DNA of 64,000 bases from Natronomonas marina. Its GTDB lineage: Archaea > Halobacteriota > Halobacteria > Halobacteriales > Haloarculaceae. The position numbers and the translations under genes were made by a program. Below are positions 1-64,000 of the stretch, piece after piece. Within the stretch, counting starts at the first letter, position 1, and every line of letters begins with the position of its first letter. The DNA lies in NCBI RefSeq assembly GCF_024298905.1, contig NZ_CP101155.1, forward strand, positions 62,001 through 126,000, given 5' to 3'. Below the pieces are notes generated by a model, which saw nothing but the letters and a program-made list of their open reading frames with translations, was not told the DNA's origin and searched no databases.

Positions 1-6
1 CTCGAA

Positions 7-252
7 GTGACCACTAAAACAGATCCATACTTTGTCGTCAAAGTGGGGCGAGACAGCGGTAACGCTACCGTCGCGCTCGCCCCGTGGGACTATGCACACG
101 AAACTGAGATGGTCGACATCCGAAATCCACCCGACGGATACGGACCCAACATCGCATTAACGATCGCTCGCAACTATGCTGCCGCCGTAATCGGCAATGA
201 CACCGATCCGCCTGCCGTCCGGCAAGCAAACCTCACAGCGTGGACACAGTAG
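7..252 (+). CDS. hypothetical protein, possibly 5'-truncated
   Basis: Acidic soluble protein of 81 residues that I do not recognise. The only start in view is a GTG six bases into the window. The frame is open to the window edge, so the gene may begin upstream and be cut. It has no cysteine pairs, membrane segment or motif I can name. It leads a same-strand run of small plasmid genes. Codon use and the acidic composition support a real gene; no function is proposed. Confidence 0.5.
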   Translation: MTTKTDPYFVVKVGRDSGNATVALAPWDYAHETEMVDIRNPPDGYGPNIALTIARNYAAAVIGNDTDPPAVRQANLTAWTQ

Positions 253-332
253 TTTACCATCTATACGCTGTACATCACACCCTTCACCGAGAATTTCTCA
301 CCCTCCACGAAGAGTGGAGGTTCCATCGATAG

Positions 333-932
333 ATGCACCAGCTTATCCGCGTACTTGTTCCCGGTACCACTCAAGACGACGCCCTCGCCCGCGCTCACAG
401 CGCCCTCGACAAACTCGTCGGTGTCGGCGTCGATACTGCCAGTGTCTACGACTACTACGGGACGTTCGATCAATCGGACTCACGTTACAAGCCGCACGTC
501 GCGAACGTCATCAGTGATGGCAGCTCTGAGACTGTCGACGAGACAACGGTCGCTCCAGCGTTCCCACTCGACAGCGAAGAGGGACAAGCACTCCTCGATG
601 ATGCGCTCAAGGAACAAACGGAGGAGTTCGGAGATACATTGTCAAAATTCCAATCGGAAGTCGACGATCTCTCCGTTGAGGACGTGATGAACAACGTCGA
701 CGGAGTACGATTCCACCTGGGACAGCTCGCCGAATGTCGAGGACCGTCAGTGTACATCTATAACGAATACGGAGGCGGTCTCGTATCACCGACGGCCGTC
801 GACAAATACGTCGATCGCCTACACAACGCCTCGTCCGGTACTTCCGGCGGCGACGGTGACGCCGCAGCGGCCACAAAAGAAGATGATCAGATGTCCCGGG
901 GATGGCTCGTCCCCGCCGACGTCCATTTCTAG
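333..932 (+). CDS. hypothetical plasmid protein
   Basis: Soluble acidic protein of 199 residues with no family I recognise. The N-terminal half contains a short alpha/beta-looking segment (MHQLIRVLVPGTTQDDALAR) followed by an acidic helical stretch around residues 75-125. The tail, from about residue 165, is low-complexity and rich in Gly, Ala and Ser. It stops six bases before the next gene, which suggests co-transcription with the genes at 939 and 1272. The overlapping frames on both strands are basic or Ser/Arg-rich and look like shadows. The function is unknown. Confidence 0.65.
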   Translation: MHQLIRVLVPGTTQDDALARAHSALDKLVGVGVDTASVYDYYGTFDQSDSRYKPHVANVISDGSSETVDETTVAPAFPLDSEEGQALLDDALKEQTEEFGDTLSKFQSEVDDLSVEDVMNNVDGVRFHLGQLAECRGPSVYIYNEYGGGLVSPTAVDKYVDRLHNASSGTSGGDGDAAAATKEDDQMSRGWLVPADVHF

Positions 933-938
933 CGCTTT

Positions 939-1244
939 ATGCCGAGTGAGCCACAGCTCTTCGAGACGCTTAACGACCCGAATCGGATAGCCTTCCGGGT
1001 AGAGCTTCCGGACGGGAAATTAACAGCGTTCGCGACGACTGGACGGACCGACGTTGCAATCGGCGAGCGGTACTGGAATTCCTACGACGGCGAACTATAC
1101 CGCGTCACGATCGTCGACGACAAGACGGTCGAAGCAGTCCTCGAATTCGGCTGTGGGGATATCCCCCGATCAGTCTCCTTCGACTGCGAGTGGTTTACCC
1201 CAGACGGTCACTCCCTCCACCACATCGCTCCGGAGACCGAGTAA
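939..1244 (+). CDS. hypothetical small protein
   Basis: A 101-residue acidic protein that starts six bases after the previous stop and ends 27 bases before the next start, so it reads as the middle gene of a three-gene unit. The predicted strands are short and alternate with acidic loops, suggesting a compact beta-rich domain. Two cysteines (in FGCGD and FDCEW) are too far apart to form a classic zinc knuckle. I do not recognise the family. Confidence 0.65.
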   Translation: MPSEPQLFETLNDPNRIAFRVELPDGKLTAFATTGRTDVAIGERYWNSYDGELYRVTIVDDKTVEAVLEFGCGDIPRSVSFDCEWFTPDGHSLHHIAPETE

Positions 1245-1271
1245 CCGCCATCACTCTGTCGACTCTTCAGT

Positions 1272-2198
1272 ATGTCAGAACTTGCTTTCCCCGTTCGTGA
1301 CGGGTCAAAACCAGCACCTCTTGACCATTCCTCGCTGGCCAGCAACAAACCAACCGAGCTCGCATCGACGATTCGCGCCGGCGATCACATCTTTGAGCGA
1401 ACCGTCATCGACTCTCGAAGTCGATTCCCAATTCCCGAGGTGAAGGCTGTTTACCGACGTCGCGTCATCACTAACATTCAGCTCACTCGAGGAGGCCGTT
1501 CATTGGTCGTTCACTTCCAGGAACGGCTCCCTGCCGATGAGTCGATGGTCGCAGCGCTCCATTCGAGTGATCCTGAGTGGCGTACATACCCACCAGCGGG
1601 AATGCCGGATTTCCCACGGATGGACGTCGAACCTGGTGAAAAACCGGATTGGAGGGTCTCCCATTGGGAACCCGAGCGTGTCACGCCACCGCCTCTCGAG
1701 GACGTCACCGACCTCACAGTCCACCGCGTTTGTGGACGAGGGAGTCGGCAACTCGTCAATCACCTTCTTATCGGTGGTCCGGACGGCCGCATCGACCACC
1801 GCCTCGGCGGTGTCGCGAAATGGAAGGCCGGATTCATCGCTACCCACGAGGGGCATCCGTACTCAGTGGCGGTACTCGCACAGCCGTACACATACAGTTA
1901 CGACGGGGCTCGTGAAGAGCTGTATGTTACACGGCTTGCGAATCACCCGAATCGCCCACCGAATACGTCGAGTTGGATGCTTGCGCGTCTTCGAGACTGG
2001 GTACGTGAGAATACCGACCGAAAGCGGCTCGTCGCGATCGCCGGCGTCGACGACAACACTGGAGTCTGCTACCGAGCCGCTGGGTTCGAACTCGATCGGA
2101 TCAAACCCGTCTCGAGTACTGATTGGGAGAACCGTGAAGGACGTACTGTGCCCCGTCGCGACGAGTGGACTAAACGAAGGTACATCTCATCAGTATAA
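1272..2198 (+). CDS. Mom-like/GNAT-fold acyltransferase-like protein
   Basis: 308 residues. The C-terminal half has the layout of Mom-like proteins of the GNAT superfamily, which are carried by phages and plasmids and modify DNA bases. A beta strand GFIATHEGHPYSVAVLAQP is followed by ELYVTRLANHP, then a helix and LVAIAGVDDNTGVCYRAAGF, where GNAT proteins place the last core strands. It ends in a basic KRRY tail. The first 130 residues are unique. It ends 12 bases before the converging orc gene. In Mu, Mom converts adenine to a carbamoylmethyl form; here only the fold-level resemblance is claimed. A generic acetyltransferase is the alternative. Confidence 0.55.
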   Translation: MSELAFPVRDGSKPAPLDHSSLASNKPTELASTIRAGDHIFERTVIDSRSRFPIPEVKAVYRRRVITNIQLTRGGRSLVVHFQERLPADESMVAALHSSDPEWRTYPPAGMPDFPRMDVEPGEKPDWRVSHWEPERVTPPPLEDVTDLTVHRVCGRGSRQLVNHLLIGGPDGRIDHRLGGVAKWKAGFIATHEGHPYSVAVLAQPYTYSYDGAREELYVTRLANHPNRPPNTSSWMLARLRDWVRENTDRKRLVAIAGVDDNTGVCYRAAGFELDRIKPVSSTDWENREGRTVPRRDEWTKRRYISSV

Positions 2199-2209
2199 CA
2201 TCTAATTAG

Positions 2210-3607
2210 TCAGGCGAACCGTTTCAGCGAGGATTTAGAGATATCTCCGAATCGAGAATCCTCCATTACGATATCAAGGATAGCCTCAGGATTGTGGAGT
2301 AACCGATGAGAGTTGTGGCGGCCACCGCCTTTTCCCATATTTACCTCCTTAGTTTCGATTACCTGGCTGAGCTGCATCTCATCAAGAATATCCCGGAACC
2401 GCCGTATCCCAATCGTGTCCATATCTATCGCGTTAGTGATCTGCTGGTACGCATCGTAGAGTTCACCTGTGATGATGTAATCATCACGCGAGTAAAGTGA
2501 CTTAGCAGCGATCGAGAGACAAGCCGCTTTCATTTGAGTGGGGGTTCCCTGGAGGAAGTCGCGGAATCGATCCTTTTCAAGTGCGTCTTGGGCTCTTCGC
2601 ACGTGGTCTTCTTCGACCATGTCAGCTCCCTCACGATCGGCTAGCTCTCCTGCGGTCCTGAATAACCGCATTGCTTTCCGTGCATCTCCGTGTTCCTGGG
2701 CTGAGAAAGCCGCGACAAGAGGAATGACCTCATCAGTAAGAACACCATCACGAAATGCGTCATCACGCCCGCGAAGAATCTCTTGAATCTGATTTGCATT
2801 ATATGGGTCGAAATTGAGTTCTTGAGTCTGGAAGGCACTCTTGGTGCGTGGGTTCAACTCGTCGAAGAAGTTGATTTGATTGCTTATTGCTATAATTCCG
2901 ATTTGACACGACGTATCATTTGATTCGACTGCCTTCGCGAGACTCATCAGAACGTGGTCGCTCTTGAGAAGGTCGACTTCGTCGAGAATGATGATAGCCG
3001 AATCGTAGTGATCGAGAATCTGCCAGAGGCGTTTGTAGAACTTGTCTTTCGGTAGCCCGGTATCGGGCATTTTCACGACGTCCTCATCCTCGTCATAGAT
3101 ATCCTCGTCGTTCAGCTGTTGGCCGATTGTCGAGATGACTTGGACTTCAGTTGAGGATTTCGAGCAGTCTAGATACGTATGGCCTATTCGGATATCATCA
3201 ACTGCCGCATTGACAGCTCGACGAGTGACGTATCGGGAGACAAGAGATTTTCCCGTTCCTGTTTTCCCAGTAATTGAGATGTGATTTGGGGCACCACCAT
3301 AGACAGCGTCGTTCAGACAGCTGCTGATAGTGGAAATATAATCGTCACGTCCGACAATTCGATCGCCATCAGGTACCCAACCGACACGGACCATCTCCTT
3401 ATTTTGGAAAACTCCCTTCCGTTTAGAAAAGAGCGGGTCGTCAACCTTGAATTGTTGACCGTCCCCGTCGCTTGATGGCGGTTTTCCATTCTCGTCTGGA
3501 CTCCCCTTCGGTTCCGATGTTTGGACGCGAGATTGGTCGTCTTGACCGTCTGAAGACGTAGAATCCAAATCTCGACTTTCATCGGAAGTCGAGGTGCCGT
3601 TTGACAT
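2210..3607 (-). CDS. orc1/cdc6: Orc1/Cdc6-type replication initiator
   Basis: 465 residues, an AAA+ origin-binding protein. A 60-residue acidic, disordered N-terminus precedes the ATPase domain. The Walker A motif is GKTGTGKS (114-121), Walker B is IIILDE (205-210), and a sensor-1 Asn sits in AISNQ near 243. The last 90 residues form the winged-helix DNA-binding domain (ITGELYDAY to the C-terminus). The start faces an origin region full of ORB-like repeats at 3734-4465, the usual arrangement in haloarchaeal replicons. A 15-bp inverted repeat (3582-3596 with 3646-3660) straddles the start codon and could serve autoregulation. This is the likely replicon initiator of the plasmid. Confidence 0.95.
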   Translation of the reverse strand: MSNGTSTSDESRDLDSTSSDGQDDQSRVQTSEPKGSPDENGKPPSSDGDGQQFKVDDPLFSKRKGVFQNKEMVRVGWVPDGDRIVGRDDYISTISSCLNDAVYGGAPNHISITGKTGTGKSLVSRYVTRRAVNAAVDDIRIGHTYLDCSKSSTEVQVISTIGQQLNDEDIYDEDEDVVKMPDTGLPKDKFYKRLWQILDHYDSAIIILDEVDLLKSDHVLMSLAKAVESNDTSCQIGIIAISNQINFFDELNPRTKSAFQTQELNFDPYNANQIQEILRGRDDAFRDGVLTDEVIPLVAAFSAQEHGDARKAMRLFRTAGELADREGADMVEEDHVRRAQDALEKDRFRDFLQGTPTQMKAACLSIAAKSLYSRDDYIITGELYDAYQQITNAIDMDTIGIRRFRDILDEMQLSQVIETKEVNMGKGGGRHNSHRLLHNPEAILDIVMEDSRFGDISKSSLKRFA

Positions 3608-3660
3608 AGAGGCACCGACGAAACCCGATTACTTAAAAGTATTCCCACCTCGACTTCCGA
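3582..3660. promoter_or_regulatory. inverted repeat straddling the orc start
   Basis: TCGGAAGTCGAGGTG at 3582-3596, just inside the orc coding region, is repeated as its exact reverse complement at 3646-3660 in the upstream region. The start codon lies between the arms. It differs from the ORB-like repeats further out. Autorepression of orc or a hairpin in the transcript are both possible. The arms are seen directly; the role is inferred. Confidence 0.5.
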
Positions 3661-3733
3661 CGTAAATCTACCACGAAAGAAGGTCTACTGGAAGGACTAT
3701 CTCGATTTTCGAACAATCACGGAACCCAACACA

Positions 3734-3756
3734 CACACCCCTTCGGTTCCGTCGTT
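3734..3756 (-). repeat. ORB-like repeat, orc-proximal
   Basis: Twenty-three bases that are the exact reverse complement of the repeat at 4109-4131, forming a long inverted pair around the AT-rich core. The G-rich tail (CACACCCCTT on this strand) is typical of haloarchaeal origin recognition boxes. Confidence 0.8.
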
Positions 3757-3919
3757 ACCGATGAACGTGTACCCCCCACGGGAAGGATACGTACAATCGC
3801 GGTTTAGTGGATAGAACGCGTCTCTACGGCGTTTCTGGACGTTCCACCCCGTTACTGATTTTCATCTCGAACCTACCAGTCGCTCCGCTTCCTCCTCTCT
3901 AGTATTTCGTCCCGCGGAG

Positions 3920-3985
3920 TTATTCAAGCTGTATTGTAATAAAGCTAGGGTTAACTAACTCAACTTTTACATATTCTTATCGTGG
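3920..3985. other. AT-rich putative duplex unwinding element
   Basis: This is the most AT-rich stretch of the origin region, with GTATTGTAATAAAG and ACTTTTACATATTCTTATC. It lies between the reverse-oriented repeat at 3734 and the forward repeats from 4044. Position and composition suggest the initial melting site; no biochemical proof is possible from sequence. Confidence 0.65.
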
Positions 3986-4043
3986 GACAGAATACAGACG
4001 GCTTCTGCTATTCTCAGTCTAGTTACCGCTTTTCACGGCCGCT

Positions 4044-4066
4044 AACGTCGGAACCGGTGGGGTGTG
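4044..4066 (+). repeat. ORB-like repeat
   Basis: Reads AACGTCGGAACCGGTGGGGT plus GTG. It is a close relative of the repeat at 4109 and of the cluster at 4303-4465, in the forward orientation. Confidence 0.75.
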
Positions 4067-4108
4067 TCTGGTCATCGTGATCTTGAGCTGCGTTGCCCTT
4101 GTCTATCT

Positions 4109-4131
4109 AACGACGGAACCGAAGGGGTGTG
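4109..4131 (+). repeat. ORB-like repeat, partner of 3734-3756
   Basis: Exact inverted partner of 3734-3756. The core is AACGACGGAACCGAAGGGGT followed by GTG. The two boxes face each other across the AT-rich core about 350 bases apart. Confidence 0.8.
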
Positions 4132-4302
4132 GGTCCGTCATCGAGTAGTGATAGGATTTTCCCGAGACCAATTCTCGTCTCTCATCTGTCCGTGGTATCC
4201 TAAAGTATTCATTCTTGACGAGGGTTCTGGAGCTATTCTTCCGTCTTTTGGTTCCACTCATCCCGCTCTTACTTTCATCTAAAGAGAGTAAATTCGCACG
4301 CT

Positions 4303-4465
4303 AACGCCGGAACTGGTGGGGTGTCCCCTCCCGAGATCTGGAGACTTCATACGATTTGTCCCTCGTTTACGACGGAAGTCTAGGGGTGACCCCATTGCGA
4401 TAACGCCGGAACCGGTGGGGTGATTTTCGCCTCTCCTTACGCCGGAACTGGTGGGGTGTCCCCTC
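4303..4465 (+). repeat. cluster of four ORB-like direct repeats
   Basis: Four forward repeats in 160 bases, at 4304-4330, 4369-4388 (diverged), 4402-4422 and 4439-4465. The first and last share 27 identical bases beginning ACGCCGGAACTGGTGGGGTG. The cluster sits directly before the gene at 4509. Besides origin binding, it could let Orc repress or tune that downstream operon. Confidence 0.8.
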
Positions 4466-4508
4466 TCTGGATTTTTCCCTCCCCATGTTGAACTGAGGCG
4501 ATTCGTCG

Positions 4509-5396
4509 ATGGCTTCCATCCCTGACCCGAGTACATACGAACCAATCACCGAGCATCTCGATGAAGTCCACAAGAAAACGGGCCTTCGCACATACGACAT
4601 CTTCACGAACTGGCTAAACTTCATCGTCACCGCTCTTAGTCGAAACGACGACGACTACCTTGAACTCGTTCACGACCTCACAGATCGTCTCCACGATGAC
4701 GACGATCTCACCAGAGATGTTCTCGAGACCTATGGGACTGCACTCGGAGCCCTCGTCAATACAATGGAAGAAACGACCGTTCCGGGATACCCGCACTCGG
4801 CGGAACTCCTCGGTGGGATTTACGAATACTACGGAGCTAACAGTGATGCCTTCGGCCAGCACTTCACATCCCAGAATATCGCCATCGCGAAGGCTCAGAT
4901 GCTCTTCAGCACCCCCGAAGGCATTCGTGATGCCTCTCAGGAGGACCCTATCACGATCAGCGATCCGGCGTGCGGGAGTGGTCGACTCCCGTTCCACGCT
5001 GTCCAGCAGCTCCGTCACATCTCACCTAACACGCCCACCGTTGTCGTTGCACGCGACATCGACAAGACGTGCGCTCATATGGCCGTCATCAACTTTGCAC
5101 TCCACGCCATCCCCGCGTACGTCGTCCACGGAAACTCCCTCACCTACGAGACGTGGCACGTATGGCGAGTAAACCATCCCACGCGAATCCTTACCGACTC
5201 AACCGTCAACGGGGCTATCACTGAACTCGACCCTGACAACGCACCCATCATAACGAGCTTTGAGAAGGCCGATGGCTCCGCTCAGGACGACACCAACAAC
5301 GATAGCGACCTCTCCGAAGGAAACGTTGAGGACGCCGTCACGATTGATGATCCCGATACCATCGAGAACGTCACGCTTGACGCCTTCAGCGAATAA
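4509..5396 (+). CDS. N6-adenine DNA methylase-like protein lacking a visible catalytic NPPY
   Basis: 295 residues. The middle resembles HsdM/N-6 DNA methylases: FGQHFTSQNIA (115-125) matches the region preceding motif I, DPACGSG (152-158) is the S-adenosylmethionine-binding motif I, and ARDID (181-185) matches the acidic motif II. HGNSL (208-212) occurs where methylases read on into NPP(Y/F), but no NPPY/NPPF follows. The C-terminal 50 residues are an acidic linker. The gene abuts the origin, so roles in marking or sensing origin methylation are conceivable. It could be a SAM-binding regulator rather than an enzyme. Confidence 0.65.
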   Translation: MASIPDPSTYEPITEHLDEVHKKTGLRTYDIFTNWLNFIVTALSRNDDDYLELVHDLTDRLHDDDDLTRDVLETYGTALGALVNTMEETTVPGYPHSAELLGGIYEYYGANSDAFGQHFTSQNIAIAKAQMLFSTPEGIRDASQEDPITISDPACGSGRLPFHAVQQLRHISPNTPTVVVARDIDKTCAHMAVINFALHAIPAYVVHGNSLTYETWHVWRVNHPTRILTDSTVNGAITELDPDNAPIITSFEKADGSAQDDTNNDSDLSEGNVEDAVTIDDPDTIENVTLDAFSE

Positions 5397-5419
5397 CTAT
5401 CTGTATTCCACACTCCACA

Positions 5420-5950
5420 ATGTCCGTTGTTCTCCAATCCGAGGCGAACCGGCGTCAAGCCCTTCGAGAACTTTTCCAGGCCCTTGAGGACCATACGCCG
5501 CCTCCACGAGGTCTCGCACAAACCGAGTCTGGCGTCGTAGCTGCAATCGGGCCCGCACCGATGACCACCCGTGCGTGGTTCCTCGAGCGAAACCCTCATC
5601 TCAAGGCCAGCGAAGAAACCACCGAAGCGCAGGTCTACCGAGCGTACTGTTTCGGCCCGACTCACATCCGAAAACCAACTACGGATCCCCGCGATCACGT
5701 CCAAGGGAACTTCGTAGACGATCAGCTGGTCACCTGTCAAGTGTTCGTCCTCGACCTTCCTGCTACCCACTTCGAAAATTGCACGAGATTGGACGCCATC
5801 CTCCGGATCGCCAGCGAGCAATTCTCTCCTATCATCCGTGACGGGCGACGTGTCCTTGAGAAGACGATTGTTGGCTCCGCTCGAGACGTCCACACACTCT
5901 ATCAGCGCACTCGATATCAACCAGCTTGCGACCCATCGACGAATATGTGA
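5420..5950 (+). CDS. hypothetical protein, possible frameshift near its end
   Basis: 176 residues and unrecognised. It follows the methylase-like gene by 23 bases. The last 12 residues (TRYQPACDPSTNM) look unlike the rest. Another frame across about 5900-6032 reads as a credible acidic C-terminus (ALDINQLATHRRICEQH, then a DDYTLTRVDD segment). This suggests either a frameshift near 5905 or a natural short C-terminus. The body has no cysteine pairs or membrane helices. Confidence 0.6.
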   Translation: MSVVLQSEANRRQALRELFQALEDHTPPPRGLAQTESGVVAAIGPAPMTTRAWFLERNPHLKASEETTEAQVYRAYCFGPTHIRKPTTDPRDHVQGNFVDDQLVTCQVFVLDLPATHFENCTRLDAILRIASEQFSPIIRDGRRVLEKTIVGSARDVHTLYQRTRYQPACDPSTNM

Positions 5951-6050
5951 ACAACACTGCTACCTCGATAGGAACGACGACTACACGCTCACTCGCGTCG
6001 ACGACCAGCCCGATCCCGCTGCTCGCTCGTAACATCACGGAGTTCACACG

Positions 6051-7058
6051 ATGCCATCGAATTCCCAATCCCAGCTTGATGCGTTCACGACGACCGAGGA
6101 ATCGACACCCGATCGCTCAGCAAGTACTCCCGCAGCCGCGTCGACGACTGACAAGTCTGATACGACCCAATCCACGGTGGAAACGCCGCTGGACGACTTC
6201 TACGAGGTGGTCCGCGCGTCCTTCGAGGAGACATCCCCCTCGGCGCTCTTGGATGTCGACCAGGTCATGGCACTCACCCCCGACCGTGACGTCTTCAGTA
6301 CGTCCGATCTTCCCGACGGCCTCGAGGTCACCCCGACTCGTGTCGGCCAGTGGGAACTCGACTATCACGACGACACAACCGTCACCTACCGAGCCTCGGG
6401 ACGCGTCTTCGACGAACGATGGGGAGAAGGCGGGTCGATCGTCCGTCACCGCGTCTACTTGAACGACTCCGGAGCGAACCGCGACGGGATGTGGCACTAT
6501 ATGACCGAACTCGTGACCGGCTACGGGAACCCCTCACAGGTTCGGAAGGCAGACACCAGCGATAAGGCGCGACTCTCCGGGATACGCGGCCACAGCGTCC
6601 AGAACAACGACGGCGACTACGGCGTCTCCGGAGGGACGAACGCACGCTTTGAAGACATCAAGACCGCAGTCGCGACGGTCGTTGCCCAACTCCATACAGA
6701 GCCCTCCACAATCCGAACGCACCTCCCCGACACCGACGAACAGGAATGGACGCTCACCAAATACGGCCTCAGAACGGCTACTTACGAGCGGCTGGCACCA
6801 AACGAGACAGATTACGACTACTTGCGTCTCACCGCGACGCAGGATCGCGTCTACCTTAAGGGGGCCAAGGAGAATGAGCCATCAGCTCACCACGACCGCG
6901 TGCCTGTCCCCATACCTGATTCGATCCCGCCCGCCTGTGCGACTCAGACCGAGCGAGCGACCACCGTTGTTGCCTCCTCGCTTTCCCCGCTGCTCATCGA
7001 GCCTATCCTCAAACAGCCAGTCGAGGAGGTTCTTGAAGCCATCGCGCTTCCACAGTGA
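6051..7058 (+). CDS. hypothetical plasmid protein
   Basis: 335 residues, unknown family. The first 45 residues are Ser/Thr/Asp-rich and probably disordered. The centre (about 90-200) looks like a mixed alpha/beta domain with several Trp and Tyr residues (WELDYHDD, ERWGEGGS). The end is helical and hydrophobic, though not membrane-like. It lies 100 bases after the previous gene on the same strand. A Ser/Arg-rich frame over the same bases is a shadow. No function is proposed. Confidence 0.7.
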   Translation: MPSNSQSQLDAFTTTEESTPDRSASTPAAASTTDKSDTTQSTVETPLDDFYEVVRASFEETSPSALLDVDQVMALTPDRDVFSTSDLPDGLEVTPTRVGQWELDYHDDTTVTYRASGRVFDERWGEGGSIVRHRVYLNDSGANRDGMWHYMTELVTGYGNPSQVRKADTSDKARLSGIRGHSVQNNDGDYGVSGGTNARFEDIKTAVATVVAQLHTEPSTIRTHLPDTDEQEWTLTKYGLRTATYERLAPNETDYDYLRLTATQDRVYLKGAKENEPSAHHDRVPVPIPDSIPPACATQTERATTVVASSLSPLLIEPILKQPVEEVLEAIALPQ

Positions 7059-7128
7059 GGATGAGACATTATCACCCCCCGGAATAGTCTTTTTGTCGGA
7101 CGAAGAAGATGGAGCTACGGCTCCAGAG

Positions 7129-7665
7129 ATGCATCGACGTGGTCATTACGGACTCGCTCTTCTCGTCTTCTCATCGCTAGCGTTTTTCCTTACCGTTAGT
7201 CACGCATCTGGAGAAGCCCTCGTAGGAATTCTCATCGTCGCCGGCGTGGCACCGATCCCTGATATCGACCAGCGTATCCCCTTCGTTTCGCACCGGGGCA
7301 TCACGCACACCGTCTGGTTCATTATCGTCGCGTCCACGATCGCTACGGCCGTGACGTGGGCCGCGGCGCTTCAGGGAACACATACAGTAAACGGGACGCT
7401 GTCAACAGCAAGCGCTCCATCTCTCGTTCTTCCTGCACTCGGCGTCGGTTTTCTCGTCGCGCTGGGGCTCACGACGCACCTCCTCGGTGACGTGATCACG
7501 CCGATGGGGATCAAACCGTTCGCGCCCGTGGACGACACGGAGTACACGTGGAAGCTTACGACGTCAGCGAACAGCACGGCAAACAACGCCCTCTTCGTCG
7601 CTGGACTCGGTGCCACAGGAGCGGCCATCTATATCCCGCAGGTCCTCGCGACGATTGGCGCGTAA
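7129..7665 (+). CDS. YdjM-like (DUF457) membrane-bound metal-dependent hydrolase
   Basis: 178 residues from the ATG at 7129, chosen because the first hydrophobic helix begins within ten residues of it. The longer open frame upstream is Ser/Arg-rich and overlaps the previous gene. Family hallmarks are PDIDQR after the second helix, SHRGITHT after the third segment and a later TTHLLGDVITPMG; these His/Asp residues are the proposed metal ligands. About four hydrophobic helices are visible. Family members are integral membrane proteins of poorly defined hydrolase function, sometimes induced by DNA damage. The plasmid role is unknown. Confidence 0.8.
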   Translation: MHRRGHYGLALLVFSSLAFFLTVSHASGEALVGILIVAGVAPIPDIDQRIPFVSHRGITHTVWFIIVASTIATAVTWAAALQGTHTVNGTLSTASAPSLVLPALGVGFLVALGLTTHLLGDVITPMGIKPFAPVDDTEYTWKLTTSANSTANNALFVAGLGATGAAIYIPQVLATIGA

Positions 7666-7705
7666 CCGTGGCTCTAACGCGCTTATCGAGCAGTCTGTCT
7701 CTAAT

Positions 7706-7751
7706 AGTTACCCCACGAGAAGGGGAGGACCGCCCCCAACGTGGGGTAACT
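7706..7751. promoter_or_regulatory. inverted repeat GTTACCCCAC-N24-GTGGGGTAAC, copy 1
   Basis: Eleven-base perfect arms (AGTTACCCCAC and GTGGGGTAACT) are separated by 24 bases, 56 bases before the start at 7808. The same arms recur at 17815-17860 and 33090-33131. Arm spacing of about two helical turns suits a dimeric or tetrameric regulator. This is a shared operator candidate. Confidence 0.65.
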
Positions 7752-7807
7752 CGGATAGATCATCGAGCGAATTTCTATCTCCCCTCTGTTGATGGAGGAA
7801 TTCACGT

Positions 7808-8017
7808 ATGGGTAGTCTTTCCCGACACCGCGCAGAGCAACGCTTCCGCAAGGCTCTCGACCAGCGACTTCCAGATACGTCGAATCCGACCGGGACGCGT
7901 TCCGCCTACGAAGAAGCCACCGAGGAACTCCTCGGGATCGCCGTCGACACCAACGAACTCAACAAGGCAGCTTGCCACCTCGTGACGGTTCCCGACGCGA
8001 TCGACTTCCCCGACTGA
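7808..8017 (+). CDS. hypothetical small protein
   Basis: 69 residues, mostly helical, unknown. It is the first gene after inverted repeat copy 1, and 10 bases separate it from the next gene, so it probably heads a three-gene unit (7808, 8028, 8539). It has one cysteine and no motif that I can name. Confidence 0.6.
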   Translation: MGSLSRHRAEQRFRKALDQRLPDTSNPTGTRSAYEEATEELLGIAVDTNELNKAACHLVTVPDAIDFPD

Positions 8018-8027
8018 CAGCACACAT

Positions 8028-8519
8028 ATGTCTGAATCCGACCTGACCGACGACCGATGGATCGACGCTCACAGTGTAACCTGCGCCATCTGTGGTGGGC
8101 TCGCTGACGAACGCGAAACGAAGAACCTCTATGAAGATGACGACACCCACCTCGAGGGCGAGACACACTGGGATTGCTGGGAAACCCACGAATGCCTCGA
8201 GGGTGGCTGGCTGATTCGCGACCCCTCCCCCGACATTGAGGCAGACATCGATCCGCAGTCTGAAACTGTCTCACTTCCCGTCGTCTGCAAAGTCTGCGGG
8301 AAGGCCTACCGGATGTGCTACGACTTCGCTGCTCTCTACGATCCAGAAGCCGATACCTTTGAAGAACAGATGCAGATCAACGCGCACATCCAAGCCCTCC
8401 ACAATACCGTCAACAGCCTGGTCAACAACGGACAGATCAACCCCCAAGAAGCCCAGTACCTTCGGGACAACATCATCGCGGTCAAGGACCGACTCGAACA
8501 GCATCGCTCACACGAGTAG
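8028..8519 (+). CDS. zinc-binding hypothetical protein
   Basis: 163 residues with two cysteine knuckles: CAICGGLADE near residue 18 and CKVCGKAYRMCYD near 88. Histidines between them (THLEGETHWDCWETHEC) could complete metal sites. The C-terminal 60 residues are a probable helical hairpin or coiled coil. It belongs to a broad set of plasmid zinc-knuckle proteins in this window. The role may be nucleic-acid or protein binding; there is no direct evidence for either. Confidence 0.65.
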   Translation: MSESDLTDDRWIDAHSVTCAICGGLADERETKNLYEDDDTHLEGETHWDCWETHECLEGGWLIRDPSPDIEADIDPQSETVSLPVVCKVCGKAYRMCYDFAALYDPEADTFEEQMQINAHIQALHNTVNSLVNNGQINPQEAQYLRDNIIAVKDRLEQHRSHE

Positions 8520-8538
8520 TATAAGCCGTAATTCAGTA

Positions 8539-8760
8539 ATGACGATCGAAACCGCACACGACGCTCCCGAGACTGTCATCGCCCCGGCCGAAGAGATCCA
8601 CGATTTCCTCGCGACTCGATTCGGTCGCGAAGACGTCCTCGTCGAAGTTGAGTCATCCGGCGCTGTCCAGACCACAATCAATCAGGACGCTGGGATTGAG
8701 TACCCCAGTGAATGGGACACTCCTCAAAATACCATCCCCTCGCCAACTAAGACCGCCTAA
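8539..8760 (+). CDS. hypothetical small acidic protein
   Basis: 73 residues from the ATG at 8539. The longer frame upstream overlaps the 8028 gene and is basic, so I reject the earlier start. Pattern: a helix with PAEEIHDFLATRFG, then a strand VLVEVESSGAVQT, then a polar tail. It follows its neighbour by 19 bases. The family is not recognised. Confidence 0.5.
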   Translation: MTIETAHDAPETVIAPAEEIHDFLATRFGREDVLVEVESSGAVQTTINQDAGIEYPSEWDTPQNTIPSPTKTA

Positions 8761-8830
8761 TAAGGTGTCATAGAACAGTTGTCACACTATTTCTTCACCT
8801 CTCGTTCACTCAATACAACGGCCTCCTTGA

Positions 8831-9045
8831 TTGAATCATCGAGTCGGGAACGTCCCGATTCCCGAGAACCAGAAGGAAGACCTTTCGTGGTACAGCATCC
8901 GTCACGGGGTCGCAATGTATTGGGCGAACCACGTTGACCCCACACCACGTGAAAGAACAACTCCGGTACAAAAGCGTCACGACGACGATGAAGTACCTCC
9001 ACTCAGACTCGGACACCCGAGGGAGTGCGGTCGAACAAATCTGGT
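8831..9045 (+). pseudogene. tyrosine recombinase (integrase) C-terminal remnant, frameshifted
   Basis: One frame gives PIPENQKEDLSWYSIRHGVA, then ANHVDP. After a one-base shift near 8941 another gives HHVKEQLRYKSVTTTMKYLH and SDSDTRGSAVEQIW followed by a stop. This is the end of a haloarchaeal phage-type integrase, with the second-arginine box SIRHG and the catalytic-tyrosine context TTMKYLH. The N-terminal two thirds and the first catalytic arginine are missing. It probably marks an old integration scar at the edge of the accessory patch that follows. Confidence 0.7.
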
Positions 9046-9116
9046 AATCTTCGCAGTTTTTCTCTATCTCTTTGACACCCGCAAAACTGATATATCGAGA
9101 TTTACAGCTTTGATGT

Positions 9117-9227
9117 ATGAGTGGAGACGATAGAGAGCCAATTAAGCGATATGTAACTTGTTCAAAGCCCGGTTGCGACAATCAAATTGGCCGGGAACAC
9201 GATTTCTGCCCCCTACATCGAGAATAA
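9117..9227 (+). CDS. micro zinc-finger protein, tandem copy 1
   Basis: 36 residues. The pattern C-x4-C-x7-H-x2-C-x2-H (C15, C20, H28, C31, H34) with IGREH in the middle is shared by all five tandem copies. The stop overlaps the next start (TAATG), giving translational coupling. A TATA-like GATATATC about 25 bases upstream fits a leaderless transcript. Five spaced Cys/His ligands predict one bound zinc. It is too small for an enzyme; adaptor, nucleic-acid-binding or toxin/antitoxin-like roles are possible. Confidence 0.8.
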   Translation: MSGDDREPIKRYVTCSKPGCDNQIGREHDFCPLHRE

Positions 9228-9334
9228 TGTCAGATGATGAGAGGCGGATGCTCCAAGGAGTTTGTAGGGAAAATGGCTGTGACAATCGCATTGGTCGGGA
9301 ACACGATTACTGCTTCAAACACCGGGAGGCTTAA
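9227..9334 (+). CDS. micro zinc-finger protein, tandem copy 2
   Basis: 35 residues, starting on the last base of the previous stop codon. It keeps C-x4-C-x7-H-x2-C-x2-H (CRENGC, RIGREH, DYCFKH). The N-terminal part (MSDDERRMLQ) varies from the other copies while the metal-binding core is fixed, as expected for selected paralogues. Confidence 0.8.
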   Translation: MSDDERRMLQGVCRENGCDNRIGREHDYCFKHREA

Positions 9335-9345
9335 TCTACTCCGCT

Positions 9346-9462
9346 ATGTCTGATGATGAAGATAAACTGAGTATATCGGCTAATGTTAAAGTGTGCCTCG
9401 AAGACGACTGTGAAGCCAGCATTGGGCGAGAACACAAATTCTGTCCGAAGCACCGAAGGTGA
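9346..9462 (+). CDS. micro zinc-finger protein, tandem copy 3
   Basis: 38 residues with the longest N-terminal arm of the set (MSDDEDKLSISANVKV), then CLEDDC, SIGREH and KFCPKH. It follows copy 2 by 11 bases, the widest gap in the array. The invariant ligands are intact. Confidence 0.8.
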   Translation: MSDDEDKLSISANVKVCLEDDCEASIGREHKFCPKHRR

Positions 9463-9464
9463 TT

Positions 9465-9578
9465 ATGTCGGACGATGACCCCTTTGAGATAGATCGAAAG
9501 CTTAGCTTGTGTGCTAAGTCGGGATGTGACACTCCCATAGGCCGAGAACACGAATTTTGTCCAAAACACCGAGATTGA
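9465..9578 (+). CDS. micro zinc-finger protein, tandem copy 4
   Basis: 37 residues, two bases after copy 3. MSDDDPFEIDRKLSL precedes CAKSGC, PIGREH and EFCPKH. All five metal ligands are conserved. Confidence 0.8.
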   Translation: MSDDDPFEIDRKLSLCAKSGCDTPIGREHEFCPKHRD

Positions 9579-9580
9579 GT

Positions 9581-9691
9581 ATGTCTGACGACGAATTTGA
9601 AACCGAGGCATTACAGAAGACCTGTGCTGAATCGGGATGTAAAACCGCAGTAGGGCGAGAACACGACTACTGCTTTGAACACCGTGAATAG
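9581..9691 (+). CDS. micro zinc-finger protein, tandem copy 5
   Basis: 36 residues, two bases after copy 4 and four bases before the membrane protein at 9696. CAESGC, AVGREH and DYCFEH keep the ligands, while the usual IGREH becomes VGREH. Coupling to 9696 suggests the array and the membrane protein work together. Confidence 0.8.
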   Translation: MSDDEFETEALQKTCAESGCKTAVGREHDYCFEHRE

Positions 9692-9695
9692 TTAG

Positions 9696-10265
9696 ATGAT
9701 TTCCATAGGATTGGTATATCTCATTTTACTTGGCGCTTTTATATCCGTTCCCGCTGGTCAGATTTTGATCAATCCAGCATCGACTACCGAAGCTCCCTCC
9801 TCTGAGGATTCAATGTCGGTGGTTGATAGAACAGCATCAGAATCGGTCGCCCTGTTTGCTATCGTATTAGTGGTGATTCAGTTTATACTGGAAGATAACC
9901 AGATGGGCTACTATCAGGAACTTACGATTGGAGTTCTGACTGTCTGTGCTGGTTTCTTGATGCTCACGTTCATTCTAGAACTCTTTAGTGACATTCGAGT
10001 AGTCCTATTTCATCTACAAATCACAGCTCTCAGATACTCCGGACTGCTTCTGTTTTCTGGACTGTTTTTCCTCCTCCAATCATACCAATTGAATCCGCAA
10101 ATACAGTTACTATTCGGTGTGTTCGTTCTCCTTTCGTGGGTCACTTGGATAGTCCACGAGCTGAACTACCTATTCAGAATCCAGCGTAGGGAGTGGGATA
10201 ACAGAGATATAGATAGAGGTGAGTGGTTCCGCAAAGCAATTCGCAAAAAGCTCCCATCCTCGTGA
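9696..10265 (+). CDS. membrane protein at the end of the micro zinc-finger array
   Basis: 189 residues with five or so hydrophobic helices: residues 1-25, 48-65, 75-100, 112-130 and 135-155. A hydrophilic extracellular or lumenal loop carries Ser/Thr/Glu residues at 28-48. The C-terminus is basic (RKAIRKKLPSS) and probably cytoplasmic. It starts four bases after the last micro gene and is AT-rich like it. The family is not recognised. A plausible inference is a membrane effector controlled by the small zinc proteins. Confidence 0.7.
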   Translation: MISIGLVYLILLGAFISVPAGQILINPASTTEAPSSEDSMSVVDRTASESVALFAIVLVVIQFILEDNQMGYYQELTIGVLTVCAGFLMLTFILELFSDIRVVLFHLQITALRYSGLLLFSGLFFLLQSYQLNPQIQLLFGVFVLLSWVTWIVHELNYLFRIQRREWDNRDIDRGEWFRKAIRKKLPSS

Positions 10266-10420
10266 GATCTGGCTCTGTTGAAATCCTCAGCATATGATAT
10301 ATTCTGACCCGGTTGCGGTCAATACAGACAATTAAGTAATCACTTGATGGCGACGGCGAGCGCGAAGACGCGCAGAACCAGATCAATAACCATGATTCGC
10401 GTCGGGGCGCGTCATCCCGG

Positions 10421-11245
10421 TCACCCAACGAGCCCGGATTTGTAGTCGTCGCGGTCGTCGGACAGTTTATCTAACCGGGCTTGCGGGAGGCGCAGCGTGA
10501 ATTCCGTATTCCCAGCTGATTTCTCGTCTATGTCTGAGACGTGGCCTTCGAGCGGCTTGTCCTTGATGACTTTCGTTGTCCCGACGAAATTCGACCCGGT
10601 GTAGGTGAGCCCGCTCTCTTCGACCGTGAGCTCGACCGCTGTCACCCCCGCGGTGTGCGGCGTGCCGCTCGTCCGCCATTCCTCGACCGTTACTTTCGAC
10701 CCTTTTGAGATATCCACAAAGTCTTCCATAGTAACGTCGAGCTCAACGCGATCCACGCCCTCCACGTCGTCCAGGTTCGGCGTCTCGTCGGGCGACTCAA
10801 TAGCGTTGTACAGCTTCGCAGTGATCTCGTTGATATTGTCCTCGGTGACTTTGTCGCCGATTATATTAGCGAGACTCGGACTTTCCTCTTGGAGTTCTTC
10901 AAACTCCATCCCGTGCAGTAGTGGGAGAATGACGTTCTCGTCCGCTTTATTGTGCTTCTGCACGAGACCATCGAGCTCCCATTCGGACATCCCCTCGAAA
11001 TACGACGGGGAGATGAGGATGACAGCGTGTTCGGATTCCGTGAGGGCGCGGTCAATTGAGGAGCGGATGTTGTCTCCAATCCCGAGTTCGACGCCGTCGT
11101 ACCATACATCGAGGCCGTACGCGGTGAGTTCGTCGTAGAGCGCGTTTGCTACGGGTTTGGAATCTTCGTGCGAGTAGGAGATCATCGCGTCGTATTCTTC
11201 CTCCCGTTCCTCCGCGGATTCGCCGGTTTCAGGTTCTTCGGTCAT
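10421..11245 (-). CDS. TIR-domain protein, candidate immunity NADase
   Basis: 274 residues. After an acidic leader, residues 18-145 form a TIR domain: YDAMISYSHEDSK opens strand A, VWYDGVELGIGDNI follows, and AVILISPSYF is strand D. EWELDGL carries the likely catalytic Glu near residue 90, where NADase TIRs have it. The C-terminal half (150-274) is beta-rich and unlike known partners. It lies 70 bases downstream of a small membrane protein on the same strand, so the two may form an operon. Prokaryotic TIR proteins commonly act in anti-phage defence by cleaving NAD; here this is an inference. Confidence 0.85.
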   Translation of the reverse strand: MTEEPETGESAEEREEEYDAMISYSHEDSKPVANALYDELTAYGLDVWYDGVELGIGDNIRSSIDRALTESEHAVILISPSYFEGMSEWELDGLVQKHNKADENVILPLLHGMEFEELQEESPSLANIIGDKVTEDNINEITAKLYNAIESPDETPNLDDVEGVDRVELDVTMEDFVDISKGSKVTVEEWRTSGTPHTAGVTAVELTVEESGLTYTGSNFVGTTKVIKDKPLEGHVSDIDEKSAGNTEFTLRLPQARLDKLSDDRDDYKSGLVG

Positions 11246-11315
11246 TATCTCCCACGTTGCGTGTGATGCATTAAAAATTCACCAACCAGCACACCAGTTT
11301 GGTGACGTCCTGTTG

Positions 11316-11681
11316 TTATGGCCGGTATTCTTTGATGATGTCGGGTGGTTCTTGCCATTGCAGGAACCGGTGGAGTGGGTACGCGAGGAGCGCGCCGAAC
11401 ACCACCATTCCGGCGAGCGCCGCGATGAAGACCATCAGGAAGGCGACTAGTGCTTCGAGTGATGGGAGCGTGTACGAGGTGGTGGCAATGCCGTTCACTG
11501 TGAGCATCCCGGCAAAGAGTACGGCGGCAAAGAGCATTACGCCGATCCCGCGGGTCGTACTCCAGTTGAATGCCTCGTCGCGTATGAAGCGGTTCATGAT
11601 TGCGTAAGCCGGCACGATGCTCGCGCTCACTGCAAATGCGCTGATGAGTAAGATGCTCGCCGCGGAGACGACCTCAACCAT
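11316..11681 (-). CDS. small three-helix membrane protein upstream of the TIR gene
   Basis: 121 residues with hydrophobic segments at about 5-28, 47-68 and 78-105, and a short polar C-terminus ending DIIKEYRP. It precedes the TIR gene in the direction of transcription by 70 bases. I do not recognise the family. A membrane partner of a TIR effector is plausible but unproven. Confidence 0.65.
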   Translation of the reverse strand: MVEVVSAASILLISAFAVSASIVPAYAIMNRFIRDEAFNWSTTRGIGVMLFAAVLFAGMLTVNGIATTSYTLPSLEALVAFLMVFIAALAGMVVFGALLAYPLHRFLQWQEPPDIIKEYRP

Positions 11682-11936
11682 TTACTGAAGGGAGTTCTCA
11701 GGGTCAGATATTCAATTTTGTTCTGCTAGATGGCTCAAACTCTTTCTCCAAGAAGAGATCAAAATCCCATTACTCACAATTAACTTGCACACCTTACTGA
11801 GCAACGTATTCAGCCAGTCCACGCTGAAATAACTACTTTGTGAAGAGCCCTCTGAGGCCCTCACCGTCTAACCCCATCATCCCAGCAGTCTCTCGATTAA
11901 CGCGTCTTTGTTTGCGGCCACGGACCTGAACCGCTT

Positions 11937-12404
11937 ATGGCAACCCTGCAAGCAACTACCGCATCGAACCATCCAACTGTCGACCCCGACGCTGTCGAGA
12001 CAATTGAAGCAATAATCGACGACTACGACTTCTACGGGAGTTTCGATTCCCTGACCATCGGCGTTGTCGAACCCAGCCAGGAGGACACTAACCCGTACCT
12101 CGAACTCTACGGGTACGTTGCCTTCGAGGTCACCAAGCCCATCCTCGACGAAGATGGGACTGTCGTTGATCGGGAAGACCACTGCACTGAGGAGTTCCTC
12201 GAACGTCTCGCGCCCCACCTTGAGGAACAACTCGTCGTGGAGACCGTCGGCTTCGAGAAGTGTCGCTTCCCGCTACTTGCCGGCCAGTGGGTCGCTTGGC
12301 CCGATGGGACTATCACCTATAATTCGTTCGATCACGCTCCCGAGAACCCGTCCGTAGAGTCGGCTACGGAAACTCCCGACGCTCGGTCTGAATCGTCCGC
12401 GTAA
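11937..12404 (+). CDS. hypothetical acidic protein
   Basis: 155 residues, acidic and mixed alpha/beta, unrecognised. Repeated strand-like segments (SLTIGVVEPS, LELYGYVAFEVTKPI, VVETVGFEKCRFP) suggest a compact beta-sheet domain, and the tail is disordered. It is followed 21 bases later by a zinc protein on the same strand. No function is proposed. Confidence 0.6.
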   Translation: MATLQATTASNHPTVDPDAVETIEAIIDDYDFYGSFDSLTIGVVEPSQEDTNPYLELYGYVAFEVTKPILDEDGTVVDREDHCTEEFLERLAPHLEEQLVVETVGFEKCRFPLLAGQWVAWPDGTITYNSFDHAPENPSVESATETPDARSESSA

Positions 12405-12425
12405 TCCCACACCCAGCTCATCATT

Positions 12426-12941
12426 ATGGAATCTACTGATACGGCGTCCGAGAACAACGACACTGACGAGCAAGCAGACCAGGCCGCTGAGCCGACATAC
12501 ATCAGTGTACAGCCAGCGTGTCCAGTCTGTCAGAACTCCAAGTTCGAATCTACCGAAGAAGGGGTGCCGAACAATTTCGACACCCACTACGTCCACGTCA
12601 GATGTGCGAGATGCAAGACCCAGCTCACCATCGAGTATCGCGCTATCGATGTCTTCTGGCACGGCGGATTCGACGGCCAGCACAGCGCCGTTTCGCAGGA
12701 CCTCCTCACCCCAACCCAGAACGAGTACATCGACGAAGCATCGTATGGGGTACTTCCAGCCAGCGACCTCCTCTCATCCCTCGACTGGCCGCTCACCTGT
12801 GACTGCGGCGAGAAACTCACAGGGAACGAGCTCGTCTCCGATCCGACCGTCCTCCCCGACCACGATGTCGACTACGACGATCCCGACTGCGAGACCATCC
12901 TCTTTCGATGCGTGAACTGCGAAACCATCGTCACTGTGTAG
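12426..12941 (+). CDS. double zinc-knuckle protein
   Basis: 171 residues. An acidic leader is followed by CPVCQNSKF near residue 36 paired with CARCKTQ near 60, then by CDCGEKL near 120 paired with CVNCETI near the end. The two zinc-ribbon-like units flank a central segment. It is one of several plasmid ribbons here that end in a CxxCET-type knuckle (compare 15294, 53944 and 22541). Nucleic-acid binding is possible, but the partner is unknown. Confidence 0.65.
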   Translation: MESTDTASENNDTDEQADQAAEPTYISVQPACPVCQNSKFESTEEGVPNNFDTHYVHVRCARCKTQLTIEYRAIDVFWHGGFDGQHSAVSQDLLTPTQNEYIDEASYGVLPASDLLSSLDWPLTCDCGEKLTGNELVSDPTVLPDHDVDYDDPDCETILFRCVNCETIVTV

Positions 12942-13013
12942 CGTATCAAACGGCGGCTACAGAAAGTGCAGATAACAACAGCGAATCAAACGAAATGGGG
13001 TGACGAGATCGGA

Positions 13014-13181
13014 TTAGAGGTCTCGAGTTTGAACGGTCTTCCTGTCGTTCGCTTCTGCACGACGCGCAGCATCGTCAAGGAGTTCAGCGACTTCCTCGTC
13101 GAGCACGTCGAAGAAGTCTGCCGAGACATTCATTCCGTCGAGGTGCTCTCGAATCTTCGATTGGACAATCAGGTCTGCCAT
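13014..13181 (-). CDS. single histone-fold protein (DUF1931-like)
   Basis: 55 residues on the minus strand. It starts MADLIVQSKIREHLDGMNVS and continues with an acidic helix and DDAARRAEANDRKTVQTRDL. The RRAEANDRKTV loop and the helix-loop-helix spacing match the short DUF1931 histone-fold proteins of halophilic archaea. An AT-rich box TTAATTATTAAG about 25-35 bases upstream of the start suits a leaderless transcript. The opposite-strand frame over these bases is a shadow. It could bind DNA as a dimer; its size and acidity leave other roles open. Confidence 0.8.
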   Translation of the reverse strand: MADLIVQSKIREHLDGMNVSADFFDVLDEEVAELLDDAARRAEANDRKTVQTRDL

Positions 13182-13250
13182 ACGCGTTCCTAATTCTCAG
13201 ACCCTAACTTAATAATTAACGCCTCTATCGCCTGTTTTCTCTCGTCCTAT

Positions 13251-13379
13251 ATGCTCCGAGGACTCATCATGCTCGACATCGAGTCTCCCCCGTCTGGTAA
13301 CTCACATATCTCACCACCATCAGATACCTCAGATACATATGATACAATCTCGGTAGAACCGGCCAAGCCTCCAACGTAA
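13251..13379 (+). CDS. possible small protein, uncertain
   Basis: 42-codon frame divergent from the histone-fold gene, beginning MLRGLIMLDIESPP, Ser/Thr/Pro-rich and ending in a stop before the 13443 gene. An alternative start at 13269 is in frame. Composition is consistent with coding but there is no recognisable domain. Confidence 0.25.
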   Translation: MLRGLIMLDIESPPSGNSHISPPSDTSDTYDTISVEPAKPPT

Positions 13380-13442
13380 CCCCTCAGTAACACTCACCCC
13401 TCCTCACAGCGCCCGCTCCGCAAACCATTCTCCACTCACCAG

Positions 13443-14909
13443 ATGCCTCCCTCGCTCTCCTACTGGACGGTCCAGCCTGACCGCTGGACGTTCGGCGCAC
13501 AGAAGCTCCGCGACTGGGTCGAATCGCAACTCGACGGTCGCGTCCTCAATGCGTGTGCTGGACGGACCCGGCTCACCCACGATGGGCGGATCGTCCGGAA
13601 CGACATCAATCCCGATATCGACGCCGACTATCACGTTGACGTCCGCGACCTTCCTGACATCCTCGAGGCTGAATCGTTCGACACGATCGTCCTCGACCCG
13701 CCATTCTCGAAACGACAGAGCACGACCACCTACGACTGCGAGGAGGACACACTACCCACAGTCACCGAACTCGCTCGCGTTGTCGACGCCCTCCTGAAAC
13801 CCGGTGGTCGCGTTATCCGGCTCGGTTATACGACGTCGCTTATGCCGCCTGAAGAGGAGTACACGCTCGAAGAAGTCGCCGTCTGGAATACCCTTGGCCG
13901 CCAGCACGACTGGCTCAGTGTCGTCGCTCAGAAACCCAAAAACGAGATCACGTCGGCACGCCGCCCAATACACGAAACCGACGTAGCACTCCCGAACGCA
14001 GAAGCCACCGCGTCAGGTGGCGCCGCGACCAGCGGAAATGGGAACACGCCCCTCACCCTCGAGTACATCCGCCTCAGCCCTGAGATTATGCCTCAAGCCG
14101 GCGTCGCCGACTACCTTGCCACCCACCTCTCCGGGCGTGTCCTCAACGTCTCGACGCGTGAACGGTCACTCCCCCACGACGGCCACCTTGTGCGGATGAG
14201 CGTTGACGAATCCGTCGACGCCGCGTACCACTTCGACGAGCGCGAACTCGCAGCCGAATTCGCTGCCGGCATCTTCAACACCGTCCTCGTGGACCTCCCG
14301 AGTGAGGCGTTCCAGCAGACCACCGATTACGCTGGCCGCACTACTGGCCGGGATACAGCACTCAAACAGGAACTCCATCCACTCATCGCCGCGGGCGGCC
14401 AGATAATCCAAGTCGGCCACACCGCGACCTGTATGCCGCAGCGCCTCGACTATCGTCGCTCCCACGTCGCCGTCATCGAGCATCCCTGCGTCGAGCAGGA
14501 CTGGATCATCAGTATAGACATGAAACAGAACACGGGACTCGATGTCCACGCGACCGACCGCTCACCCCTGGACATCCACGTGCCCGACTCAGACGCCGAG
14601 GCACAGCACTCGTGTATTCGGTGTGGCGAGGGCTGGTATCTCCACCCCTCCTGGTACGTCGACTGTCCTACCTGCGGAGCGCGACCCGAGAACTACTGCG
14701 TCACCGACGACGACACCATCCTTTACCGCCCACACTCCGAGCGCCTTGACTACCTCGAAGAGCACCACAACCGACACGAATGCGATCCCGGCGTCACTTC
14801 CAGAGCGCCATCCACTCTTTCCACCGACCAGGAAGACGACTCCACAACCGCCTCGACAGCCCCAACCGAACAGGAATCCCTCGAACAGTTCGCTTCACAG
14901 AAGAACTAA
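13443..14909 (+). CDS. tandem methyltransferase-like protein with C-terminal zinc ribbon
   Basis: 488 residues. Two copies of a Rossmann-like domain are visible. The first (about 20-165) has RVLNACAGRTRL, an acidic strand end and VLDPPFSKRQ, a DPPF catalytic motif of amino-methyltransferases. The second (about 205-360) repeats the same order: RVLNVSTRERSL, then VLVDLPSEAF, then GGQIIQVGHTATCMPQ. DPPF is replaced by DLPS, so the copy is probably inactive. Both copies end with a matching G-x-T-x-MP segment. A zinc ribbon follows (CIRCGEGW, CPTCGARPENYC, about 395-425). It may be a DNA base methyltransferase with a recognition module; it could also be a plasmid-specific enzyme of unknown substrate. 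Confidence 0.7.
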   Translation: MPPSLSYWTVQPDRWTFGAQKLRDWVESQLDGRVLNACAGRTRLTHDGRIVRNDINPDIDADYHVDVRDLPDILEAESFDTIVLDPPFSKRQSTTTYDCEEDTLPTVTELARVVDALLKPGGRVIRLGYTTSLMPPEEEYTLEEVAVWNTLGRQHDWLSVVAQKPKNEITSARRPIHETDVALPNAEATASGGAATSGNGNTPLTLEYIRLSPEIMPQAGVADYLATHLSGRVLNVSTRERSLPHDGHLVRMSVDESVDAAYHFDERELAAEFAAGIFNTVLVDLPSEAFQQTTDYAGRTTGRDTALKQELHPLIAAGGQIIQVGHTATCMPQRLDYRRSHVAVIEHPCVEQDWIISIDMKQNTGLDVHATDRSPLDIHVPDSDAEAQHSCIRCGEGWYLHPSWYVDCPTCGARPENYCVTDDDTILYRPHSERLDYLEEHHNRHECDPGVTSRAPSTLSTDQEDDSTTASTAPTEQESLEQFASQKN

Positions 14910-14936
14910 TCTCTGTCCCCCACCCTTCCCAACACT

Positions 14937-15218
14937 ATGTCCTCTCGCGCTCACTCTACGACAACTCGCCGCCAACACCATCAGCGCGCCTCAGCCCACG
15001 CCTGTCCCGAATGCGGAGCTGATCCGCTCATCATCATCTTCACTGACCCCGCCCCGAACGAGGACGCGACCTACTGGTTCGACTGTCCACACTGCACCTT
15101 CGCTTCGGCGCTTCGTGCGATCCCAACAACTGACGACGAACCCACTCCTCATGCCCCGTTACCACAGGAAAATATCAACGAGTACGTCGCAGCGATCGAC
15201 GTCGAACCACCGTTCTAA
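14937..15218 (+). CDS. zinc-ribbon protein
   Basis: 93 residues with CPECGAD near residue 23 and CPHCTFA near 50, a simple C-x2-C...C-x2-C ribbon between a basic N-terminus and an acidic tail (NEYVAAIDVEPPF). It lies between the methyltransferase-like gene and another ribbon gene. Confidence 0.65.
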   Translation: MSSRAHSTTTRRQHHQRASAHACPECGADPLIIIFTDPAPNEDATYWFDCPHCTFASALRAIPTTDDEPTPHAPLPQENINEYVAAIDVEPPF

Positions 15219-15293
15219 CCGCCCCCTCCTCGCTCGGTGTGTTTTTCTCGCTCTTCGAGCCTGAAAGCCCGTCGAACGGGCTGCGTGATCCAT

Positions 15294-15644
15294 ATGACCG
15301 AGACAGGCTCCACCACGTCCCCCGACACCCGCAGCGAGACCTCCTACCAGCTCACTGGGCCCCGTCCAAGCGACGAACCGTACTCCGTCACAGCCATCGC
15401 ACGCGACGACTGGGAGCCGGGTCAGCCTTGTCCCGAGTGTGGGACGTCCCACCTCCACGAGATGCATCTGAACGAGGAATGCGCGATTCATCACGATGGG
15501 TCGAGCGCGTTCAGCGCCGCCCTCAATCGACTCGGCACCGTCGAGTACTGGTGTCCCGAGTGTGAGACCGTCCTCTACCGCCACGCCGCATACGCTCTCT
15601 GGCTCGCCCTCACAAACAACCTCGACCACGACGCCTCAATATGA
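15294..15644 (+). CDS. zinc-ribbon protein, paralogue of 53944
   Basis: 116 residues from the ATG at 15294; the longer frame adds an implausible basic leader. It shares with the 53944 protein a PGQPCP-CG knuckle, then a histidine-bearing segment, then RLG.VEY and C..CETVLY. The stop overlaps the next start (ATGA), indicating translational coupling to the PP-loop gene. Confidence 0.7.
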   Translation: MTETGSTTSPDTRSETSYQLTGPRPSDEPYSVTAIARDDWEPGQPCPECGTSHLHEMHLNEECAIHHDGSSAFSAALNRLGTVEYWCPECETVLYRHAAYALWLALTNNLDHDASI

Positions 15645-16567
15645 GCTCTACTGCCGCCGTCTCGTCGACGTCGGACTTCCGGCTGGGTTTCCCCGACGAC
15701 GTCAACGCCGAGGCTGCGAACACCGCTCGTCGCGTGATCGAGGCCGCCCCTGAAACAGACCGTGTCTACGCGCTCGTCTCTGGCGGCCACGATTCATTGA
15801 CCGCGATGCACGTCGTCTATCAATCTCACTACCTCGATCTGGATGGTGTCATCCACATCAACACCGGGATCGGCATCCCGGAGACGACCGCATTTGTCGA
15901 GGAGCGAGCAGAAGCGCTCGACATCCCGTACTACGAGGTCGGGGCACCCTGCGACGATCCGGGCCGAGAGCACGAGTACCGTCGGCCGCACGAGGAATAC
16001 ACGGCGCTCATCCAGCGGTTTGGCTTCCCTGGCCCCGGAGCGCACAAGTATATGTACTGGAATCTCAAGGAGAAGCCGCTCTCGCGCTTCCTGAAGATGC
16101 TTGAGGACGACCTCCTTCTCATCTCCGGTGTCTCCCGGCACGAATCGCAGAACCGGATGGAAAACGTCGACGCGAGCGGTCAGCAGGAGTTCCTTGGCTA
16201 TCCGACGATCTCTCCGCTCGTCGAATTCACTCCACTCGATGTTCGCCGCTACCGACGCAGCCTCGACCTCCCGATGTCACCCGTAAAGGAGACGCTCGAA
16301 ATCTCGGGAGAATGCCTCTGTGGGGCGTTCTCCAAACGGAAAGAACTCCGGATGATCCGGCTCTTCTATCCCGATGTCTATCGGCGCATTCTCTGTCTCG
16401 AAGCAACCGTCGGCGCGTTCGCCGCCCTGGACGACGGACCCGACGAGGCGTACAACCGCTGGGGCCATAACCGACTGAAAGACCACGAACGCGAGGCGAT
16501 GGACGATCCCGACCAGATGCTCCTCTGCCAGAGTTGCGAGCAGCGCCATCAGTGCAATACCTCCTAA
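15641..16567 (+). CDS. PP-loop (PAPS reductase/DndC-like) family protein
   Basis: 308 residues. The ATP-pyrophosphatase PP-loop is SGGHDS (47-52), followed by the family's INTGIGIPET. A central basic/aromatic segment (KYMYWNLKEKPLSRF) and ISGVSRHESQNR match the PAPS-reductase-like fold. The C-terminus has CLCG near 225 and a CQSCEQRHQC tail (296-305), enough cysteines for an Fe-S cluster or zinc. Relatives activate sulfate or adenylate a target in sulfur or nucleoside modification. It is coupled to an upstream zinc ribbon and followed by a DUF6610-like gene, which argues for nucleic-acid modification rather than sulfate assimilation. The substrate is unknown. Confidence 0.8.
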   Translation: MSSTAAVSSTSDFRLGFPDDVNAEAANTARRVIEAAPETDRVYALVSGGHDSLTAMHVVYQSHYLDLDGVIHINTGIGIPETTAFVEERAEALDIPYYEVGAPCDDPGREHEYRRPHEEYTALIQRFGFPGPGAHKYMYWNLKEKPLSRFLKMLEDDLLLISGVSRHESQNRMENVDASGQQEFLGYPTISPLVEFTPLDVRRYRRSLDLPMSPVKETLEISGECLCGAFSKRKELRMIRLFYPDVYRRILCLEATVGAFAALDDGPDEAYNRWGHNRLKDHEREAMDDPDQMLLCQSCEQRHQCNTS

Positions 16568-16746
16568 CCGTCGCACTAGACCACAACTCGTCACCTGAAC
16601 GCTCGAGATATAAATTCCTCCATCTATCGGGACAGTACCTGTCTCGCGAGTCTTTCTTCACGGCAGCTGGCCTGAGCCGCTGCACAGCACGGCATCCGTA
16701 TCGTTCGTCAAGAACCGTCGCAACCAGCTATTCACACTTCCCGCGT

Positions 16747-17805
16747 ATGGCTTCCAGTTCTCTTCAGGTAGCTTCGGCTTCGACCGAGATACAACGTCCG
16801 TTCCCACCACCGCACGCGGCACCCGAGCCGGACACCCTCGAGTCGGCCCGTCGCCCCGCATATATCGGCTTCCTCTTCAGAGCGCCGTTCGCGACAGACG
16901 CCTACAAACTTGGCTTCACCACGGGCATCCGTGAGGACTATCGCCTCCAGATCGACTCCTACCGGAACGTCGACCTCCCGGTGGTTATGCTCGACAACGA
17001 GTTCCACGACCCCGATCCCGACCGATACGTCGACCGGTTCCGCGAGTACGAGCCCGATGTAGCCGTCATCGGTGACGCTGACACGCCGCAGGACGCTCGC
17101 GAGTACACCCAACTCGCTCGCAACCTCCGCGAAGAGTACCCGTCGACAACGTACATTATCGTCCCGAAGTGCCATGAGGCAATCGAGATTATCGACGACG
17201 ACCAGGTCCTCGGGTATCCGCTCGGCTACTCGTCCCTCCACGCAGACGACTACAGCGACCCTGTGGACTGGCGTGGCCGCCATATTCACCTCCTCGGTGG
17301 GAGTCCTCCCGTCCAGTACGAGGCGCTCCAGGATCTCACGCAGCCAACGCTCACAGGTGCGCCGCCGGCGAACATCGTCGGGATGGACTGGAACGGGCCG
17401 GCGAAGGTCGCCTACCTCGGAGAGTACTGGAGTCGCGATGGCTGGCAATCCGCTGACAGTCTCGGGATTCGTGAAACTGTCCGTCGGAGTCTCCGTGAGA
17501 TGCGTGCCTTCTGGCAAGAACGCGACCTCTGGCCGGAGACGACCCCCTGTGACGTCTACGGAGAAGCGATTCAGGAGCCACAGGACCCCGTCTGGGCAGC
17601 GAGCGGGCGAAACATCTACGAAGAGCCGAGTCCGTTCGTTCCTGACGATGCACCGGTCTACGACCCGGAGGATCCCGACTACGATCCGCTCGAGGATGCG
17701 ATCGTTATCGCGTACGAAAACGGATGGACGCTTGCGTACCGCAACGAGTCGGAACGGCAGCGTATCGAGTACCAGGAGGGACTCACGCCCGTCAACGGTG
17801 ATTAG
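16747..17805 (+). CDS. DUF6610-like protein, possibly TGT/DpdA-like TIM barrel
   Basis: 352 residues from the ATG at 16747; the longer frame covers a promoter-like AT box at 16606. Segments typical of the family include VPKCHEAIEIIDDDQVLGYP, HLLGGSPPVQYEAL and NIVGMDWNGPAKVA, then EYWSRDGW. The alternating strand-helix pattern, an early LDNE and a glycine-rich HLLGGSP recall tRNA-guanine transglycosylase/DpdA barrels, but the match is by eye only. It follows the PP-loop gene on the same strand. A joint role in base or nucleoside modification is the working idea. Confidence 0.6.
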   Translation: MASSSLQVASASTEIQRPFPPPHAAPEPDTLESARRPAYIGFLFRAPFATDAYKLGFTTGIREDYRLQIDSYRNVDLPVVMLDNEFHDPDPDRYVDRFREYEPDVAVIGDADTPQDAREYTQLARNLREEYPSTTYIIVPKCHEAIEIIDDDQVLGYPLGYSSLHADDYSDPVDWRGRHIHLLGGSPPVQYEALQDLTQPTLTGAPPANIVGMDWNGPAKVAYLGEYWSRDGWQSADSLGIRETVRRSLREMRAFWQERDLWPETTPCDVYGEAIQEPQDPVWAASGRNIYEEPSPFVPDDAPVYDPEDPDYDPLEDAIVIAYENGWTLAYRNESERQRIEYQEGLTPVNGD

Positions 17806-17814
17806 TCTCTCTCA

Positions 17815-17860
17815 AGTTACCCCACGGCGAGGCATCCGCAACGTTCTTCGTGGGGTAACT
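17815..17860. promoter_or_regulatory. inverted repeat GTTACCCCAC-N24-GTGGGGTAAC, copy 2
   Basis: AGTTACCCCAC and GTGGGGTAACT are again 24 bases apart, 83 bases before the start at 17944. The arms are identical to copy 1 while the spacer sequence differs, which points to protein binding at the arms. Confidence 0.65.
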
Positions 17861-17943
17861 ACGGAGACCGCTATCACCTCTGAACGGGAATTCACCCAGA
17901 CACGCGGGTTTCTCCCCACCGCCAAGCAGGTGAAGTGTTTCAT

Positions 17944-18219
17944 ATGTCAACAGCTGCCTCTACCGTCGACCCGGACACGATCGCACAAGCCGGTGACTCG
18001 CCTGAAACCATCCACGACAAGGTTCTCTACACGCTTTATTACACCGTCCCGGGAATCGAACTCGAGGATGTCCTCGAACTCCGGGTGCTCATTGACCTGC
18101 CGACGAACGAAGATTCACATTCGAGGCAAGCGCAAGCCGTCCTCACAGCCGTCCAGGAGGAAGTAGAGTCGTGGTCTGACCCGCCGGCGATCCACACCTC
18201 ACCCCCTGCCTATGAGTAA
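17944..18219 (+). CDS. hypothetical acidic protein
   Basis: 91 residues from the ATG at 17944 (a GTG nine bases earlier is possible). Mostly helical and acidic, unrecognised. A Shine-Dalgarno-like CAGGTGAAG lies just upstream. The end overlaps the next gene by eight bases. Confidence 0.55.
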   Translation: MSTAASTVDPDTIAQAGDSPETIHDKVLYTLYYTVPGIELEDVLELRVLIDLPTNEDSHSRQAQAVLTAVQEEVESWSDPPAIHTSPPAYE

Positions 18220-18466
18220 GGCGTCATCCAACGGAGGTGAAGACATCGTGACTGACTCAGACGACAAGATCCTCGAGGAACTCCCACCGGACCGATTTCT
18301 TGACACGTCCAACGCATGCCTCATCAAGGCGGGCCTGCACTGTATGCACTCCCGAGAAACAGTCCAGCAGTACCTCGCTTACGAGAACCAGCACGAAAAC
18401 CGAACTTGGATACAACGCCTCCTCGCGAGACGAGCTCGCGAACTCGCCGACGAACAGTCGGAGTAG
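18212..18466 (+). CDS. hypothetical small helical protein
   Basis: 84 residues starting inside the previous gene's last codons, so translation is probably coupled. Helical, with two cysteines (SNACLIKAGLHCM) and a basic C-terminal helix (WIQRLLARRARELADE). The function is unknown. Confidence 0.55.
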   Translation: MSKASSNGGEDIVTDSDDKILEELPPDRFLDTSNACLIKAGLHCMHSRETVQQYLAYENQHENRTWIQRLLARRARELADEQSE

Positions 18467-18577
18467 TCCCGAACACACCACTGCTTCAAGTGGTCACTCA
18501 GAACACAAAAAAGAGTTCCATCAACTCCGTCCCAAAGAACTACTACACAATCGGACATCAAGGGTATACAACTACAA

Positions 18578-19558
18578 ATGTCGGCTGAACCATTCAGCGA
18601 GTTCTCTACTCAGGCCGTGAGAATTCTGGAAGACGAATTGACGGATATTGGTGGTACCAAGCTCCAAGTCTCTCCAGAACTCCGATTATCCTACTTCAAC
18701 CCGTTCCTCTTTGACTCCGGTGAGAAATTCACCAAGCATCCATTCGACGCCATAGTATACCGCGAAGTAAGCTGGGAACCGACTGGGTTAGATCAGATTG
18801 ACGATCTCGAAAGATGGTTCCTCGAAGGAACCGACTCCGTTGAGATACCGATCGCAGTCGTCGAATTCACCGAAGAACAACCACTCACATCGAGTGCAGC
18901 GGTAAATCAGATCGCTCTCGAATCTCTTTCGAAATTTGACGCTCTCTTACCGATAAGAGTACGATACGCACGTTTCGGTAGCTCTTCTCCCACCTTCGAA
19001 AAAGACAACAACATCGTCTATTCCAAATTAAACTCAGCGAATTATTCCACAATACAGCACAGCATAGTCGAACCGATCAAGGCTCATATAGCCAGATATT
19101 CCGATCAAGAACTGCTTGAAACTTTCAATTTAGAAGAAAAGGTCCGACGATCCGATCCCGAGATATTCTACCACTTCAACGACGTCCTCTGGGCCTACAA
19201 TCACGACCGAAACAATATACTCGTAATCCTGCTGTCTGTCTACTTCGAGAACTATGTCAAAGACTCGCTAGAGGATTACTTTGAGGAGGCTCAAGACAAC
19301 CCTGCTGCCTCAAATTTCTATGACGACGACTGGGGATTCGACCGATGTCTCAACGGGTGCAGAAGCTTCGGACTCATCGAAGATGAGGACTACAACACCA
19401 TCAATAAAATCCGAGACGCAAGAAACGACTACGCCCACGACATCGAATCTTTCGACAGCACCTATAGCACTGACGCAGAAGACGAAGGACTCATCGAAGA
19501 CGGAATCCAATTATACGAAGAGCTGATTGGCGTCAAGAAATCTATTATAGACGAATAG
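18578..19558 (+). CDS. HEPN-like domain protein, candidate defence or RNA-targeting factor
   Basis: 326 residues. The N-terminal 150 residues are alpha/beta, with strands such as FDAIVYREVSW and IPIAVVEFTEEQP. The C-terminal part is helical and ends with IRDARNDYAHD near 278-288, an R-x4-H arrangement (R282, H287) typical of HEPN RNases. Codon use is AT-richer than the surroundings, suggesting recent gain. HEPN proteins often act as toxin or immunity RNases; whether this one is active is unknown. Confidence 0.55.
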   Translation: MSAEPFSEFSTQAVRILEDELTDIGGTKLQVSPELRLSYFNPFLFDSGEKFTKHPFDAIVYREVSWEPTGLDQIDDLERWFLEGTDSVEIPIAVVEFTEEQPLTSSAAVNQIALESLSKFDALLPIRVRYARFGSSSPTFEKDNNIVYSKLNSANYSTIQHSIVEPIKAHIARYSDQELLETFNLEEKVRRSDPEIFYHFNDVLWAYNHDRNNILVILLSVYFENYVKDSLEDYFEEAQDNPAASNFYDDDWGFDRCLNGCRSFGLIEDEDYNTINKIRDARNDYAHDIESFDSTYSTDAEDEGLIEDGIQLYEELIGVKKSIIDE

Positions 19559-19578
19559 CCCTAACTCACTCAATACGT

Positions 19579-20661
19579 CTACATTTCCGCAGGGTCTCGA
19601 GCCCGTTTCCGATAGTGATTATAGAGCTCTTCACCCCATTGGACTACCGCTTCATTTGAACTGAGGATCATCGCGATATGTTCTCCCTCCCCAATTTTAT
19701 TGTACGCCCCAACCGCGATCTGCTCCCTATCGTAGATACCAATGCCGAGCGTCAGTGGTTCGTCGAGACAGAATATCTGAAAGTTGTCGTAGTTTGAGTC
19801 GTCCAGAAAGTACTCCATCTCTTCTTCATGGAGTCGCTGGTAGAGCGAGGCGTCGACGATTGCCTCCCCTTTCAGACCAAGTTTGAGCAGTTTATTGTAC
19901 GCGCTAAAGAGCGTCGGGTTGAAAATCGATGTCAACACGCGGAAGTGGTCAAGCCGTGGATCGCAGAGTTTGAGAGCTGTCGCCAGGACGATTCCCGGAG
20001 AGTGGGGTGAGGAGACATACAGCTTTGCGTCAGCGAGGGCTCGAACTGGAATATCCGTTCTAATTGGATTGAGCCGTTGGAACCAAGGTGCTTTATCCAA
20101 CACCTGCTCGATTGTCTCGGCCAGTTCCTCATACCGTTCTACTGTTTGTTGCCCAGCGGGCGTGAGCCTGTGAACACCGTCGCTCTCTACACTCCATCCT
20201 TCCGTCTCAAACATCCGTAACGCTCTCCGAACAGTTGCGCGAGACGGAGACCCGTTGGTTATGTCCACCAATTCGCTCGGGCGGCTGGGTTGCTCTGCAA
20301 GCGTTTGTAACAGCGGGATGGTATGTTCTGACCGAGTTAGCTGGGTGAGTGGCTCGCGATCGAGACCATTTGGACACGATTCAAACGCTTCCAGCGTGAT
20401 TTTCCCACCTGCCGTCAGCTCATATCCACCAGTATCAGCTGTTTTCGTCAACCCCAAATCGGTGAGTTGCACGAGATGTTTCGATACCGTCTGTCGGGTG
20501 ATCTCTCCCGATTGTGCGATAGTCGAGGCCGTCTTTGCGCCCTCGTCGAGTGAACGCAGTATATCTAAAGAGGTGGACCCAGCAAGATCACTAATGAATT
20601 CACGGACGACAATCCGTTCGTCCGTGAGTGGATTTGTGGTCGCACGCTCGGACTGCGTCAC
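19579..20661 (-). CDS. winged-helix regulator with FilR1-type (DUF1724) ligand domain
   Basis: 360 residues. The N-terminal HTH (GAKTASTIAQSGEITRQTVS, about 41-60) and a second winged helix (about 120-165) are followed by a C-terminal sensor domain with the haloarchaeal FilR1 middle-domain look (ALADAKLYVSSPHSPGIV, then LCLDEPLTLGIGIYDRE-like segments). It is divergent from the P450 gene with 160 bases between the starts, so it may control it. Confidence 0.8.
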   Translation of the reverse strand: MTQSERATTNPLTDERIVVREFISDLAGSTSLDILRSLDEGAKTASTIAQSGEITRQTVSKHLVQLTDLGLTKTADTGGYELTAGGKITLEAFESCPNGLDREPLTQLTRSEHTIPLLQTLAEQPSRPSELVDITNGSPSRATVRRALRMFETEGWSVESDGVHRLTPAGQQTVERYEELAETIEQVLDKAPWFQRLNPIRTDIPVRALADAKLYVSSPHSPGIVLATALKLCDPRLDHFRVLTSIFNPTLFSAYNKLLKLGLKGEAIVDASLYQRLHEEEMEYFLDDSNYDNFQIFCLDEPLTLGIGIYDREQIAVGAYNKIGEGEHIAMILSSNEAVVQWGEELYNHYRKRARDPAEM

Positions 20662-20823
20662 TTGTTTTCACCCGTTACTAAAGTGCACACCCAATGCTAT
20701 GAATATATCGCACAAATCTGATATTGATTCGAGCTTATTGGAATACCCTTCCTTTTCAAAACCCACCCGAAACCCATCTCTCAGCGGTACTTTTTACATA
20801 TACTGATACAAAGAGCGACTATC

Positions 20824-22209
20824 GTGAGCTCCCAACTACCACCGGCACCGTCGGGTTATCCGGTCCTAAAAAACGCTGTCCAGTTCGCTCGCGATCCATT
20901 CACGTTTGTAGAGAGGGCGACGTCGGAGTGCGGAGACATCTACCGGATGGCTCTCCCGGCAGTCGACGATGTTTTTGTTTTCACTCACCCAGACCATCTT
21001 GACCGTGTCCTTGTGTCCGATGTCGAAGTCTTCGGGAAAACCGAGGACTATCAACGCGCGTTCGGGAACGGTCTCCTTTCGGTCGAGGGCCAGAAGTGGC
21101 GACAACAGCGTGATATGTTGCAACCGCTCTTCTACCGAGACCACATAAGAGACTACACAGAGCAGATGGTTGCGTGTACCGAACGACGTCTCGAAACGTG
21201 GATTGAGGGTGAAACACTAGATATGGAGCCTGAGATGAAGAACCTCACTCTGGAGGTTCTCTTTTCCACGCTGTTCGGTCGTTCGTTGGTCCCTGGCGAG
21301 GATCAAGAACTTCGTGATGCCGCTGACGGACTCAACGAATGGTTCACACCATCATCATGGATTCTGCCACCGTGGCTCCCGACACCAGCACGGCATCGAT
21401 TCAATCAATCCACGAAGCGCCTTCGTCAGGAGGTTCGAAGATTACTCGAAGAAGGAAGCGACCGAACAAGAATCTCAGAAGACGAGACAGGTGGGTCCGA
21501 GGGCCAATCGAACTCTAAGCAGGGTGCTCACTCAAATACTCCAGACCTGCTCACACAGCTCCAAAAGGCGCGTAATAGGGCGGATGGATCAGATCTTACA
21601 ATCGAAGAGATCGAAGATCAATTGATCACTATGGTTTTTGCGGGGCACGAGACGACCGCCGCAGCTCTCGCATTTACTTGGTACGCGCTGGCGACGAACC
21701 CAGACCTCCAAGAGCAACTTCATACGGAACTGGTCACAGTTCTCGATGGAGACTCGCCCACTTACGACGACCTCCAAGAGTTGGAGTTCACAGACCGAAT
21801 AATTACTGAGGCGCTACGGCTCTACCCACCAGTTCATACGATTCCGCGCCGGACGCTCACTGATGTCGAAGTCGGTGGATATCGGATTCCCGAGGACCAC
21901 GAAATCCACCTATCGATAATCCATATCCATCGAGATGGACGGTTCTATGATGAACCTATGGCGTTACGCCCGGAACGATGGACTGATGAGTTTGAGGAAG
22001 AACTCCACGACTTTGCGTACGCCCCCTTTGGTGGTGGACGTCGAACTTGCATCGGTCGGGAGTTCGCTCTCTTAGAAGCAAAAGTAGTCCTAGCAACGAT
22101 CGGGCAGAAATTCCAATTTGATTGGGAGAACGACGAAGCAATTGAACTCGAACCACGGGTTACAACTCAATCAAAAGAAGGCATCCCATTGCGAATTCGA
22201 CACCGTTGA
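20824..22209 (+). CDS. cytochrome P450
   Basis: 461 residues, full length. The I-helix motif is AGHETT (about 273-278), the ExxR is EALR, and the haem-binding loop FGGGRRTCIG has the ligand C409. It starts at a GTG; no earlier in-frame ATG gives a better N-terminus, and there is no membrane anchor. P450s are monooxygenases using NAD(P)H through redox partners, which are not seen in the window. The divergent HTH gene is the likely regulator. The substrate (fatty acid, terpenoid or xenobiotic) cannot be told. Confidence 0.93.
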   Translation: MSSQLPPAPSGYPVLKNAVQFARDPFTFVERATSECGDIYRMALPAVDDVFVFTHPDHLDRVLVSDVEVFGKTEDYQRAFGNGLLSVEGQKWRQQRDMLQPLFYRDHIRDYTEQMVACTERRLETWIEGETLDMEPEMKNLTLEVLFSTLFGRSLVPGEDQELRDAADGLNEWFTPSSWILPPWLPTPARHRFNQSTKRLRQEVRRLLEEGSDRTRISEDETGGSEGQSNSKQGAHSNTPDLLTQLQKARNRADGSDLTIEEIEDQLITMVFAGHETTAAALAFTWYALATNPDLQEQLHTELVTVLDGDSPTYDDLQELEFTDRIITEALRLYPPVHTIPRRTLTDVEVGGYRIPEDHEIHLSIIHIHRDGRFYDEPMALRPERWTDEFEEELHDFAYAPFGGGRRTCIGREFALLEAKVVLATIGQKFQFDWENDEAIELEPRVTTQSKEGIPLRIRHR

Positions 22210-22540
22210 GGGTACAATCTTACACCTGATCCGATACACATTCCCTTCGTAATCATCGATTAAAGCTCCGTCTTCTGTACCTGTGTATGTTCATACATTT
22301 TGACGGTGTAAACACGGGTGAGTATAACACACAATCCGGTAATATTCAAAAGCGTATCTCATGAACCGGAATTCAATCGTCGATTTCCTACTCTTCCCAT
22401 CTCTAAAGCAGTCATTACGGATCGATATCCGCCTGCCCGTTCCATCCGAATTAGATAATGTCAGCACACCACTAGTTCAAAACACACCACTCCGGAAGTA
22501 CCGCCCTGCCAACCGCTCCCTGCAATAGTAGAATGCCCCC
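22210..22540. other. intergenic stretch after the P450 gene
   Basis: 330 bases, AT-richer than the flanks. I see a weak 55-codon frame (start 22361, MNRNSIVDFLLFP...) with a composition unlike neighbouring genes. I see no convincing promoter repeats. It probably holds the P450 terminator region and the promoter of 22541. Confidence 0.4.
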
Positions 22541-22942
22541 ATGACGACCATCGTCATCACACTGAAAAACGGAAAGATATCCACCGACGGAGGAATCGAT
22601 GTTTCATCCAGCCAGTCGACGGCTCCGACCACTGATTCTCACAATATCAATCGTCACCTCGACCTCGACACAGTGGTCGACCTCATCGAACAAATGCCCG
22701 AAGATGAGATCTGCGCCCGACAGAGTACCAAATATCCAAACTGGTCCCGAGGTGACCCTTGCCCTATCTGTGAAAACACCGAACTCGCTATTATGGAACT
22801 TAGAGAAGCCACCTACACTTCCTCTGACGGCGAGTTCGACTTCAATCACTTTACAGATAACACAGGACCACAGCTCTCGATCGTCTGCAAAGAATGCCGG
22901 ACACACCTCCTCCACATCCCCTATCACACACTAACTGAATAG
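22541..22942 (+). CDS. zinc-ribbon protein
   Basis: 133 residues. CPICENTELA near 76 and CKECRTHLL near 115 form a ribbon related to those of 15294 and 53944 (PCP.C..., then C..C.T.L). The N-terminus is Ser/Thr-rich. It stands alone between the P450 gene and the RdfA-like gene. Confidence 0.6.
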   Translation: MTTIVITLKNGKISTDGGIDVSSSQSTAPTTDSHNINRHLDLDTVVDLIEQMPEDEICARQSTKYPNWSRGDPCPICENTELAIMELREATYTSSDGEFDFNHFTDNTGPQLSIVCKECRTHLLHIPYHTLTE

Positions 22943-23126
22943 GCCGGCAGCAACTCGCTCAGCGTTACGAAGCACAGATATTGAGAACACATCTCCAAAG
23001 TACTCACCGCTCAATTAGGCACTCCTTGGACGAGAAACGGATATTTAGCACCAGTCTAACTGAATGTCGGGCGGTCTGAAGAACACTTCGCTTTTATTGA
23101 TGTGGACATAGAATTCCTCCCCGGAG

Positions 23127-23957
23127 ATGTGCAAAGTCGACGATCTCATCGCAGAGTATGGGTTAACAGCCCCCGGATCTGACTATGACTCTGTAGATGA
23201 CTACCTCGCGAAACGGTGGACTGGAACTGACGGCCGCACTTCAGAAGGATATAAAAAACTCACAGACTGGTTCAACAAACGTGTTCTCAAGTCGATATAT
23301 GAAAACTACGGGAGATCAACTGTTAGCATCCATCTGGACCGAGAATACGATGTTATTGTAAACGAAGATAACATCCAACGCGCCGAGCTCGCGGCCGACC
23401 TCGAAGGCGACGGGATGGACATCGACGAACTCAAGAAAACTCTCGTCTCTCACGGTACAATCCGAAATCACCTCAAAAACTGTCTCGAAGTCGAAAAAGA
23501 CACTCAGTCCACAGCCAATTCCACTACTACGACTCGAGAGAAAGCCATCGCGTCGGCGAAACGAATGGCTGCCTCAAAAACAGAAAACATCCTTCCAGAA
23601 CTTGCCAAAGACGGCGTTGTTCCTTTTGCAGACCAAGCCACCGTCGACGTCGAAATCAGACTACAATGCCCCAAATGCGACACACGGGTCCCCATCGAAG
23701 ATGCAATCAAGCGAGGATACGTCTGTAACGACCATATGACGGATCCAACTAATACAGACCCACCCAACAACTCAACTCCAGATCCGTCGGAGAATACCGA
23801 ATCTGACGAAAACGATTCACACCACCAATCAGATACAACGATGAATTCTGTGCCCTCATCACAAACCTCTCTCCTGCTCTCTCTACTGGCGCTCGGAGCC
23901 ACTTCGTTCTCGTCCCAATCGCCTATGCTAATAGATAGTATGCTCAACACCGCGTAA
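23127..23957 (+). CDS. RdfA-like protein (rod-determining factor family)
   Basis: 276 residues. The opening MCKVDDLIAEYGL, the following LAKRWTG, DWFNKRVLKSIYENYG and the later VSHGTIRNHLKNCLEVE match the haloarchaeal RdfA family, which is needed for rod-shaped cells in Haloferax. A CPKCDTRVP and C-x2-H-like segment adds a zinc motif near 187. The last 70 residues are Asn/Ser/Asp-rich with a weakly hydrophobic end. It stops two bases before the SMC-related gene, the usual neighbour of RdfA genes. A plasmid copy could alter host shape or act in plasmid segregation. Confidence 0.78.
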   Translation: MCKVDDLIAEYGLTAPGSDYDSVDDYLAKRWTGTDGRTSEGYKKLTDWFNKRVLKSIYENYGRSTVSIHLDREYDVIVNEDNIQRAELAADLEGDGMDIDELKKTLVSHGTIRNHLKNCLEVEKDTQSTANSTTTTREKAIASAKRMAASKTENILPELAKDGVVPFADQATVDVEIRLQCPKCDTRVPIEDAIKRGYVCNDHMTDPTNTDPPNNSTPDPSENTESDENDSHHQSDTTMNSVPSSQTSLLLSLLALGATSFSSQSPMLIDSMLNTA

Positions 23958-23959
23958 CC

Positions 23960-25750
23960 ATGACCTGGAATCTAGAAATCGAAAATATCGCAGGCATCCA
24001 TCGAGGGGAGGCTACGATCGAATCCGGTGTGAACGCCGTCCGAGCGAGCAACTGGCAAGGAAAATCGAGCTTCCTCACCGCAATTGAAACAGCCTTCGGG
24101 ACTGAAACAAGCCTCACTGAAGGCCAAGATCACGGTCACGTTGAGCTCGAAATCGACGACACCACCTACGCTGTCGATCTTGCCCGTACCAACGGCACGA
24201 TTACACAATCCGGCAATCCATACCTCACCGATGATGTCGATCGTGTCTGTGCTGCCCTCTTTGCGTTCCTCGATGAGACCAATGAGGTCCGGCAAGCCGT
24301 CCGTATGGGTGAAAACCTTGAGGACCTCCTCACACGTCCCCTCGATTTCGAGAACGTCGACGAGCAGATTGCCGACCTCAAAGCCGAACAGAAACAGGTC
24401 GAGGCCGAACTCGAGCGAGCCCAAAACGCTGCTAACCGCCTCCCGCGCCTCCAAGAGAAGGTCACAACGCTCGAATCCCAACTCGAAGACCTCCAAGAAG
24501 AGTGGAACGAGCTCGACAACGAAGCTTCTTCAGATAGTGACGCTCGAGACGAGCTGAGTAACCTCCGCGCCCAGCTCGAGAAGACCAAGACAGACATCAA
24601 CCGGTACGAATCAACCGCAGATCGCGTCGGGGATGAACTTGAAGCAAAGAAAGAGGAACTTGAGATGTTGGATGTCCCAACACACGAGGAGCTCGAAGAC
24701 GACCTCGAGGATCTCCAATCTGATCTCCACGAAATCGAACGCGATAAAGAACTCCTCCAGTCGATCTATGAGGTAAATCAGCGCGTTCTCGAAGAAGACC
24801 GTCTCTCGCTTCTCACAGACGTCTCTCACGATATGCTCTCTGACCAGCTTGCGTGCTGGATTTGTGGGAACGACACCTCTAGTGAAGAGGTCGAGGCACA
24901 GTTAGACAGTATCTCTGACCGTCTTAACTCACTTCGCGACCAAGAGTCGACTCTCCGCAAGAAGGTAAACGAGCTTCAAGAAAAACAACGGACCGTACGG
25001 GACGCGGAGCGGAAAGAACGCGACCTTCGCGACCGCATCGGAGAGCTTGAATCCCAGCTTGATGACGCACAGACGAATCTTGAATCGGCCAGAGAACGAA
25101 AAGCTTCCCTCGAAGCACAGATTGACGAACTCGAAGGTCTGGTCAGTGAGACGCAAGACCACGCGACTGACCTCCAGAGTGAGATCAAATACATGGAAGC
25201 CGAGCTTGAAGACGCTCGTGGCGAACTTGAGACAGTCAAGTCGGAAGCCTCGCAGCGTGATGTCCTCGAAGAGGAACTCGAATCTCTCCGCTCTGAGGTC
25301 GAGGACCTCCGAACACGCAAAGAGCGTGTGAAGCGAAATACTCGGGACGCATTCGATTCGGCGCTCTCCGACATTCTCACGAGATTCGACGTTGGGTTCG
25401 AGACAGCACGCCTCACCAACAACTTCGACCTCATCGTCGCACGTGGAGGCCGCGAAGCTAGACTTGACGCTCTCAGTGAAGGCGAGCGGGAACTCCTCGG
25501 CATCATCGCTGCCCTTGCCGGCCACGAAGCATTCGATGTCGCTGACCGGGTTCCCGTTATGCTACTCGACGGGCATACCGGTCTCGACGATACCAACATC
25601 CACCATCTCGTCGATTACCTCTCCGAACGCGTCGATGTCCTCGTCCTCTCCGCCTTCCCCGAGTACGACGCCTTCGAGGGTCACGAAGTCACTCCAACCA
25701 ACTGGGAGACCATCTCCTACGGAGACGATGTTGAGGAAGTCGTAGGATAG
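23960..25750 (+). CDS. archaea-specific SMC-related protein
   Basis: 596 residues. An N-terminal ATPase half carries a degenerate Walker A, ASNWQGKSS (about 29-37). Two long coiled-coil arms (about 130-260 and 315-460) flank a Rad50-like zinc hook CWIC (C299, C302). The C-terminal half has the signature LSEGERELLG (near 504) and a Walker B ending LLDGHTG (D537), where a Gly replaces the usual catalytic acidic residue. Coupled to the RdfA-like gene. Probably a structural or chromosome-organising ATPase partner. Confidence 0.88.
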   Translation: MTWNLEIENIAGIHRGEATIESGVNAVRASNWQGKSSFLTAIETAFGTETSLTEGQDHGHVELEIDDTTYAVDLARTNGTITQSGNPYLTDDVDRVCAALFAFLDETNEVRQAVRMGENLEDLLTRPLDFENVDEQIADLKAEQKQVEAELERAQNAANRLPRLQEKVTTLESQLEDLQEEWNELDNEASSDSDARDELSNLRAQLEKTKTDINRYESTADRVGDELEAKKEELEMLDVPTHEELEDDLEDLQSDLHEIERDKELLQSIYEVNQRVLEEDRLSLLTDVSHDMLSDQLACWICGNDTSSEEVEAQLDSISDRLNSLRDQESTLRKKVNELQEKQRTVRDAERKERDLRDRIGELESQLDDAQTNLESARERKASLEAQIDELEGLVSETQDHATDLQSEIKYMEAELEDARGELETVKSEASQRDVLEEELESLRSEVEDLRTRKERVKRNTRDAFDSALSDILTRFDVGFETARLTNNFDLIVARGGREARLDALSEGERELLGIIAALAGHEAFDVADRVPVMLLDGHTGLDDTNIHHLVDYLSERVDVLVLSAFPEYDAFEGHEVTPTNWETISYGDDVEEVVG

Positions 25751-26026
25751 CTCTCGCTGCTCACTATTGATTTTATACCCCCGCGGGGGGTTAATCTCTC
25801 AACGACTTTTTGCGAAGACGCGACTTCTGGCTCCCATATACGACTCTGTCCGACCGCCCTGGCGTTCACTCATCACGCCCACGAGTAGCTGCTCTACTGT
25901 TTCCCAATCGCGGAAAACACTTTGTCGCCGGACCACATATTCGCAGGTAAGTTCGCCCCCTATGCGGCCAGTAGCACTCGAAGCTACCATCATCCGGGTT
26001 ACTATCCAGTCCCGGAGTGGTGATGT
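25751..26026. other. intergenic region with GC palindrome
   Basis: Holds TTTTATA followed by CCCCCGCGGGGGG and TTAA at 25771-25795, a TATA-like box fused to a GC palindrome. A minus-strand frame here is basic and not convincing. A second palindrome lies just after it at 26044, before the alternative start of the next gene. Confidence 0.55.
25771..25795. promoter_or_regulatory. TATA-like box plus CCCCCGCGGGGGG palindrome
   Basis: Same layout as 26039-26062 and 51821-51847: TTTAT or TTTGAT, one or two bases, then CCCCCGCGGGGG, then a short A-rich or GTGAAGG segment. Likely a promoter/operator or a transcript-leader hairpin. Confidence 0.5.
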
Positions 26027-28147
26027 ATGACCTCCCGGTTTGATACCCCCGCGGGGGATCAAGACAACCCCCGCCCATCCGACGAGCCTTCGGTGACTAT
26101 CACTAGGGCTACACCTCGGCAGTTTTCCAGCCTCTTCGTCGCCTTCCTTCTCCTTTCGAGTGTCTGCTTCTCCACGATTGCGGTAGTCGCGACCAACGAA
26201 TCCAACTCTACCGCGCAACCGCCGGTTGACGGGAATGCTCGTGTATTTGTCGCGAGTGACCGCGATACGGAGGCTCTCGGCATTCCGGGTGGCGGTCGTG
26301 GTGGCATTCTCCTCCAGTATGTTGTGGAGGCCAACGCGTCGACTGAAAATCTCTCTCGTGCTGTCGACACCTACACGCTTACGACCAATCCAGAGACGCG
26401 CGTCCGTATTGATGGCTCACCCCGGACACTGCAGGAGTATCGACTTGACCAGTTGGCGAGAGTTGAACGAACAAACTCAACGAGTCGGTGGCCGGCAAGC
26501 GCACCGGACCGGGAGGATAGCATATTCATCAAAGACGGCTTCATCGCGTATATGGGTGCGACCAGCGCTGCCGAAGTGAACGCCCCAGGAGCGGAAACAA
26601 ACGGCACTTATCTAATGGGGCCAGACGGGCGTGTCCTTGAGTACGTCGACTACCGCGTCGCCCTCCCAGAACCAAATACGACTACCCGCTATGTCCGCGA
26701 AACAAAGGATGTCACCCTCAACATCCCTGCGCCGGAGGATAACTCGTCGGACGACGTACAGACCGTCACCAAGACAGTTGAGTTCGAGACGCTCGACGGT
26801 CACACTATCACGCGTACCGTCAGCGCCACCGGTCGTGGCCCGCTAACCGTAAATCGCTCTGTGACGGCCGTCGTCGGCGGCTATCGCACTAACACCACAT
26901 ACGATCTCGCCTCACAACGGGTTGAGCGTAACCTCAGCATCGACGATCAGACGTGGTCGAAACACACGACACCAGAAACATCGGCACGAGAGGCCCGGTA
27001 TATCGACTACGCAAACGCTCCCCCTTCGGATGGTGAGAGGCAACGTCTAGAGCTTCAGGCGACGATCAACGTCACCGCGGAAGTCACCACTGATCACTAT
27101 TTCTACCATCCGCACAACGATACGTGGACGTACACTCACACGGAAGTCAATGCCACCTATGATGAGCTCACCGTTACCGACGATCGGCCAGCCCACGTTG
27201 TCCCACCAGACAGCGTCTCGATTTCCCAGCGCGTAATTGAGGAACCACACGACCGCCGCTCCATCGTCCTCTCTATCGAGGGCCCGGAGCATCTCTCTGA
27301 ACGGGCACTTTGGAGTTGGGCCGCCCTCAACGTAGAAGGAGACTCGAATGCTAGTGCCCAACGCCTAACGAACGTCTGGCAGGTCTACGGTGTCCGTCAG
27401 TACCGCTGGGGCGAAACAACGTCGAACTGGGACACAGACCCACAACGTACGGAGTTCCCACCAACACTTGCCCTCCGACTCACTGCTCGACAACCGTCCC
27501 CAAGTGTTGAGGCCGTCGGAGAAACGGATGTGTATCGTCACGGACGGGTGACGGATCTCCGCCAGCGCACTGTTCCTGGCGTCTCGAAGCGGGCGACCCT
27601 GGCGGAAAATGTGAATCTCACTACGGCGACCGCCAACCAGACCTCGAGAATTGTCATCAGGGATGCCCCCGGTCAGATCACCTCAGTAACGTCGGTCTTC
27701 GGGGATGAAATACCCGTCTCGACAACAGAGGTCACCTCGATGGAGGATTCGTCGCTCACCTACACAGTGATTCCGCCGGCAGAAGGGGAAGAAAACGAGC
27801 CGCCGGAACTCAGACTCCGTCTTACTGGCCCAGACGGAACTCCACTCCCGGATCGGAAACTGATCTTGACCGGGGCGGTCGAATCCTCAGTCACTACAAA
27901 CGACAACGGTGTCGCCTACGCTACGTTCGATAGTGTGACGATCACCGCGCGCTTCCCTGGTGACCCATACACAGAGAATCACGACATCTACTACTCGTCC
28001 AGCCACACAACCGCGATCTCTCCCGGAAACGGGAGCCTGATTGTTGATCTCTGGACGTTCTTTTTACAGCCAGTACAGGCCGCTCTCCTCTCGCTGGCTG
28101 TGAGCGTAGGCTTGCTCGTCGGGGTCGGCTGGTATACCATCAAGTAG
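26027..28147 (+). CDS. secreted, membrane-anchored surface protein of the transfer cluster
   Basis: 706 residues in the longest form. A GTG start at 26093 may be truer: it gives MTITRATPRQFSS directly before the hydrophobic helix LFVAFLLLSSVCFSTIAVVA, and lies just behind the palindrome at 26044. The body is a Thr/Ser/Asn-rich exported domain with many N-glycosylation-type NxS/T sites. An Ig-like beta domain (about 600-670) ends with a C-terminal anchor (SLAVSVGLLVGVGWYTIK). It heads the T4SS-like cluster, so adhesion or mating-contact function is plausible. Confidence 0.75.
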   Translation: MTSRFDTPAGDQDNPRPSDEPSVTITRATPRQFSSLFVAFLLLSSVCFSTIAVVATNESNSTAQPPVDGNARVFVASDRDTEALGIPGGGRGGILLQYVVEANASTENLSRAVDTYTLTTNPETRVRIDGSPRTLQEYRLDQLARVERTNSTSRWPASAPDREDSIFIKDGFIAYMGATSAAEVNAPGAETNGTYLMGPDGRVLEYVDYRVALPEPNTTTRYVRETKDVTLNIPAPEDNSSDDVQTVTKTVEFETLDGHTITRTVSATGRGPLTVNRSVTAVVGGYRTNTTYDLASQRVERNLSIDDQTWSKHTTPETSAREARYIDYANAPPSDGERQRLELQATINVTAEVTTDHYFYHPHNDTWTYTHTEVNATYDELTVTDDRPAHVVPPDSVSISQRVIEEPHDRRSIVLSIEGPEHLSERALWSWAALNVEGDSNASAQRLTNVWQVYGVRQYRWGETTSNWDTDPQRTEFPPTLALRLTARQPSPSVEAVGETDVYRHGRVTDLRQRTVPGVSKRATLAENVNLTTATANQTSRIVIRDAPGQITSVTSVFGDEIPVSTTEVTSMEDSSLTYTVIPPAEGEENEPPELRLRLTGPDGTPLPDRKLILTGAVESSVTTNDNGVAYATFDSVTITARFPGDPYTENHDIYYSSSHTTAISPGNGSLIVDLWTFFLQPVQAALLSLAVSVGLLVGVGWYTIK
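26039..26062. promoter_or_regulatory. GC palindrome at the 5' end of the transfer cluster
   Basis: TTTGATACCCCCGCGGGGGATCAA is an almost perfect 24-base palindrome. It overlaps the ATG-start form of the surface protein and lies 31 bases before its GTG start, which favours the GTG start with this as regulatory DNA. Confidence 0.5.
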
Positions 28148-28261
28148 CCATCCCTCGCAATATTCTCTCAAGATTGACGACACCCACTTCTTCGTCATTC
28201 AGCCGGCCTTGCGAACTTCAGTTGACGATGAGATCGTAGCGCGACTCACTGTCCTCGGTCA

Positions 28262-30331
28262 ATGGCTATCTCCGATTGGTTCGGGGATAGAAGTTATAGG
28301 TATTGGACAACGTATTCTGACACAGCGATTCACATGGAGCGCTCTCCAACCACCCTTAGTAGGTGGCTCTACCGTGTCGGTCGCCGTCTTCGCCACCGAA
28401 AGTCTAGGGACTCAACAGAAACCTCCGCAATGGAACCGTCGACGTCATCCAGCATCCTCTCGGCCAAAATTCAAGACCGTCTCTTAGGTATCGCACCTAC
28501 AGCTCAACAAACCGTTTCCTCCACTGCGGCGATGGCTGCCCTCCCGATCATTCCGCTATTTAATCCCCTTGACCCAGAGGATTGGTTCGAGGGGATCGTC
28601 AACACGCTCGCGACCGGCTTGACGAACGTCCTGGGCGAGGTTTTCGTGGGAATGGTCCAGGAGTTTCTCGTTATCGACCCGTTGTACTACCAGGAAGGAG
28701 CGAATGCAACTTTTATACAGAATCTCCAGTACTCGCTGATTCTCTTTCCGACCGTCATCGTCCTCGGAACGATCGCGGCACTCTTTTCGGAAGCCCCAGA
28801 GGGCTCCTATTTACGGCAGGGAATCCGTATTGTTAAAGCCCTCTTCGCACTCGCTCTCATCCGTCCATTCCTCCACGTCGCTGTCGTCTTCACGAATAGC
28901 GTTACGAAGCTCGTGATGCCCGAGACTTACGCGGTCTCCCTCGCCGGCCCCGCCCTCAACAACGCCATCGGCGATTTGATGGGCTCGGCTATCGCCGCTG
29001 TGCTCGTTTACCTCGCCGCCGGTACAATCTCTCTCATCGCTATCGCTCTCGTTGTGATGATCCTCTTCCTCCGCATCTTTATGATCCATCTCGTCTACAC
29101 CGCTTTCCCGATTCTGCTTGTTATGTGGTACACCGACTGGGGACCACTCCGGTACGCGAACGACGTCGCTATGTTTGTCTTCAAGGTCACAGCGTATCTC
29201 CTCCTCGCGGGGCCGCTCATCGCGCTCGCTCTTCAGACCGGCTGTAGTATGTCTGCCCCGGACATCTGTGTGGCTAACGCGAGCGGGGCTCACGGCCCGG
29301 AAGCACTCACTGCCGGAATTGACCCATCGCAGAATAAGCTCGTCCTTTGGAAGCGGTTCCTCGGCTGGCTTTCCGGCCTCGGTCTCGCCGGTTTCGTCGG
29401 GATCCAGGCCCTGTCGATGGGTGGGAGTTCCGCCGGTCATCTTCTCGGGTTTAGTGGCCTGAGTGCGTTACGCGGCGGTGGCAGCGGTAGTCCGTCTTCG
29501 TCCGGAGGTAGTGGTGGAGGAGGTGGCGGTGGACCGACTCCGTCCGGTGGCGGTGGCGCCGGACAGCACACCCTCCGAAACTTCGGCGGCGGTAGCGGAA
29601 CCGGCCCAAAGGCGTATGGAGCGACTGGCTCAGCAAAACCCGAATTCCACCCCCGACAGGCAGCTAGTTCGGCGAAAACTAATCTGAAACAACGTGTCTC
29701 ATCGGCACGGGATACTGCACGGAGTAACGCGCAGCGCGCCTACCGTGGCGTAAAATCACGGAAAGAATGGATGAGTCAGGCTACGTGGGGACAGGGCGCT
29801 CGAGCTGGGGCCGGATTAGCTGGCGGTGGCGTGGCGCTCGGTGCTCGCGAGGCAAAAGCGGGTGTGAGCCACGTGAAAAATAATCTCAACGAGCCGATTG
29901 CGAATTGGCCCGGCCACGCCTATCGGCGGGCGAAGAACGGCAATTGGAACCCACCGAATGACGATCTGGGTGCAAGTACGGAAAGCGAAGTCACAGCGGA
30001 TAATGAAGTGTTGGCACTACCTGAGGGGGATCCGCCTCTCCCAGAGGGTGAGACTCTGACCCCAGAGTATGAAGACAGAGCACTCGATCCCAAGGAAGCT
30101 CAAGCGGTTGCTGGCGGGTCCGACATCGAAGACGCGAATCCGCATTCGGTCAACGAATCAGTCCAAGCTTGGTACGACCGCGTGAAGGCAAAGGACCAGC
30201 AAAAAGTGGAGGCGATGCGCCCTGACCTCATCAATCGAGATGTCTCCCCGCCTTCCTCCTCACCATCGGAGGAACAAATCCAGGAGTCCGTCGACGACTA
30301 CGTCGATAGAACCCGCAACACAGACTCATAA
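28262..30331 (+). CDS. VirB6/TrbL-like multi-pass membrane protein
   Basis: 689 residues. From about 75 to 360 there are seven or so hydrophobic helices, including LFLRIFMIHLVYTAFPILLV followed by a TDWGP turn, as in TrbL/VirB6 channel proteins. A Gly/Ser-rich linker (about 400-435) leads to a hydrophilic, basic then acidic cytoplasmic tail. VirB6-class proteins form the inner-membrane channel of type IV secretion systems. It is the second gene of the cluster. Identification rests on topology and neighbours. Confidence 0.7.
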   Translation: MAISDWFGDRSYRYWTTYSDTAIHMERSPTTLSRWLYRVGRRLRHRKSRDSTETSAMEPSTSSSILSAKIQDRLLGIAPTAQQTVSSTAAMAALPIIPLFNPLDPEDWFEGIVNTLATGLTNVLGEVFVGMVQEFLVIDPLYYQEGANATFIQNLQYSLILFPTVIVLGTIAALFSEAPEGSYLRQGIRIVKALFALALIRPFLHVAVVFTNSVTKLVMPETYAVSLAGPALNNAIGDLMGSAIAAVLVYLAAGTISLIAIALVVMILFLRIFMIHLVYTAFPILLVMWYTDWGPLRYANDVAMFVFKVTAYLLLAGPLIALALQTGCSMSAPDICVANASGAHGPEALTAGIDPSQNKLVLWKRFLGWLSGLGLAGFVGIQALSMGGSSAGHLLGFSGLSALRGGGSGSPSSSGGSGGGGGGGPTPSGGGGAGQHTLRNFGGGSGTGPKAYGATGSAKPEFHPRQAASSAKTNLKQRVSSARDTARSNAQRAYRGVKSRKEWMSQATWGQGARAGAGLAGGGVALGAREAKAGVSHVKNNLNEPIANWPGHAYRRAKNGNWNPPNDDLGASTESEVTADNEVLALPEGDPPLPEGETLTPEYEDRALDPKEAQAVAGGSDIEDANPHSVNESVQAWYDRVKAKDQQKVEAMRPDLINRDVSPPSSSPSEEQIQESVDDYVDRTRNTDS

Positions 30332-30485
30332 CGATTCAACCTGAATCCCTCCACTGGTACCGAGTCCCCTCCAGGACCACATTAGAACCAGTAATTGACC
30401 CTTCTATGCTGTTGCTCGAGGGGCTTATTCCCGGCTGATATTTTAAATAGCAGAACGCGGTAGATTAGTACAGAAACACAAACAC

Positions 30486-31664
30486 ATGGGTTCCGAAACG
30501 ACCACCGCCCGTCGCGTGCTGGCGACTCTCCCTAGGCACCCACTCTCGATCTCGGATTTCATCAGCCTCCAAGCACCCGATAGTTTCGAATCCACCTCCA
30601 CCTTGGACGGAACCGACATTCACACCCGAGTCGACAACTCCAACATTCAAAATCTGGGCGGCGTCGTCGCTATCGGTGATGACTGGGTCGACCGTGAGGG
30701 CATCGTTGGCTTCCGCTTCATCGCCGGAGACACTTGGTTCGGTGTCGGCTTCGAACCAGAGACTGGCTGGACCATCCTCACCGAGGATTCCATCGACGAG
30801 AAGTTCTCGCAGGCTATCGATGATCGTATCGCGACTTGGGCAACCACCTTCTACGAGGAGGAAACCGTCCGGCCGTCGTTCTATGATACTTTCGCGGCCG
30901 CCTGTGTGTCCCAGCTTCCACCGCGCCCGCTCCAGCACGGTGAACTCGGGGAGATACTCACTCCTGGGGGGATTTACCAGGAGTCCTTCGTTGAGGTGGT
31001 TCCCGTTCCCATCATCCAGATCGAACACACCGACAAGGTCATCGCCTTTTTGATGAAGGTTACTGCCCCTGATCGGTCCGGTCACGTCGTTGAGTATGGG
31101 TACCGCCTCCACACCGACGGCGTCTGGCGCAAGGCATGGGCTGACATCATCCCCGGCGAAGAGACCGAGGAAGTCGGTCTTCGTGATCGGCCAGTCGCCA
31201 CTCTCATCGATGACGCCAATCAGGATTACTTGAATGAGATCGACTTACTCGTGGAGCCTCCGACCGATCACATCCAGATCGAGGTCTACATCGATGTGAT
31301 GTCACCAGAGCCAGCACCCGGTGGTATGTGGACTGCGGCATCTGACTGGTTCCCATCCATCGAGTACGGTGCTCCTATCGTGGGCCTAAATACTGATGAG
31401 AATCCGGGCGAATTGACCGTCGTCGGCTACCTCGAGGGAACGGAGACCGCCGTTTATGTCGGTCTCAACCGCCAGGATGACACGTGGGAGGAGATCATTT
31501 CTTTCGACCGCCCCGCCGACAAACGACAGGACACGGAAGTTGTCAATGCTATCGACGGCTGGCTTCAGAGCCAGTACGGCGCTCTCGTTGGGCCGTCGCA
31601 CCACCCGCTCATCCAGCTCACCGACTGGGAGTCGAAGGTTCCCGACCTTTTTGCTTCCAAGTAA
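30486..31664 (+). CDS. hypothetical protein of the transfer cluster
   Basis: 392 residues, acidic, soluble, rich in beta strands with many Trp (DDWVDREGIVGFRF, GDTWFGVGFEPETGW). No signal peptide or helix is visible, and the family is not recognised. An AT-rich promoter-like TTTTAAATAG lies 40 bases upstream. Position between VirB6-like and VirB3-like genes suggests a system component or a cytoplasmic accessory. Confidence 0.6.
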   Translation: MGSETTTARRVLATLPRHPLSISDFISLQAPDSFESTSTLDGTDIHTRVDNSNIQNLGGVVAIGDDWVDREGIVGFRFIAGDTWFGVGFEPETGWTILTEDSIDEKFSQAIDDRIATWATTFYEEETVRPSFYDTFAAACVSQLPPRPLQHGELGEILTPGGIYQESFVEVVPVPIIQIEHTDKVIAFLMKVTAPDRSGHVVEYGYRLHTDGVWRKAWADIIPGEETEEVGLRDRPVATLIDDANQDYLNEIDLLVEPPTDHIQIEVYIDVMSPEPAPGGMWTAASDWFPSIEYGAPIVGLNTDENPGELTVVGYLEGTETAVYVGLNRQDDTWEEIISFDRPADKRQDTEVVNAIDGWLQSQYGALVGPSHHPLIQLTDWESKVPDLFASK

Positions 31665-31732
31665 TCGACCTCGATGTCAATCGGGGAGAGAATTTTTAGG
31701 CATTCACGACACGTATTCACACGAGACGTCCC

Positions 31733-33010
31733 ATGAAACGGTACCCAGTAGCCGGCCAGTTACTCGAGCATCGCCTCTTCTTCGGACTCAGCGTCAGCGA
31801 TCTCGAAGTCGGCGTAATCCCACTCGCCGCTATCATCCTTGCGTCCGGTATCAACAACGTCTTCGAGCCCTCGTTCAGTGGGCTACTTACTATCGGAAGC
31901 GGGATTCTCGGCCTCCTCGTCGGCTTGTACGTTCTCTGGCGAACACCTGCCGGTCAGACCCCTCGCGAGTGGCTCTTCGGGGCTGCAAAACACATCGTGG
32001 GCCCGGATCGCTATCTCTGGCAACCCGTCGAACGCGGTCTCGTTTCTGGACAGCACCTTGACGACATCCGTACTCTACATTCTGAGGATTCCGAAACCTC
32101 CGACGACAACAGCGATCCGGACCCAGAATCCTCGTCCTCGAGTGGCCCCCAGCAGTCCGCCTCAGATGATAACAGCGGTCAGCAAATCGTAACTGACGGC
32201 GGGCAGATGCACTCTCGCGAACGCCCACAGCGTGACCCGAGCCAGTACTACCACCAGCTCACGCAGGAGGAAACAACAACGCAGGCGCAACTAGCTTTCG
32301 AGTATGTTCGCGAAGACGGCATTCTAGTCACGGAGAGCGACAACGAGGAACCTGCGTACGTCGGCCTTGTTCACATCACCCCGACGAGTTGGCTTTCCCT
32401 CGACGATGAAGGACGCCAGTCTACGATCAACGCGTACGCTGACGTTCTCCGTGGAATCTCCTACCCCTTCCAAGTGCTCGCCCTTCCTCGTGAATTTGAT
32501 CTGACGACGCACTTCGAGGAGATCGAACGTGCAGCCTACGAGGCCGAGGATCCGCCAGACATTATGCAGCTTGGTCGGTCGACGTACATCGACTGGCTCA
32601 ATGAGTCGGTCGGTACCCGGCGAGTCAAAGTTCGTGATTTCTACATCGCCGTTAGGGTCGAGAGTTCGCACGTCCGAGAACAGTCCTATGGACACTCTAC
32701 AGACGTTGTTTCGGGATCTCTCTTCCAGCGAATCGTCGGCTGTGTCAATTCTGTCACCTCCTCAGTTCGTTCTCGGATTGGCTCGAATACCGACGACGAC
32801 GTCATCGAACGACAGTGTATTTCTGAAGTTAGAAGTCGGCAACACGAGTTTGCCGAAGCACTCCCCAGGACCGGTGTTCAGACCGAAGTGATGGACGACC
32901 GGGCAGACGTTCTGGACGTCCTCTACCGCTACTACAACCACGCTGACTCACCACTCGACGAGTATTCTCCCAAATCCTACGCGGAAGTTCTCCCAGCTCG
33001 CCGGTCGTAG
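31733..33010 (+). CDS. PrgI/VirB3-like protein with VirB4-N-like domain
   Basis: 425 residues. After KRYPVAGQLLEHRLFFGLSV come two close hydrophobic helices (about 24-65), then TPREWLFGAAKHIVGP, a PrgI/VirB3 pattern. A disordered acidic linker (about 115-165) is followed by a soluble domain (190-320) with strands like AYVGLVHITPTSW and PFQVLALPREFD, similar to N-terminal domains of VirB4/TraC ATPases. VirB3-class proteins dock VirB4 to the membrane. It immediately precedes the VirB4 gene. Confidence 0.7.
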   Translation: MKRYPVAGQLLEHRLFFGLSVSDLEVGVIPLAAIILASGINNVFEPSFSGLLTIGSGILGLLVGLYVLWRTPAGQTPREWLFGAAKHIVGPDRYLWQPVERGLVSGQHLDDIRTLHSEDSETSDDNSDPDPESSSSSGPQQSASDDNSGQQIVTDGGQMHSRERPQRDPSQYYHQLTQEETTTQAQLAFEYVREDGILVTESDNEEPAYVGLVHITPTSWLSLDDEGRQSTINAYADVLRGISYPFQVLALPREFDLTTHFEEIERAAYEAEDPPDIMQLGRSTYIDWLNESVGTRRVKVRDFYIAVRVESSHVREQSYGHSTDVVSGSLFQRIVGCVNSVTSSVRSRIGSNTDDDVIERQCISEVRSRQHEFAEALPRTGVQTEVMDDRADVLDVLYRYYNHADSPLDEYSPKSYAEVLPARRS

Positions 33011-33089
33011 TGATTCCCGACCATCTCAGCATTTCTTCCTCCATCTTCTCGACTGTTCCTGCGGCGCTTGAGGTATCACCACTGCCAGC

Positions 33090-33131
33090 GTTACCCCACG
33101 AGTGAATTATCTCCGCACTTTGTGGGGTAAC
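33090..33131. promoter_or_regulatory. inverted repeat GTTACCCCAC-N22-GTGGGGTAAC, copy 3
   Basis: Ten-base perfect arms, spacer 22 bases, lying 99 bases before the chosen VirB4 start. It shares the arms with 7706-7751 and 17815-17860, which links transfer ATPase expression to two small-gene units. Confidence 0.65.
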
Positions 33132-33230
33132 TCGCTGTCCTCCCTCAACCCACTTGCCGAAACGTCTACTTTGTGGAAAGCTATCAACGGGCGAAACCAT
33201 TTACCGAGGCACTACGTATCCCACGATAGC

Positions 33231-35870
33231 ATGAGTAGCGTCCCAGTAGCCTGGGTACTCGGAATAGCATCCGCTACCGGGCAAGTGCAACAGATCATTC
33301 AGACGATCCAACGAGCGATTCAAGGCGGCCCGAACGCCCCGTCACCATTCATTCTTATCGGCGTCGCCGTCGGCGTCGCCCTCCTCCTCGGTCTTGGTAT
33401 TCTTGCGTCACGCCGACTTGTCGGTTCGAGCCAACATCCATCTACAAACGCAACGAACGGCGCACCTGAGACGGAGGTCGACAGCGGCCGTCTGAATCGT
33501 CTTCTCTCTTGGCTTCCCGGTGGTTCTGGATCTATCCCTGGTGCCGGTACCTCCGCCCGAACAGATCCAGCCAACGTCAACCTCGAGAAAATCGACGACG
33601 AAACCTTCGACCGCGCCGTCAGCATCCTCGAACAGGAAGGCCGAGAGACGAGTCGGGCAAACATCCGTGAACAGGTTGCTCGCCTCATCGACTTTGAGGC
33701 CGCAGACCCCGACGAATTCCGCCTTGGACTCATCCAAGACGCCGACAGCCAAGCCCAGATCGACCAAGCGAGCGTCGCCCCACCAAGTATCGTCCCCGAA
33801 GATCCAACCACTCTCTACCGGAACGGCGAATTCGTCCGTATCCTCACTCCCGCAAGCGCTCCTGAGAGTGTCTTCGGTGGCTGGCTTATCAACCTCACCA
33901 CGACCAATCTTGATGTCCGCGTCAGCTATCATCACACTCCCCGCGACCCCACGACGATTCGTGGTGCCCTCCAGGACCGTCTCACTGAACTCCAGATCGC
34001 CCTTTCTCGGAAGGAGGAAAAGGGCGCGACAGACTATCACGAAGACCTCAACCGCCGGGAAGAACTCGATCGTCTCCTTCGTCGCCTCACCGAAGGGACG
34101 ACTCGACTCTACGACATCGGTATCTACATCGAAGTCGCTGGCAGTACCCGCGATGAACTCGAAGAGACCGCTCGGAAGGTCCAGCAACTCGTGGCTGACC
34201 GAGACGTCGAACTCGTTCCCCTTGAATTTCGCCAACTTGAATCCCAAGACGCGATCGCACCTGTCGTCTCCGACCCCATCCAGAACACGGACCTTATGGA
34301 ACACGACGCGGCGGCCACCCTCTTCGGCTTCGTCGAGCCCGCCATCGCTCACGAGGACGGTGTCCTCTATGGCTTCGATGAGACTGGAAACCCTGTCATC
34401 GTCGACCGATACAGCCTCTCCGGCTTCTCTAAAGTCATCACTGGGAAGATCGGGTCCGGAAAAACGTTCGCCGCGAAACTTTCTCTCTGGCGCCGTCTCC
34501 TCATCGACCCTGAATTCACGGCTATTGCATTCGACCCCACCGGTGACGACTTTGTCGACTTCTTCGAGACCCTCGGTGGCGATGTCGTCACCTTCGGTGG
34601 CGACGTCACCATCAACCCGCTCGAAATCCACCGCGGTACGGGTGAGGCTGAAGACCCCTACAAGGACAAACTCCGTTCCTTGACGGGGATGGTGCGGACG
34701 TTCTACGATCAGAGCGGCGACAGCCTGAGCGCCGAACGTGCTGGTCTCATTCAGCAGGTCTTCCACCTTGCATACCTTATGTACGGTATCACTTCCGAAC
34801 CCCGCACTCACGAACGCGAAAACCCCACTATGGAAGACGTCCTCGACATCCTCAAGGCTCTTGCTGATGGTGAGGACCCACTTGAATTCGTCAGCTACCA
34901 AGGAGACGCTACCGAACTTCACCGTGAGGAACGCGACGAGCTCGATGAACGCGTCGACGAAGTCACCTCCCGACTTCAGTCGAAGGACGATAGCAACCTC
35001 AAGTCCGAAGCTAACAGCCTCCTCCGCTCGCTCGAAGCCTTCCAGCCAGGTGGCGTCGCTGCGAACCTCTCTGGGAAGACGACCGTCGACCTCGAGGACG
35101 AGCGGCTCATCGTCTTCGATATGAGTGCCTTCCAGGATACCAATCAAGCCCCTCTCCTTCAACACGTTATGCTTGATTGGAGCTACCAGCGGGCTCGCGA
35201 GAACTCCCGCCGGATGGAGGTCATCTTCGAGGAGGTTCACTACCTGCTCAGTCAGAAATCTGCCCGCTCGCTCATCGGCCTGTTCACCCGCCATTCCCGA
35301 CACTTCAACGCTGGCTTGACGCTCATCTCCCAGACTGCAGAAGAATTCATGCAGGAGACCGACGATGTCCACTCACCACGCGCGATCTACGACCAGTGCG
35401 ACATCAAGCAGCTGTTTTACCAGGAATCAATTTCAGACGAGGTGATCGACTACTACGACCTCTCCCCAGCTGATGTCGAGGCCATCCAGAGCTTTGCACG
35501 TGGACAGGAGTCCGAGTTCAGTGAATGTCTCCTGAGCGTCACCGGAATCGCGCGTCGACACCTCGAAATCCACGCGAGCGAGCTCACGGTTGATCTCCTT
35601 ACTGAACCTGAGACGGCCGCCGCAACCGCTCAGTTGGTTGAACAGCGTCGCCAACAGGCTGCCACCGCCCGCAGTGAACAGACTACCACCCAACCAGAGG
35701 AGAACGCCGAGACTGCCGGTGGTTTGGGCGAAGAAGCTGCTGAGAAGGAAACTACTGACTCCAGTACGACACCCAGCGAAACGAGTGAGCCACCAACTGA
35801 CCCCATCACAGACGGAAGTGGGGGCTCATCCTCCTCTGGGGACACTGCTGACGACACTAATTCCGAATAA
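33231..35870 (+). CDS. virB4: VirB4-like conjugative ATPase
   Basis: 879 residues from the ATG at 33231; the longer frame would begin inside the inverted repeat. One N-terminal helix (FILIGVAVGVALLLGLGILA) is followed by a VirB4 N-domain. The ATPase core carries Walker A GKIGSGKT (405-412) and a Walker B RMEVIFEEVHYLL (near 660-672). The C-terminal 90 residues are a Gln/Thr/Glu-rich tail. VirB4 powers pilus or channel assembly in type IV secretion. This gene and its neighbours mark a conjugation-type system in the archaeon. A long minus-strand frame over this gene is a shadow. Confidence 0.88.
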   Translation: MSSVPVAWVLGIASATGQVQQIIQTIQRAIQGGPNAPSPFILIGVAVGVALLLGLGILASRRLVGSSQHPSTNATNGAPETEVDSGRLNRLLSWLPGGSGSIPGAGTSARTDPANVNLEKIDDETFDRAVSILEQEGRETSRANIREQVARLIDFEAADPDEFRLGLIQDADSQAQIDQASVAPPSIVPEDPTTLYRNGEFVRILTPASAPESVFGGWLINLTTTNLDVRVSYHHTPRDPTTIRGALQDRLTELQIALSRKEEKGATDYHEDLNRREELDRLLRRLTEGTTRLYDIGIYIEVAGSTRDELEETARKVQQLVADRDVELVPLEFRQLESQDAIAPVVSDPIQNTDLMEHDAAATLFGFVEPAIAHEDGVLYGFDETGNPVIVDRYSLSGFSKVITGKIGSGKTFAAKLSLWRRLLIDPEFTAIAFDPTGDDFVDFFETLGGDVVTFGGDVTINPLEIHRGTGEAEDPYKDKLRSLTGMVRTFYDQSGDSLSAERAGLIQQVFHLAYLMYGITSEPRTHERENPTMEDVLDILKALADGEDPLEFVSYQGDATELHREERDELDERVDEVTSRLQSKDDSNLKSEANSLLRSLEAFQPGGVAANLSGKTTVDLEDERLIVFDMSAFQDTNQAPLLQHVMLDWSYQRARENSRRMEVIFEEVHYLLSQKSARSLIGLFTRHSRHFNAGLTLISQTAEEFMQETDDVHSPRAIYDQCDIKQLFYQESISDEVIDYYDLSPADVEAIQSFARGQESEFSECLLSVTGIARRHLEIHASELTVDLLTEPETAAATAQLVEQRRQQAATARSEQTTTQPEENAETAGGLGEEAAEKETTDSSTTPSETSEPPTDPITDGSGGSSSSGDTADDTNSE

Positions 35871-36002
35871 TACCCTTCCCTTCTCTTCTCGCTCCGTCTA
35901 CCTTGCCTCTCGTCATTTCACACCTTCCCTGTAGTCCACCAGTACAATCGGAGAGAGCGGGTTTTCGCCTGTACCCCCGGTGGAGTTAAGTGTTAGACCA
36001 GC

Positions 36003-36488
36003 ATGGTTCAAACTAACCGGGAGACAGATATGACCAGCGTACTCCTCGGTGTCCAGCTCGCAGCTTTTGCCATCGCGGATGCCCTCCCTGGTGGCCTACG
36101 CGGGCTTGGACTCCTCACGGCTGCCCGCGCACAGTTCGCGACCATAAAAGCCGACCTGATGGCTCAGGCCGCGCCGATTTGGACTCGGCAGATGAGTGTG
36201 ATCTTGCAGGCAGACTGTCCAGATGGGACTGAGGTTAGCTCAAATGAAGTCATCCAGTCCATCCACAACATCAACGACTTCATCTTCCTCCTTGGATGGA
36301 CGCTCGTGCCCGGAGGATTCGTCCTCGGAGGTATCCTCTACTTCTACGGCTGGAACCAGTCTTGGAAAAAGCGGGGCCTCCGGCTGATGGTTGGCGCGGT
36401 CGCGATCGCCGGCGTCATCCTTCTTTGGGGCGCTATCGCTAACCTCATCCAGTGGGCGACCGGCGGCACTTGTGCGCCCACCACGTAA
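36003..36488 (+). CDS. small membrane protein, possible VirB2-like pilin subunit
   Basis: 161 residues; an alternative ATG start lies at 36033. A hydrophobic N-terminal segment, a middle helix, then two strong helices near the C-terminus (FLLGWTLVPGGFVLGGILYF and VGAVAIAGVILLWGAIANL) separated by a basic turn (NQSWKKRGLR). Size and helical hairpin fit VirB2/TrbC pilins, but no signature is specific. It follows VirB4. Confidence 0.6.
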   Translation: MVQTNRETDMTSVLLGVQLAAFAIADALPGGLRGLGLLTAARAQFATIKADLMAQAAPIWTRQMSVILQADCPDGTEVSSNEVIQSIHNINDFIFLLGWTLVPGGFVLGGILYFYGWNQSWKKRGLRLMVGAVAIAGVILLWGAIANLIQWATGGTCAPTT

Positions 36489-36584
36489 CGGCGTTGAGTC
36501 GATTATTGGCGCTGGCAGACTGCCGCCTTGCCGTCCCCATCTTCTCGGCATCATCAGTAACTACAACCTGTGACCACGCTCTTG

Positions 36585-38033
36585 TTAAGGCGAGCTGTCA
36601 CACCCCTGTCGCTCTCGGAGTACCGCAATCCTGTCCTCGACTGAGGGGTGCACTCGAAGGAACCACTCGATAACAAACGGAGCCCCCCATGGAAGGGACG
36701 ACGTCTCCGTCTTTTTCGAACTCTCCCTCGCTCGGAGATCGGCAACCGACTGCAATGCGGTTATCGCGGTCTCACTTCCCACCCGTTGTCGTTCGTATTC
36801 GTCGGCAGCCAACTCAGCTCGGCGAACCCACCGTACGAGGCCGAACCGGAACCCGAACGCGAGAATGCCCATCACCACACCGAGTGTCTGCATCGATGGC
36901 GAAACAACCGCGAGTATCCCACCGACACCACCGAAGAAAATCAATCCGGCCCCAGCAGCGAGGCGAAGATGTCCAAGAACGTGATGCCCGTGCTCGTGGT
37001 GGAGGATTGCGCGGAGTGATTCTGGCGAAATACTGTCATCTTCGAGGAGGGTCTCGCCAACGAAGACCCGGCGAAAGGGCCAGATACCCGCCGCCATCGC
37101 CGTCGAACGAAGCCCCACCGTGGCAACCCAAATCGACGTGTGGGGGTCAGCATCGATCTCCTCTGGTACGATCGCTGCGTATTCTTCAGGTGTGAGCGGC
37201 CGCGCCATATTCAGAAACGGCAAGAGCGTGATTGCGAAGAACAGGTAGGTGAACGTGAGCGCCCAGGTCACCGGCATTCTGAGCTCAGATGGAATCGGCA
37301 GCGCCGTCCACGGTGCTACAACTAATATAAAGAGTCCACCAACGACCAACGCAACCCGGAGAGCGTGATCGTGGCGCGCCTCCGGCGTCTCAAGATGACT
37401 TGTCGTCTCCCTCCAAAACATCGAGATGAACGGCGCACCTGTCACCGCCAAACACCCGAAATAGCTCGCAAGGATGAGCATCGGAAAGAGTCCTTTGACG
37501 ACGACATTCGGTGAGGGCATCGGATATTCTGGCGTTAGTCTAACAAAGAACACCCAGACCAGAGTGGTGAATCCACCACTGACGATAGACCCCCCTAAGA
37601 ACAGCACGAAGAAGTTGTTCAAGTGATGTGGAAGCCAAGAGACCCACCGAAAGCCTTCGGACACTTCATATTCTTCCGAGGCGGTTTGATCCGTGTTTTC
37701 CGATGATTCCGTCGACGCCGATGCCTCTTCGCGGTTCAACCTATACTCATCGTAACGGTTTACCGCAGCACCGATCTGCCAGCCAAGTGCCACTGCGATA
37801 AGCATCGGGACCGTCACCCCGACGAAGAGCAGCGCCGTCGCCGATGTAACCCCAAACACGAATCTGACCAGAACATAACTGAAGCCCGCCACTATAGGGG
37901 CAGTAAGAAATACACCCAACCCCCACCAGACCAACGTATCGACCGGCGAAGGTAGCCACGCAAGCGACGAACGAGCCTCGGATAGGACTCGTCGCCACCG
38001 TGGACAGGGGCTTGAGTCGCCATTCGAGGGCAT
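36585..38033 (-). CDS. M48-family membrane metalloprotease
   Basis: 482 residues on the opposite strand to the rest of the cluster. The zinc motif HHEHGHH near 345 (HExxH type) sits between several membrane helices (about 30-80, 145-170, 185-210, 235-255, 360-385). RRAELAADEYERQ later supplies the third zinc ligand region typical of HtpX/Ste24 peptidases. The C-terminus has HPSVEDRIAVLRERQ, the usual M48 ending. It may process a pilin or surface protein of the secretion system, or be a general quality-control protease. Confidence 0.85.
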   Translation of the reverse strand: MPSNGDSSPCPRWRRVLSEARSSLAWLPSPVDTLVWWGLGVFLTAPIVAGFSYVLVRFVFGVTSATALLFVGVTVPMLIAVALGWQIGAAVNRYDEYRLNREEASASTESSENTDQTASEEYEVSEGFRWVSWLPHHLNNFFVLFLGGSIVSGGFTTLVWVFFVRLTPEYPMPSPNVVVKGLFPMLILASYFGCLAVTGAPFISMFWRETTSHLETPEARHDHALRVALVVGGLFILVVAPWTALPIPSELRMPVTWALTFTYLFFAITLLPFLNMARPLTPEEYAAIVPEEIDADPHTSIWVATVGLRSTAMAAGIWPFRRVFVGETLLEDDSISPESLRAILHHEHGHHVLGHLRLAAGAGLIFFGGVGGILAVVSPSMQTLGVVMGILAFGFRFGLVRWVRRAELAADEYERQRVGSETAITALQSVADLRARESSKKTETSSLPWGAPFVIEWFLRVHPSVEDRIAVLRERQGCDSSP

Positions 38034-38226
38034 CTTTTACCGTAGATCATGCTATCTGAACCCAAAAATTGTCCGGGGGAACTCCAGTCCCTCGACCCAC
38101 TGGCTATGAAAACGATTGCTTAGGAGACATCAGCGCATCGACTGAGCGAGCAATCGACCGGCCCCAAACTCCCGAATAGTATTTTACGCTGAGCAGATGA
38201 AATATCTGTAGAGGTCACTACTGGCT

Positions 38227-41200
38227 ATGCCGACGCTCCCAGCCTTCACTCGAGCTTGGCTCTCGCCGGCCCCGCTCACCGATGACCATACCCAGTCGCC
38301 GCCCGATGCAAGGACAGATCGTACTTCGCATTCGTCGCGGTCGGTAGAGCCGACCCAGACGTCTCGATCCACTCGCTTAGGCCGCCCGAGGAATCGCCGT
38401 CCCCTGTACGGTGTTCTGTTGACCCTGAGCGTCATCGGTATCCTACTCACGGCGGCCACTGGCCCAGCTCTCGCAGCACACCCCGCTGACTCCACGAGTA
38501 CCACAGAGAGCCAGGACCTCTCTTCTACTTCGCTGCAATCCACGAATACAACCTCGCCGTGCCAAACTCAGAACAATAACTCGTACGGATGGACGGAACA
38601 CTACGCGTGTATCCAAGTTCATCTCTACCAGCAGGATCAGGATCTCTCGATCTTCCCAGAAGACGCAACACAGGCCCGGGAAGCTGCGAAGAACGGAGAG
38701 TCGGCTGAAACCATCGAGGATTGGCTCTTCCGATACTATCGTACGGAGCAATACCCCGACTGGTGGATGCCGTCAGAGGAACAGATTGAGCAAACCCCGA
38801 AGCTCAAGCTCTACCCACTCACGAACGAAACAGTTCACGAGTACGAGACCACTCAATCTCTCTCCGTGTTTCCGGAGGAAGCTCGCGCCGTCCGATTCGC
38901 GGCAACTCATAACGCAACGGTGAACGAACTCCGGATGGCCCTCCTCAACTACTACGCCGTTCAGTGGGATCAGGGCTGGCGCCCGGACTCAGAATCATCC
39001 ACGACCACCACAACCAACACAACTGCAGGAGGCGGCTCAAACGGAGGAGACTCGGAGGCTACGGCCAAGCCGAGTTCAAGCCCCGCTTGGTATGCTCCGT
39101 ATCTTAGTGGGATCGTCGACGCCGTAAATCAATTTCGTGGATGGATGAGTGGAGTGCAGGAGTTCATCGGTGGGCTCCTCATTTGGAGCTTCAAGAATCC
39201 CATTATCGCAGGGATTGTCATCTTCACGTCTCTCGTCGTGTTCCTCCTTCTCGGAGTCGCACGGCGGATGCGGCGGACGTGGACGGCGATGCTTGCGGTC
39301 TGGTCTCGATTCGTCCGCGCGATCGTCTGGGTGGCCGACACTATTGGCATCGGAACGATCCGGCGAACACAAATCAAATTCTTCCGATTCCGTCGCACCC
39401 TCAACGTCTATGCTCACGCGTTCGCAGCGATGACTGGCTGGGCAATCCGCGAAGGGTTTCACCGTGTCGACCGTACGATCACAGACTACGTCACCGACGA
39501 AGACTCCAGCACGTGGTCGTATATCGCACCACCCGCTCACGCACGCGCCAGTAGCGCAGCTGATGCCGCCGTCTCGGAGACAACGTATGCGAAGAGCAAG
39601 CGCCTCCTTGATCCTCTCGATGCACCAGCCGTGTACGAACTCGATGAGGATGAACCACCGCGACCAGGAGACGACCTCTGGTACCGCATTACGGCCTCCG
39701 ATCAACCGGCCTCACCGGAGACAATCACTAAACAGATCGAAGGTCTACCCAATCTCACTGACGGGCTGGAAGTCATCATCCGATCGGCACCTCATGACCC
39801 CGAGATCGGAGGAGAAGAAAGCGAGCTTCAAACTACTGAAGGCGATGGCACCCGACTCGCAATCGAGGTTCTAATCCACTTCATCGAGGACGGCCAGACG
39901 AGCACGCTCGACCGGACGAAGCACAACTGGGTACGACAAGCCTTCGGTGGTCCCGACTACGACGTCACGCCCGTCTCGACGACGCTCCAGCGACTCCTCC
40001 GCGCCCGGCCGTACCGGCGGTGCAAGCATCTTCTCGGGAATGATGCGCCCCCATCAGCGACGTTCCCTTGGAGTAACGCGCAATCATCGGACGCCGCGAC
40101 AGACGGTGGGCGGACTATCGGCGAGGACACGCCCACACCGAGCGAACGCGCAGCTGCAGCCGAGGCGATTCCTCAACGGTACTTCCGAGAGCATCTTGAG
40201 GATCAGTTCACTGCGGTCTGCCCGGAAGCGCCCGTGAGCTATCCACTCGGCTCCCGAGGAACCCGCCGCTGGGACTTCCTCCAGCGACTCAACGTCTTCG
40301 ACGAAACCGCTGCCGAAGAAGCCCCTCCGATGGAAGCCGCTCTCGATGCCCTCCTTGAGACCGACGAACCCGCACTTCTCCGTGCCCGAATTACATCCGT
40401 AGGCGACCTTAGTGATCTCATTCGGCAGAAACTCGACGTCATCGAGGGTGAGGAAAGTACCCAGTTCGACAAACGAACGAATCGCCGTGGGCGTAGCCGT
40501 GCGACACCAAGCTCAGGAGAGAATACCACCGAGGAAGACCGGGCTGCTGCTCGAGAACGAGAGAGTAGTCGGGTCCGTGGGGAAGTCGCGAGCGCGGAAG
40601 GGACACGGAACGAAGAACTCCAGAATAAGGGTGTAACTCGGAGTTTCAAAGTCACGATGGATGTCTTCACCCAACCCACACCCTTCTTGAACGATGCTCT
40701 CGAAGAGACTGCTGGAGGGTCAGTTGAACCCTCCTCAGAGGCCCACCCCGTCCCCTCCCCCCTCTTCCATTCAGATGGGGACTCCACCTCTGCCTCGACA
40801 AATACGGCGAGTGACGGGGGCGTCTTCACCGAAGAACAGCCCGACCTCAACGAGATAGACAGTACTGCCGATCTATCTGGCTCCGACGCCGACATTGAGA
40901 CCTTAGCGAGTCGTGGTGACACTCTTCGAGTGACTCCCGAGACGCTTGCCGAAGCCGCAGCCAGCCAGCGGACTACGGCTCGCGACGACGCCTGGCGGCT
41001 CGCAAAAACGTGGGCGACTGCTGCTGACGGCGAGTTCAACAAGCTCACTGAACCACCAGAGAACAGCCGCCTCGCAAAGTGGGCACGGCAGTTTGGATGG
41101 CGGAGACATACGCTCGGACAGCTCCGTGACTCGTACCGTTTCCACCGCGCTCAGGAGTATGCTGGTAGGGCACCCACATTCGGCCTACACTACTCTCTCC

Positions 41201-44200
41201 GTCGCCGCTGGCCGATCGTCCTCGCCGCCGCCGACGAACTCCCTTCGTTCACAGCACTCCCGAGTACCAGCGCTGTCTCGGACGACCTCGCAGCCCATAT
41301 GGAACGCCAACTCTCCCACACAGCCCCACTCTCTGAACTCTCTCCTGCCGAGGACAACGAAATCATCGGTACGGACATTGACGGGGCCACGCTCGGCTAT
41401 GCGTTCGATCGTCTCCACACTCGCGACCTCGCTCGTCCCGTCAAACATCGCACGGACTATATGGACCGGTCGATCCTCCACCAAGGGCTCCCCGGCTCCG
41501 GGAAGTCTGTCGACCAAGCTCACGAGATCGTCGAGCGTCGGAAGGCCACGAACGGCCCCATCATCATCTACGCCGGCCCTGGCGCAAACGTCGGTGAACT
41601 CGCTGTGCGCGGTCTCTTGGATGAATTCGGCGAAGACTGGGTGCGCGAGCACGTCCACTGGTTCGATATGCCCGAGGTCCTCCCCGGACTAACGGTCTTC
41701 GACACACGACCCGCCCAACAGGCTGACGACGCCCACGGCAACCCCGAGGCCGCAGAGAGCGTCGCGACCGAAAACATCTCTCCCCAGCGCCCTGATATCG
41801 CTTCCAACGACACCAGGTGGGAGACACACGGCTCACAGGTTATGCAGACTGTCCGGAAGATAGCCGAACTTCTGATGGGTGAGAGCGACTTCCAGAACGC
41901 CCGCGTGTCCCGTGATGTCCTTCGAGCCCTTGGAACAGCCGGTTTCTCACCGCACACATACCCGACAGGCGTCGACGGCACGCCTGCGTACCAGCGGAAC
42001 GGTAGCGACACCAGCAGTAACACACTCCCAACTGCTGACGACCTCGTGAGCGGCGAAAGTCACTCCAATGATGGAAATGAGGACGATTCAAGATCGCGCC
42101 AACCGACTGTGATGCCGTTCCGCTGGGGATACGACGCCAGCCCGTACGTCTACCCTCTCTGGCAGCTCCAAGAGCAGACCCAGCAGGTCACCGAACTGAC
42201 GAGGTTGATGGACCCGGACATCCCGATCAACCCCAAGGAAATACTGCCTGATCCGGGCTCGCACGCAATCAAGCGGAATATGGAGACGCCGTTTAACAAC
42301 CAACAGCACACCGCCCAGCAGATCCTCGGCGGTGTCACTAACCGTCTGAACGCGCTTACGACGGACGCCCGTCTCGCACCCCTCTTCAATAACACGACCC
42401 GGCGGTTCTCCTTCGCCGACTTCCTTTCTGGCGACCGCCAGAACGACGTCCTCGTTTTCGACGTCGAGGACCTTGACCCGGATGCCCAGCGTGACTTCGT
42501 CCTTACACACGAACTCCTAATGCAGTACGAACTCGAACTCTACAAGTCCTTCCTCAAAGAGGAGGCAACTGCGGACGATTACTACGTCAGCGTCTTCATC
42601 GACGAGGCCGGCCGCCTCGTCGAGCCGGATGACCTTGCAAAGATGATCGCCGTCGCCCGCAACCACTCTGTCTCCCTCTCACTTGCCGTCCAGACGCCCG
42701 ACCAGCTCTTCGACGCCGACACCGACAACAGTGTTGGTGACGACCCGACGTACGCCGAGATCATCGGTAATATTCAGACGACCGTCGTGCGTGCCGGTGA
42801 AATCACGCGTCAGCAGGCAAAGGCGCTTTGTCCGGCCGACCTCGAGGTCGAGGACTTCATGGATCACGTCCGCGATCTCCCCGTCGACCACCGGCTCGTC
42901 CAGTATCCGACACCTTCCGAAGGAACACGGTCTCAGACCATCGAAATCGCCCGCATTCCCCTTCCGAACTGGCATCAGGATGCCGAGGAAGCCCCCGAAG
43001 GATACGATTCTCGCGAAGATTTCGAGGAGGCCTTCCGAGAGGTTCGCGCCGATGTCATCGACCAGACGAACGAAGAGTACGGAATCCCCGACGACGAGTC
43101 AGAATCGGCTGTCCGTAACCGGGCGATTCTCAACATCCCCGAACTCGCCCACCATCTCACAATAGACGACCCACTCCTCCCGGTTGTCCTCGCGTGGGCG
43201 ACTTGGATAGTCGCTCGTGACCCACCCAACGGGCCCGGTGAAGAAACTCTGCACAGCGTCTCCAACACCGACAGCAAGCTCCCTGACCTCGAAGACCCAG
43301 TTGAACCAAATAATGATTCGACGATAGAGGACTCCCCGGCTGAGGAAGTCAGCGCGATAGATGTCCTATCGGACGATGCAGGACCCGATGAATACACAGC
43401 TGAATCGGTATCTACCAGTCGCGAGAACGATTCTCCATCCACTACGAGCGAGCAGCCAGATACGCTGTTCGACTCAGGTGGGTGGGCTCGCGACCAGTGG
43501 GATGAGGCGAAGACCGAGCTCACCCAATCCAATACCGAGCGCCAGACTCCTCCCTCGGCCGCTGAGAGCTCAGGCCCTGCGTCCAGTCTTCATCACGTCC
43601 TGAAGGGCAGTATGACGACTGACGAGTGGGAGGAGCTTACCGACCTCCTCGAGAAGGGGAAGTCGCTTTCCCCAGAAGAATGGGCGATTCACACCGACCT
43701 CCCGACGTACCGGAAAGACGAGGAATCCATCCAAGCCCGTGCGCTCAACAGCCGTGTCGCGACTCTCCTCAACCAAGGTATCCTCACCGAGGATGAAGTG
43801 GCCCGGATTCAGGAACTCATCGATCTCGCACGGGATACCGGGAACTGGCCACCGACTGCGGTTCGTGATCGTCTCGACACGGAGTCCGAAACTGCGCCAG
43901 CAGACAAATCGTCTCCCGAACAGCAAAGCGCAACTGTGGATAACGAGAGTGTGTCCGCGGCGATCGAACGCCGCCGGACCAGTGAGAGAAATTCTGTTGG
44001 GATCGACCCGTTCGATGGGGAGGAACCACGACCCGGAACGTACCGCTGGGTGCGCCTTGACGAGATGTACCGCCGGCTTCGCCTCGAAGTCGAGAAAGTC
44101 CTCGCCACAGAGGGCCTCAACGAGGGAGAACGTAATCGTCGCCGCGATGCCCTCCCCTCGCTCAAGGCGTGCGCCGATGAGATCGAGGCGTTAGGCACCA

Positions 44201-46263
44201 TTATGACCCATCGGGGCGTCGCTGGCGACACTCCCATCCCGGAAACAGACGGTATCTTCGAGATTGAACTCGCGAAGCACCGTGACGACGTCCCCGGCGA
44301 CGAGGGCTACGCCATTCGGTTGACTCCCGAGGGTGCTCGTCTCCTTCTCGAAAACGTGTTTTCGACTGGCTGGGTCGCAACCGCTGGGACCGATACTCAC
44401 GATACCGGCCTTCGAGACGCTATGACGGCACTCGAAGACGCAGTCCCCACCCGAGTCAGTGGCCGGATCATCGACCAAGACACCGGGGACATCCCGGACG
44501 CCGTCCTCACAGTCTTCGCCAGCGAGCCTACGGAGTGCTTCGCTGACGACATCATCTCATGCACAGTCGAAGAGGAGACCGACCCACGTCGACACCCCAC
44601 GAAGAAACTCCGTAACCTCAAGAAGGCGCTTAACACTACTACGAAGAGTGGCGAATGTCGCCTCCCCATCTTCGTCGCCGAAACGCCGTGGGACGAAGAC
44701 GCGGGGTGCCCCGACCTTGGACCTGCAACCGCATTATCGAACATCCTCCGTGATCCGATGAACACTCAGTGGTCGGGTCGCCGGTTCTACTCGCAATCGA
44801 ACACGCCAATCGAATTCGACGGCGGCGCCCGCGACGGCGGTGTCACCGCTGTCGTCCCCCGATCGATCGAAGAGGGCGCAGGCACGTCAATCTGGATTCG
44901 CGACCCGGACCCCGACTCGAACGATTGCCTCCTCGTCGACCCGACTGCCGACGACATCGGCCACCCCGACGACGAGGATATTCACCTCCGTATCGCCCCC
45001 GGTGACTTCCAGAACCTCACTCCTTCGAGCATCCCGTACCGGGCTACCTGTCCCCCGGGAAGTGCAAACGAGTCAGCTCGCTACATCGTTGAGACTCCGG
45101 GAAGCGAGCAGACGTACAAGTACGAGACGGAAGAGCGGTTCCGTGAGGATTGGGTCCGCGTCAACAAGCCATTCGTACCCGACATCAAGTTCCGGCACCC
45201 GGACTATCCGGAAACCGCATATGCCATCCTCGTCCGATACGAGCTGCCCCGCGCCGGCGACGACGCACAGGCACGTATTGCCTGGTTCGATCATCGGACC
45301 TCGGGCGACGAGGAGATGGGGACGCTTCGGCCCGTCGAGGACCTCATCGAAGCGATTCAGACGGGCGAACTCAAGCCGGCGTCTGCTGGCCCTGGAACGG
45401 CACCCGAGAGGACTCACGAAGACGAAGTCTCGACCGACGAAGCACAAGACTCTGAAGTGGATGAGGAAGACACTGGCGCGTCATCATCGACGGACGAGGC
45501 ACCAGACGAATCCACTCCCGAGCCATCCGACAACAAGGACGAAGAGCTTGACGGCGATGATACTGACACAACGCAGTCCGAGGAGGGAGAGACAGACGAT
45601 ACTTCCGAACCACTCCAGGATGAGGGGAAAGCAGCTACCGCCGCGTTCATCGCGGCTTACCTCCGTCCTGCACCGAACAACGTCGTGGACGTGGATATCG
45701 CCTTCGACCGTTGTCAGGAATTCGCGAGCACGCACAACCTCGTCTCACCAGAATCAGAGGACGAGTTCGCAGAAACGATCGATTCCCTCTTCGATGCGTT
45801 CGACACGGACACCGGAATCGACGGAGACCTCTTCGACATCGATCGCGACGTCATCAGTGCCCTCGAAGAGGGATTCAATATTGTCTCAACGTCAGGTGGA
45901 AACGAAGACAGCACTCGAACCGTTATATTGGGTGTGAAGATGGTTGATCCCACAGAAGAAGACACGTCGTTCTTGACGGAAGCAGCGCCCGAGCAGTCGG
46001 CAGGTGGTGCGGCGTTCATTGCGAACCAGCTCACGTCCGACCCTGACGGAGCGCTTCCGAGTTCGGAAACCTATGACGAATACGTCGACACCGTCACCGA
46101 CTGGGGATTCGAGTCTCTCCCTGACCGAGGTTCGAGTGTGACGTTCAAACGGTTCCTCCAAATCTGGGGTGCGGTGCTGTTCGGCGTCTCGGTCGAACGG
46201 AAACGCCGGCGGATCGACGGGTCGCCTACGCGGTGCTATACGCACCTCGAGTGGCGCGAGTAG
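38227..46263 (+). CDS. giant coupling-protein-like ATPase (VirD4/TraG-type), 2,678 residues
   Basis: A hydrophobic signal-anchor (about 60-85) follows a basic stretch. An exported segment (about 86-305) has two similar alpha-rich units, each with LSIFPEDA/LSVFPEEA and a YY...W..GW/PDWWMP end. A membrane helix at 313-348 leads to the cytoplasm. The ATPase core has Walker A GLPGSGKS (1087-1094) and a Walker B VFIDEAG (D1459, E1460), followed by SLAVQTPDQLFD as in VirD4/TraG proteins. Long acidic linkers follow. At the C-terminus two winged-helix-like units resemble the ends of P4/D5-type primases (AAFIAAYLRP, AAFIANQLTSD). Probably recruits and pumps DNA. It is several times larger than typical coupling proteins. 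Confidence 0.75.
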   Translation: MPTLPAFTRAWLSPAPLTDDHTQSPPDARTDRTSHSSRSVEPTQTSRSTRLGRPRNRRPLYGVLLTLSVIGILLTAATGPALAAHPADSTSTTESQDLSSTSLQSTNTTSPCQTQNNNSYGWTEHYACIQVHLYQQDQDLSIFPEDATQAREAAKNGESAETIEDWLFRYYRTEQYPDWWMPSEEQIEQTPKLKLYPLTNETVHEYETTQSLSVFPEEARAVRFAATHNATVNELRMALLNYYAVQWDQGWRPDSESSTTTTTNTTAGGGSNGGDSEATAKPSSSPAWYAPYLSGIVDAVNQFRGWMSGVQEFIGGLLIWSFKNPIIAGIVIFTSLVVFLLLGVARRMRRTWTAMLAVWSRFVRAIVWVADTIGIGTIRRTQIKFFRFRRTLNVYAHAFAAMTGWAIREGFHRVDRTITDYVTDEDSSTWSYIAPPAHARASSAADAAVSETTYAKSKRLLDPLDAPAVYELDEDEPPRPGDDLWYRITASDQPASPETITKQIEGLPNLTDGLEVIIRSAPHDPEIGGEESELQTTEGDGTRLAIEVLIHFIEDGQTSTLDRTKHNWVRQAFGGPDYDVTPVSTTLQRLLRARPYRRCKHLLGNDAPPSATFPWSNAQSSDAATDGGRTIGEDTPTPSERAAAAEAIPQRYFREHLEDQFTAVCPEAPVSYPLGSRGTRRWDFLQRLNVFDETAAEEAPPMEAALDALLETDEPALLRARITSVGDLSDLIRQKLDVIEGEESTQFDKRTNRRGRSRATPSSGENTTEEDRAAARERESSRVRGEVASAEGTRNEELQNKGVTRSFKVTMDVFTQPTPFLNDALEETAGGSVEPSSEAHPVPSPLFHSDGDSTSASTNTASDGGVFTEEQPDLNEIDSTADLSGSDADIETLASRGDTLRVTPETLAEAAASQRTTARDDAWRLAKTWATAADGEFNKLTEPPENSRLAKWARQFGWRRHTLGQLRDSYRFHRAQEYAGRAPTFGLHYSLRRRWPIVLAAADELPSFTALPSTSAVSDDLAAHMERQLSHTAPLSELSPAEDNEIIGTDIDGATLGYAFDRLHTRDLARPVKHRTDYMDRSILHQGLPGSGKSVDQAHEIVERRKATNGPIIIYAGPGANVGELAVRGLLDEFGEDWVREHVHWFDMPEVLPGLTVFDTRPAQQADDAHGNPEAAESVATENISPQRPDIASNDTRWETHGSQVMQTVRKIAELLMGESDFQNARVSRDVLRALGTAGFSPHTYPTGVDGTPAYQRNGSDTSSNTLPTADDLVSGESHSNDGNEDDSRSRQPTVMPFRWGYDASPYVYPLWQLQEQTQQVTELTRLMDPDIPINPKEILPDPGSHAIKRNMETPFNNQQHTAQQILGGVTNRLNALTTDARLAPLFNNTTRRFSFADFLSGDRQNDVLVFDVEDLDPDAQRDFVLTHELLMQYELELYKSFLKEEATADDYYVSVFIDEAGRLVEPDDLAKMIAVARNHSVSLSLAVQTPDQLFDADTDNSVGDDPTYAEIIGNIQTTVVRAGEITRQQAKALCPADLEVEDFMDHVRDLPVDHRLVQYPTPSEGTRSQTIEIARIPLPNWHQDAEEAPEGYDSREDFEEAFREVRADVIDQTNEEYGIPDDESESAVRNRAILNIPELAHHLTIDDPLLPVVLAWATWIVARDPPNGPGEETLHSVSNTDSKLPDLEDPVEPNNDSTIEDSPAEEVSAIDVLSDDAGPDEYTAESVSTSRENDSPSTTSEQPDTLFDSGGWARDQWDEAKTELTQSNTERQTPPSAAESSGPASSLHHVLKGSMTTDEWEELTDLLEKGKSLSPEEWAIHTDLPTYRKDEESIQARALNSRVATLLNQGILTEDEVARIQELIDLARDTGNWPPTAVRDRLDTESETAPADKSSPEQQSATVDNESVSAAIERRRTSERNSVGIDPFDGEEPRPGTYRWVRLDEMYRRLRLEVEKVLATEGLNEGERNRRRDALPSLKACADEIEALGTIMTHRGVAGDTPIPETDGIFEIELAKHRDDVPGDEGYAIRLTPEGARLLLENVFSTGWVATAGTDTHDTGLRDAMTALEDAVPTRVSGRIIDQDTGDIPDAVLTVFASEPTECFADDIISCTVEEETDPRRHPTKKLRNLKKALNTTTKSGECRLPIFVAETPWDEDAGCPDLGPATALSNILRDPMNTQWSGRRFYSQSNTPIEFDGGARDGGVTAVVPRSIEEGAGTSIWIRDPDPDSNDCLLVDPTADDIGHPDDEDIHLRIAPGDFQNLTPSSIPYRATCPPGSANESARYIVETPGSEQTYKYETEERFREDWVRVNKPFVPDIKFRHPDYPETAYAILVRYELPRAGDDAQARIAWFDHRTSGDEEMGTLRPVEDLIEAIQTGELKPASAGPGTAPERTHEDEVSTDEAQDSEVDEEDTGASSSTDEAPDESTPEPSDNKDEELDGDDTDTTQSEEGETDDTSEPLQDEGKAATAAFIAAYLRPAPNNVVDVDIAFDRCQEFASTHNLVSPESEDEFAETIDSLFDAFDTDTGIDGDLFDIDRDVISALEEGFNIVSTSGGNEDSTRTVILGVKMVDPTEEDTSFLTEAAPEQSAGGAAFIANQLTSDPDGALPSSETYDEYVDTVTDWGFESLPDRGSSVTFKRFLQIWGAVLFGVSVERKRRRIDGSPTRCYTHLEWRE

Positions 46264-46800
46264 CCTCTTGATTTTCTCTCTCAGTCTACCGCCTCGATCT
46301 CCCGTCTAATACTATGAACTCAAACTGATATTTCCGATAATTTCCCTTCTGACGGTGTCCCTTAATCCTCGATTTTCTAGAACTATTACTGAATAGCATA
46401 TTTTGGATAAACCACCGGACGGAACGGTAATACAATACTGGAACGGTAAATCGGAACGCGAATCTCTGAGGACTCACAAAATCACCATATAGCGTCGGGA
46501 TGGTAAACTGGAACGTCAATCATTAGCATACACTCCCGAAAGGACCGGATCCTTTTGCAAACTGGAACACCGTGCAGTCTTGCGGTTTTCACCGGAAACC
46601 TGGACACATCTACGCACCACCACACACCAGCATCTCGATAAACTGGAACTCCGCGCAGTCTTGCGATTTCGGGCCTATAGTCAACTCCGTGCTCAGAACA
46701 CCCTTCGAGCGACTCTCCGCACTCTCGAAACTGGAACGCTACGCAGTCTAGTGATTATCCCCGGCTATTGAGAAACTGGAACACCCCCTTTCCCACTAGT
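46264..46800. other. AT-richer intergenic region with AAACTGGAAC repeats
   Basis: Between the giant ATPase gene and the hairpin region. It contains six same-orientation copies of AAACTGGAAC or close variants and ends in a small C/G hairpin near 46784-46812. There is no convincing coding frame. It could be promoter DNA for the downstream RNA, an iteron array or a partition site. Confidence 0.7.
46435..46782 (+). repeat. direct-repeat array AAACTGGAAC
   Basis: Copies at 46505-46514, 46559-46568, 46640-46649, 46728-46737 and 46773-46782, plus a variant ATACTGGAAC at 46435. Three of them (46559, 46640, 46728) continue into a second shared block GCAGTCTTGCGATTT, giving 30-base units spaced 81 and 88 bases apart. 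It is not a CRISPR, since the repeats are short and the intervals long. Confidence 0.75.
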
Positions 46801-47467
46801 ATAGAGGGGGCAGATTCGTGTGAAAGGGGGGTACCGATGTGTTCCGGCGAGCGGGTACCCTGGCAGCGGGTACAGGCTGGCCCCCTGGGCGGTCGTCGAA
46901 GACGAGTGTCTGATGCGTATCAGATTGTGGAGAAGTCGGTAGCCGAAGCCGAGGTGAATAGCCGTTGTGTGTCGCGTGGAGAGCGCGGCCTGTCGTAACG
47001 TAGGAGCTGGTGGGTGGCGTCGAGGTGTAGCATCGAGCGCGCGTGGGGAACATACGGCTTTGCGTACGAGCGAGTGGGAGTGGATGGTCGTGTCGCGGTG
47101 GTGCCTACACTAGGGTCTGCTGGCTATCGCACGGGGGCGTCAGGGTGCGTATCTCAAACAGGCTAGGGACGTGCTGCGTATCGCGGCTCTCGCCTCGTGG
47201 TTCGTTCTCAGCGTGAGGATTGGGCACGGTGACGTCGACTTCGCGAGGGGCTGTCGGCTGTACTCGAGGCGGGGGGGTCGCGCCGTCGTGAGACGCCGTG
47301 GGCTGTCGATAGAGCATAGTGGTGTGGCCTCGGCGGCCGAGTGGTCGCTGTCGCCACCGCGTTCCGGCGTGACGGCCGTCGGCTCGCTGCTCTGGCGCGT
47401 ATGGATGCCCAATCGGTGTGTCTCGAGAAGGGTGCCGCGCGCGTCGGGGTCGCGCGCGCTTTGGATC
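46801..47467. other. GC-rich non-coding leader of the hairpin region
   Basis: High GC, with no acidic or haloarchaeal-looking frame on either strand. Short self-complementary patches are present, but I could not draw one consistent fold. It may be the 5' part of the structured RNA or an unrelated spacer. Confidence 0.4.
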
Positions 47468-47505
47468 GAGACCGCCGCGACGAGCAGAGCTCGTCGGACG
47501 GTCTC
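47468..47505. repeat. hairpin preceding unit 1
   Basis: GAGACCGCCGCGACGAG pairs with CTCGTCGGACGGTCTC around a short CAGAG-type loop, with one bulge. It marks the left edge of the region where pairing is clear. Confidence 0.6.
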
Positions 47506-47554
47506 CGTGGGTGAATTAGGACCGCGTCGTAGCGGCGGCTGATTTCCGGGACCT

Positions 47555-47651
47555 GCTCCACACGCTCTGGCCGCTGACGGCGGGCCACGATTTCGGGGAA
47601 TCGCGTAGCTTTCCCCGAAATCGGCCGCCTCACCGGCCAGTCCGTGGGAGC
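47555..47651. repeat. hairpin unit 1 (variant without the internal loop)
   Basis: The outer arms GCTCCACACGCTCTGG and CCAGTCCGTGGGAGC pair, as do GATTTCGGGGAA and TTCCCCGAAATC at the centre. The conserved internal loop and the GCGGG apical helix of the other units are missing, so it may be a capping or degenerate unit. Confidence 0.65.
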
Positions 47652-47669
47652 CGATGTCGTCCACTCACC

Positions 47670-47803
47670 CGCCGAAGTCCGCGGATTGCGCGGTCACGAG
47701 ACACCGACGCGAACCGGACCCTACCCGCGAGCGCAACCCGCTCGCGGGTCCCTTCCAGTCCGCGACGGCGCCTCGTAACACCGCTCATCGAGCGGATTCG
47801 GCG
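47670..47803. repeat. hairpin unit 2
   Basis: Apical helix ACCCGCGAGCG/CGCTCGCGGGT at 47723-47749, 3' loop CCCTTCCA, outer arms pairing GCCGAAGTCCGC with GCGGATTCGGC with bulges. A further CCGATGTC/GACATCGG pair (47651-47658, 47813-47820) extends the stem. Confidence 0.7.
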
Positions 47804-47892
47804 GCCTCGGGAGACATCGGGTCGTGCTACGACCAGGTTTCCTCACTCGGTCGCCCCCCTTGCGCTGGCGCGTGCAGTAGCGCGCGCCGCGC

Positions 47893-48006
47893 ACTCACCG
47901 GGAGGGGCCGCCGGAGCCACCAGCGATTTCCGCGGACCCTACCCGCCCCCACCGGGGCGGGTCCCTTCCACGGAAATCGGGCGCCTCTGTCGGCCTCCCG
48001 GCGAGT
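47893..48006. repeat. hairpin unit 3
   Basis: Apical helix ACCCGCCCC/GGGGCGGGT at 47941-47962. Outer helix CGATTTCCG/CGGAAATCG. Basal arms ACTCACCGGGAGG and CCTCCCGGCGAGT. Loops GGACCCT and CCCTTCCA. Confidence 0.75.
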
Positions 48007-48075
48007 CGGGGCGAAGCCGGGCACGGGGCCTGCCGAGCCGAAGGCACGGGAGATCGCGTCGCTCACTCCGTTCGC

Positions 48076-48211
48076 CTGAGTCATACGTCGCCAGCACGCT
48101 GAACCGGACCGGGTCACGATTTCGCGCGGATACCTTCCCGCGCTCGCAAGCTCGCGCGGGCCCCTTCCACACGAAATCGACCGGTTCAGCGCGCGGCGAC
48201 GCACGACTCAG
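48076..48211. repeat. hairpin unit 4
   Basis: The longest arms: 48076-48107 pairs with 48181-48211 over about 30 positions with few mismatches, including CTGAACCGG/CCGGTTCAG. Then CGATTTCG/CGAAATCG and the apical CCCGCGC/GCGCGGG. Loops GGATACCTT and CCCCTTCCA. Confidence 0.8.
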
Positions 48212-48220
48212 CCCGGCCAT

Positions 48221-48352
48221 ATGCGGCCGATTCATCTGCGTTCACCGACCCGCACCCGGACCTCGATTCCGGCAGACACTACCCGCCTTCGGCGGGTCCC
48301 TTCTCCCGGAATCGGCCGTGCGCGGCTGGTTCACGTTGTTCATCGGCCGCAT
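48221..48352. repeat. hairpin unit 5
   Basis: Basal arms ATGCGGCCGAT/ATCGGCCGCAT, outer helix CGATTCCGG/CCGGAATCG, apical ACCCGCC-TTC-GGCGGGT at 48281-48297, loops CAGACACT and CCCTTCTC. The apical part matches unit 8 exactly. Confidence 0.78.
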
Positions 48353-48484
48353 CTGCCGGGTTCGCGACTCCCGTACCTCGGCGGGCAGGGCCCCGCACCG
48401 GGCTTCGTTCTGGCGGTACGGGCCACCCGCCAGAAGCCGCCGAGCAAAAATTAATTTCTTTCCTCTTAAGCGTCCACGGGACGG

Positions 48485-48611
48485 GCGGGGGAAGCCGCCG
48501 TGCCGTTCCTGACCTGGCACGATCTCAGCGGACCCTACCCGCGCTCACACGTTCGCGCGGGTCCCTTCCACTGACATCGGCCAGCTCACGACGGCAGCCG
48601 GCTCCCCTGCC
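48485..48611. repeat. hairpin unit 6
   Basis: Arms with CTGGC/GCCAG, CGATCTCAG against CTGACATCG (one mismatch) and GGGGAAGCCG/CGGCTCCCC. Apical ACCCGCG/CGCGGGT at 48537-48562. Loops GGACCCT and CCCTTCCA. Confidence 0.75.
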
Positions 48612-48618
48612 GGTACCC

Positions 48619-48656
48619 GACGGCGCTCGCGCTATCACACACGCGCGAGCGCCGTC
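48619..48656. repeat. perfect hairpin between units 6 and 7
   Basis: GACGGCGCTCGCGC and GCGCGAGCGCCGTC, 14 perfect pairs with a ten-base loop. It lies inside the domain enclosed by the long-range stem 48459-48473/48778-48792. Confidence 0.75.
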
Positions 48657-48657
48657 G

Positions 48658-48774
48658 TTCCGACAAACTCGAGGCCCTGACGCGGGCCGCGATTCCGCGG
48701 AGATACTTCCCGCGCTTCGCGCGGGCCCCTTCTCCACGGAATCGGCCGCCTCAGTACCTCTCGCCGTGTCGGAA
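48658..48774. repeat. hairpin unit 7
   Basis: Basal arms TTCCGACA/TGTCGGAA, CTGA blocks, outer helix CGATTCCG/CGGAATCG, apical CCCGCGC-TTC-GCGCGGG at 48709-48725. Loops GAGATACTT and CCCCTTCTCCA. Confidence 0.78.
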
Positions 48775-48853
48775 GGAACGCTTAAGAGGAAACCATCCCC
48801 CCCACTTGTCGGATATGAACTGCACGTCTTGGGGAGACCACTTGCCGGATGCC

Positions 48854-48959
48854 TCTGGCGCGTGCATTCCCCTGATCGCGGCCGCCTTCGGCAGACACTA
48901 CCCGCCTTCGGCGGGTCCCTTCTCCCGAACGCGCCCGCGTCAGGGGTGCACCCGCCGGA
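48854..48959. repeat. hairpin unit 8
   Basis: Basal arms TCTGGCGCGTGCA against TGCACCCGCCGGA, CCCCTGA/TCAGGGG, outer helix CGCCTTCGG against CCGAACGCG (one mismatch), apical ACCCGCC-TTC-GGCGGGT at 48900-48916, loops CAGACACT and CCCTTCTC. Confidence 0.72.
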
Positions 48960-48969
48960 CGCCTTCCAG

Positions 48970-49077
48970 CTTGTGGCGCTGGGCGCGGGCCTCGATTCCG
49001 GCAGACACTACCCGCGGCGCATCCGGTCGGTGCGCCGCGGGTCCCTTCTCCCGAAATCGGCCGCGCCAGCGGCCAAG
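48970..49077. repeat. hairpin unit 9
   Basis: Basal arms CTTGTGGCGCTGG against CCAGCGGCCAAG, outer helix CGATTCCGG against CCGAAATCG (one mismatch), long apical helix ACCCGCGGCGCA/TGCGCCGCGGGT at 49010-49042, loops CAGACACT and CCCTTCTC. Confidence 0.75.
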
Positions 49078-49214
49078 ACGCACAGTCCCTTCCAACTGTT
49101 GAGGGGGATTGAAATCATAGAGTCAGGTAGCCCGTGACAGGGCGTCGGGCCGTCGGCAGGCGGCGCCGGGCGGTCGGCGTGCGGAACGTCGGCCGCTCCG
49201 GCGCGCCCCGCGGT

Positions 49215-49245
49215 GGGTTTGTTCGCCCCTCCGCGGGGTGAAGGG
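49215..49245. promoter_or_regulatory. GC palindrome module before the OB-fold gene
   Basis: GTTTGTTCGCCCCTCCGCGG followed by GGTGAAGGG: an imperfect CCCC..CGGGG hairpin ending in GGTGAAGG, 85 bases before the chosen start at 49330. It belongs with the similar modules at 51821, 51929 and 57752. Confidence 0.45.
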
Positions 49246-49329
49246 TGTACGAATACACCCGTCGGTCGGCGGTCAGAAGACGGGCGCGATGGAGCGCGCC
49301 CGACAGGGGATCACTCCCCGGATACAGCA

Positions 49330-50760
49330 ATGTCTAGTTTCAACTCAGGGCAAAAAAGCCCATCGGCGGTTGGACAGCCTGACAAGTACGACGAACTCGA
49401 GATGGATCTGCTCTACAGCAGTCCCCATCTGGAGAACGGCGATAACGTGGTCGGTGTGGACATCGACAAACGGCCCCCGACCCCGAACGACGAACCGGTC
49501 GAGGACAGCCAGGGGCAGGAACTTGTCCCCGGAAACTACGCGCGAGAACGCTCGGCGCGGATGGACGCGCAATACCGGGCGGCTGCCTCACAGCACGAAA
49601 CGTCGGACAAGGACGACCAAGCTGACGAGACGGGGCTCCCCCACAGGCGCGAGATGACCGGCCGCGCAGGTGGCACCTACGCTGACGTTCAGGCAGTGAT
49701 GCACGGCCAGCAGTTGGGCGACGTCGTCGAGGGCGATGTCGGCGAGTTGGTGCGTGGTGTCTCCACTGGGGTCTACTGGGAGCAGGCACTCGCGGAAATG
49801 GACGTCCCCGAGCCTCGACGCGACCTGCAAGCGCCGTTCGCGGAGGTGTCCCCAGAACACTACACGCTGGCGACTGAAGAGCGAATGCGCGGGGAGTTCG
49901 AGGCCGATGAGCGGAACCGCGCGAAGGCGATCGCGGCAGAGGTGGCGGGCATCAACCGGGCAGCGCGGTCGCGGGACGATATGCGGACGCGGCAGCCGAT
50001 TCGCCACTCCGTCTCAGAGAGTGACGACCCGTGGGAGGGCCCGCCGGCAGAGACGGTCGGCGTCAAGCGGGTCGACCCGGCAGACGACGAACCGGTCACG
50101 ACGACGTCCGTGAGTGACGCCCCTGACCCACGGGCGTCACTCGACCAGGAGACGCTCGCTCAGGTGAACAAGGGTGCCGCGCGACTGGCCGAGCACTTCC
50201 AAGGCGAAGCAGCGATGTCCAGAGCGACGTTCGGGAAGTGCATCGCCCGGCACATCCAGGACGGGTCGGACGTGATGAACGCGACGATCGCCGTCAAGGA
50301 GACACTCGAGCGGATGTTCGAGATCAAGCAGCCCATCGGGTCGATCGATCCCTACGAGCAGTGGGAGACGACGGTCGAGGCGGAGGTGACCACGCTGTGG
50401 ACGCCGAAGCATCGGTCGCAGTACCAGGTGGGACTGGTGCAAGACGAGGCCGGCGACACGGCGAAGTTCACGGTCTGGTTCGCGGCGGGTGACAAGCCGA
50501 CGCTCGCGGTGGGCGACCGGATTCGGGCGGAGCGGGTGCGTGTCAACGCCTACAAGGGTGATGCGACCCTGGCAGTCGTCGGTGATACGGACCTCACCAT
50601 CCTCGACCGGGGTGACGGCCCGATGACGCGGCGGAAGCGGCAGTCGGATGATCCGACAATCGCTCCGTGGTCGGCCGATAGCGACCAGCACGCGTGGATC
50701 AACCACATCGATATGGAGCGGGCGATCGAGGTCACGCTCGGACGGCGGGACGACGAGTAG
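49330..50760 (+). CDS. OB-fold (RPA-like) DNA-binding protein
   Basis: 476 residues from the ATG at 49330; the longer frame runs through the palindrome and is basic. The N-terminal half is acidic and probably disordered. Residues about 265-330 form a helical bundle (LDQETLAQVNKGAARLAEHF...). Residues about 345-435 look like an OB fold (WETTVEAEVTTLW, QVGLVQDEAGDTAKFTVW, LAVGDRIRAERVRVNAYKG). It stands directly beyond the hairpin array and before a second, clearer RPA gene. A single-strand DNA-binding role in plasmid transfer or replication is inferred. Confidence 0.7.
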   Translation: MSSFNSGQKSPSAVGQPDKYDELEMDLLYSSPHLENGDNVVGVDIDKRPPTPNDEPVEDSQGQELVPGNYARERSARMDAQYRAAASQHETSDKDDQADETGLPHRREMTGRAGGTYADVQAVMHGQQLGDVVEGDVGELVRGVSTGVYWEQALAEMDVPEPRRDLQAPFAEVSPEHYTLATEERMRGEFEADERNRAKAIAAEVAGINRAARSRDDMRTRQPIRHSVSESDDPWEGPPAETVGVKRVDPADDEPVTTTSVSDAPDPRASLDQETLAQVNKGAARLAEHFQGEAAMSRATFGKCIARHIQDGSDVMNATIAVKETLERMFEIKQPIGSIDPYEQWETTVEAEVTTLWTPKHRSQYQVGLVQDEAGDTAKFTVWFAAGDKPTLAVGDRIRAERVRVNAYKGDATLAVVGDTDLTILDRGDGPMTRRKRQSDDPTIAPWSADSDQHAWINHIDMERAIEVTLGRRDDE

Positions 50761-51020
50761 GCCATCGCTCGGCCGCTTTTTTGCGTGTGCCGCGAGTAGT
50801 CCTCAGGTAGGCATCGCAACCGGCTGGTTAGTGTGTGGCTCCCGGCACCCACTACCCACCGCCCCGCCCACCGCTCCGTGCTCGCGACGCGAGCGTCGCT
50901 GCGCGCGCAGCCACAACCTCGACAGCACCGCGTGGCCCGTGGGGGCGCTCGGCGACGCCATCACCCGTGGCGACCGACGTGAGTTTGTCCCTCCCAACAG
51001 GGGGTGAGGTGACTTCACAG
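50761..51020. other. intergenic region with T-tract
   Basis: GCTTTTTTGCG at 50776-50785 is a plausible archaeal terminator for the OB-fold gene. The rest is GC-rich with self-complementary patches (GCGACGCGAGCGTCGC) and no convincing frame. Confidence 0.5.
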
Positions 51021-51173
51021 ATGTCCAGCGCAGCAGCTCCCCGTGAGCGATCGCGACCGCGTCAAGCACAGCTGTCCGACTTCCGTCGGCGACCCCGCGA
51101 ACCGGGGCTCTACGAGCCACCGACGATCGAGGACGACGACTGGTGGCCTGGGAAGGCAGGTGAAGATCGATGA
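51021..51173 (+). CDS. small basic/acidic hypothetical protein
   Basis: 50 residues starting MSSAAAPRERSRPRQAQLSD and ending in an acidic WWPGKAGEDR-type tail. The stop overlaps the next start (ATGA), implying translational coupling. Unrecognised. Confidence 0.5.
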   Translation: MSSAAAPRERSRPRQAQLSDFRRRPREPGLYEPPTIEDDDWWPGKAGEDR

Positions 51174-51796
51174 CCGAATGGACGCTTCGCATCGAACGGG
51201 CGGTCAACGAGCTGATGAACGACCTTCCAGCTGACGTCGCGTCCGAGGACATCGTCGACCAGCATATGCAGCGACTCGTCGCGGACTACGGCCTCTCTGT
51301 AGATCGTGCACAGACAGCCACTCGGCAGTACCTCACTGCGTCCCGCGAGGGAGTGGCGGAGTACCTCGTCACCCATTTCGCTCGGACGACTGAGCCGCCG
51401 CCGACCCGTGACGCGGTCGTCGAGGATCTCGAATTCCTCGCCAACTGGAGTGTCCCTCTTGAGGACGCCTCTGCTGTCGTCCGCCGGAAGTACGACCCCG
51501 CGGACCCGGCCGATCCCGACTCTGGCCTCGACTCGGCAACGGGCGTTCCAACGGGTGCAACCGATGCTGAGGTCGCGGCCGCGATCCCCAGTCTTGACGA
51601 CCACGAGTGGTCGTCCACATCCGACCGCGCCCACCCTGGCCCCGACGACTCAGATATCCTTGACGCCGATTCGCGGGAGACAGATGACGGCACCGCCGCC
51701 TCTACCTACAGACGCATTTGGAGGACACGGATTGTCGCCCGTCTCGCCTCGACGATCCGCACCGCTCGCCGGAGGCTGGCCGAGCATCGCCTCTGA
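51170..51796 (+). CDS. hypothetical protein with RPA-N-terminus-like helical domain
   Basis: 208 residues. The first 80 residues (VNELMNDLPADVASEDIVDQ..., LSVDRAQTATRQYL) resemble the helical N-terminus of the RPA protein at 52045 (AEIAERFSMLVDEYRVPKDE..., TTRNYFL). The rest is acidic and disordered. It may be an RPA-associated or RPA-derived protein. Confidence 0.55.
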   Translation: MTEWTLRIERAVNELMNDLPADVASEDIVDQHMQRLVADYGLSVDRAQTATRQYLTASREGVAEYLVTHFARTTEPPPTRDAVVEDLEFLANWSVPLEDASAVVRRKYDPADPADPDSGLDSATGVPTGATDAEVAAAIPSLDDHEWSSTSDRAHPGPDDSDILDADSRETDDGTAASTYRRIWRTRIVARLASTIRTARRRLAEHRL

Positions 51797-51820
51797 CCAA
51801 CGACCGAACGCACCGCACGC

Positions 51821-51847
51821 GGTTTATCCCCCCGCGGGGGGTGAAGG
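51821..51847. promoter_or_regulatory. TATA-like box plus CCCCCCGCGGGGGG palindrome and GTGAAGG
   Basis: GGTTTATCCCCCCGCGGGGG followed by GTGAAGG. A similar but diverged module lies at 51929-51959 (GGTTTATTTCCCCCGGATTG then GGGTGCAGG), 86 bases before the RPA start. Together they look like tandem regulatory leaders. Confidence 0.5.
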
Positions 51848-52044
51848 GGGACTCACGACTATGCAGGTAATGAGCCGAATCCCGGCGCGCGTGGCGACAC
51901 CCACCACCCGCGTTCCCGTCGCAACGGCGGTTTATTTCCCCCGGATTGGGGTGCAGGGGCGTGAGCAGGAAGGCGCGCAGGGCGTCGACCTGACTCGAGA
52001 CGTCCCACAAGCCGATTCCAGAATGCGAATCGGAGTGACCAACG

Positions 52045-53610
52045 ATGGCAGTAGCTAATTCCATTCCCGACGAAGCGGCAGAGCTCGCTGACCAATTCCC
52101 GGACGAAGTCGACGTAGATGAAGCAGAGATCGCCGAGCGATTCTCGATGCTCGTCGACGAGTACCGCGTCCCGAAGGACGAGGCCGTCCGCACCACGCGG
52201 AACTACTTCCTCGACGCGTACGGACTCGAGTACGACGATCTGGACGGCCAGAGCGGTTCTAGCGGTCCGGCCGACGAGCGCGAGATCGCGACCGTCGAGG
52301 GTCCGAACGAGTGGCTCTCGGTCACGGCGAAGGTCGTCCAGCTCTGGGACAACGACGTCGACTCCATCGCTCAGGTCGGCCTCATCGGTGACGAGACCGG
52401 CACCATCAAGGTGACCGTGTGGGAGTCCGCCGACGCACCGACCATCGAGGAAGATGGCGTGTACCGATTCGAGAACGTCGTCTCCGACGAGTACCAGGAC
52501 CGACTCAGCGTCCAGGTCAACTCCGCGTCCGACATCGTTCCCGTCGACGACGAGGACGCCGCCGACCTCGACGTCGGCTCGACCGATGTCGAGGCCGCTG
52601 GCGCAGTCGTGGCTGTCCAACCCGGAAGCGGCCTCGTCAAGCGATGTCCCGGCGAGGACTGCACGCGCGTTCTCCAGAACGGGCGCTGCTCCGAACACGG
52701 CGAGGTCGACGGCGAGTTCGATCTCCGCGTGAAGGCGGTCATCGACGACGGCCAGACGGCCTACGACGTCCTCTTCAATCAGGAAGCCACCGAGGATCTC
52801 ACCGGCATCACCATCGAGGAGGCCAAGCAGATGGCGATGGACGCTCTCGACACGAGCGTCGTCGCCGATGCCGTCGAGGAGGAGATCCTCGGACATTCCT
52901 ACACGGTCTCAGGGCCGGTCATCGGCAACTACCTCGTGGTCAACGACTGTGAGGCGGGCAACACTCTCTCCGAAGACGCTGTCTCGCCCGGCAGCGCAGC
53001 GAATGGTGACCGCGAGGTCGCCAAGCGCGTCTTTGCCGAGGAGTTCAACAACGCAACAAGCACCTTCACCGAATCCGACGAAGACCGTGCGCCCGTGTAC
53101 TCGCTGCTGCCGTCGGGTGAGAAGGCCAATCGTGTCTTCGTGGTCGGAACGCTGACCGAGACGACGGACGTCGGCAACGACTCCGAGTACTGGCAGGCCC
53201 GCATCGTGGGCCCGACCGGGACGTTCTTCGCCTATGCTGGGCAGTACCAGCCCGAGGCCGCCAGCGTCCTGCGGAATGCGGAAGCCCCGGCGTACGTCGC
53301 AGTGGTCGGCAAGGCGCGCACCTACGAGACCGACGACGGTGACATCAACGTCTCCATCCGCCCCGAGTCGATCAACATTGTCGACGGTGAGGCTCGGGAC
53401 GCGTGGGTCGCGGAAACCGCCGAGCAGACGAAGGCACGGCTCGAGGCGTTCGACCCCGACGACCCCACCGAGAACGACGACGAGCGCAACTACGATGCGA
53501 TGGCGGTCGACCTCTACGACCCTGACATCGATGCCTACGAGGCGATGGTCAGCAACGCTCTCGACGACCTCGAGGCTGGCGAGATCAACGAAGGAGAGGA
53601 CGACGAGTAG
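52045..53610 (+). CDS. rpa: replication protein A-like single-strand DNA-binding protein
   Basis: 521 residues. Helical N-terminus (about 1-65), OB fold (about 92-175; WLSVTAKVVQLWDND, VGLIGDETGTIKVTVWE), a zinc finger CPGEDC...CSEHG (about 200-220) inside a second OB-type domain, and a third OB-like domain (about 340-450; VFVVGTLTETTDVG, YVAVVGKARTYETDDG). The acidic tail ends in EGEDDE. It matches haloarchaeal RPA. It protects single-stranded DNA in replication, repair and, on a conjugative plasmid, DNA entry. Confidence 0.9.
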   Translation: MAVANSIPDEAAELADQFPDEVDVDEAEIAERFSMLVDEYRVPKDEAVRTTRNYFLDAYGLEYDDLDGQSGSSGPADEREIATVEGPNEWLSVTAKVVQLWDNDVDSIAQVGLIGDETGTIKVTVWESADAPTIEEDGVYRFENVVSDEYQDRLSVQVNSASDIVPVDDEDAADLDVGSTDVEAAGAVVAVQPGSGLVKRCPGEDCTRVLQNGRCSEHGEVDGEFDLRVKAVIDDGQTAYDVLFNQEATEDLTGITIEEAKQMAMDALDTSVVADAVEEEILGHSYTVSGPVIGNYLVVNDCEAGNTLSEDAVSPGSAANGDREVAKRVFAEEFNNATSTFTESDEDRAPVYSLLPSGEKANRVFVVGTLTETTDVGNDSEYWQARIVGPTGTFFAYAGQYQPEAASVLRNAEAPAYVAVVGKARTYETDDGDINVSIRPESINIVDGEARDAWVAETAEQTKARLEAFDPDDPTENDDERNYDAMAVDLYDPDIDAYEAMVSNALDDLEAGEINEGEDDE

Positions 53611-53943
53611 GGCGGCGCACTCCCCGCTGACGCTGTCTCTCCCTCCGTCGTTCGACTCGTCTCACGCACTTCCATATCCACGCTTCGGGGGGTTTCTCCC
53701 CGGCAAGATTTTTTCGCAAACGCTCCCGACCCACCCCGAGCTCGGTCACGATGTAGAAGCGGCTGTCGACGCCGCGAACAACTGGCTCATCGACGAAGCG
53801 CAGTCCCTCGCATCTGTCGACGAAAAAGAATCGACCGTGGACTACTCAATCTCCGTCGAGTACCTCTACTCCTCTAGAGCCGTCCGCTCGCGTATCGGAC
53901 AGGCAGTAGTTTGTTCTCCCCTGCCGAGAGTGAGGGATTTCCT
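53611..53943. other. intergenic region with possible gene fragment
   Basis: A frame at about 53711-53947 reads as a credible acidic peptide (PTHPELGHDVEAAVDAANNW..., then VDYSISVEYLYSSRAVRSRI) but has no ATG or GTG start. It overlaps the next gene's start, so it is probably a gene remnant. A GGGGGGTTTCTCCCC palindrome-like patch lies at 53687-53701. Confidence 0.4.
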
Positions 53944-54318
53944 ATGACCGACAATCGTGACGGACAGTCTCCGAACCAGCACTCGGATAACTCCGTGCTC
54001 GCCGATGAGGAGTACGACCCCCTCGCGGAGTACAAACCGTACGCCGTCACTTCGCCGAGCTCGAATGGCATTGCTCATCACGTGCATACGAGTCGCCGTC
54101 CGGACTGGAAGCCGGGGCAGCCGTGCCCGCACTGTGGATCGAGACTGATCGTGTCCTCCTTCATCGGGACGGAAATTGCGCGGCATCGTGGCGGCAAAGT
54201 CACGCGGCTCGGCGGAGGTGACCGGCTCGGCGCCGTCGAGTATCAGTGCGCGGACTGCGAGACTGTCCTCTACAAGGACGCCGCATTCGATCTCTGGACG
54301 ACCCTCCACTTGGACTGA
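53944..54318 (+). CDS. zinc-ribbon protein, paralogue of 15294
   Basis: 124 residues from the ATG at 53944. PGQPCPHCGSRL near 60 pairs with CADCETVLYK near 104. An IARHRGG segment and RLGAVEY lie between them, in the same order as in the 15294 protein. Probably metal-binding; the partner is unknown. Confidence 0.7.
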   Translation: MTDNRDGQSPNQHSDNSVLADEEYDPLAEYKPYAVTSPSSNGIAHHVHTSRRPDWKPGQPCPHCGSRLIVSSFIGTEIARHRGGKVTRLGGGDRLGAVEYQCADCETVLYKDAAFDLWTTLHLD

Positions 54319-54493
54319 CCGTCGAGACTACGATGCCTCCACCAAGGACTCACAGGTCCGTCCAGTACGGCCGTTTTTCGCACTCCACGAGAGATGTAAG
54401 CTCGAGTGAGACGTCCCACACCACCCTCGAGAACAGTCTACTCGCGTCTACCGACAATCACGACGATCCCAACGATCACAATCCATCACACCT

Positions 54494-55453
54494 ATGGCAG
54501 AATCCACACCCGAATCACCCAACGGTACCGACACCGACCCAAATGAAGAGCCCGACATCGACGTCGAGGCCGATACTGAGGTTGACGCCTCTGACACGGA
54601 GGCCGAAGCCCCCGACGCTGACGGGACGGAAGTCGAGAAAGCAGATGACGCAGAGACCGATAGTGACGGCAGCGATGAGGAGTCGCCGTCCGACTCCCGC
54701 CCACCCCAGGCGTTCTCGGCGATCATCGAGGCTGACCGCCTCGACCAGACGATCACCACGCTTAGCGTCCTCGTCGACGAGTCTCGCGTCCACCTGAACG
54801 ATCTCGGCCTTCGCCTCGCCGCTGTCGATCCCGCGAACGTCGCGATGGACGAGACGAACATCACCGAAACCGCCTTCGAGTCTTACCAAGCCGATGGTGG
54901 CGTCCTCGGCGTCGACCTCACCAAGCTCGCCGACGTCGTCGGTATGGCTGACAACGACGACCTCATCCAGATGTCGCTCGACCCGGAGACCCGCAAGCTC
55001 CTCATCGAGTTCGGCGGTCTCGAGTACACGCTCGCACTCCTCGACCCCGACACGATCCGCCAAGAGCCCGACATCCCCGACCTCGACCTCCCAGCACGTG
55101 TCGTCCTCGAAGGTCGCGACATCGACCGTGCTGTTCGGGCCGCCGATATGGTCTCCGACCACGTCGAACTCATCGTCGATCCCGACGACGAGGCCTTCCG
55201 CGTCCACGCCGAAGGCGATACCGACGATGTCGACCTCGAACTCGGTCGCGACGACCTCATCGACCTCGAGGTCGGCGCTGCCGACTCGCTCTTCTCGCTG
55301 GACTACCTCAAGGATCTCAACAAGGCGATCCCGAAGGACGCCGAAGTCGAAATCCTCCTCGGCGAGGACTTCCCCGCGAAGTTCAACTACGAGTACGCCG
55401 ACGGCGCCGCCACTGTCACCCAGATGCTCGCCCCCCGGATTCAAAGTGACTGA
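54494..55453 (+). CDS. pcn: PCNA sliding clamp with acidic N-terminal extension
   Basis: 319 residues, about 70 more than a usual archaeal PCNA. Residues 1-72 are an Asp/Glu/Ser-rich extension. The clamp follows: [35 protein letters not shown], an interdomain region around [20 protein letters not shown], and the C-terminal APRIQSD. The clamp tethers polymerase and repair enzymes to DNA. It is a plasmid-borne second clamp, with RPA, helicase, prim-pol and Orc elsewhere in the window. The TnpB element sits immediately behind it. Confidence 0.92.
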
Positions 55454-55558
55454 GATCGATAGGCCCACCCAAACCATCTACCCTCTTCAGCCGGTTTATG
55501 AGTCCTGTGCCACCTGCACAGCAGTCTTTAACACACCACCGTGTGATGGTTTAGAAGG

Positions 55559-57010
55559 ATGAGACGCGTCAATACATTCGATGTCTGTCCTCACTCCCGT
55601 AGGGACAAGCTTGCACTCATTGAGCTGTTGGACGCGTCCACCGCGTGCTGGAACCAAGTCCAGTATGCTCGCCGTCAAGCCTTCCTCAATAGGAAAGAAT
55701 CAGAGGGCAACGCAACTGTCTCACAGCTTAAACAGGCCGTCAAGAAGACCGCTACCCAAGAAGAATACCGTCAGAAGTACATTCAGCAACTCTCCTCAAG
55801 CATCCCCCAGCAACTTGTCCAGAAGAATTGGCAGACGTGGGACGGCTTCTTCGAACTCTTGAAAAAATACCGTAACCCGGAGGATGACAGCGTGACAGAC
55901 CGTCCCGGCCTACCGGGATACTGGAAGGAGGACGGCGTCCGAACGCTCCATACGCTCCTCCGCAACGATACATATACGCTTTCGCTAGGCAAGCGTTCGC
56001 GACTGCGAATTCCACTGGGAAAGGAGCTCAAGGAGAAGTACGGCATCGGATACCACGAAAAACTCACACTCGAAGTTCGTGGCCGCCCGCACTGGGAGGG
56101 CAAGCAGGGCCGTCTTGAACTCGTCTACGACCGTGAAACCGAATCGTTCACCGCACATCAGTCCGTTGGCGATGACACGCATACACCGTCGAGACGGACC
56201 TCTACTCACTCCCACTTACTGGCCACTACGGACGGCGAGGACGTGGTGGCAGCGGTGGACATCGGTGCGAACACCCTCGCTGCCTGTACGACGAGTCGAG
56301 GTGACCACTGCTTGTTCCACGGGCGCCCATGCTTCGAAGACTTCCACGCATACACCCGAGAAATCAGTCGTCTACAAGCTATGCTCCCCGATGGCCGGTA
56401 CTCAAGCAAGCGTATTCGGGAAGTGTACCGGAAGCGTAGCGTGAAACGCGATCACGCGATGGATGCACTCATCCAGCACCTCGCGGAGTGGTTGGCAGAA
56501 CACAATGTTACCGAGTTGATTGTCGGCGATCTCTCAGATGTCCTCAAAACGCACTGGTCGGCGCGGGTGAACGAGAAAAATCACTTGTTTTGGGCACATG
56601 GGCGATTTCGTCGCCGGTTACACGAGGTCGTAGAGGCTGAGTACGGGATTATGGTGCATGAAAAGTCCGAGGCAAACACGTCCTCGCGGTGTCCTCACTG
56701 TGGAGCTGAGAACGTTCATCGAAGCGGTGATCTCTTGCAGTGTCGAACGTGCGGCGTGGAAGCGCACGCAGATGTAGCGGGAAGTATGAATTTCCTCGTC
56801 ACTGAAACCGCAGTAGAGTATCGTGATTTGAATCAAGGTGGGTCGATGGCTCGGCCCGCGGCTTCCGGTCAGAACAGGCTGGGAGACGCAGTTGCGTGCT
56901 TCGAGTGGGACGATCACTGCTGGCGACAGCGTGATCACTCGACCAAAGAGGAACCCGCAAACCACACCCGTCAGGGGAAATTTCCCTCCGGTGACCCAGG
57001 CACGGCCTGA
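55559..57010 (+). CDS. tnpB: TnpB (OrfB) RNA-guided endonuclease of an IS605-type element
   Basis: 483 residues. The RuvC-like nuclease motifs are VDIGANTLAA (D234), VGDLSD (D324, where the usual Glu of the family would stand) and HADVAGSMN (D405). The four-cysteine zinc ribbon CPHCGAE...CRTCGVE lies between motifs two and three. The last 70 residues are a variable tail. TnpB proteins use a guide RNA from the right end of the element to cut DNA and favour element retention. The 3' end of the gene and the right-end hairpin are where that RNA would lie. Confidence 0.9.
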   Translation: MRRVNTFDVCPHSRRDKLALIELLDASTACWNQVQYARRQAFLNRKESEGNATVSQLKQAVKKTATQEEYRQKYIQQLSSSIPQQLVQKNWQTWDGFFELLKKYRNPEDDSVTDRPGLPGYWKEDGVRTLHTLLRNDTYTLSLGKRSRLRIPLGKELKEKYGIGYHEKLTLEVRGRPHWEGKQGRLELVYDRETESFTAHQSVGDDTHTPSRRTSTHSHLLATTDGEDVVAAVDIGANTLAACTTSRGDHCLFHGRPCFEDFHAYTREISRLQAMLPDGRYSSKRIREVYRKRSVKRDHAMDALIQHLAEWLAEHNVTELIVGDLSDVLKTHWSARVNEKNHLFWAHGRFRRRLHEVVEAEYGIMVHEKSEANTSSRCPHCGAENVHRSGDLLQCRTCGVEAHADVAGSMNFLVTETAVEYRDLNQGGSMARPAASGQNRLGDAVACFEWDDHCWRQRDHSTKEEPANHTRQGKFPSGDPGTA

Positions 57011-57059
57011 TTCACTCACGCGGAGGATTCCACGGCATGACCGCCGTGGAGGAAGTCAA
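56900..57059 (+). ncRNA. candidate omega/right-end RNA of the TnpB element
   Basis: By analogy with other TnpB elements, the guide-RNA scaffold overlaps the end of tnpB and the right-end hairpin. The guide would be the bases just after 57059. Position is inferred; only the hairpin is seen. Confidence 0.4.
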
Positions 57060-57076
57060 TGATGTCTCTAGAATCC

Positions 57077-57268
57077 ATGACGTCCGATTCGACTCCACCA
57101 CTCGATCCTGAACTCGAAACGAGCGCCGAACAGACTGGCCTCGATGATTCCCAGCTCGTCGAGGGTGAAGCCATCGTCGACCTCAACATCCCCGACGACG
57201 TTGCCTACGATGTCGACGATCTCGGCAACGGCCGCCTCGCCATCCAGTACTGGGAAGTCGATCCCTGA
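57077..57268 (+). CDS. small acidic protein
   Basis: 63 residues from the ATG at 57077; the in-frame ATG at 57059 overlaps the element end. Acidic, ending LGNGRLAIQYWEVDP after a strand LVEGEAIVDLNIPDDV. It may have lost its original 5' region to the TnpB insertion. Unknown function. Confidence 0.55.
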   Translation: MTSDSTPPLDPELETSAEQTGLDDSQLVEGEAIVDLNIPDDVAYDVDDLGNGRLAIQYWEVDP

Positions 57269-57347
57269 TCCCCGCTCTCGTACCGCCCGGCCCCGGCTGC
57301 ACCCCTGAGGTTAAACGTCCGGGCAACGCACTTTCGATTGATTGCCC

Positions 57348-57680
57348 GTGAAACCCTCTGCTGCTGCCCCCGCTGGTCAGATCCTCGCGTACAGCTGCCC
57401 CCGTTGCGAGCACAAGGGGATCTACTACTACACCGATCTCGCCCTCTACGACAACGACCGCGATCCTGGTGAGGACAGCATCCTCCCTGAGCACGCGCCC
57501 GCCGTCCCCGGCAGCGCGATCGACGCCGACGCCGATGCCATCGTCTGTCCGAACGAATCGTGTGGGCTCGTGCAGTTCCGCCATGTTGCGTTCGAACTCC
57601 TTCCCTCGACGGCTGTCCGCGCACGTCGCTCGACATCGGCGGACGACGGGACGAGCGCGCTCGTTGAGACTACTCCGTAG
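57348..57680 (+). CDS. zinc-ribbon protein
   Basis: 110 residues from the GTG at 57348; a TTG six bases earlier is possible. CPRCEHKGIYYYTD near 17 and CPNESCGLVQFRH near 66 form one metal site. The middle is acidic and the tail Ser/Arg-rich. It precedes the helicase gene. Confidence 0.6.
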   Translation: MKPSAAAPAGQILAYSCPRCEHKGIYYYTDLALYDNDRDPGEDSILPEHAPAVPGSAIDADADAIVCPNESCGLVQFRHVAFELLPSTAVRARRSTSADDGTSALVETTP

Positions 57681-57751
57681 TCGGCCTCGGGAACACCTCA
57701 CTCCGCTCGTCGAAGCACCGTCATCCACGGCTCTCTGAGGTCTCGCACGGC

Positions 57752-57776
57752 ATTTCTCTCCCTCCACTGGAGGTGA
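57752..57776 (+). promoter_or_regulatory. leader hairpin with Shine-Dalgarno sequence of the helicase gene
   Basis: CCTCCACTGGAGGTGA contains a CCTCC/GGAGG hairpin. Its 3' arm is part of GGAGGTGA (57769-57776), eight bases before the ATG at 57785. GGAGGTGA is complementary to the archaeal 16S 3' end. The hairpin could hide the ribosome-binding site. Confidence 0.5.
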
Positions 57777-57784
57777 AGGAAGTT

Positions 57785-60403
57785 ATGACGAAGGAGTCAC
57801 CACCGTCAGAGTCGGACGTGTCGCGTGCCGGCTCGAAGAGTCGCTCAAAGACGAACGCCGACGCGGCTGTCTCTCAGAATGTGGAGCTCGAAGCGGGGAC
57901 ACGCGCCTTCGATGAATCGGCCGGCGAACGCCCCTCGATCCACGATACTGTCGACTGGCTTGCCGAGAACGAGGCCACCGTCGGTGGAAGCCTCGTGAAC
58001 CACCGCGTGATGACCGGGCAATCCGCGCAGACTACGGATGTCCCCCTGCGCCCGGAGCTCTCCGAGGCGATCCGCGAGAAGGGCATCGATCAAGTCTACG
58101 ACCATCAGGCGGAAGCGATTCGGCACGCTCGACTCCGCAAACACGTCACCCTCGCGACCCCGACCGGGTCGGGGAAATCACTCCCGTATTCGATTCTCGC
58201 CGCCGAGCGCGCCCTCGTCGACGACGCCCGTACTCTCTATATCGCACCGACGCGCGCTCTCATCAACAACCAAGCCGACGATCTCTACGACTTCCTCCAG
58301 AACGTCGACTCCAGTCTTGACGCAGGGCGCTACACGGGCGGACTCTCTCGACACCAGAAACGTCGCGTCCGCGAGCGGCAACCGCACGTTCTCGCGACGA
58401 CGCCTGATATGATCAACTACTCCATCCTCCCGTTCGCCCACAAACTCTGGGGCTGGTTCCTCTCCAACTTGGACCTGATCGTCATCGACGAACAGCATCA
58501 GTACCGTGGCGTCTTTGGTAGTCACGTCGGCGTCGTCCTTCGACGACTCCGTCGGGTCGCGAAAACCTTCGACGCTGACCCGACAATCGTCGCCTGCTCA
58601 GCCACCATCGACAACCCTCGCCAGCACACTGTCCAGCTGACTGGCGTCGACCCAGCCGACGTTCACGTCGTCGACCAGGACACAAGTGCTGGCGGCTCAA
58701 CGCACTGGCTCTTCTGGCAACCGCCCCGCGGCCAGCAGGGGCAAGCTCGATCGACACACCGGACAACTGCACGTCTCGCAGCGGCGCTCGTCGAACGCGG
58801 TCTCCAGACCATCGTCTTCACGCGAAGCCGACAAGCGGCCGAACAGTACGCTCAGGTCACCGCTCGCCGCCTCCAGCGTGACGGTTATCCCAGCCTCGCC
58901 GACGACGTGGCCGCGTATCAAGCCGCACTCTCGGACGAGCGGCGAGAAGAACTTGAAGCCGGGCTGCACTCCGGCGACATCCGCGTCGTCTGGAGCACGA
59001 ACGCCCTCGAGGTCGGGATCAACATCGGGAACCTCGACGCCGTCCTCGTCGACGGCTATCCGGGAACACGGATGGAACTCTTCCAACAAGCCGGCCGTGC
59101 CGGCCGGGGGACCGACCCGAGCATTGTCGGCCTCGTCGGCGGCGCAGATCCGCTCGACCAATACGCACTCGACCATCCGGACGATCTCCTTGACGGCAGC
59201 GTCGAATCCGTTGAATGCAACCCCCAGAACCCACGTGTCCTTACCGAACACCTTCCGGCAGCCGCCGCCGAAGCCCCCCTCTCCACCGACGACAACACTT
59301 GGTTTGGCGACGACCTCCCGAAGTACGTCTCAGCACTCACCAATGCCGGCGTCCTCGACCGCTCGCTCACATCGACAGATCTCACATGGACGTACGTCCC
59401 CGACGGGGGACCGCCGCCGAGCCAGCACGTTTCCCTCCGGTCGATCAACTCGCGCTCGCTCCGTATCGTTGTGACACCGGACGACCAGTCCTCCCCGGAT
59501 ATCCCCGCGAGTAACGAGCTCGACGTCCTCGGTGAACTTCCACTCGCCTCCGGTCTTCGTGATGCCCACCCCGGCGCGATCTACTTCCATCAAGGCCAGC
59601 GATACCGCGTCATCGACGTCGATCTCGATCCGGAAAACTCGCCGGGAGCATCCGGTTCTGCTTCGCCAATCGCGTGGGTCGAGCCTACAAACGCGACCTA
59701 CACGACTAGCGCGGTCACAGACCGCACGCTCACGCTCCAAGACGCCGACGAGTCACGCGGCCTTCCCGGCACAGCCGACCCTGAGGTTGCGACTGACGGC
59801 GGTGACGCAAGCGCCGACACAGCACCTCCCGCCGTTCAGCTCACCGAGTTGACCGTCAGCGAAACCGTCGTTAGCTACTACACCCACCAGTCCGGGAGTT
59901 CGAATGGACCTGTTCCCATCGAGACCGACCTTCCGGAAACCGAACTCTCCTCGGATGGTCTCGTCATCAGCATCCCGCCCACCATTCGGGATGCCTTCAC
60001 CGAGGAGCATCCCAACGCGGATGACCCTGACGCGCCATCGCCGTCCTTCGAGGGGAGCCTCTACGCCCTCACGAACGCACTGCTGGGCGTCCTTCCAGCA
60101 ACCGTCCTCTGCGACCGCAGCGATATGCGCGGGCTCGCAATCTCGCGTCTCGACACAACCGGCCACCCTACGATTGTCCTCTACGACGACCATCCTGGTG
60201 GTGTCGGCCTCGCTCGTCGCGTCTTCCAGCACCTCGAGGATGCCCTCGAATTCGCACAGACTCGCGTTGCCGACTGCGAATGTGATGAGGGATGCCCGGC
60301 CTGTATCCACCACCCTCACGACGCCTCGAGCAACCAGACGCTCGACAAGGTCGGCGCGCGTCTCCTTGCGGATCTCCTCCTCGACGATACGCACGCGGCC
60401 TGA
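57785..60403 (+). CDS. DEAH-type helicase with DUF1998 (MrfA/YprA-like)
   Basis: 872 residues from the ATG at 57785, chosen because a Shine-Dalgarno sequence precedes it. Walker A PTGSGKS (126-132), motif II DEQH (235-238; Gln replaces Ala), CSATIDNP (motif III), FTRSRQAAEQYA (IV) and QQAGRAGRG (VI) are all present. The C-terminal DUF1998 region ends in a four-cysteine site CECDEGCPAC. Relatives unwind DNA in repair (MrfA in mitomycin damage repair). Within this replication block it is probably a plasmid replication or repair helicase. Confidence 0.9.
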   Translation: MTKESPPSESDVSRAGSKSRSKTNADAAVSQNVELEAGTRAFDESAGERPSIHDTVDWLAENEATVGGSLVNHRVMTGQSAQTTDVPLRPELSEAIREKGIDQVYDHQAEAIRHARLRKHVTLATPTGSGKSLPYSILAAERALVDDARTLYIAPTRALINNQADDLYDFLQNVDSSLDAGRYTGGLSRHQKRRVRERQPHVLATTPDMINYSILPFAHKLWGWFLSNLDLIVIDEQHQYRGVFGSHVGVVLRRLRRVAKTFDADPTIVACSATIDNPRQHTVQLTGVDPADVHVVDQDTSAGGSTHWLFWQPPRGQQGQARSTHRTTARLAAALVERGLQTIVFTRSRQAAEQYAQVTARRLQRDGYPSLADDVAAYQAALSDERREELEAGLHSGDIRVVWSTNALEVGINIGNLDAVLVDGYPGTRMELFQQAGRAGRGTDPSIVGLVGGADPLDQYALDHPDDLLDGSVESVECNPQNPRVLTEHLPAAAAEAPLSTDDNTWFGDDLPKYVSALTNAGVLDRSLTSTDLTWTYVPDGGPPPSQHVSLRSINSRSLRIVVTPDDQSSPDIPASNELDVLGELPLASGLRDAHPGAIYFHQGQRYRVIDVDLDPENSPGASGSASPIAWVEPTNATYTTSAVTDRTLTLQDADESRGLPGTADPEVATDGGDASADTAPPAVQLTELTVSETVVSYYTHQSGSSNGPVPIETDLPETELSSDGLVISIPPTIRDAFTEEHPNADDPDAPSPSFEGSLYALTNALLGVLPATVLCDRSDMRGLAISRLDTTGHPTIVLYDDHPGGVGLARRVFQHLEDALEFAQTRVADCECDEGCPACIHHPHDASSNQTLDKVGARLLADLLLDDTHAA

Positions 60404-60485
60404 CCACTGCATCATCTCCCCTTCGCGACACCCTCCCATGGACTAAAGTCAGAGAACTGCATATATTCTGGCGAGTTGACTACTC

Positions 60486-62033
60486 ATGGCGAGCGATCTC
60501 CCCGCCCCACCAACCGAGTCAGGCGTCTATCCCGAGGACCGTATGAAGGTCTCACGATGGCTGACCTGGAAGGAAGCCGATGACGGCCGCAAGATTCCCC
60601 GCGCACCCTACCACAACTCAAACCAGCCAGATCGGTACGTCTCCGCGCAGGACCCAACCATCTGGACGGACTTCGAGACCGCAGCAGAGTGGGCGGATAA
60701 ACTCCCTCATCACCAACTTGCGTACGTTATTCCCGACCGCAACGACTTCGAGACCGACCTCGTCGTCATCGACTACGACGACGCCCGCGATCCCGAAACG
60801 GGTGAAATCCATCCCCTCGTCCATGATCATCTTGCTGACGCCGATTCCTACGCCGATGTCTCTCCGTCTGGAACAGGTGTTCACATCCTCTGCCGCGGTC
60901 AGCTCCCCGAGCGCGTCAAGACCATCTCTGACGACCTCTCCGAACACGAGGCCCTTCCCGAGGCGTCGATCGAGGTCTACGAGTCCGCGCGTTTCATCAC
61001 GATGACCGGCAGACACATCGCCGGTACACCCACCGAGACGCGCGACTGCCGGACCTTCCTTGATGGGCTCGTCGAGGACTATGCGACCGTCTCCGCAGCG
61101 ACCCCCGATGAAGTCGCCTTTGAACCGGATACTACTCGCGAGGACATCGAAGACGTCGAGACCACGAGTGACATTCAGGATGTTTTCGACGCCATCCAGC
61201 ACGTCCGACCGAGAGACATCAGCCTCCGCTCGACTGTCACTGAGGAGCGCGCTGACGGTACGCAGTCACTGGATCCATCCTGGGCGAACTCTTCGTCTGG
61301 CACGCGCCTCGCCCAGCTCGATGAAGGCTGGGTGTACCGCGATGGTCTCATCGGCCTCGACGCTCTCCAAGTCGTCGCCCTTGAGGAAGGCATCATTACT
61401 GGCGAACGAGATTATCCCTCTGGGGAGGACTTCTGGGAGGCCGTCGACGAGCTTCGTGCTCGCGGCGCGCACATCCCCGAGTACGAGGAGGACAAGTCGG
61501 AGGCCGCCCCATCGGCAAGCGACTGGTCGCCTGCTCCTGACTACACCCCTGACCGCGATGCCGACGCCCCGGCGACGGGCAGTTCATCACCGTCCGATCT
61601 GGGGTCATCCCACAGTAGCGGTCGGACGCGTGGCCGCGATTCTCCCCGACGCGGCGAGGGCGCAGAATCACTCTACAAGGCAGAAATCGACCGTCTTGAA
61701 GCCGAACTCGAAGCTCGAGAGGAGCGGATAGACGAACTCGAAGCCGAACTTGATGAGCGAACAAAGAAACTTCGGCGTATCCACGTCCGTAACTCCCAAC
61801 TCGAAGACGCCCTCGAGAACGACGCCGAAGTCCAAGTCCGTGCCCTCGATACTGACATGCTCGTCGACATCCTGGATGACCAAACGCTCGTTGCGATCGT
61901 TGAGTATGTCGCCGACACCCACGCTGACGACGATGGCAATCTCGAGCTCTCCACAGCCGACGACTCAGGTGGGCGTCTCGACCGTCTCAAGTCCTTCCTT
62001 CGCTCGGACTCCTCGTCCTCAACTTCCCGCTGA
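60486..62033 (+). CDS. prim-pol-like (AEP) replication protein with coiled coil
   Basis: 515 residues. The N-terminal 190 residues resemble plasmid/phage primase-polymerases: VVIDYDDA (D96, D98), SPSGTGVH (126-133) and a YESARFITMTGRH segment in the expected order. A linker and a small helical domain (about 240-330) follow. A strong coiled coil spans about 395-445. The acidic C-terminus is Ser-rich. It would make primers for plasmid replication or for the complementary strand after transfer. No helicase domain is fused; the helicase is the upstream gene. Confidence 0.75.
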   Translation: MASDLPAPPTESGVYPEDRMKVSRWLTWKEADDGRKIPRAPYHNSNQPDRYVSAQDPTIWTDFETAAEWADKLPHHQLAYVIPDRNDFETDLVVIDYDDARDPETGEIHPLVHDHLADADSYADVSPSGTGVHILCRGQLPERVKTISDDLSEHEALPEASIEVYESARFITMTGRHIAGTPTETRDCRTFLDGLVEDYATVSAATPDEVAFEPDTTREDIEDVETTSDIQDVFDAIQHVRPRDISLRSTVTEERADGTQSLDPSWANSSSGTRLAQLDEGWVYRDGLIGLDALQVVALEEGIITGERDYPSGEDFWEAVDELRARGAHIPEYEEDKSEAAPSASDWSPAPDYTPDRDADAPATGSSSPSDLGSSHSSGRTRGRDSPRRGEGAESLYKAEIDRLEAELEAREERIDELEAELDERTKKLRRIHVRNSQLEDALENDAEVQVRALDTDMLVDILDDQTLVAIVEYVADTHADDDGNLELSTADDSGGRLDRLKSFLRSDSSSSTSR

Positions 62034-62174
62034 ACACCTGGTGATTTTCACTCGGTATCAGGGGTGTCCTCCCTATCTTAGAGCCGCATCCACCGTCTTA
62101 CCTCCCGGTTCCTGTTTTTCTTCCCCAGACGTGAGGTGGCGGGAGTCATCACCGATCCCTCTCCGTCCCTCACT
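62034..62174. terminator. putative terminator and promoter gap before tfb
   Basis: CCTGTTTTTCTTCC near 62108-62121 is a T-rich stop-type signal of archaea after the prim-pol gene. The remainder up to 62175 has no clear frame. Confidence 0.4.
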
Positions 62175-63206
62175 ATGACCGAGAACGATTCATCCACTCC
62201 CGATAGCAACCGGGTTCGGACTCGCAAGATACCCGACTCGGAACGTACGACTGGACCATCCGAGACCACTGACGCCGCCGTCGCTGCTAGGACCGCTACG
62301 TGTCCCGAGTGCGACGGAGATCTTCACGTCGACCACGTTCATGGAGAAACCCGGTGTGCTGACTGTGGACTCGTCGTCACGGAGAATGCTATCGACCGCG
62401 GCCCCGACTGGCAGGCCTTCTCTGCGGACGAACGGGAACAGAAGTCCCACACAGGGAGTCCACTCACGCCAACCCAGCACGACTTTGGCCTCAGAACCGA
62501 GATCGACTGGCGCAACAAGGATGCCCACGGGAACACCATCTCCTCACAACGGCGAGCGCAGCTGACCCGACTTCGCACGTGGCAACAACGGTCCCGGACT
62601 GGGAACTCGAAGGAACGCGGCCTCAAGGCGATGCTTTCAGAAATCCAGCGTATGGCCGCTGCTCTCGATCTCCCCGACGATGACCACGACATCGCCGCCG
62701 TCATCTGCCGCCGGGCCAGTGATCAGGACCTCCTTCCCGGTCGGAGTTACGAAGGCGTCGCGACTGCCGCCGTCTACGCCGCAATCCGGCAAGCTGGCCT
62801 CCCACAGGATCTCGAAGCCCTCACGCAGGTCAGTCGAATCGACGATAAAATCCGTATCAAGCGCACCTACCGATATCTCGTCCGCGAACTCGAGCTCGAA
62901 GTCCCGCCGCCCGATCCACGAGACTATCTCTCCCGCCTCTGTTCGGAACTCGATCTCAGTCAAGAGACCAAGCGGTTTACGATGGAACTCCTCAAGGACG
63001 TTATGGAGGCAGGCATCCACTCCGGGAAGCATCCCGTCGGTATCGCCGCCGCTGCCCTCTATGTCGCCACGCACCACTCAGATTCTCCTTCCAGTGACTC
63101 GTGTACGCAATCCGAACTTGCGGAGGCCGCGAACGTGAGTGTGGTCACGATTCGCAACCGCTACCACGACATCCAGGATACGTGTTTCCCGATGGTCGAA
63201 GCCTGA
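62175..63206 (+). CDS. tfb: transcription initiation factor B (TFB)
   Basis: 343 residues from the ATG at 62175; the frame can be extended to 62136 but would give an unusual leader. N-terminal zinc ribbon CPECDGDL...CADCGLVV (about 41-63), B-finger region up to about 130, then two cyclin repeats (about 145-235 and 245-335). TFB bridges TBP-bound promoters to RNA polymerase. Haloarchaea use several TFBs to direct different gene sets, so this one may serve plasmid promoters. The last gene of the replication/expression block. Confidence 0.93.
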   Translation: MTENDSSTPDSNRVRTRKIPDSERTTGPSETTDAAVAARTATCPECDGDLHVDHVHGETRCADCGLVVTENAIDRGPDWQAFSADEREQKSHTGSPLTPTQHDFGLRTEIDWRNKDAHGNTISSQRRAQLTRLRTWQQRSRTGNSKERGLKAMLSEIQRMAAALDLPDDDHDIAAVICRRASDQDLLPGRSYEGVATAAVYAAIRQAGLPQDLEALTQVSRIDDKIRIKRTYRYLVRELELEVPPPDPRDYLSRLCSELDLSQETKRFTMELLKDVMEAGIHSGKHPVGIAAAALYVATHHSDSPSSDSCTQSELAEAANVSVVTIRNRYHDIQDTCFPMVEA

Positions 63207-63308
63207 CTTCTCGAACGTGGCCGACCACATTTTGACGACCGACAAATTCAACCAGAGGATATCGAATTACGCACCAATCTTTATGAAGTCATATTCTGAA
63301 TTTCAGCT

Positions 63309-63947
63309 ATGCCGACAGTTGAGGTGTGGTCACTGTGGCTGCACATTGCTGCAGGCATAGCCGCTCTGTTCGCTGGCCTCGGCGCACTCGTGACCAAAAA
63401 GGGAGGAATGAGACATCGTCAAGCCGGGAAGGTCTTTCTCGTATCGATGGGCGTTGTTGTTGCCACAGTGTTCGTCCTAGTAGCTATCGACCCTGTGGCG
63501 TTCCGTATCATCCTCACCCTCGTTGCGATCTTTAGTGGATACCTTGCGTTCTCAGGATACCGTGTACTCTCTCGAAAACGCCCGACCAGTACTGCCCATA
63601 TGGTCGACTGGGGAGCTGCTGGGAGCGTCGTTCTTGCGTGTGCTGGACTTGGTCTGTGGGGCATCAACTGGTTTCTTGATGGGAATTCTTTCGGGGTTGT
63701 GATGATCGTCTTCGGTGGAATCGGCATTGCGTTCGGAACACTGGATATTCATTCATTCTATGGTGAGAATTCTGGGGAATGGATGGTCAGCCACCTCCAA
63801 CGGATGATTGGTGCGTTTATTGCTACGGTTAGTGCCGTTTCAGCTGTCAACCTCACGTCCGAACTGGGAATTATAGCGTGGTTGTTGCCTACTCTCCTCG
63901 GCGTTCCCCTCATCGCATACTGGTCAAATAAGTACAGTTCTCCCTGA
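63309..63947 (+). CDS. DUF2306-like integral membrane protein
   Basis: 212 residues with six or so hydrophobic helices. HIAAGIAALFAGLGAL, the KKGG...HRQAGKVFL turn and a later HLQRMIGAFIATV match the DUF2306 pattern. A TATA-like CTTTATGAAG lies about 30 bases upstream. Function of the family is unknown. Its relation to the plasmid genes is unclear. Confidence 0.7.
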   Translation: MPTVEVWSLWLHIAAGIAALFAGLGALVTKKGGMRHRQAGKVFLVSMGVVVATVFVLVAIDPVAFRIILTLVAIFSGYLAFSGYRVLSRKRPTSTAHMVDWGAAGSVVLACAGLGLWGINWFLDGNSFGVVMIVFGGIGIAFGTLDIHSFYGENSGEWMVSHLQRMIGAFIATVSAVSAVNLTSELGIIAWLLPTLLGVPLIAYWSNKYSSP

Positions 63948-64000
63948 ATATGGGTGCTTCTGAATCTAATTTCAAGCCGACCACATCGATTTCAAACAAT

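Follow-up and report, generated by a model that had tools for sequence, protein, structure and literature searches.

An intact RdfA and Sph1-type SMC-related gene pair carried by a haloarchaeal plasmid lineage

Archaea have few known shape factors; RdfA and the Sph proteins belong to this small group, and the mechanism by which they act is not settled. The window analysed here, a 64,000-nucleotide stretch of the Natronomonas marina genome, carries at 23127-25750 what the initial annotation read as an RdfA-like gene and an SMC-related partner on a plasmid, possibly diverged towards segregation or towards altering the shape of recipient cells during mating, and raises the question of what such a pair does on a plasmid. 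Both genes are present at these positions, and the pair and its flanks contain the following features:

23127-23957, plus strand: rdfA, RdfA-family protein of the tail-bearing Sph1-type branch, 276 aa (PF21811 at E 3e-38, RdfA tree, omega)
23960-25750, plus strand: ASRP, archaea-specific SMC-related protein of Sph1 type, 596 aa (NF045487 at E 2e-148, omega, AlphaFold)
23091-23098, plus strand: possible TATA-like stretch, ~30 bp 5' of the rdfA ATG, picked out by eye
25777-25791, no strand assigned: GC-rich inverted repeat directly 3' of the ASRP stop, a putative terminator, also recognised by eye

The first gene scores 132 bits with Pfam PF21811, whose cut-off is 27 (residues 2-200 on positions 1-194 of the 195-position profile), which places it inside the RdfA family, and has no NCBIfam match at E 0.01. 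The SMC-like gene found beside RdfA in 42 of 54 published cases (PMC10869688) is present here as ASRP, which starts on the same strand after a 2-bp gap from the rdfA stop, scores 495.7 bits against NF045487 (curated cut-off 300) and has the architecture of its family, with an N-terminal Walker A, a C-terminal signature and Walker B, and a coiled coil between. The TATA-like stretch suggests that the pair may have its own promoter. Omega is 0.11-0.29 for the rdfA core in four comparisons and 0.12-0.16 for ASRP, and the pair is under purifying selection. A viral origin was rejected on the lack of viral and phage relatives of ASRP (2 and 33 pattern matches in viral_contigs with 0 confirmed, and none found in phages) together with the lack of a PHROG match for RdfA at E 0.001. 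RdfA matches no solved structure at E 1, and AlphaFold, run on input alignments of 5 rows for each protein, returned an unusable RdfA model (mean pLDDT 35) and an ASRP model with a confident coiled coil and unreliable heads (pLDDT <50), so that no interface between the two proteins is visible.

The initial annotation saw divergence of the plasmid copy in a degenerate Walker A and in a DG instead of DE in Walker B. The motifs of ASRP are as follows:

24044-24070, plus strand: P-loop (Walker A) region ASNWQGKSS, ASRP residues 29-37, read from the sequence, with GKSS in all 39 distinct N-termini of the Sph1 type
24854-24865, plus strand: zinc-hook CxxC (C299-C302), an apex flanked by two long helices, from sequence and AlphaFold
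25472-25486, plus strand: signature motif LSEGE, ASRP residues 505-509
25553-25573, plus strand: Walker B PVMLLDG, ASRP residues 532-538, without the catalytic Glu

Walker A is degenerate in that its first Gly is substituted, but G-K-S is retained, and Walker B does read LLDG. The zinc-hook CxxC and the LSEGE signature had been absent from that description; the hook is present in 82 of 82 ASRP rows, some of which are repeat fetches. The sampled loci split into two types by ASRP motifs. Sph1-type proteins, among them the window copy and Sph1 of Halobacterium pNRC200, possess a GKSS P-loop, LSEGE and usually DG (Walker B in 22 distinct C-termini: DG 18, DR 3, DE 1), the type label in these motif counts being assigned from the same motifs and the RdfA tree serving as the independent check. 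The chromosomal ASRP of the host has NRTS (P-loop lysine lost), LSESE (signature Gly lost) and DS, again without DE, and is no canonical form against which the plasmid copy would be degenerate. The Walker A and B changes are shared across the sampled Sph1-type group and are not peculiar to the plasmid copy. Decay of the plasmid copy from a canonical one is rejected on dN/dS, and it is the chromosomal copy that has lost the P-loop lysine.

The RdfA tree, which bears on the suggested comparison of plasmid and chromosomal pairs, parts the same two groups (35 rows against 30) with an SH-aLRT of 100 on the branch between them, obtained by a quick method with no bootstrap. The window pair groups with the pNRC200 Sph1 locus, whose H. 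salinarum row is long-branched, and apart from the chromosomal type, and the window lineage itself sits on a long branch (1.24). The divergence from the host chromosomal pair that had been proposed is supported, with 25% identity for RdfA and 30% for ASRP. The sampled loci are the best-scoring matches of each type, and there may be a third type among the middle-scoring RdfAs outside the tree. The difference at the P-loop lysine, which the Sph1 type retains and the sampled chromosomal type has lost, indicates which Sph proteins can be ATP-binding machines and which may be structural.

Two features lie at the C-terminal end of RdfA:

23667-23735, plus strand: zinc-knuckle-like motif C181-x2-C184 ... 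C200-x2-H203, with C181, C184 and C200 invariant in 29 of 29 aligned RdfAs
23736-23954, plus strand: C-terminal extension of 73 residues, a polar linker followed by an end of mild hydrophobicity (Kyte-Doolittle mean of 1.14 for the best 19-residue stretch)

The knuckle probably binds metal. The hydrophobic C-terminal tail of the window's RdfA branch is new in this analysis: it is present in 30 of 30 rows of one branch (SH-aLRT 85; range 1.14-1.55), and the other 35 RdfAs in the tail table have 1-36 residues at the same place, with negative values for all three that could be scored. The usual Kyte-Doolittle threshold for a membrane helix is ~1.6, and the tail, across the whole branch, lies below it and is only mildly hydrophobic, which counts against its acting as a membrane tether. 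SecY or DUF106 lies within the same 20-kb stretch at 15 of 19 tail-bearing loci versus 0 of 41 tail-less loci, counts that are not independent since the loci are mutually related, and four of the 19 have neither gene. The same genes occur in four of the five named plasmids compared below, which had prompted the neighbourhood test. Exactly two SecY matches were found in 7/7 genomes picked for a SecY beside the pair, and one in the window's genome. A tblastn search of the whole 147-kb window plasmid finds no SecY, DUF106 or 72-aa gene, and the argument from context is, for the window, borrowed from relatives whose RdfA is 44-53% identical. Gene pairs of this kind are ordinary, but the window pair belongs to an unusual branch whose relatives often adjoin a spare protein-export channel. 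No account of the two Walker types or of the plasmid SecY/DUF106 link was recognised in the literature listings examined, and the tail together with the second SecY/DUF106 offers a concrete, testable lead for RdfA as a membrane partner.

The window lies on contig C2 (147,277 bp) in a genome of two contigs (3.99 Mb). C2 is 99.99% identical to plasmid unnamed2 of Halorarius halobius ZY10, one 1.4-kb segment excepted, and the ParA and Orc1/Cdc6 annotated on that plasmid are also present on C2; the pair is therefore plasmid-borne, as the initial annotation had it. The chromosomes of the two genomes are 80-82% alike around secY, and the same plasmid is thus found at 99.99% in two species that are plainly distinct. 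Several genera harbour the plasmid lineage, and plasmid copies of RdfA/ASRP pairs are common. On the near-identical plasmid NZ_CP101163.1, the pair is already annotated as RdfA and an archaea-specific SMC-related protein. Together, these data show an intact, selected and tightly spaced unit of RdfA and a Sph1-type ASRP, carried as cargo by a haloarchaeal plasmid lineage in several genera. RdfA is present in 125 of 145 genomes of the class, and the window's genome also has a chromosomal pair; the family is therefore not plasmid-specific. This distribution, and the plasmid's possession of its own ParA and Orc1/Cdc6, argue against a plasmid-specific SMC for partitioning or condensation, a role that would fit the SMC-like architecture and the location of 16 of 18 tail-bearing pairs on contigs <600 kb, some of them possibly chromosome fragments. 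No evidence for such a segregation role was found in this analysis, and it is considered highly improbable.

Downstream of the pair lie two further features:

25750-26027, no strand assigned: junction 3' of ASRP, with a step in identity against close copies
26027-35870, plus strand: transfer-like cluster, with products of 706, 689, 392 and 425 aa together with a VirB4-like ATPase (33102-35870), context outside the pair

The VirB4-type NCBIfam matches (E 1e-42 and 1e-33) are both under the curated cut-offs. The pair adjoins this cluster in 5/5 plasmid copies compared, as far as the contigs reach, which would suit a pair that alters the shape of the recipient and so aids mating and its own spread, as would the range of the plasmid lineage and the rod cells that Halobacterium Sph1 produces when overexpressed in another genus, Haloferax (PMC10869688). 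Elsewhere the association dissolves: VirB4 is near none of 25 related pair loci, no annotated pair stands beside either of the two related VirB4 clusters examined, and identity steps up across the junction, from 94.8-98.0% to 98-100% immediately beyond it, in three of the four close copies (no rise in L018), so that pair and cluster have partly separate histories. A mating role is accordingly regarded as very unlikely. A union of the pair with a transfer cluster beyond this plasmid lineage is rejected on the same loci and clusters. GC also climbs, gradually across ASRP, and the GC of rdfA resembles that of the upstream accessory block. This resemblance, the identity step, the lack of SecY, DUF106 and the 72-aa gene on the plasmid, and the long branch of the window lineage would all fit an accessory pair for stress or the envelope, displaced from its island to a site by the transfer cluster and without a role specific to this plasmid. 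Such hitch-hiking is distinctly unlikely, given that omega is well below 1 in 4/4 comparisons, so that the pair is used by its hosts, and that all five copies retain the pair next to the cluster.

The best explanation, which is advanced tentatively, is that a membrane-tethered RdfA and an ATP-binding ASRP clamp act on envelope growth and on membrane-near DNA. ASRP would dimerise via its zinc hook to form a coiled-coil, ATP-binding clamp, and, because the P-loop lysine and signature are kept and the catalytic Glu is absent, it is predicted to bind ATP with slow turnover. RdfA would be the zinc-knuckle partner and would tether the clamp to the membrane by its tail; in most of the tail-bearing relatives examined, the tether would lie next to a second SecY or an EMC3-type insertase encoded on the plasmid. 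In the window, any membrane partner must be host-chromosomal, since the plasmid possesses neither SecY nor insertase. The proposed targets of the clamp are envelope growth (shape) and membrane-near DNA (gene conversion), matching the two effects reported for Sph proteins. No special mating role is needed to explain the data. A bolder version, which we consider unlikely, has tailed RdfA and the Sph1-type ATP clamp remodelling the host envelope together with a second Sec translocon and an EMC3-type insertase of their own, the window version having shed the translocon and riding a conjugative-type plasmid; if true, the combination of tethered clamp and translocon would join an SMC-family machine to protein insertion.

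Published effects of Sph1 bear on whether DNA or the envelope is the main target. H. volcanii deleted for sph1 keeps a wild-type cell shape but survives less well in a gene-conversion assay, with survival put at about 20% in the results and about 10% in the discussion of the paper (PMC11276520), and Sph1 expression in H. salinarum is highest at septum formation, interpreted there as late DNA repair (PMC5120986). These observations, together with the Rad50-like zinc hook and coiled coil, favour a pair that works mainly in recombination or gene conversion among the genome or plasmid copies of a polyploid cell, with shape secondary. The RdfA tail and the relatives' SecY/DUF106 neighbours suit a membrane role better, Sph1 overexpression gives rods, and the gene-conversion assay uses protoplast fusion (PMC11276520), so that reduced survival could mirror envelope damage. 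A primarily DNA-directed role is thus possible but on balance doubtful, and the tethered clamp remains the preferred reading.

Among known systems, rdfA-sph1 (Sph1/Hp71) of Halobacterium salinarum NRC-1 pNRC200 is likewise a plasmid-borne tandem pair. Its Sph1 is 37.5% identical to the window ASRP and shares its type, GKSS P-loop, LSEGE, DG and CxxC hook, and its RdfA falls in the same main clade; unlike in the window, this RdfA has no tail, with 4 residues past the knuckle, and the intergenic gap is 104 bp versus 2 bp. RdfA-Sph3 of Haloferax volcanii (HVO_2174/2175), needed for rods, comprises the same two families in adjoining genes, the requirement for rod formation being demonstrated in that report for HVO_2174 only (PMC10869688). 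A published Sph tree parts Sph1 from Sph2-4 (PMC11276520), and because the window follows the Sph1 type, the Sph3 phenotype is not directly transferable to it and should not be assumed for every plasmid 'rod-determining factor'. The crenarchaeal coalescin (ClsN) of Sulfolobus, set beside the window by description only, belongs to the ASRP family by a published tree and has a zinc hook like the window ASRP, with no RdfA partner mentioned in the available part of the report (PMC9389158). Also comparable are the plasmid-borne pairs of Halobaculum magnesiiphilum, Halorubrum BOL3-1, Natrinema pellirubrum, Haloarcula pelagica and Haloferax lucentense, which differ from the window in their DUF106 or SecY neighbours (4/5), in the presence also of TBP and transporters, and in having no VirB4 match within the stretch. 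All five share a tailed RdfA (45-51% identical to that of the window) and a Sph1-type ASRP (47-60%), and the first four also share the 2-bp gap, whereas the Haloferax lucentense genes overlap by 4 bp.

A real, intact and previously annotated RdfA-ASRP (archaea-specific SMC-related protein, NF045487) pair of the Sph1 type is present in the window, on a plasmid lineage of several haloarchaeal genera. The window sequence confirms the placement of both genes, which are followed by a transfer cluster:

23127-23957, + strand, rdfA, 276 aa
23960-25750, + strand, ASRP gene, 596 aa
26027-35870, transfer cluster with a VirB4-like ATPase, 3' of the pair

The first product matches RdfA in Pfam at 132 bits (cut-off 27) and the second matches ASRP in NCBIfam at 495.7 bits (cut-off 300), upholding the initial annotation of an RdfA with an SMC-related partner. 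Both genes already carry these names in the public plasmid NZ_CP101163.1, and a second, divergent pair lies on the host chromosome at C1:2.83 Mb (RdfA 262 bits, ASRP 699.5 bits). Comparison of the window with four close copies gave omega values of 0.11-0.29 for the RdfA core, 0.12-0.16 for ASRP and 0.25-0.45 for the C-terminal tail of RdfA, the last being rough given only 2-16 changes per comparison. The pair is maintained and is not decaying; core and ASRP values well below 1 contradict decay of the plasmid copy. In a tree of 65 RdfAs the branch leading to the window lineage is long (1.24), indicating fast change in the past.

An alignment of 82 ASRP rows, with the 199-aa fragment L028 excluded for length and duplicates then removed for motif counts, splits cleanly into two types. 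Sph1-type N-termini possess GKSS (39 of 39 distinct) and C-termini possess LSEGE (22 of 22 distinct), with DG in 18, DR in 3 and DE in 1 at the Walker B Asp; the other type, which includes the host chromosomal ASRP, possesses NRTS (10/10) and LSESE with DS (17/17). CxxC is present in all 82 rows. Type was defined from these same motifs, making the motif count alone circular; the RdfA tree recovers this division of the loci, as groups of 35 and 30 rows, at a support of 100 (quick method, SH-aLRT only), and places RdfA from the Halobacterium salinarum plasmid pNRC200 with that of the window. Tree loci were the best-scoring matches of each search and middle-scoring RdfAs were left out; there may accordingly be a third type. 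The Walker A motif described initially as degenerate in this copy is so throughout the Sph1-type group, where the P-loop lysine is retained, whereas the chromosomal type has lost it. The residue that follows the Walker B Asp is variable (G, R, E or S), and therefore neither type conserves the catalytic Glu, L014 (DE) being the single exception.

Among 72,556 plasmid records, 92 possess RdfA matches and 130 possess ASRP matches (E 1e-5), scored separately and not as side-by-side pairs; the best 60 of each are of haloarchaeal origin. Of 145 genomes sampled from the class, 125 contain RdfA (PF21811). Together with the rdfA that adjoins the Sph1 gene on pNRC200, the plasmid matches show that a plasmid location is not unusual. 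The plasmid location initially proposed for the window is borne out: the window lies in C2 (147,277 bp), one of two contigs in the host genome G000, and C2 matches the Halorarius halobius ZY10 plasmid NZ_CP101163.1 at 99.99% over its whole length bar one 1.4-kb segment. That segment (about 23850-25284 in the ZY10 plasmid) is absent from C2 (about 24191-24205), has 15 bp repeated at the join and looks like an insertion element. The DNA flanking the secY gene on the G000 chromosome, presumably a ribosomal-protein operon, aligns to the ZY10 genome with identities of 80% (4.9 kb), 82% (1.6 kb) and 71% (2.2 kb), and the chromosomal ASRP has a best ZY10 match of 73%, indicating that the two are different species despite their near-identical plasmid. 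This points either to a very recent transfer or to an assembly that mistakenly contains the plasmid of the other; the contamination listed for G000 is 4.33%. Copies with 96-97% ASRP identity, and flanks collinear with the window over most of the stretch, are present in Halorubrum sp. CSM-61, Halobellus clavatus, Halobellus rufus and Halosimplex salinum, and so the multi-genus presence does not depend on the ZY10 match alone.

About 1 kb of the window (18495-19573) is common to one of these copies (L019) and is replaced by dissimilar sequence in the other three (L016-L018), consistent with a swapped accessory gene. The same travelling block as the pair contains a cytochrome P450 (PF00067, E 1e-82; 20824-22209) adjoining a FilR1-type regulator. 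To the right of the transfer cluster lies a 2,678-aa open reading frame (38227-46263), hypothetical in the ZY10 annotation and possibly encoding a giant surface protein.

A built-in link is favoured by the adjacency of pair and transfer cluster in each of the five plasmid copies, to the extent that their contigs reach; the remaining comparisons speak against one. Identity to L016, L017 and L019 is 94.8-98.0% at 22.9-25.9 kb and then 98.4-100% to about 28-30 kb; L018 shows no such rise past 25.9 kb, and L016 drops again, to 95.6-97.6%, at 30.4-34.1 kb, indicating repeated recombination among these plasmids. GC content is 0.47-0.53 upstream, 0.49 at rdfA, 0.57 where the ASRP gene ends and 0.55-0.61 beyond, a gradual rise that is therefore weak evidence against such a link. 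Neither VirB4 nor the 706-aa gene was found near the pair in 25 related pair loci, 20 other-type loci and 20 further loci, and no annotated pair lies beside the related VirB4 clusters of one Natronosalvus and one Haladaptatus plasmid. Neither of the proposed roles, in mating or in segregation, is supported by the tests made here.

Of the new leads, the most useful is a branch of tailed RdfAs that is linked to a second SecY/DUF106, a setting from which the window lineage has broken away. Among the aligned RdfAs, the window RdfA and its nearer relatives (30 rows) extend 47-73 residues past the zinc knuckle, ending in a mildly hydrophobic part (highest 19-residue mean, 1.14-1.55), and form a single branch of the tree (SH-aLRT 85); the remaining 35 rows have 1-36 residues, and negative values were obtained for all three that had enough residues for scoring. 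The surroundings of the pair in five named plasmids pointed to SecY, DUF106, TBP and transporters as neighbours, which prompted a tblastn search of 60 stretches of 20 kb, with tail status read separately. SecY or DUF106 is present at 15 of 19 tail-bearing loci (absent from L118, L121, L133 and L173) and at 0 of 41 tail-less loci (2 and 19 Sph1-type by RdfA score, 20 of the other type); the stretches are related to one another, so the Fisher value overstates certainty. The L121 stretch ends close to its contig end yet possesses the 72-aa gene, and L173 lacks an Sph1-type ASRP match and was excluded from the tree. DUF106 is EMC3/TMCO1-like (PF01956, E 3e-39), and the neighbouring 72-aa product has two CxxC motifs and matches zinc ribbons only below threshold. 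Across L012-L015, L083 and L116-L132, most tailed pairs adjoin SecY and/or EMC3-type DUF106, often with the 72-aa gene, mainly on plasmid-sized contigs and with transporters. In all seven genomes picked among those whose pair adjoins SecY, the SecY matches number exactly two, one being located at the pair; G000 possesses one. The whole window plasmid gave no match to SecY, to DUF106 or to the 72-aa gene, and the pair on it seems to have escaped from this setting.

RdfA and Sph3 are reported to be required for rods in H. volcanii, where overexpressed H. salinarum Sph1 also yields rods (PMC10869688). Deletion of sph3 is reported to give rods in PMC13286277 and PMC10570808, opposite to that original report and to PMC11276520, which are followed here. 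According to PMC11276520, deletion of each of the four Sph genes lowers gene-conversion survival, sph1 and sph4 mutants have wild-type shape and sph2 mutants are mostly rods. Expression of H. salinarum sph1 is described as peaking at septum formation (PMC5120986). Sph1 is grouped apart from Sph2-4 in PMC11276520, and we infer, by way of the pNRC200 Sph1, that the GKSS type corresponds to this Sph1 group.
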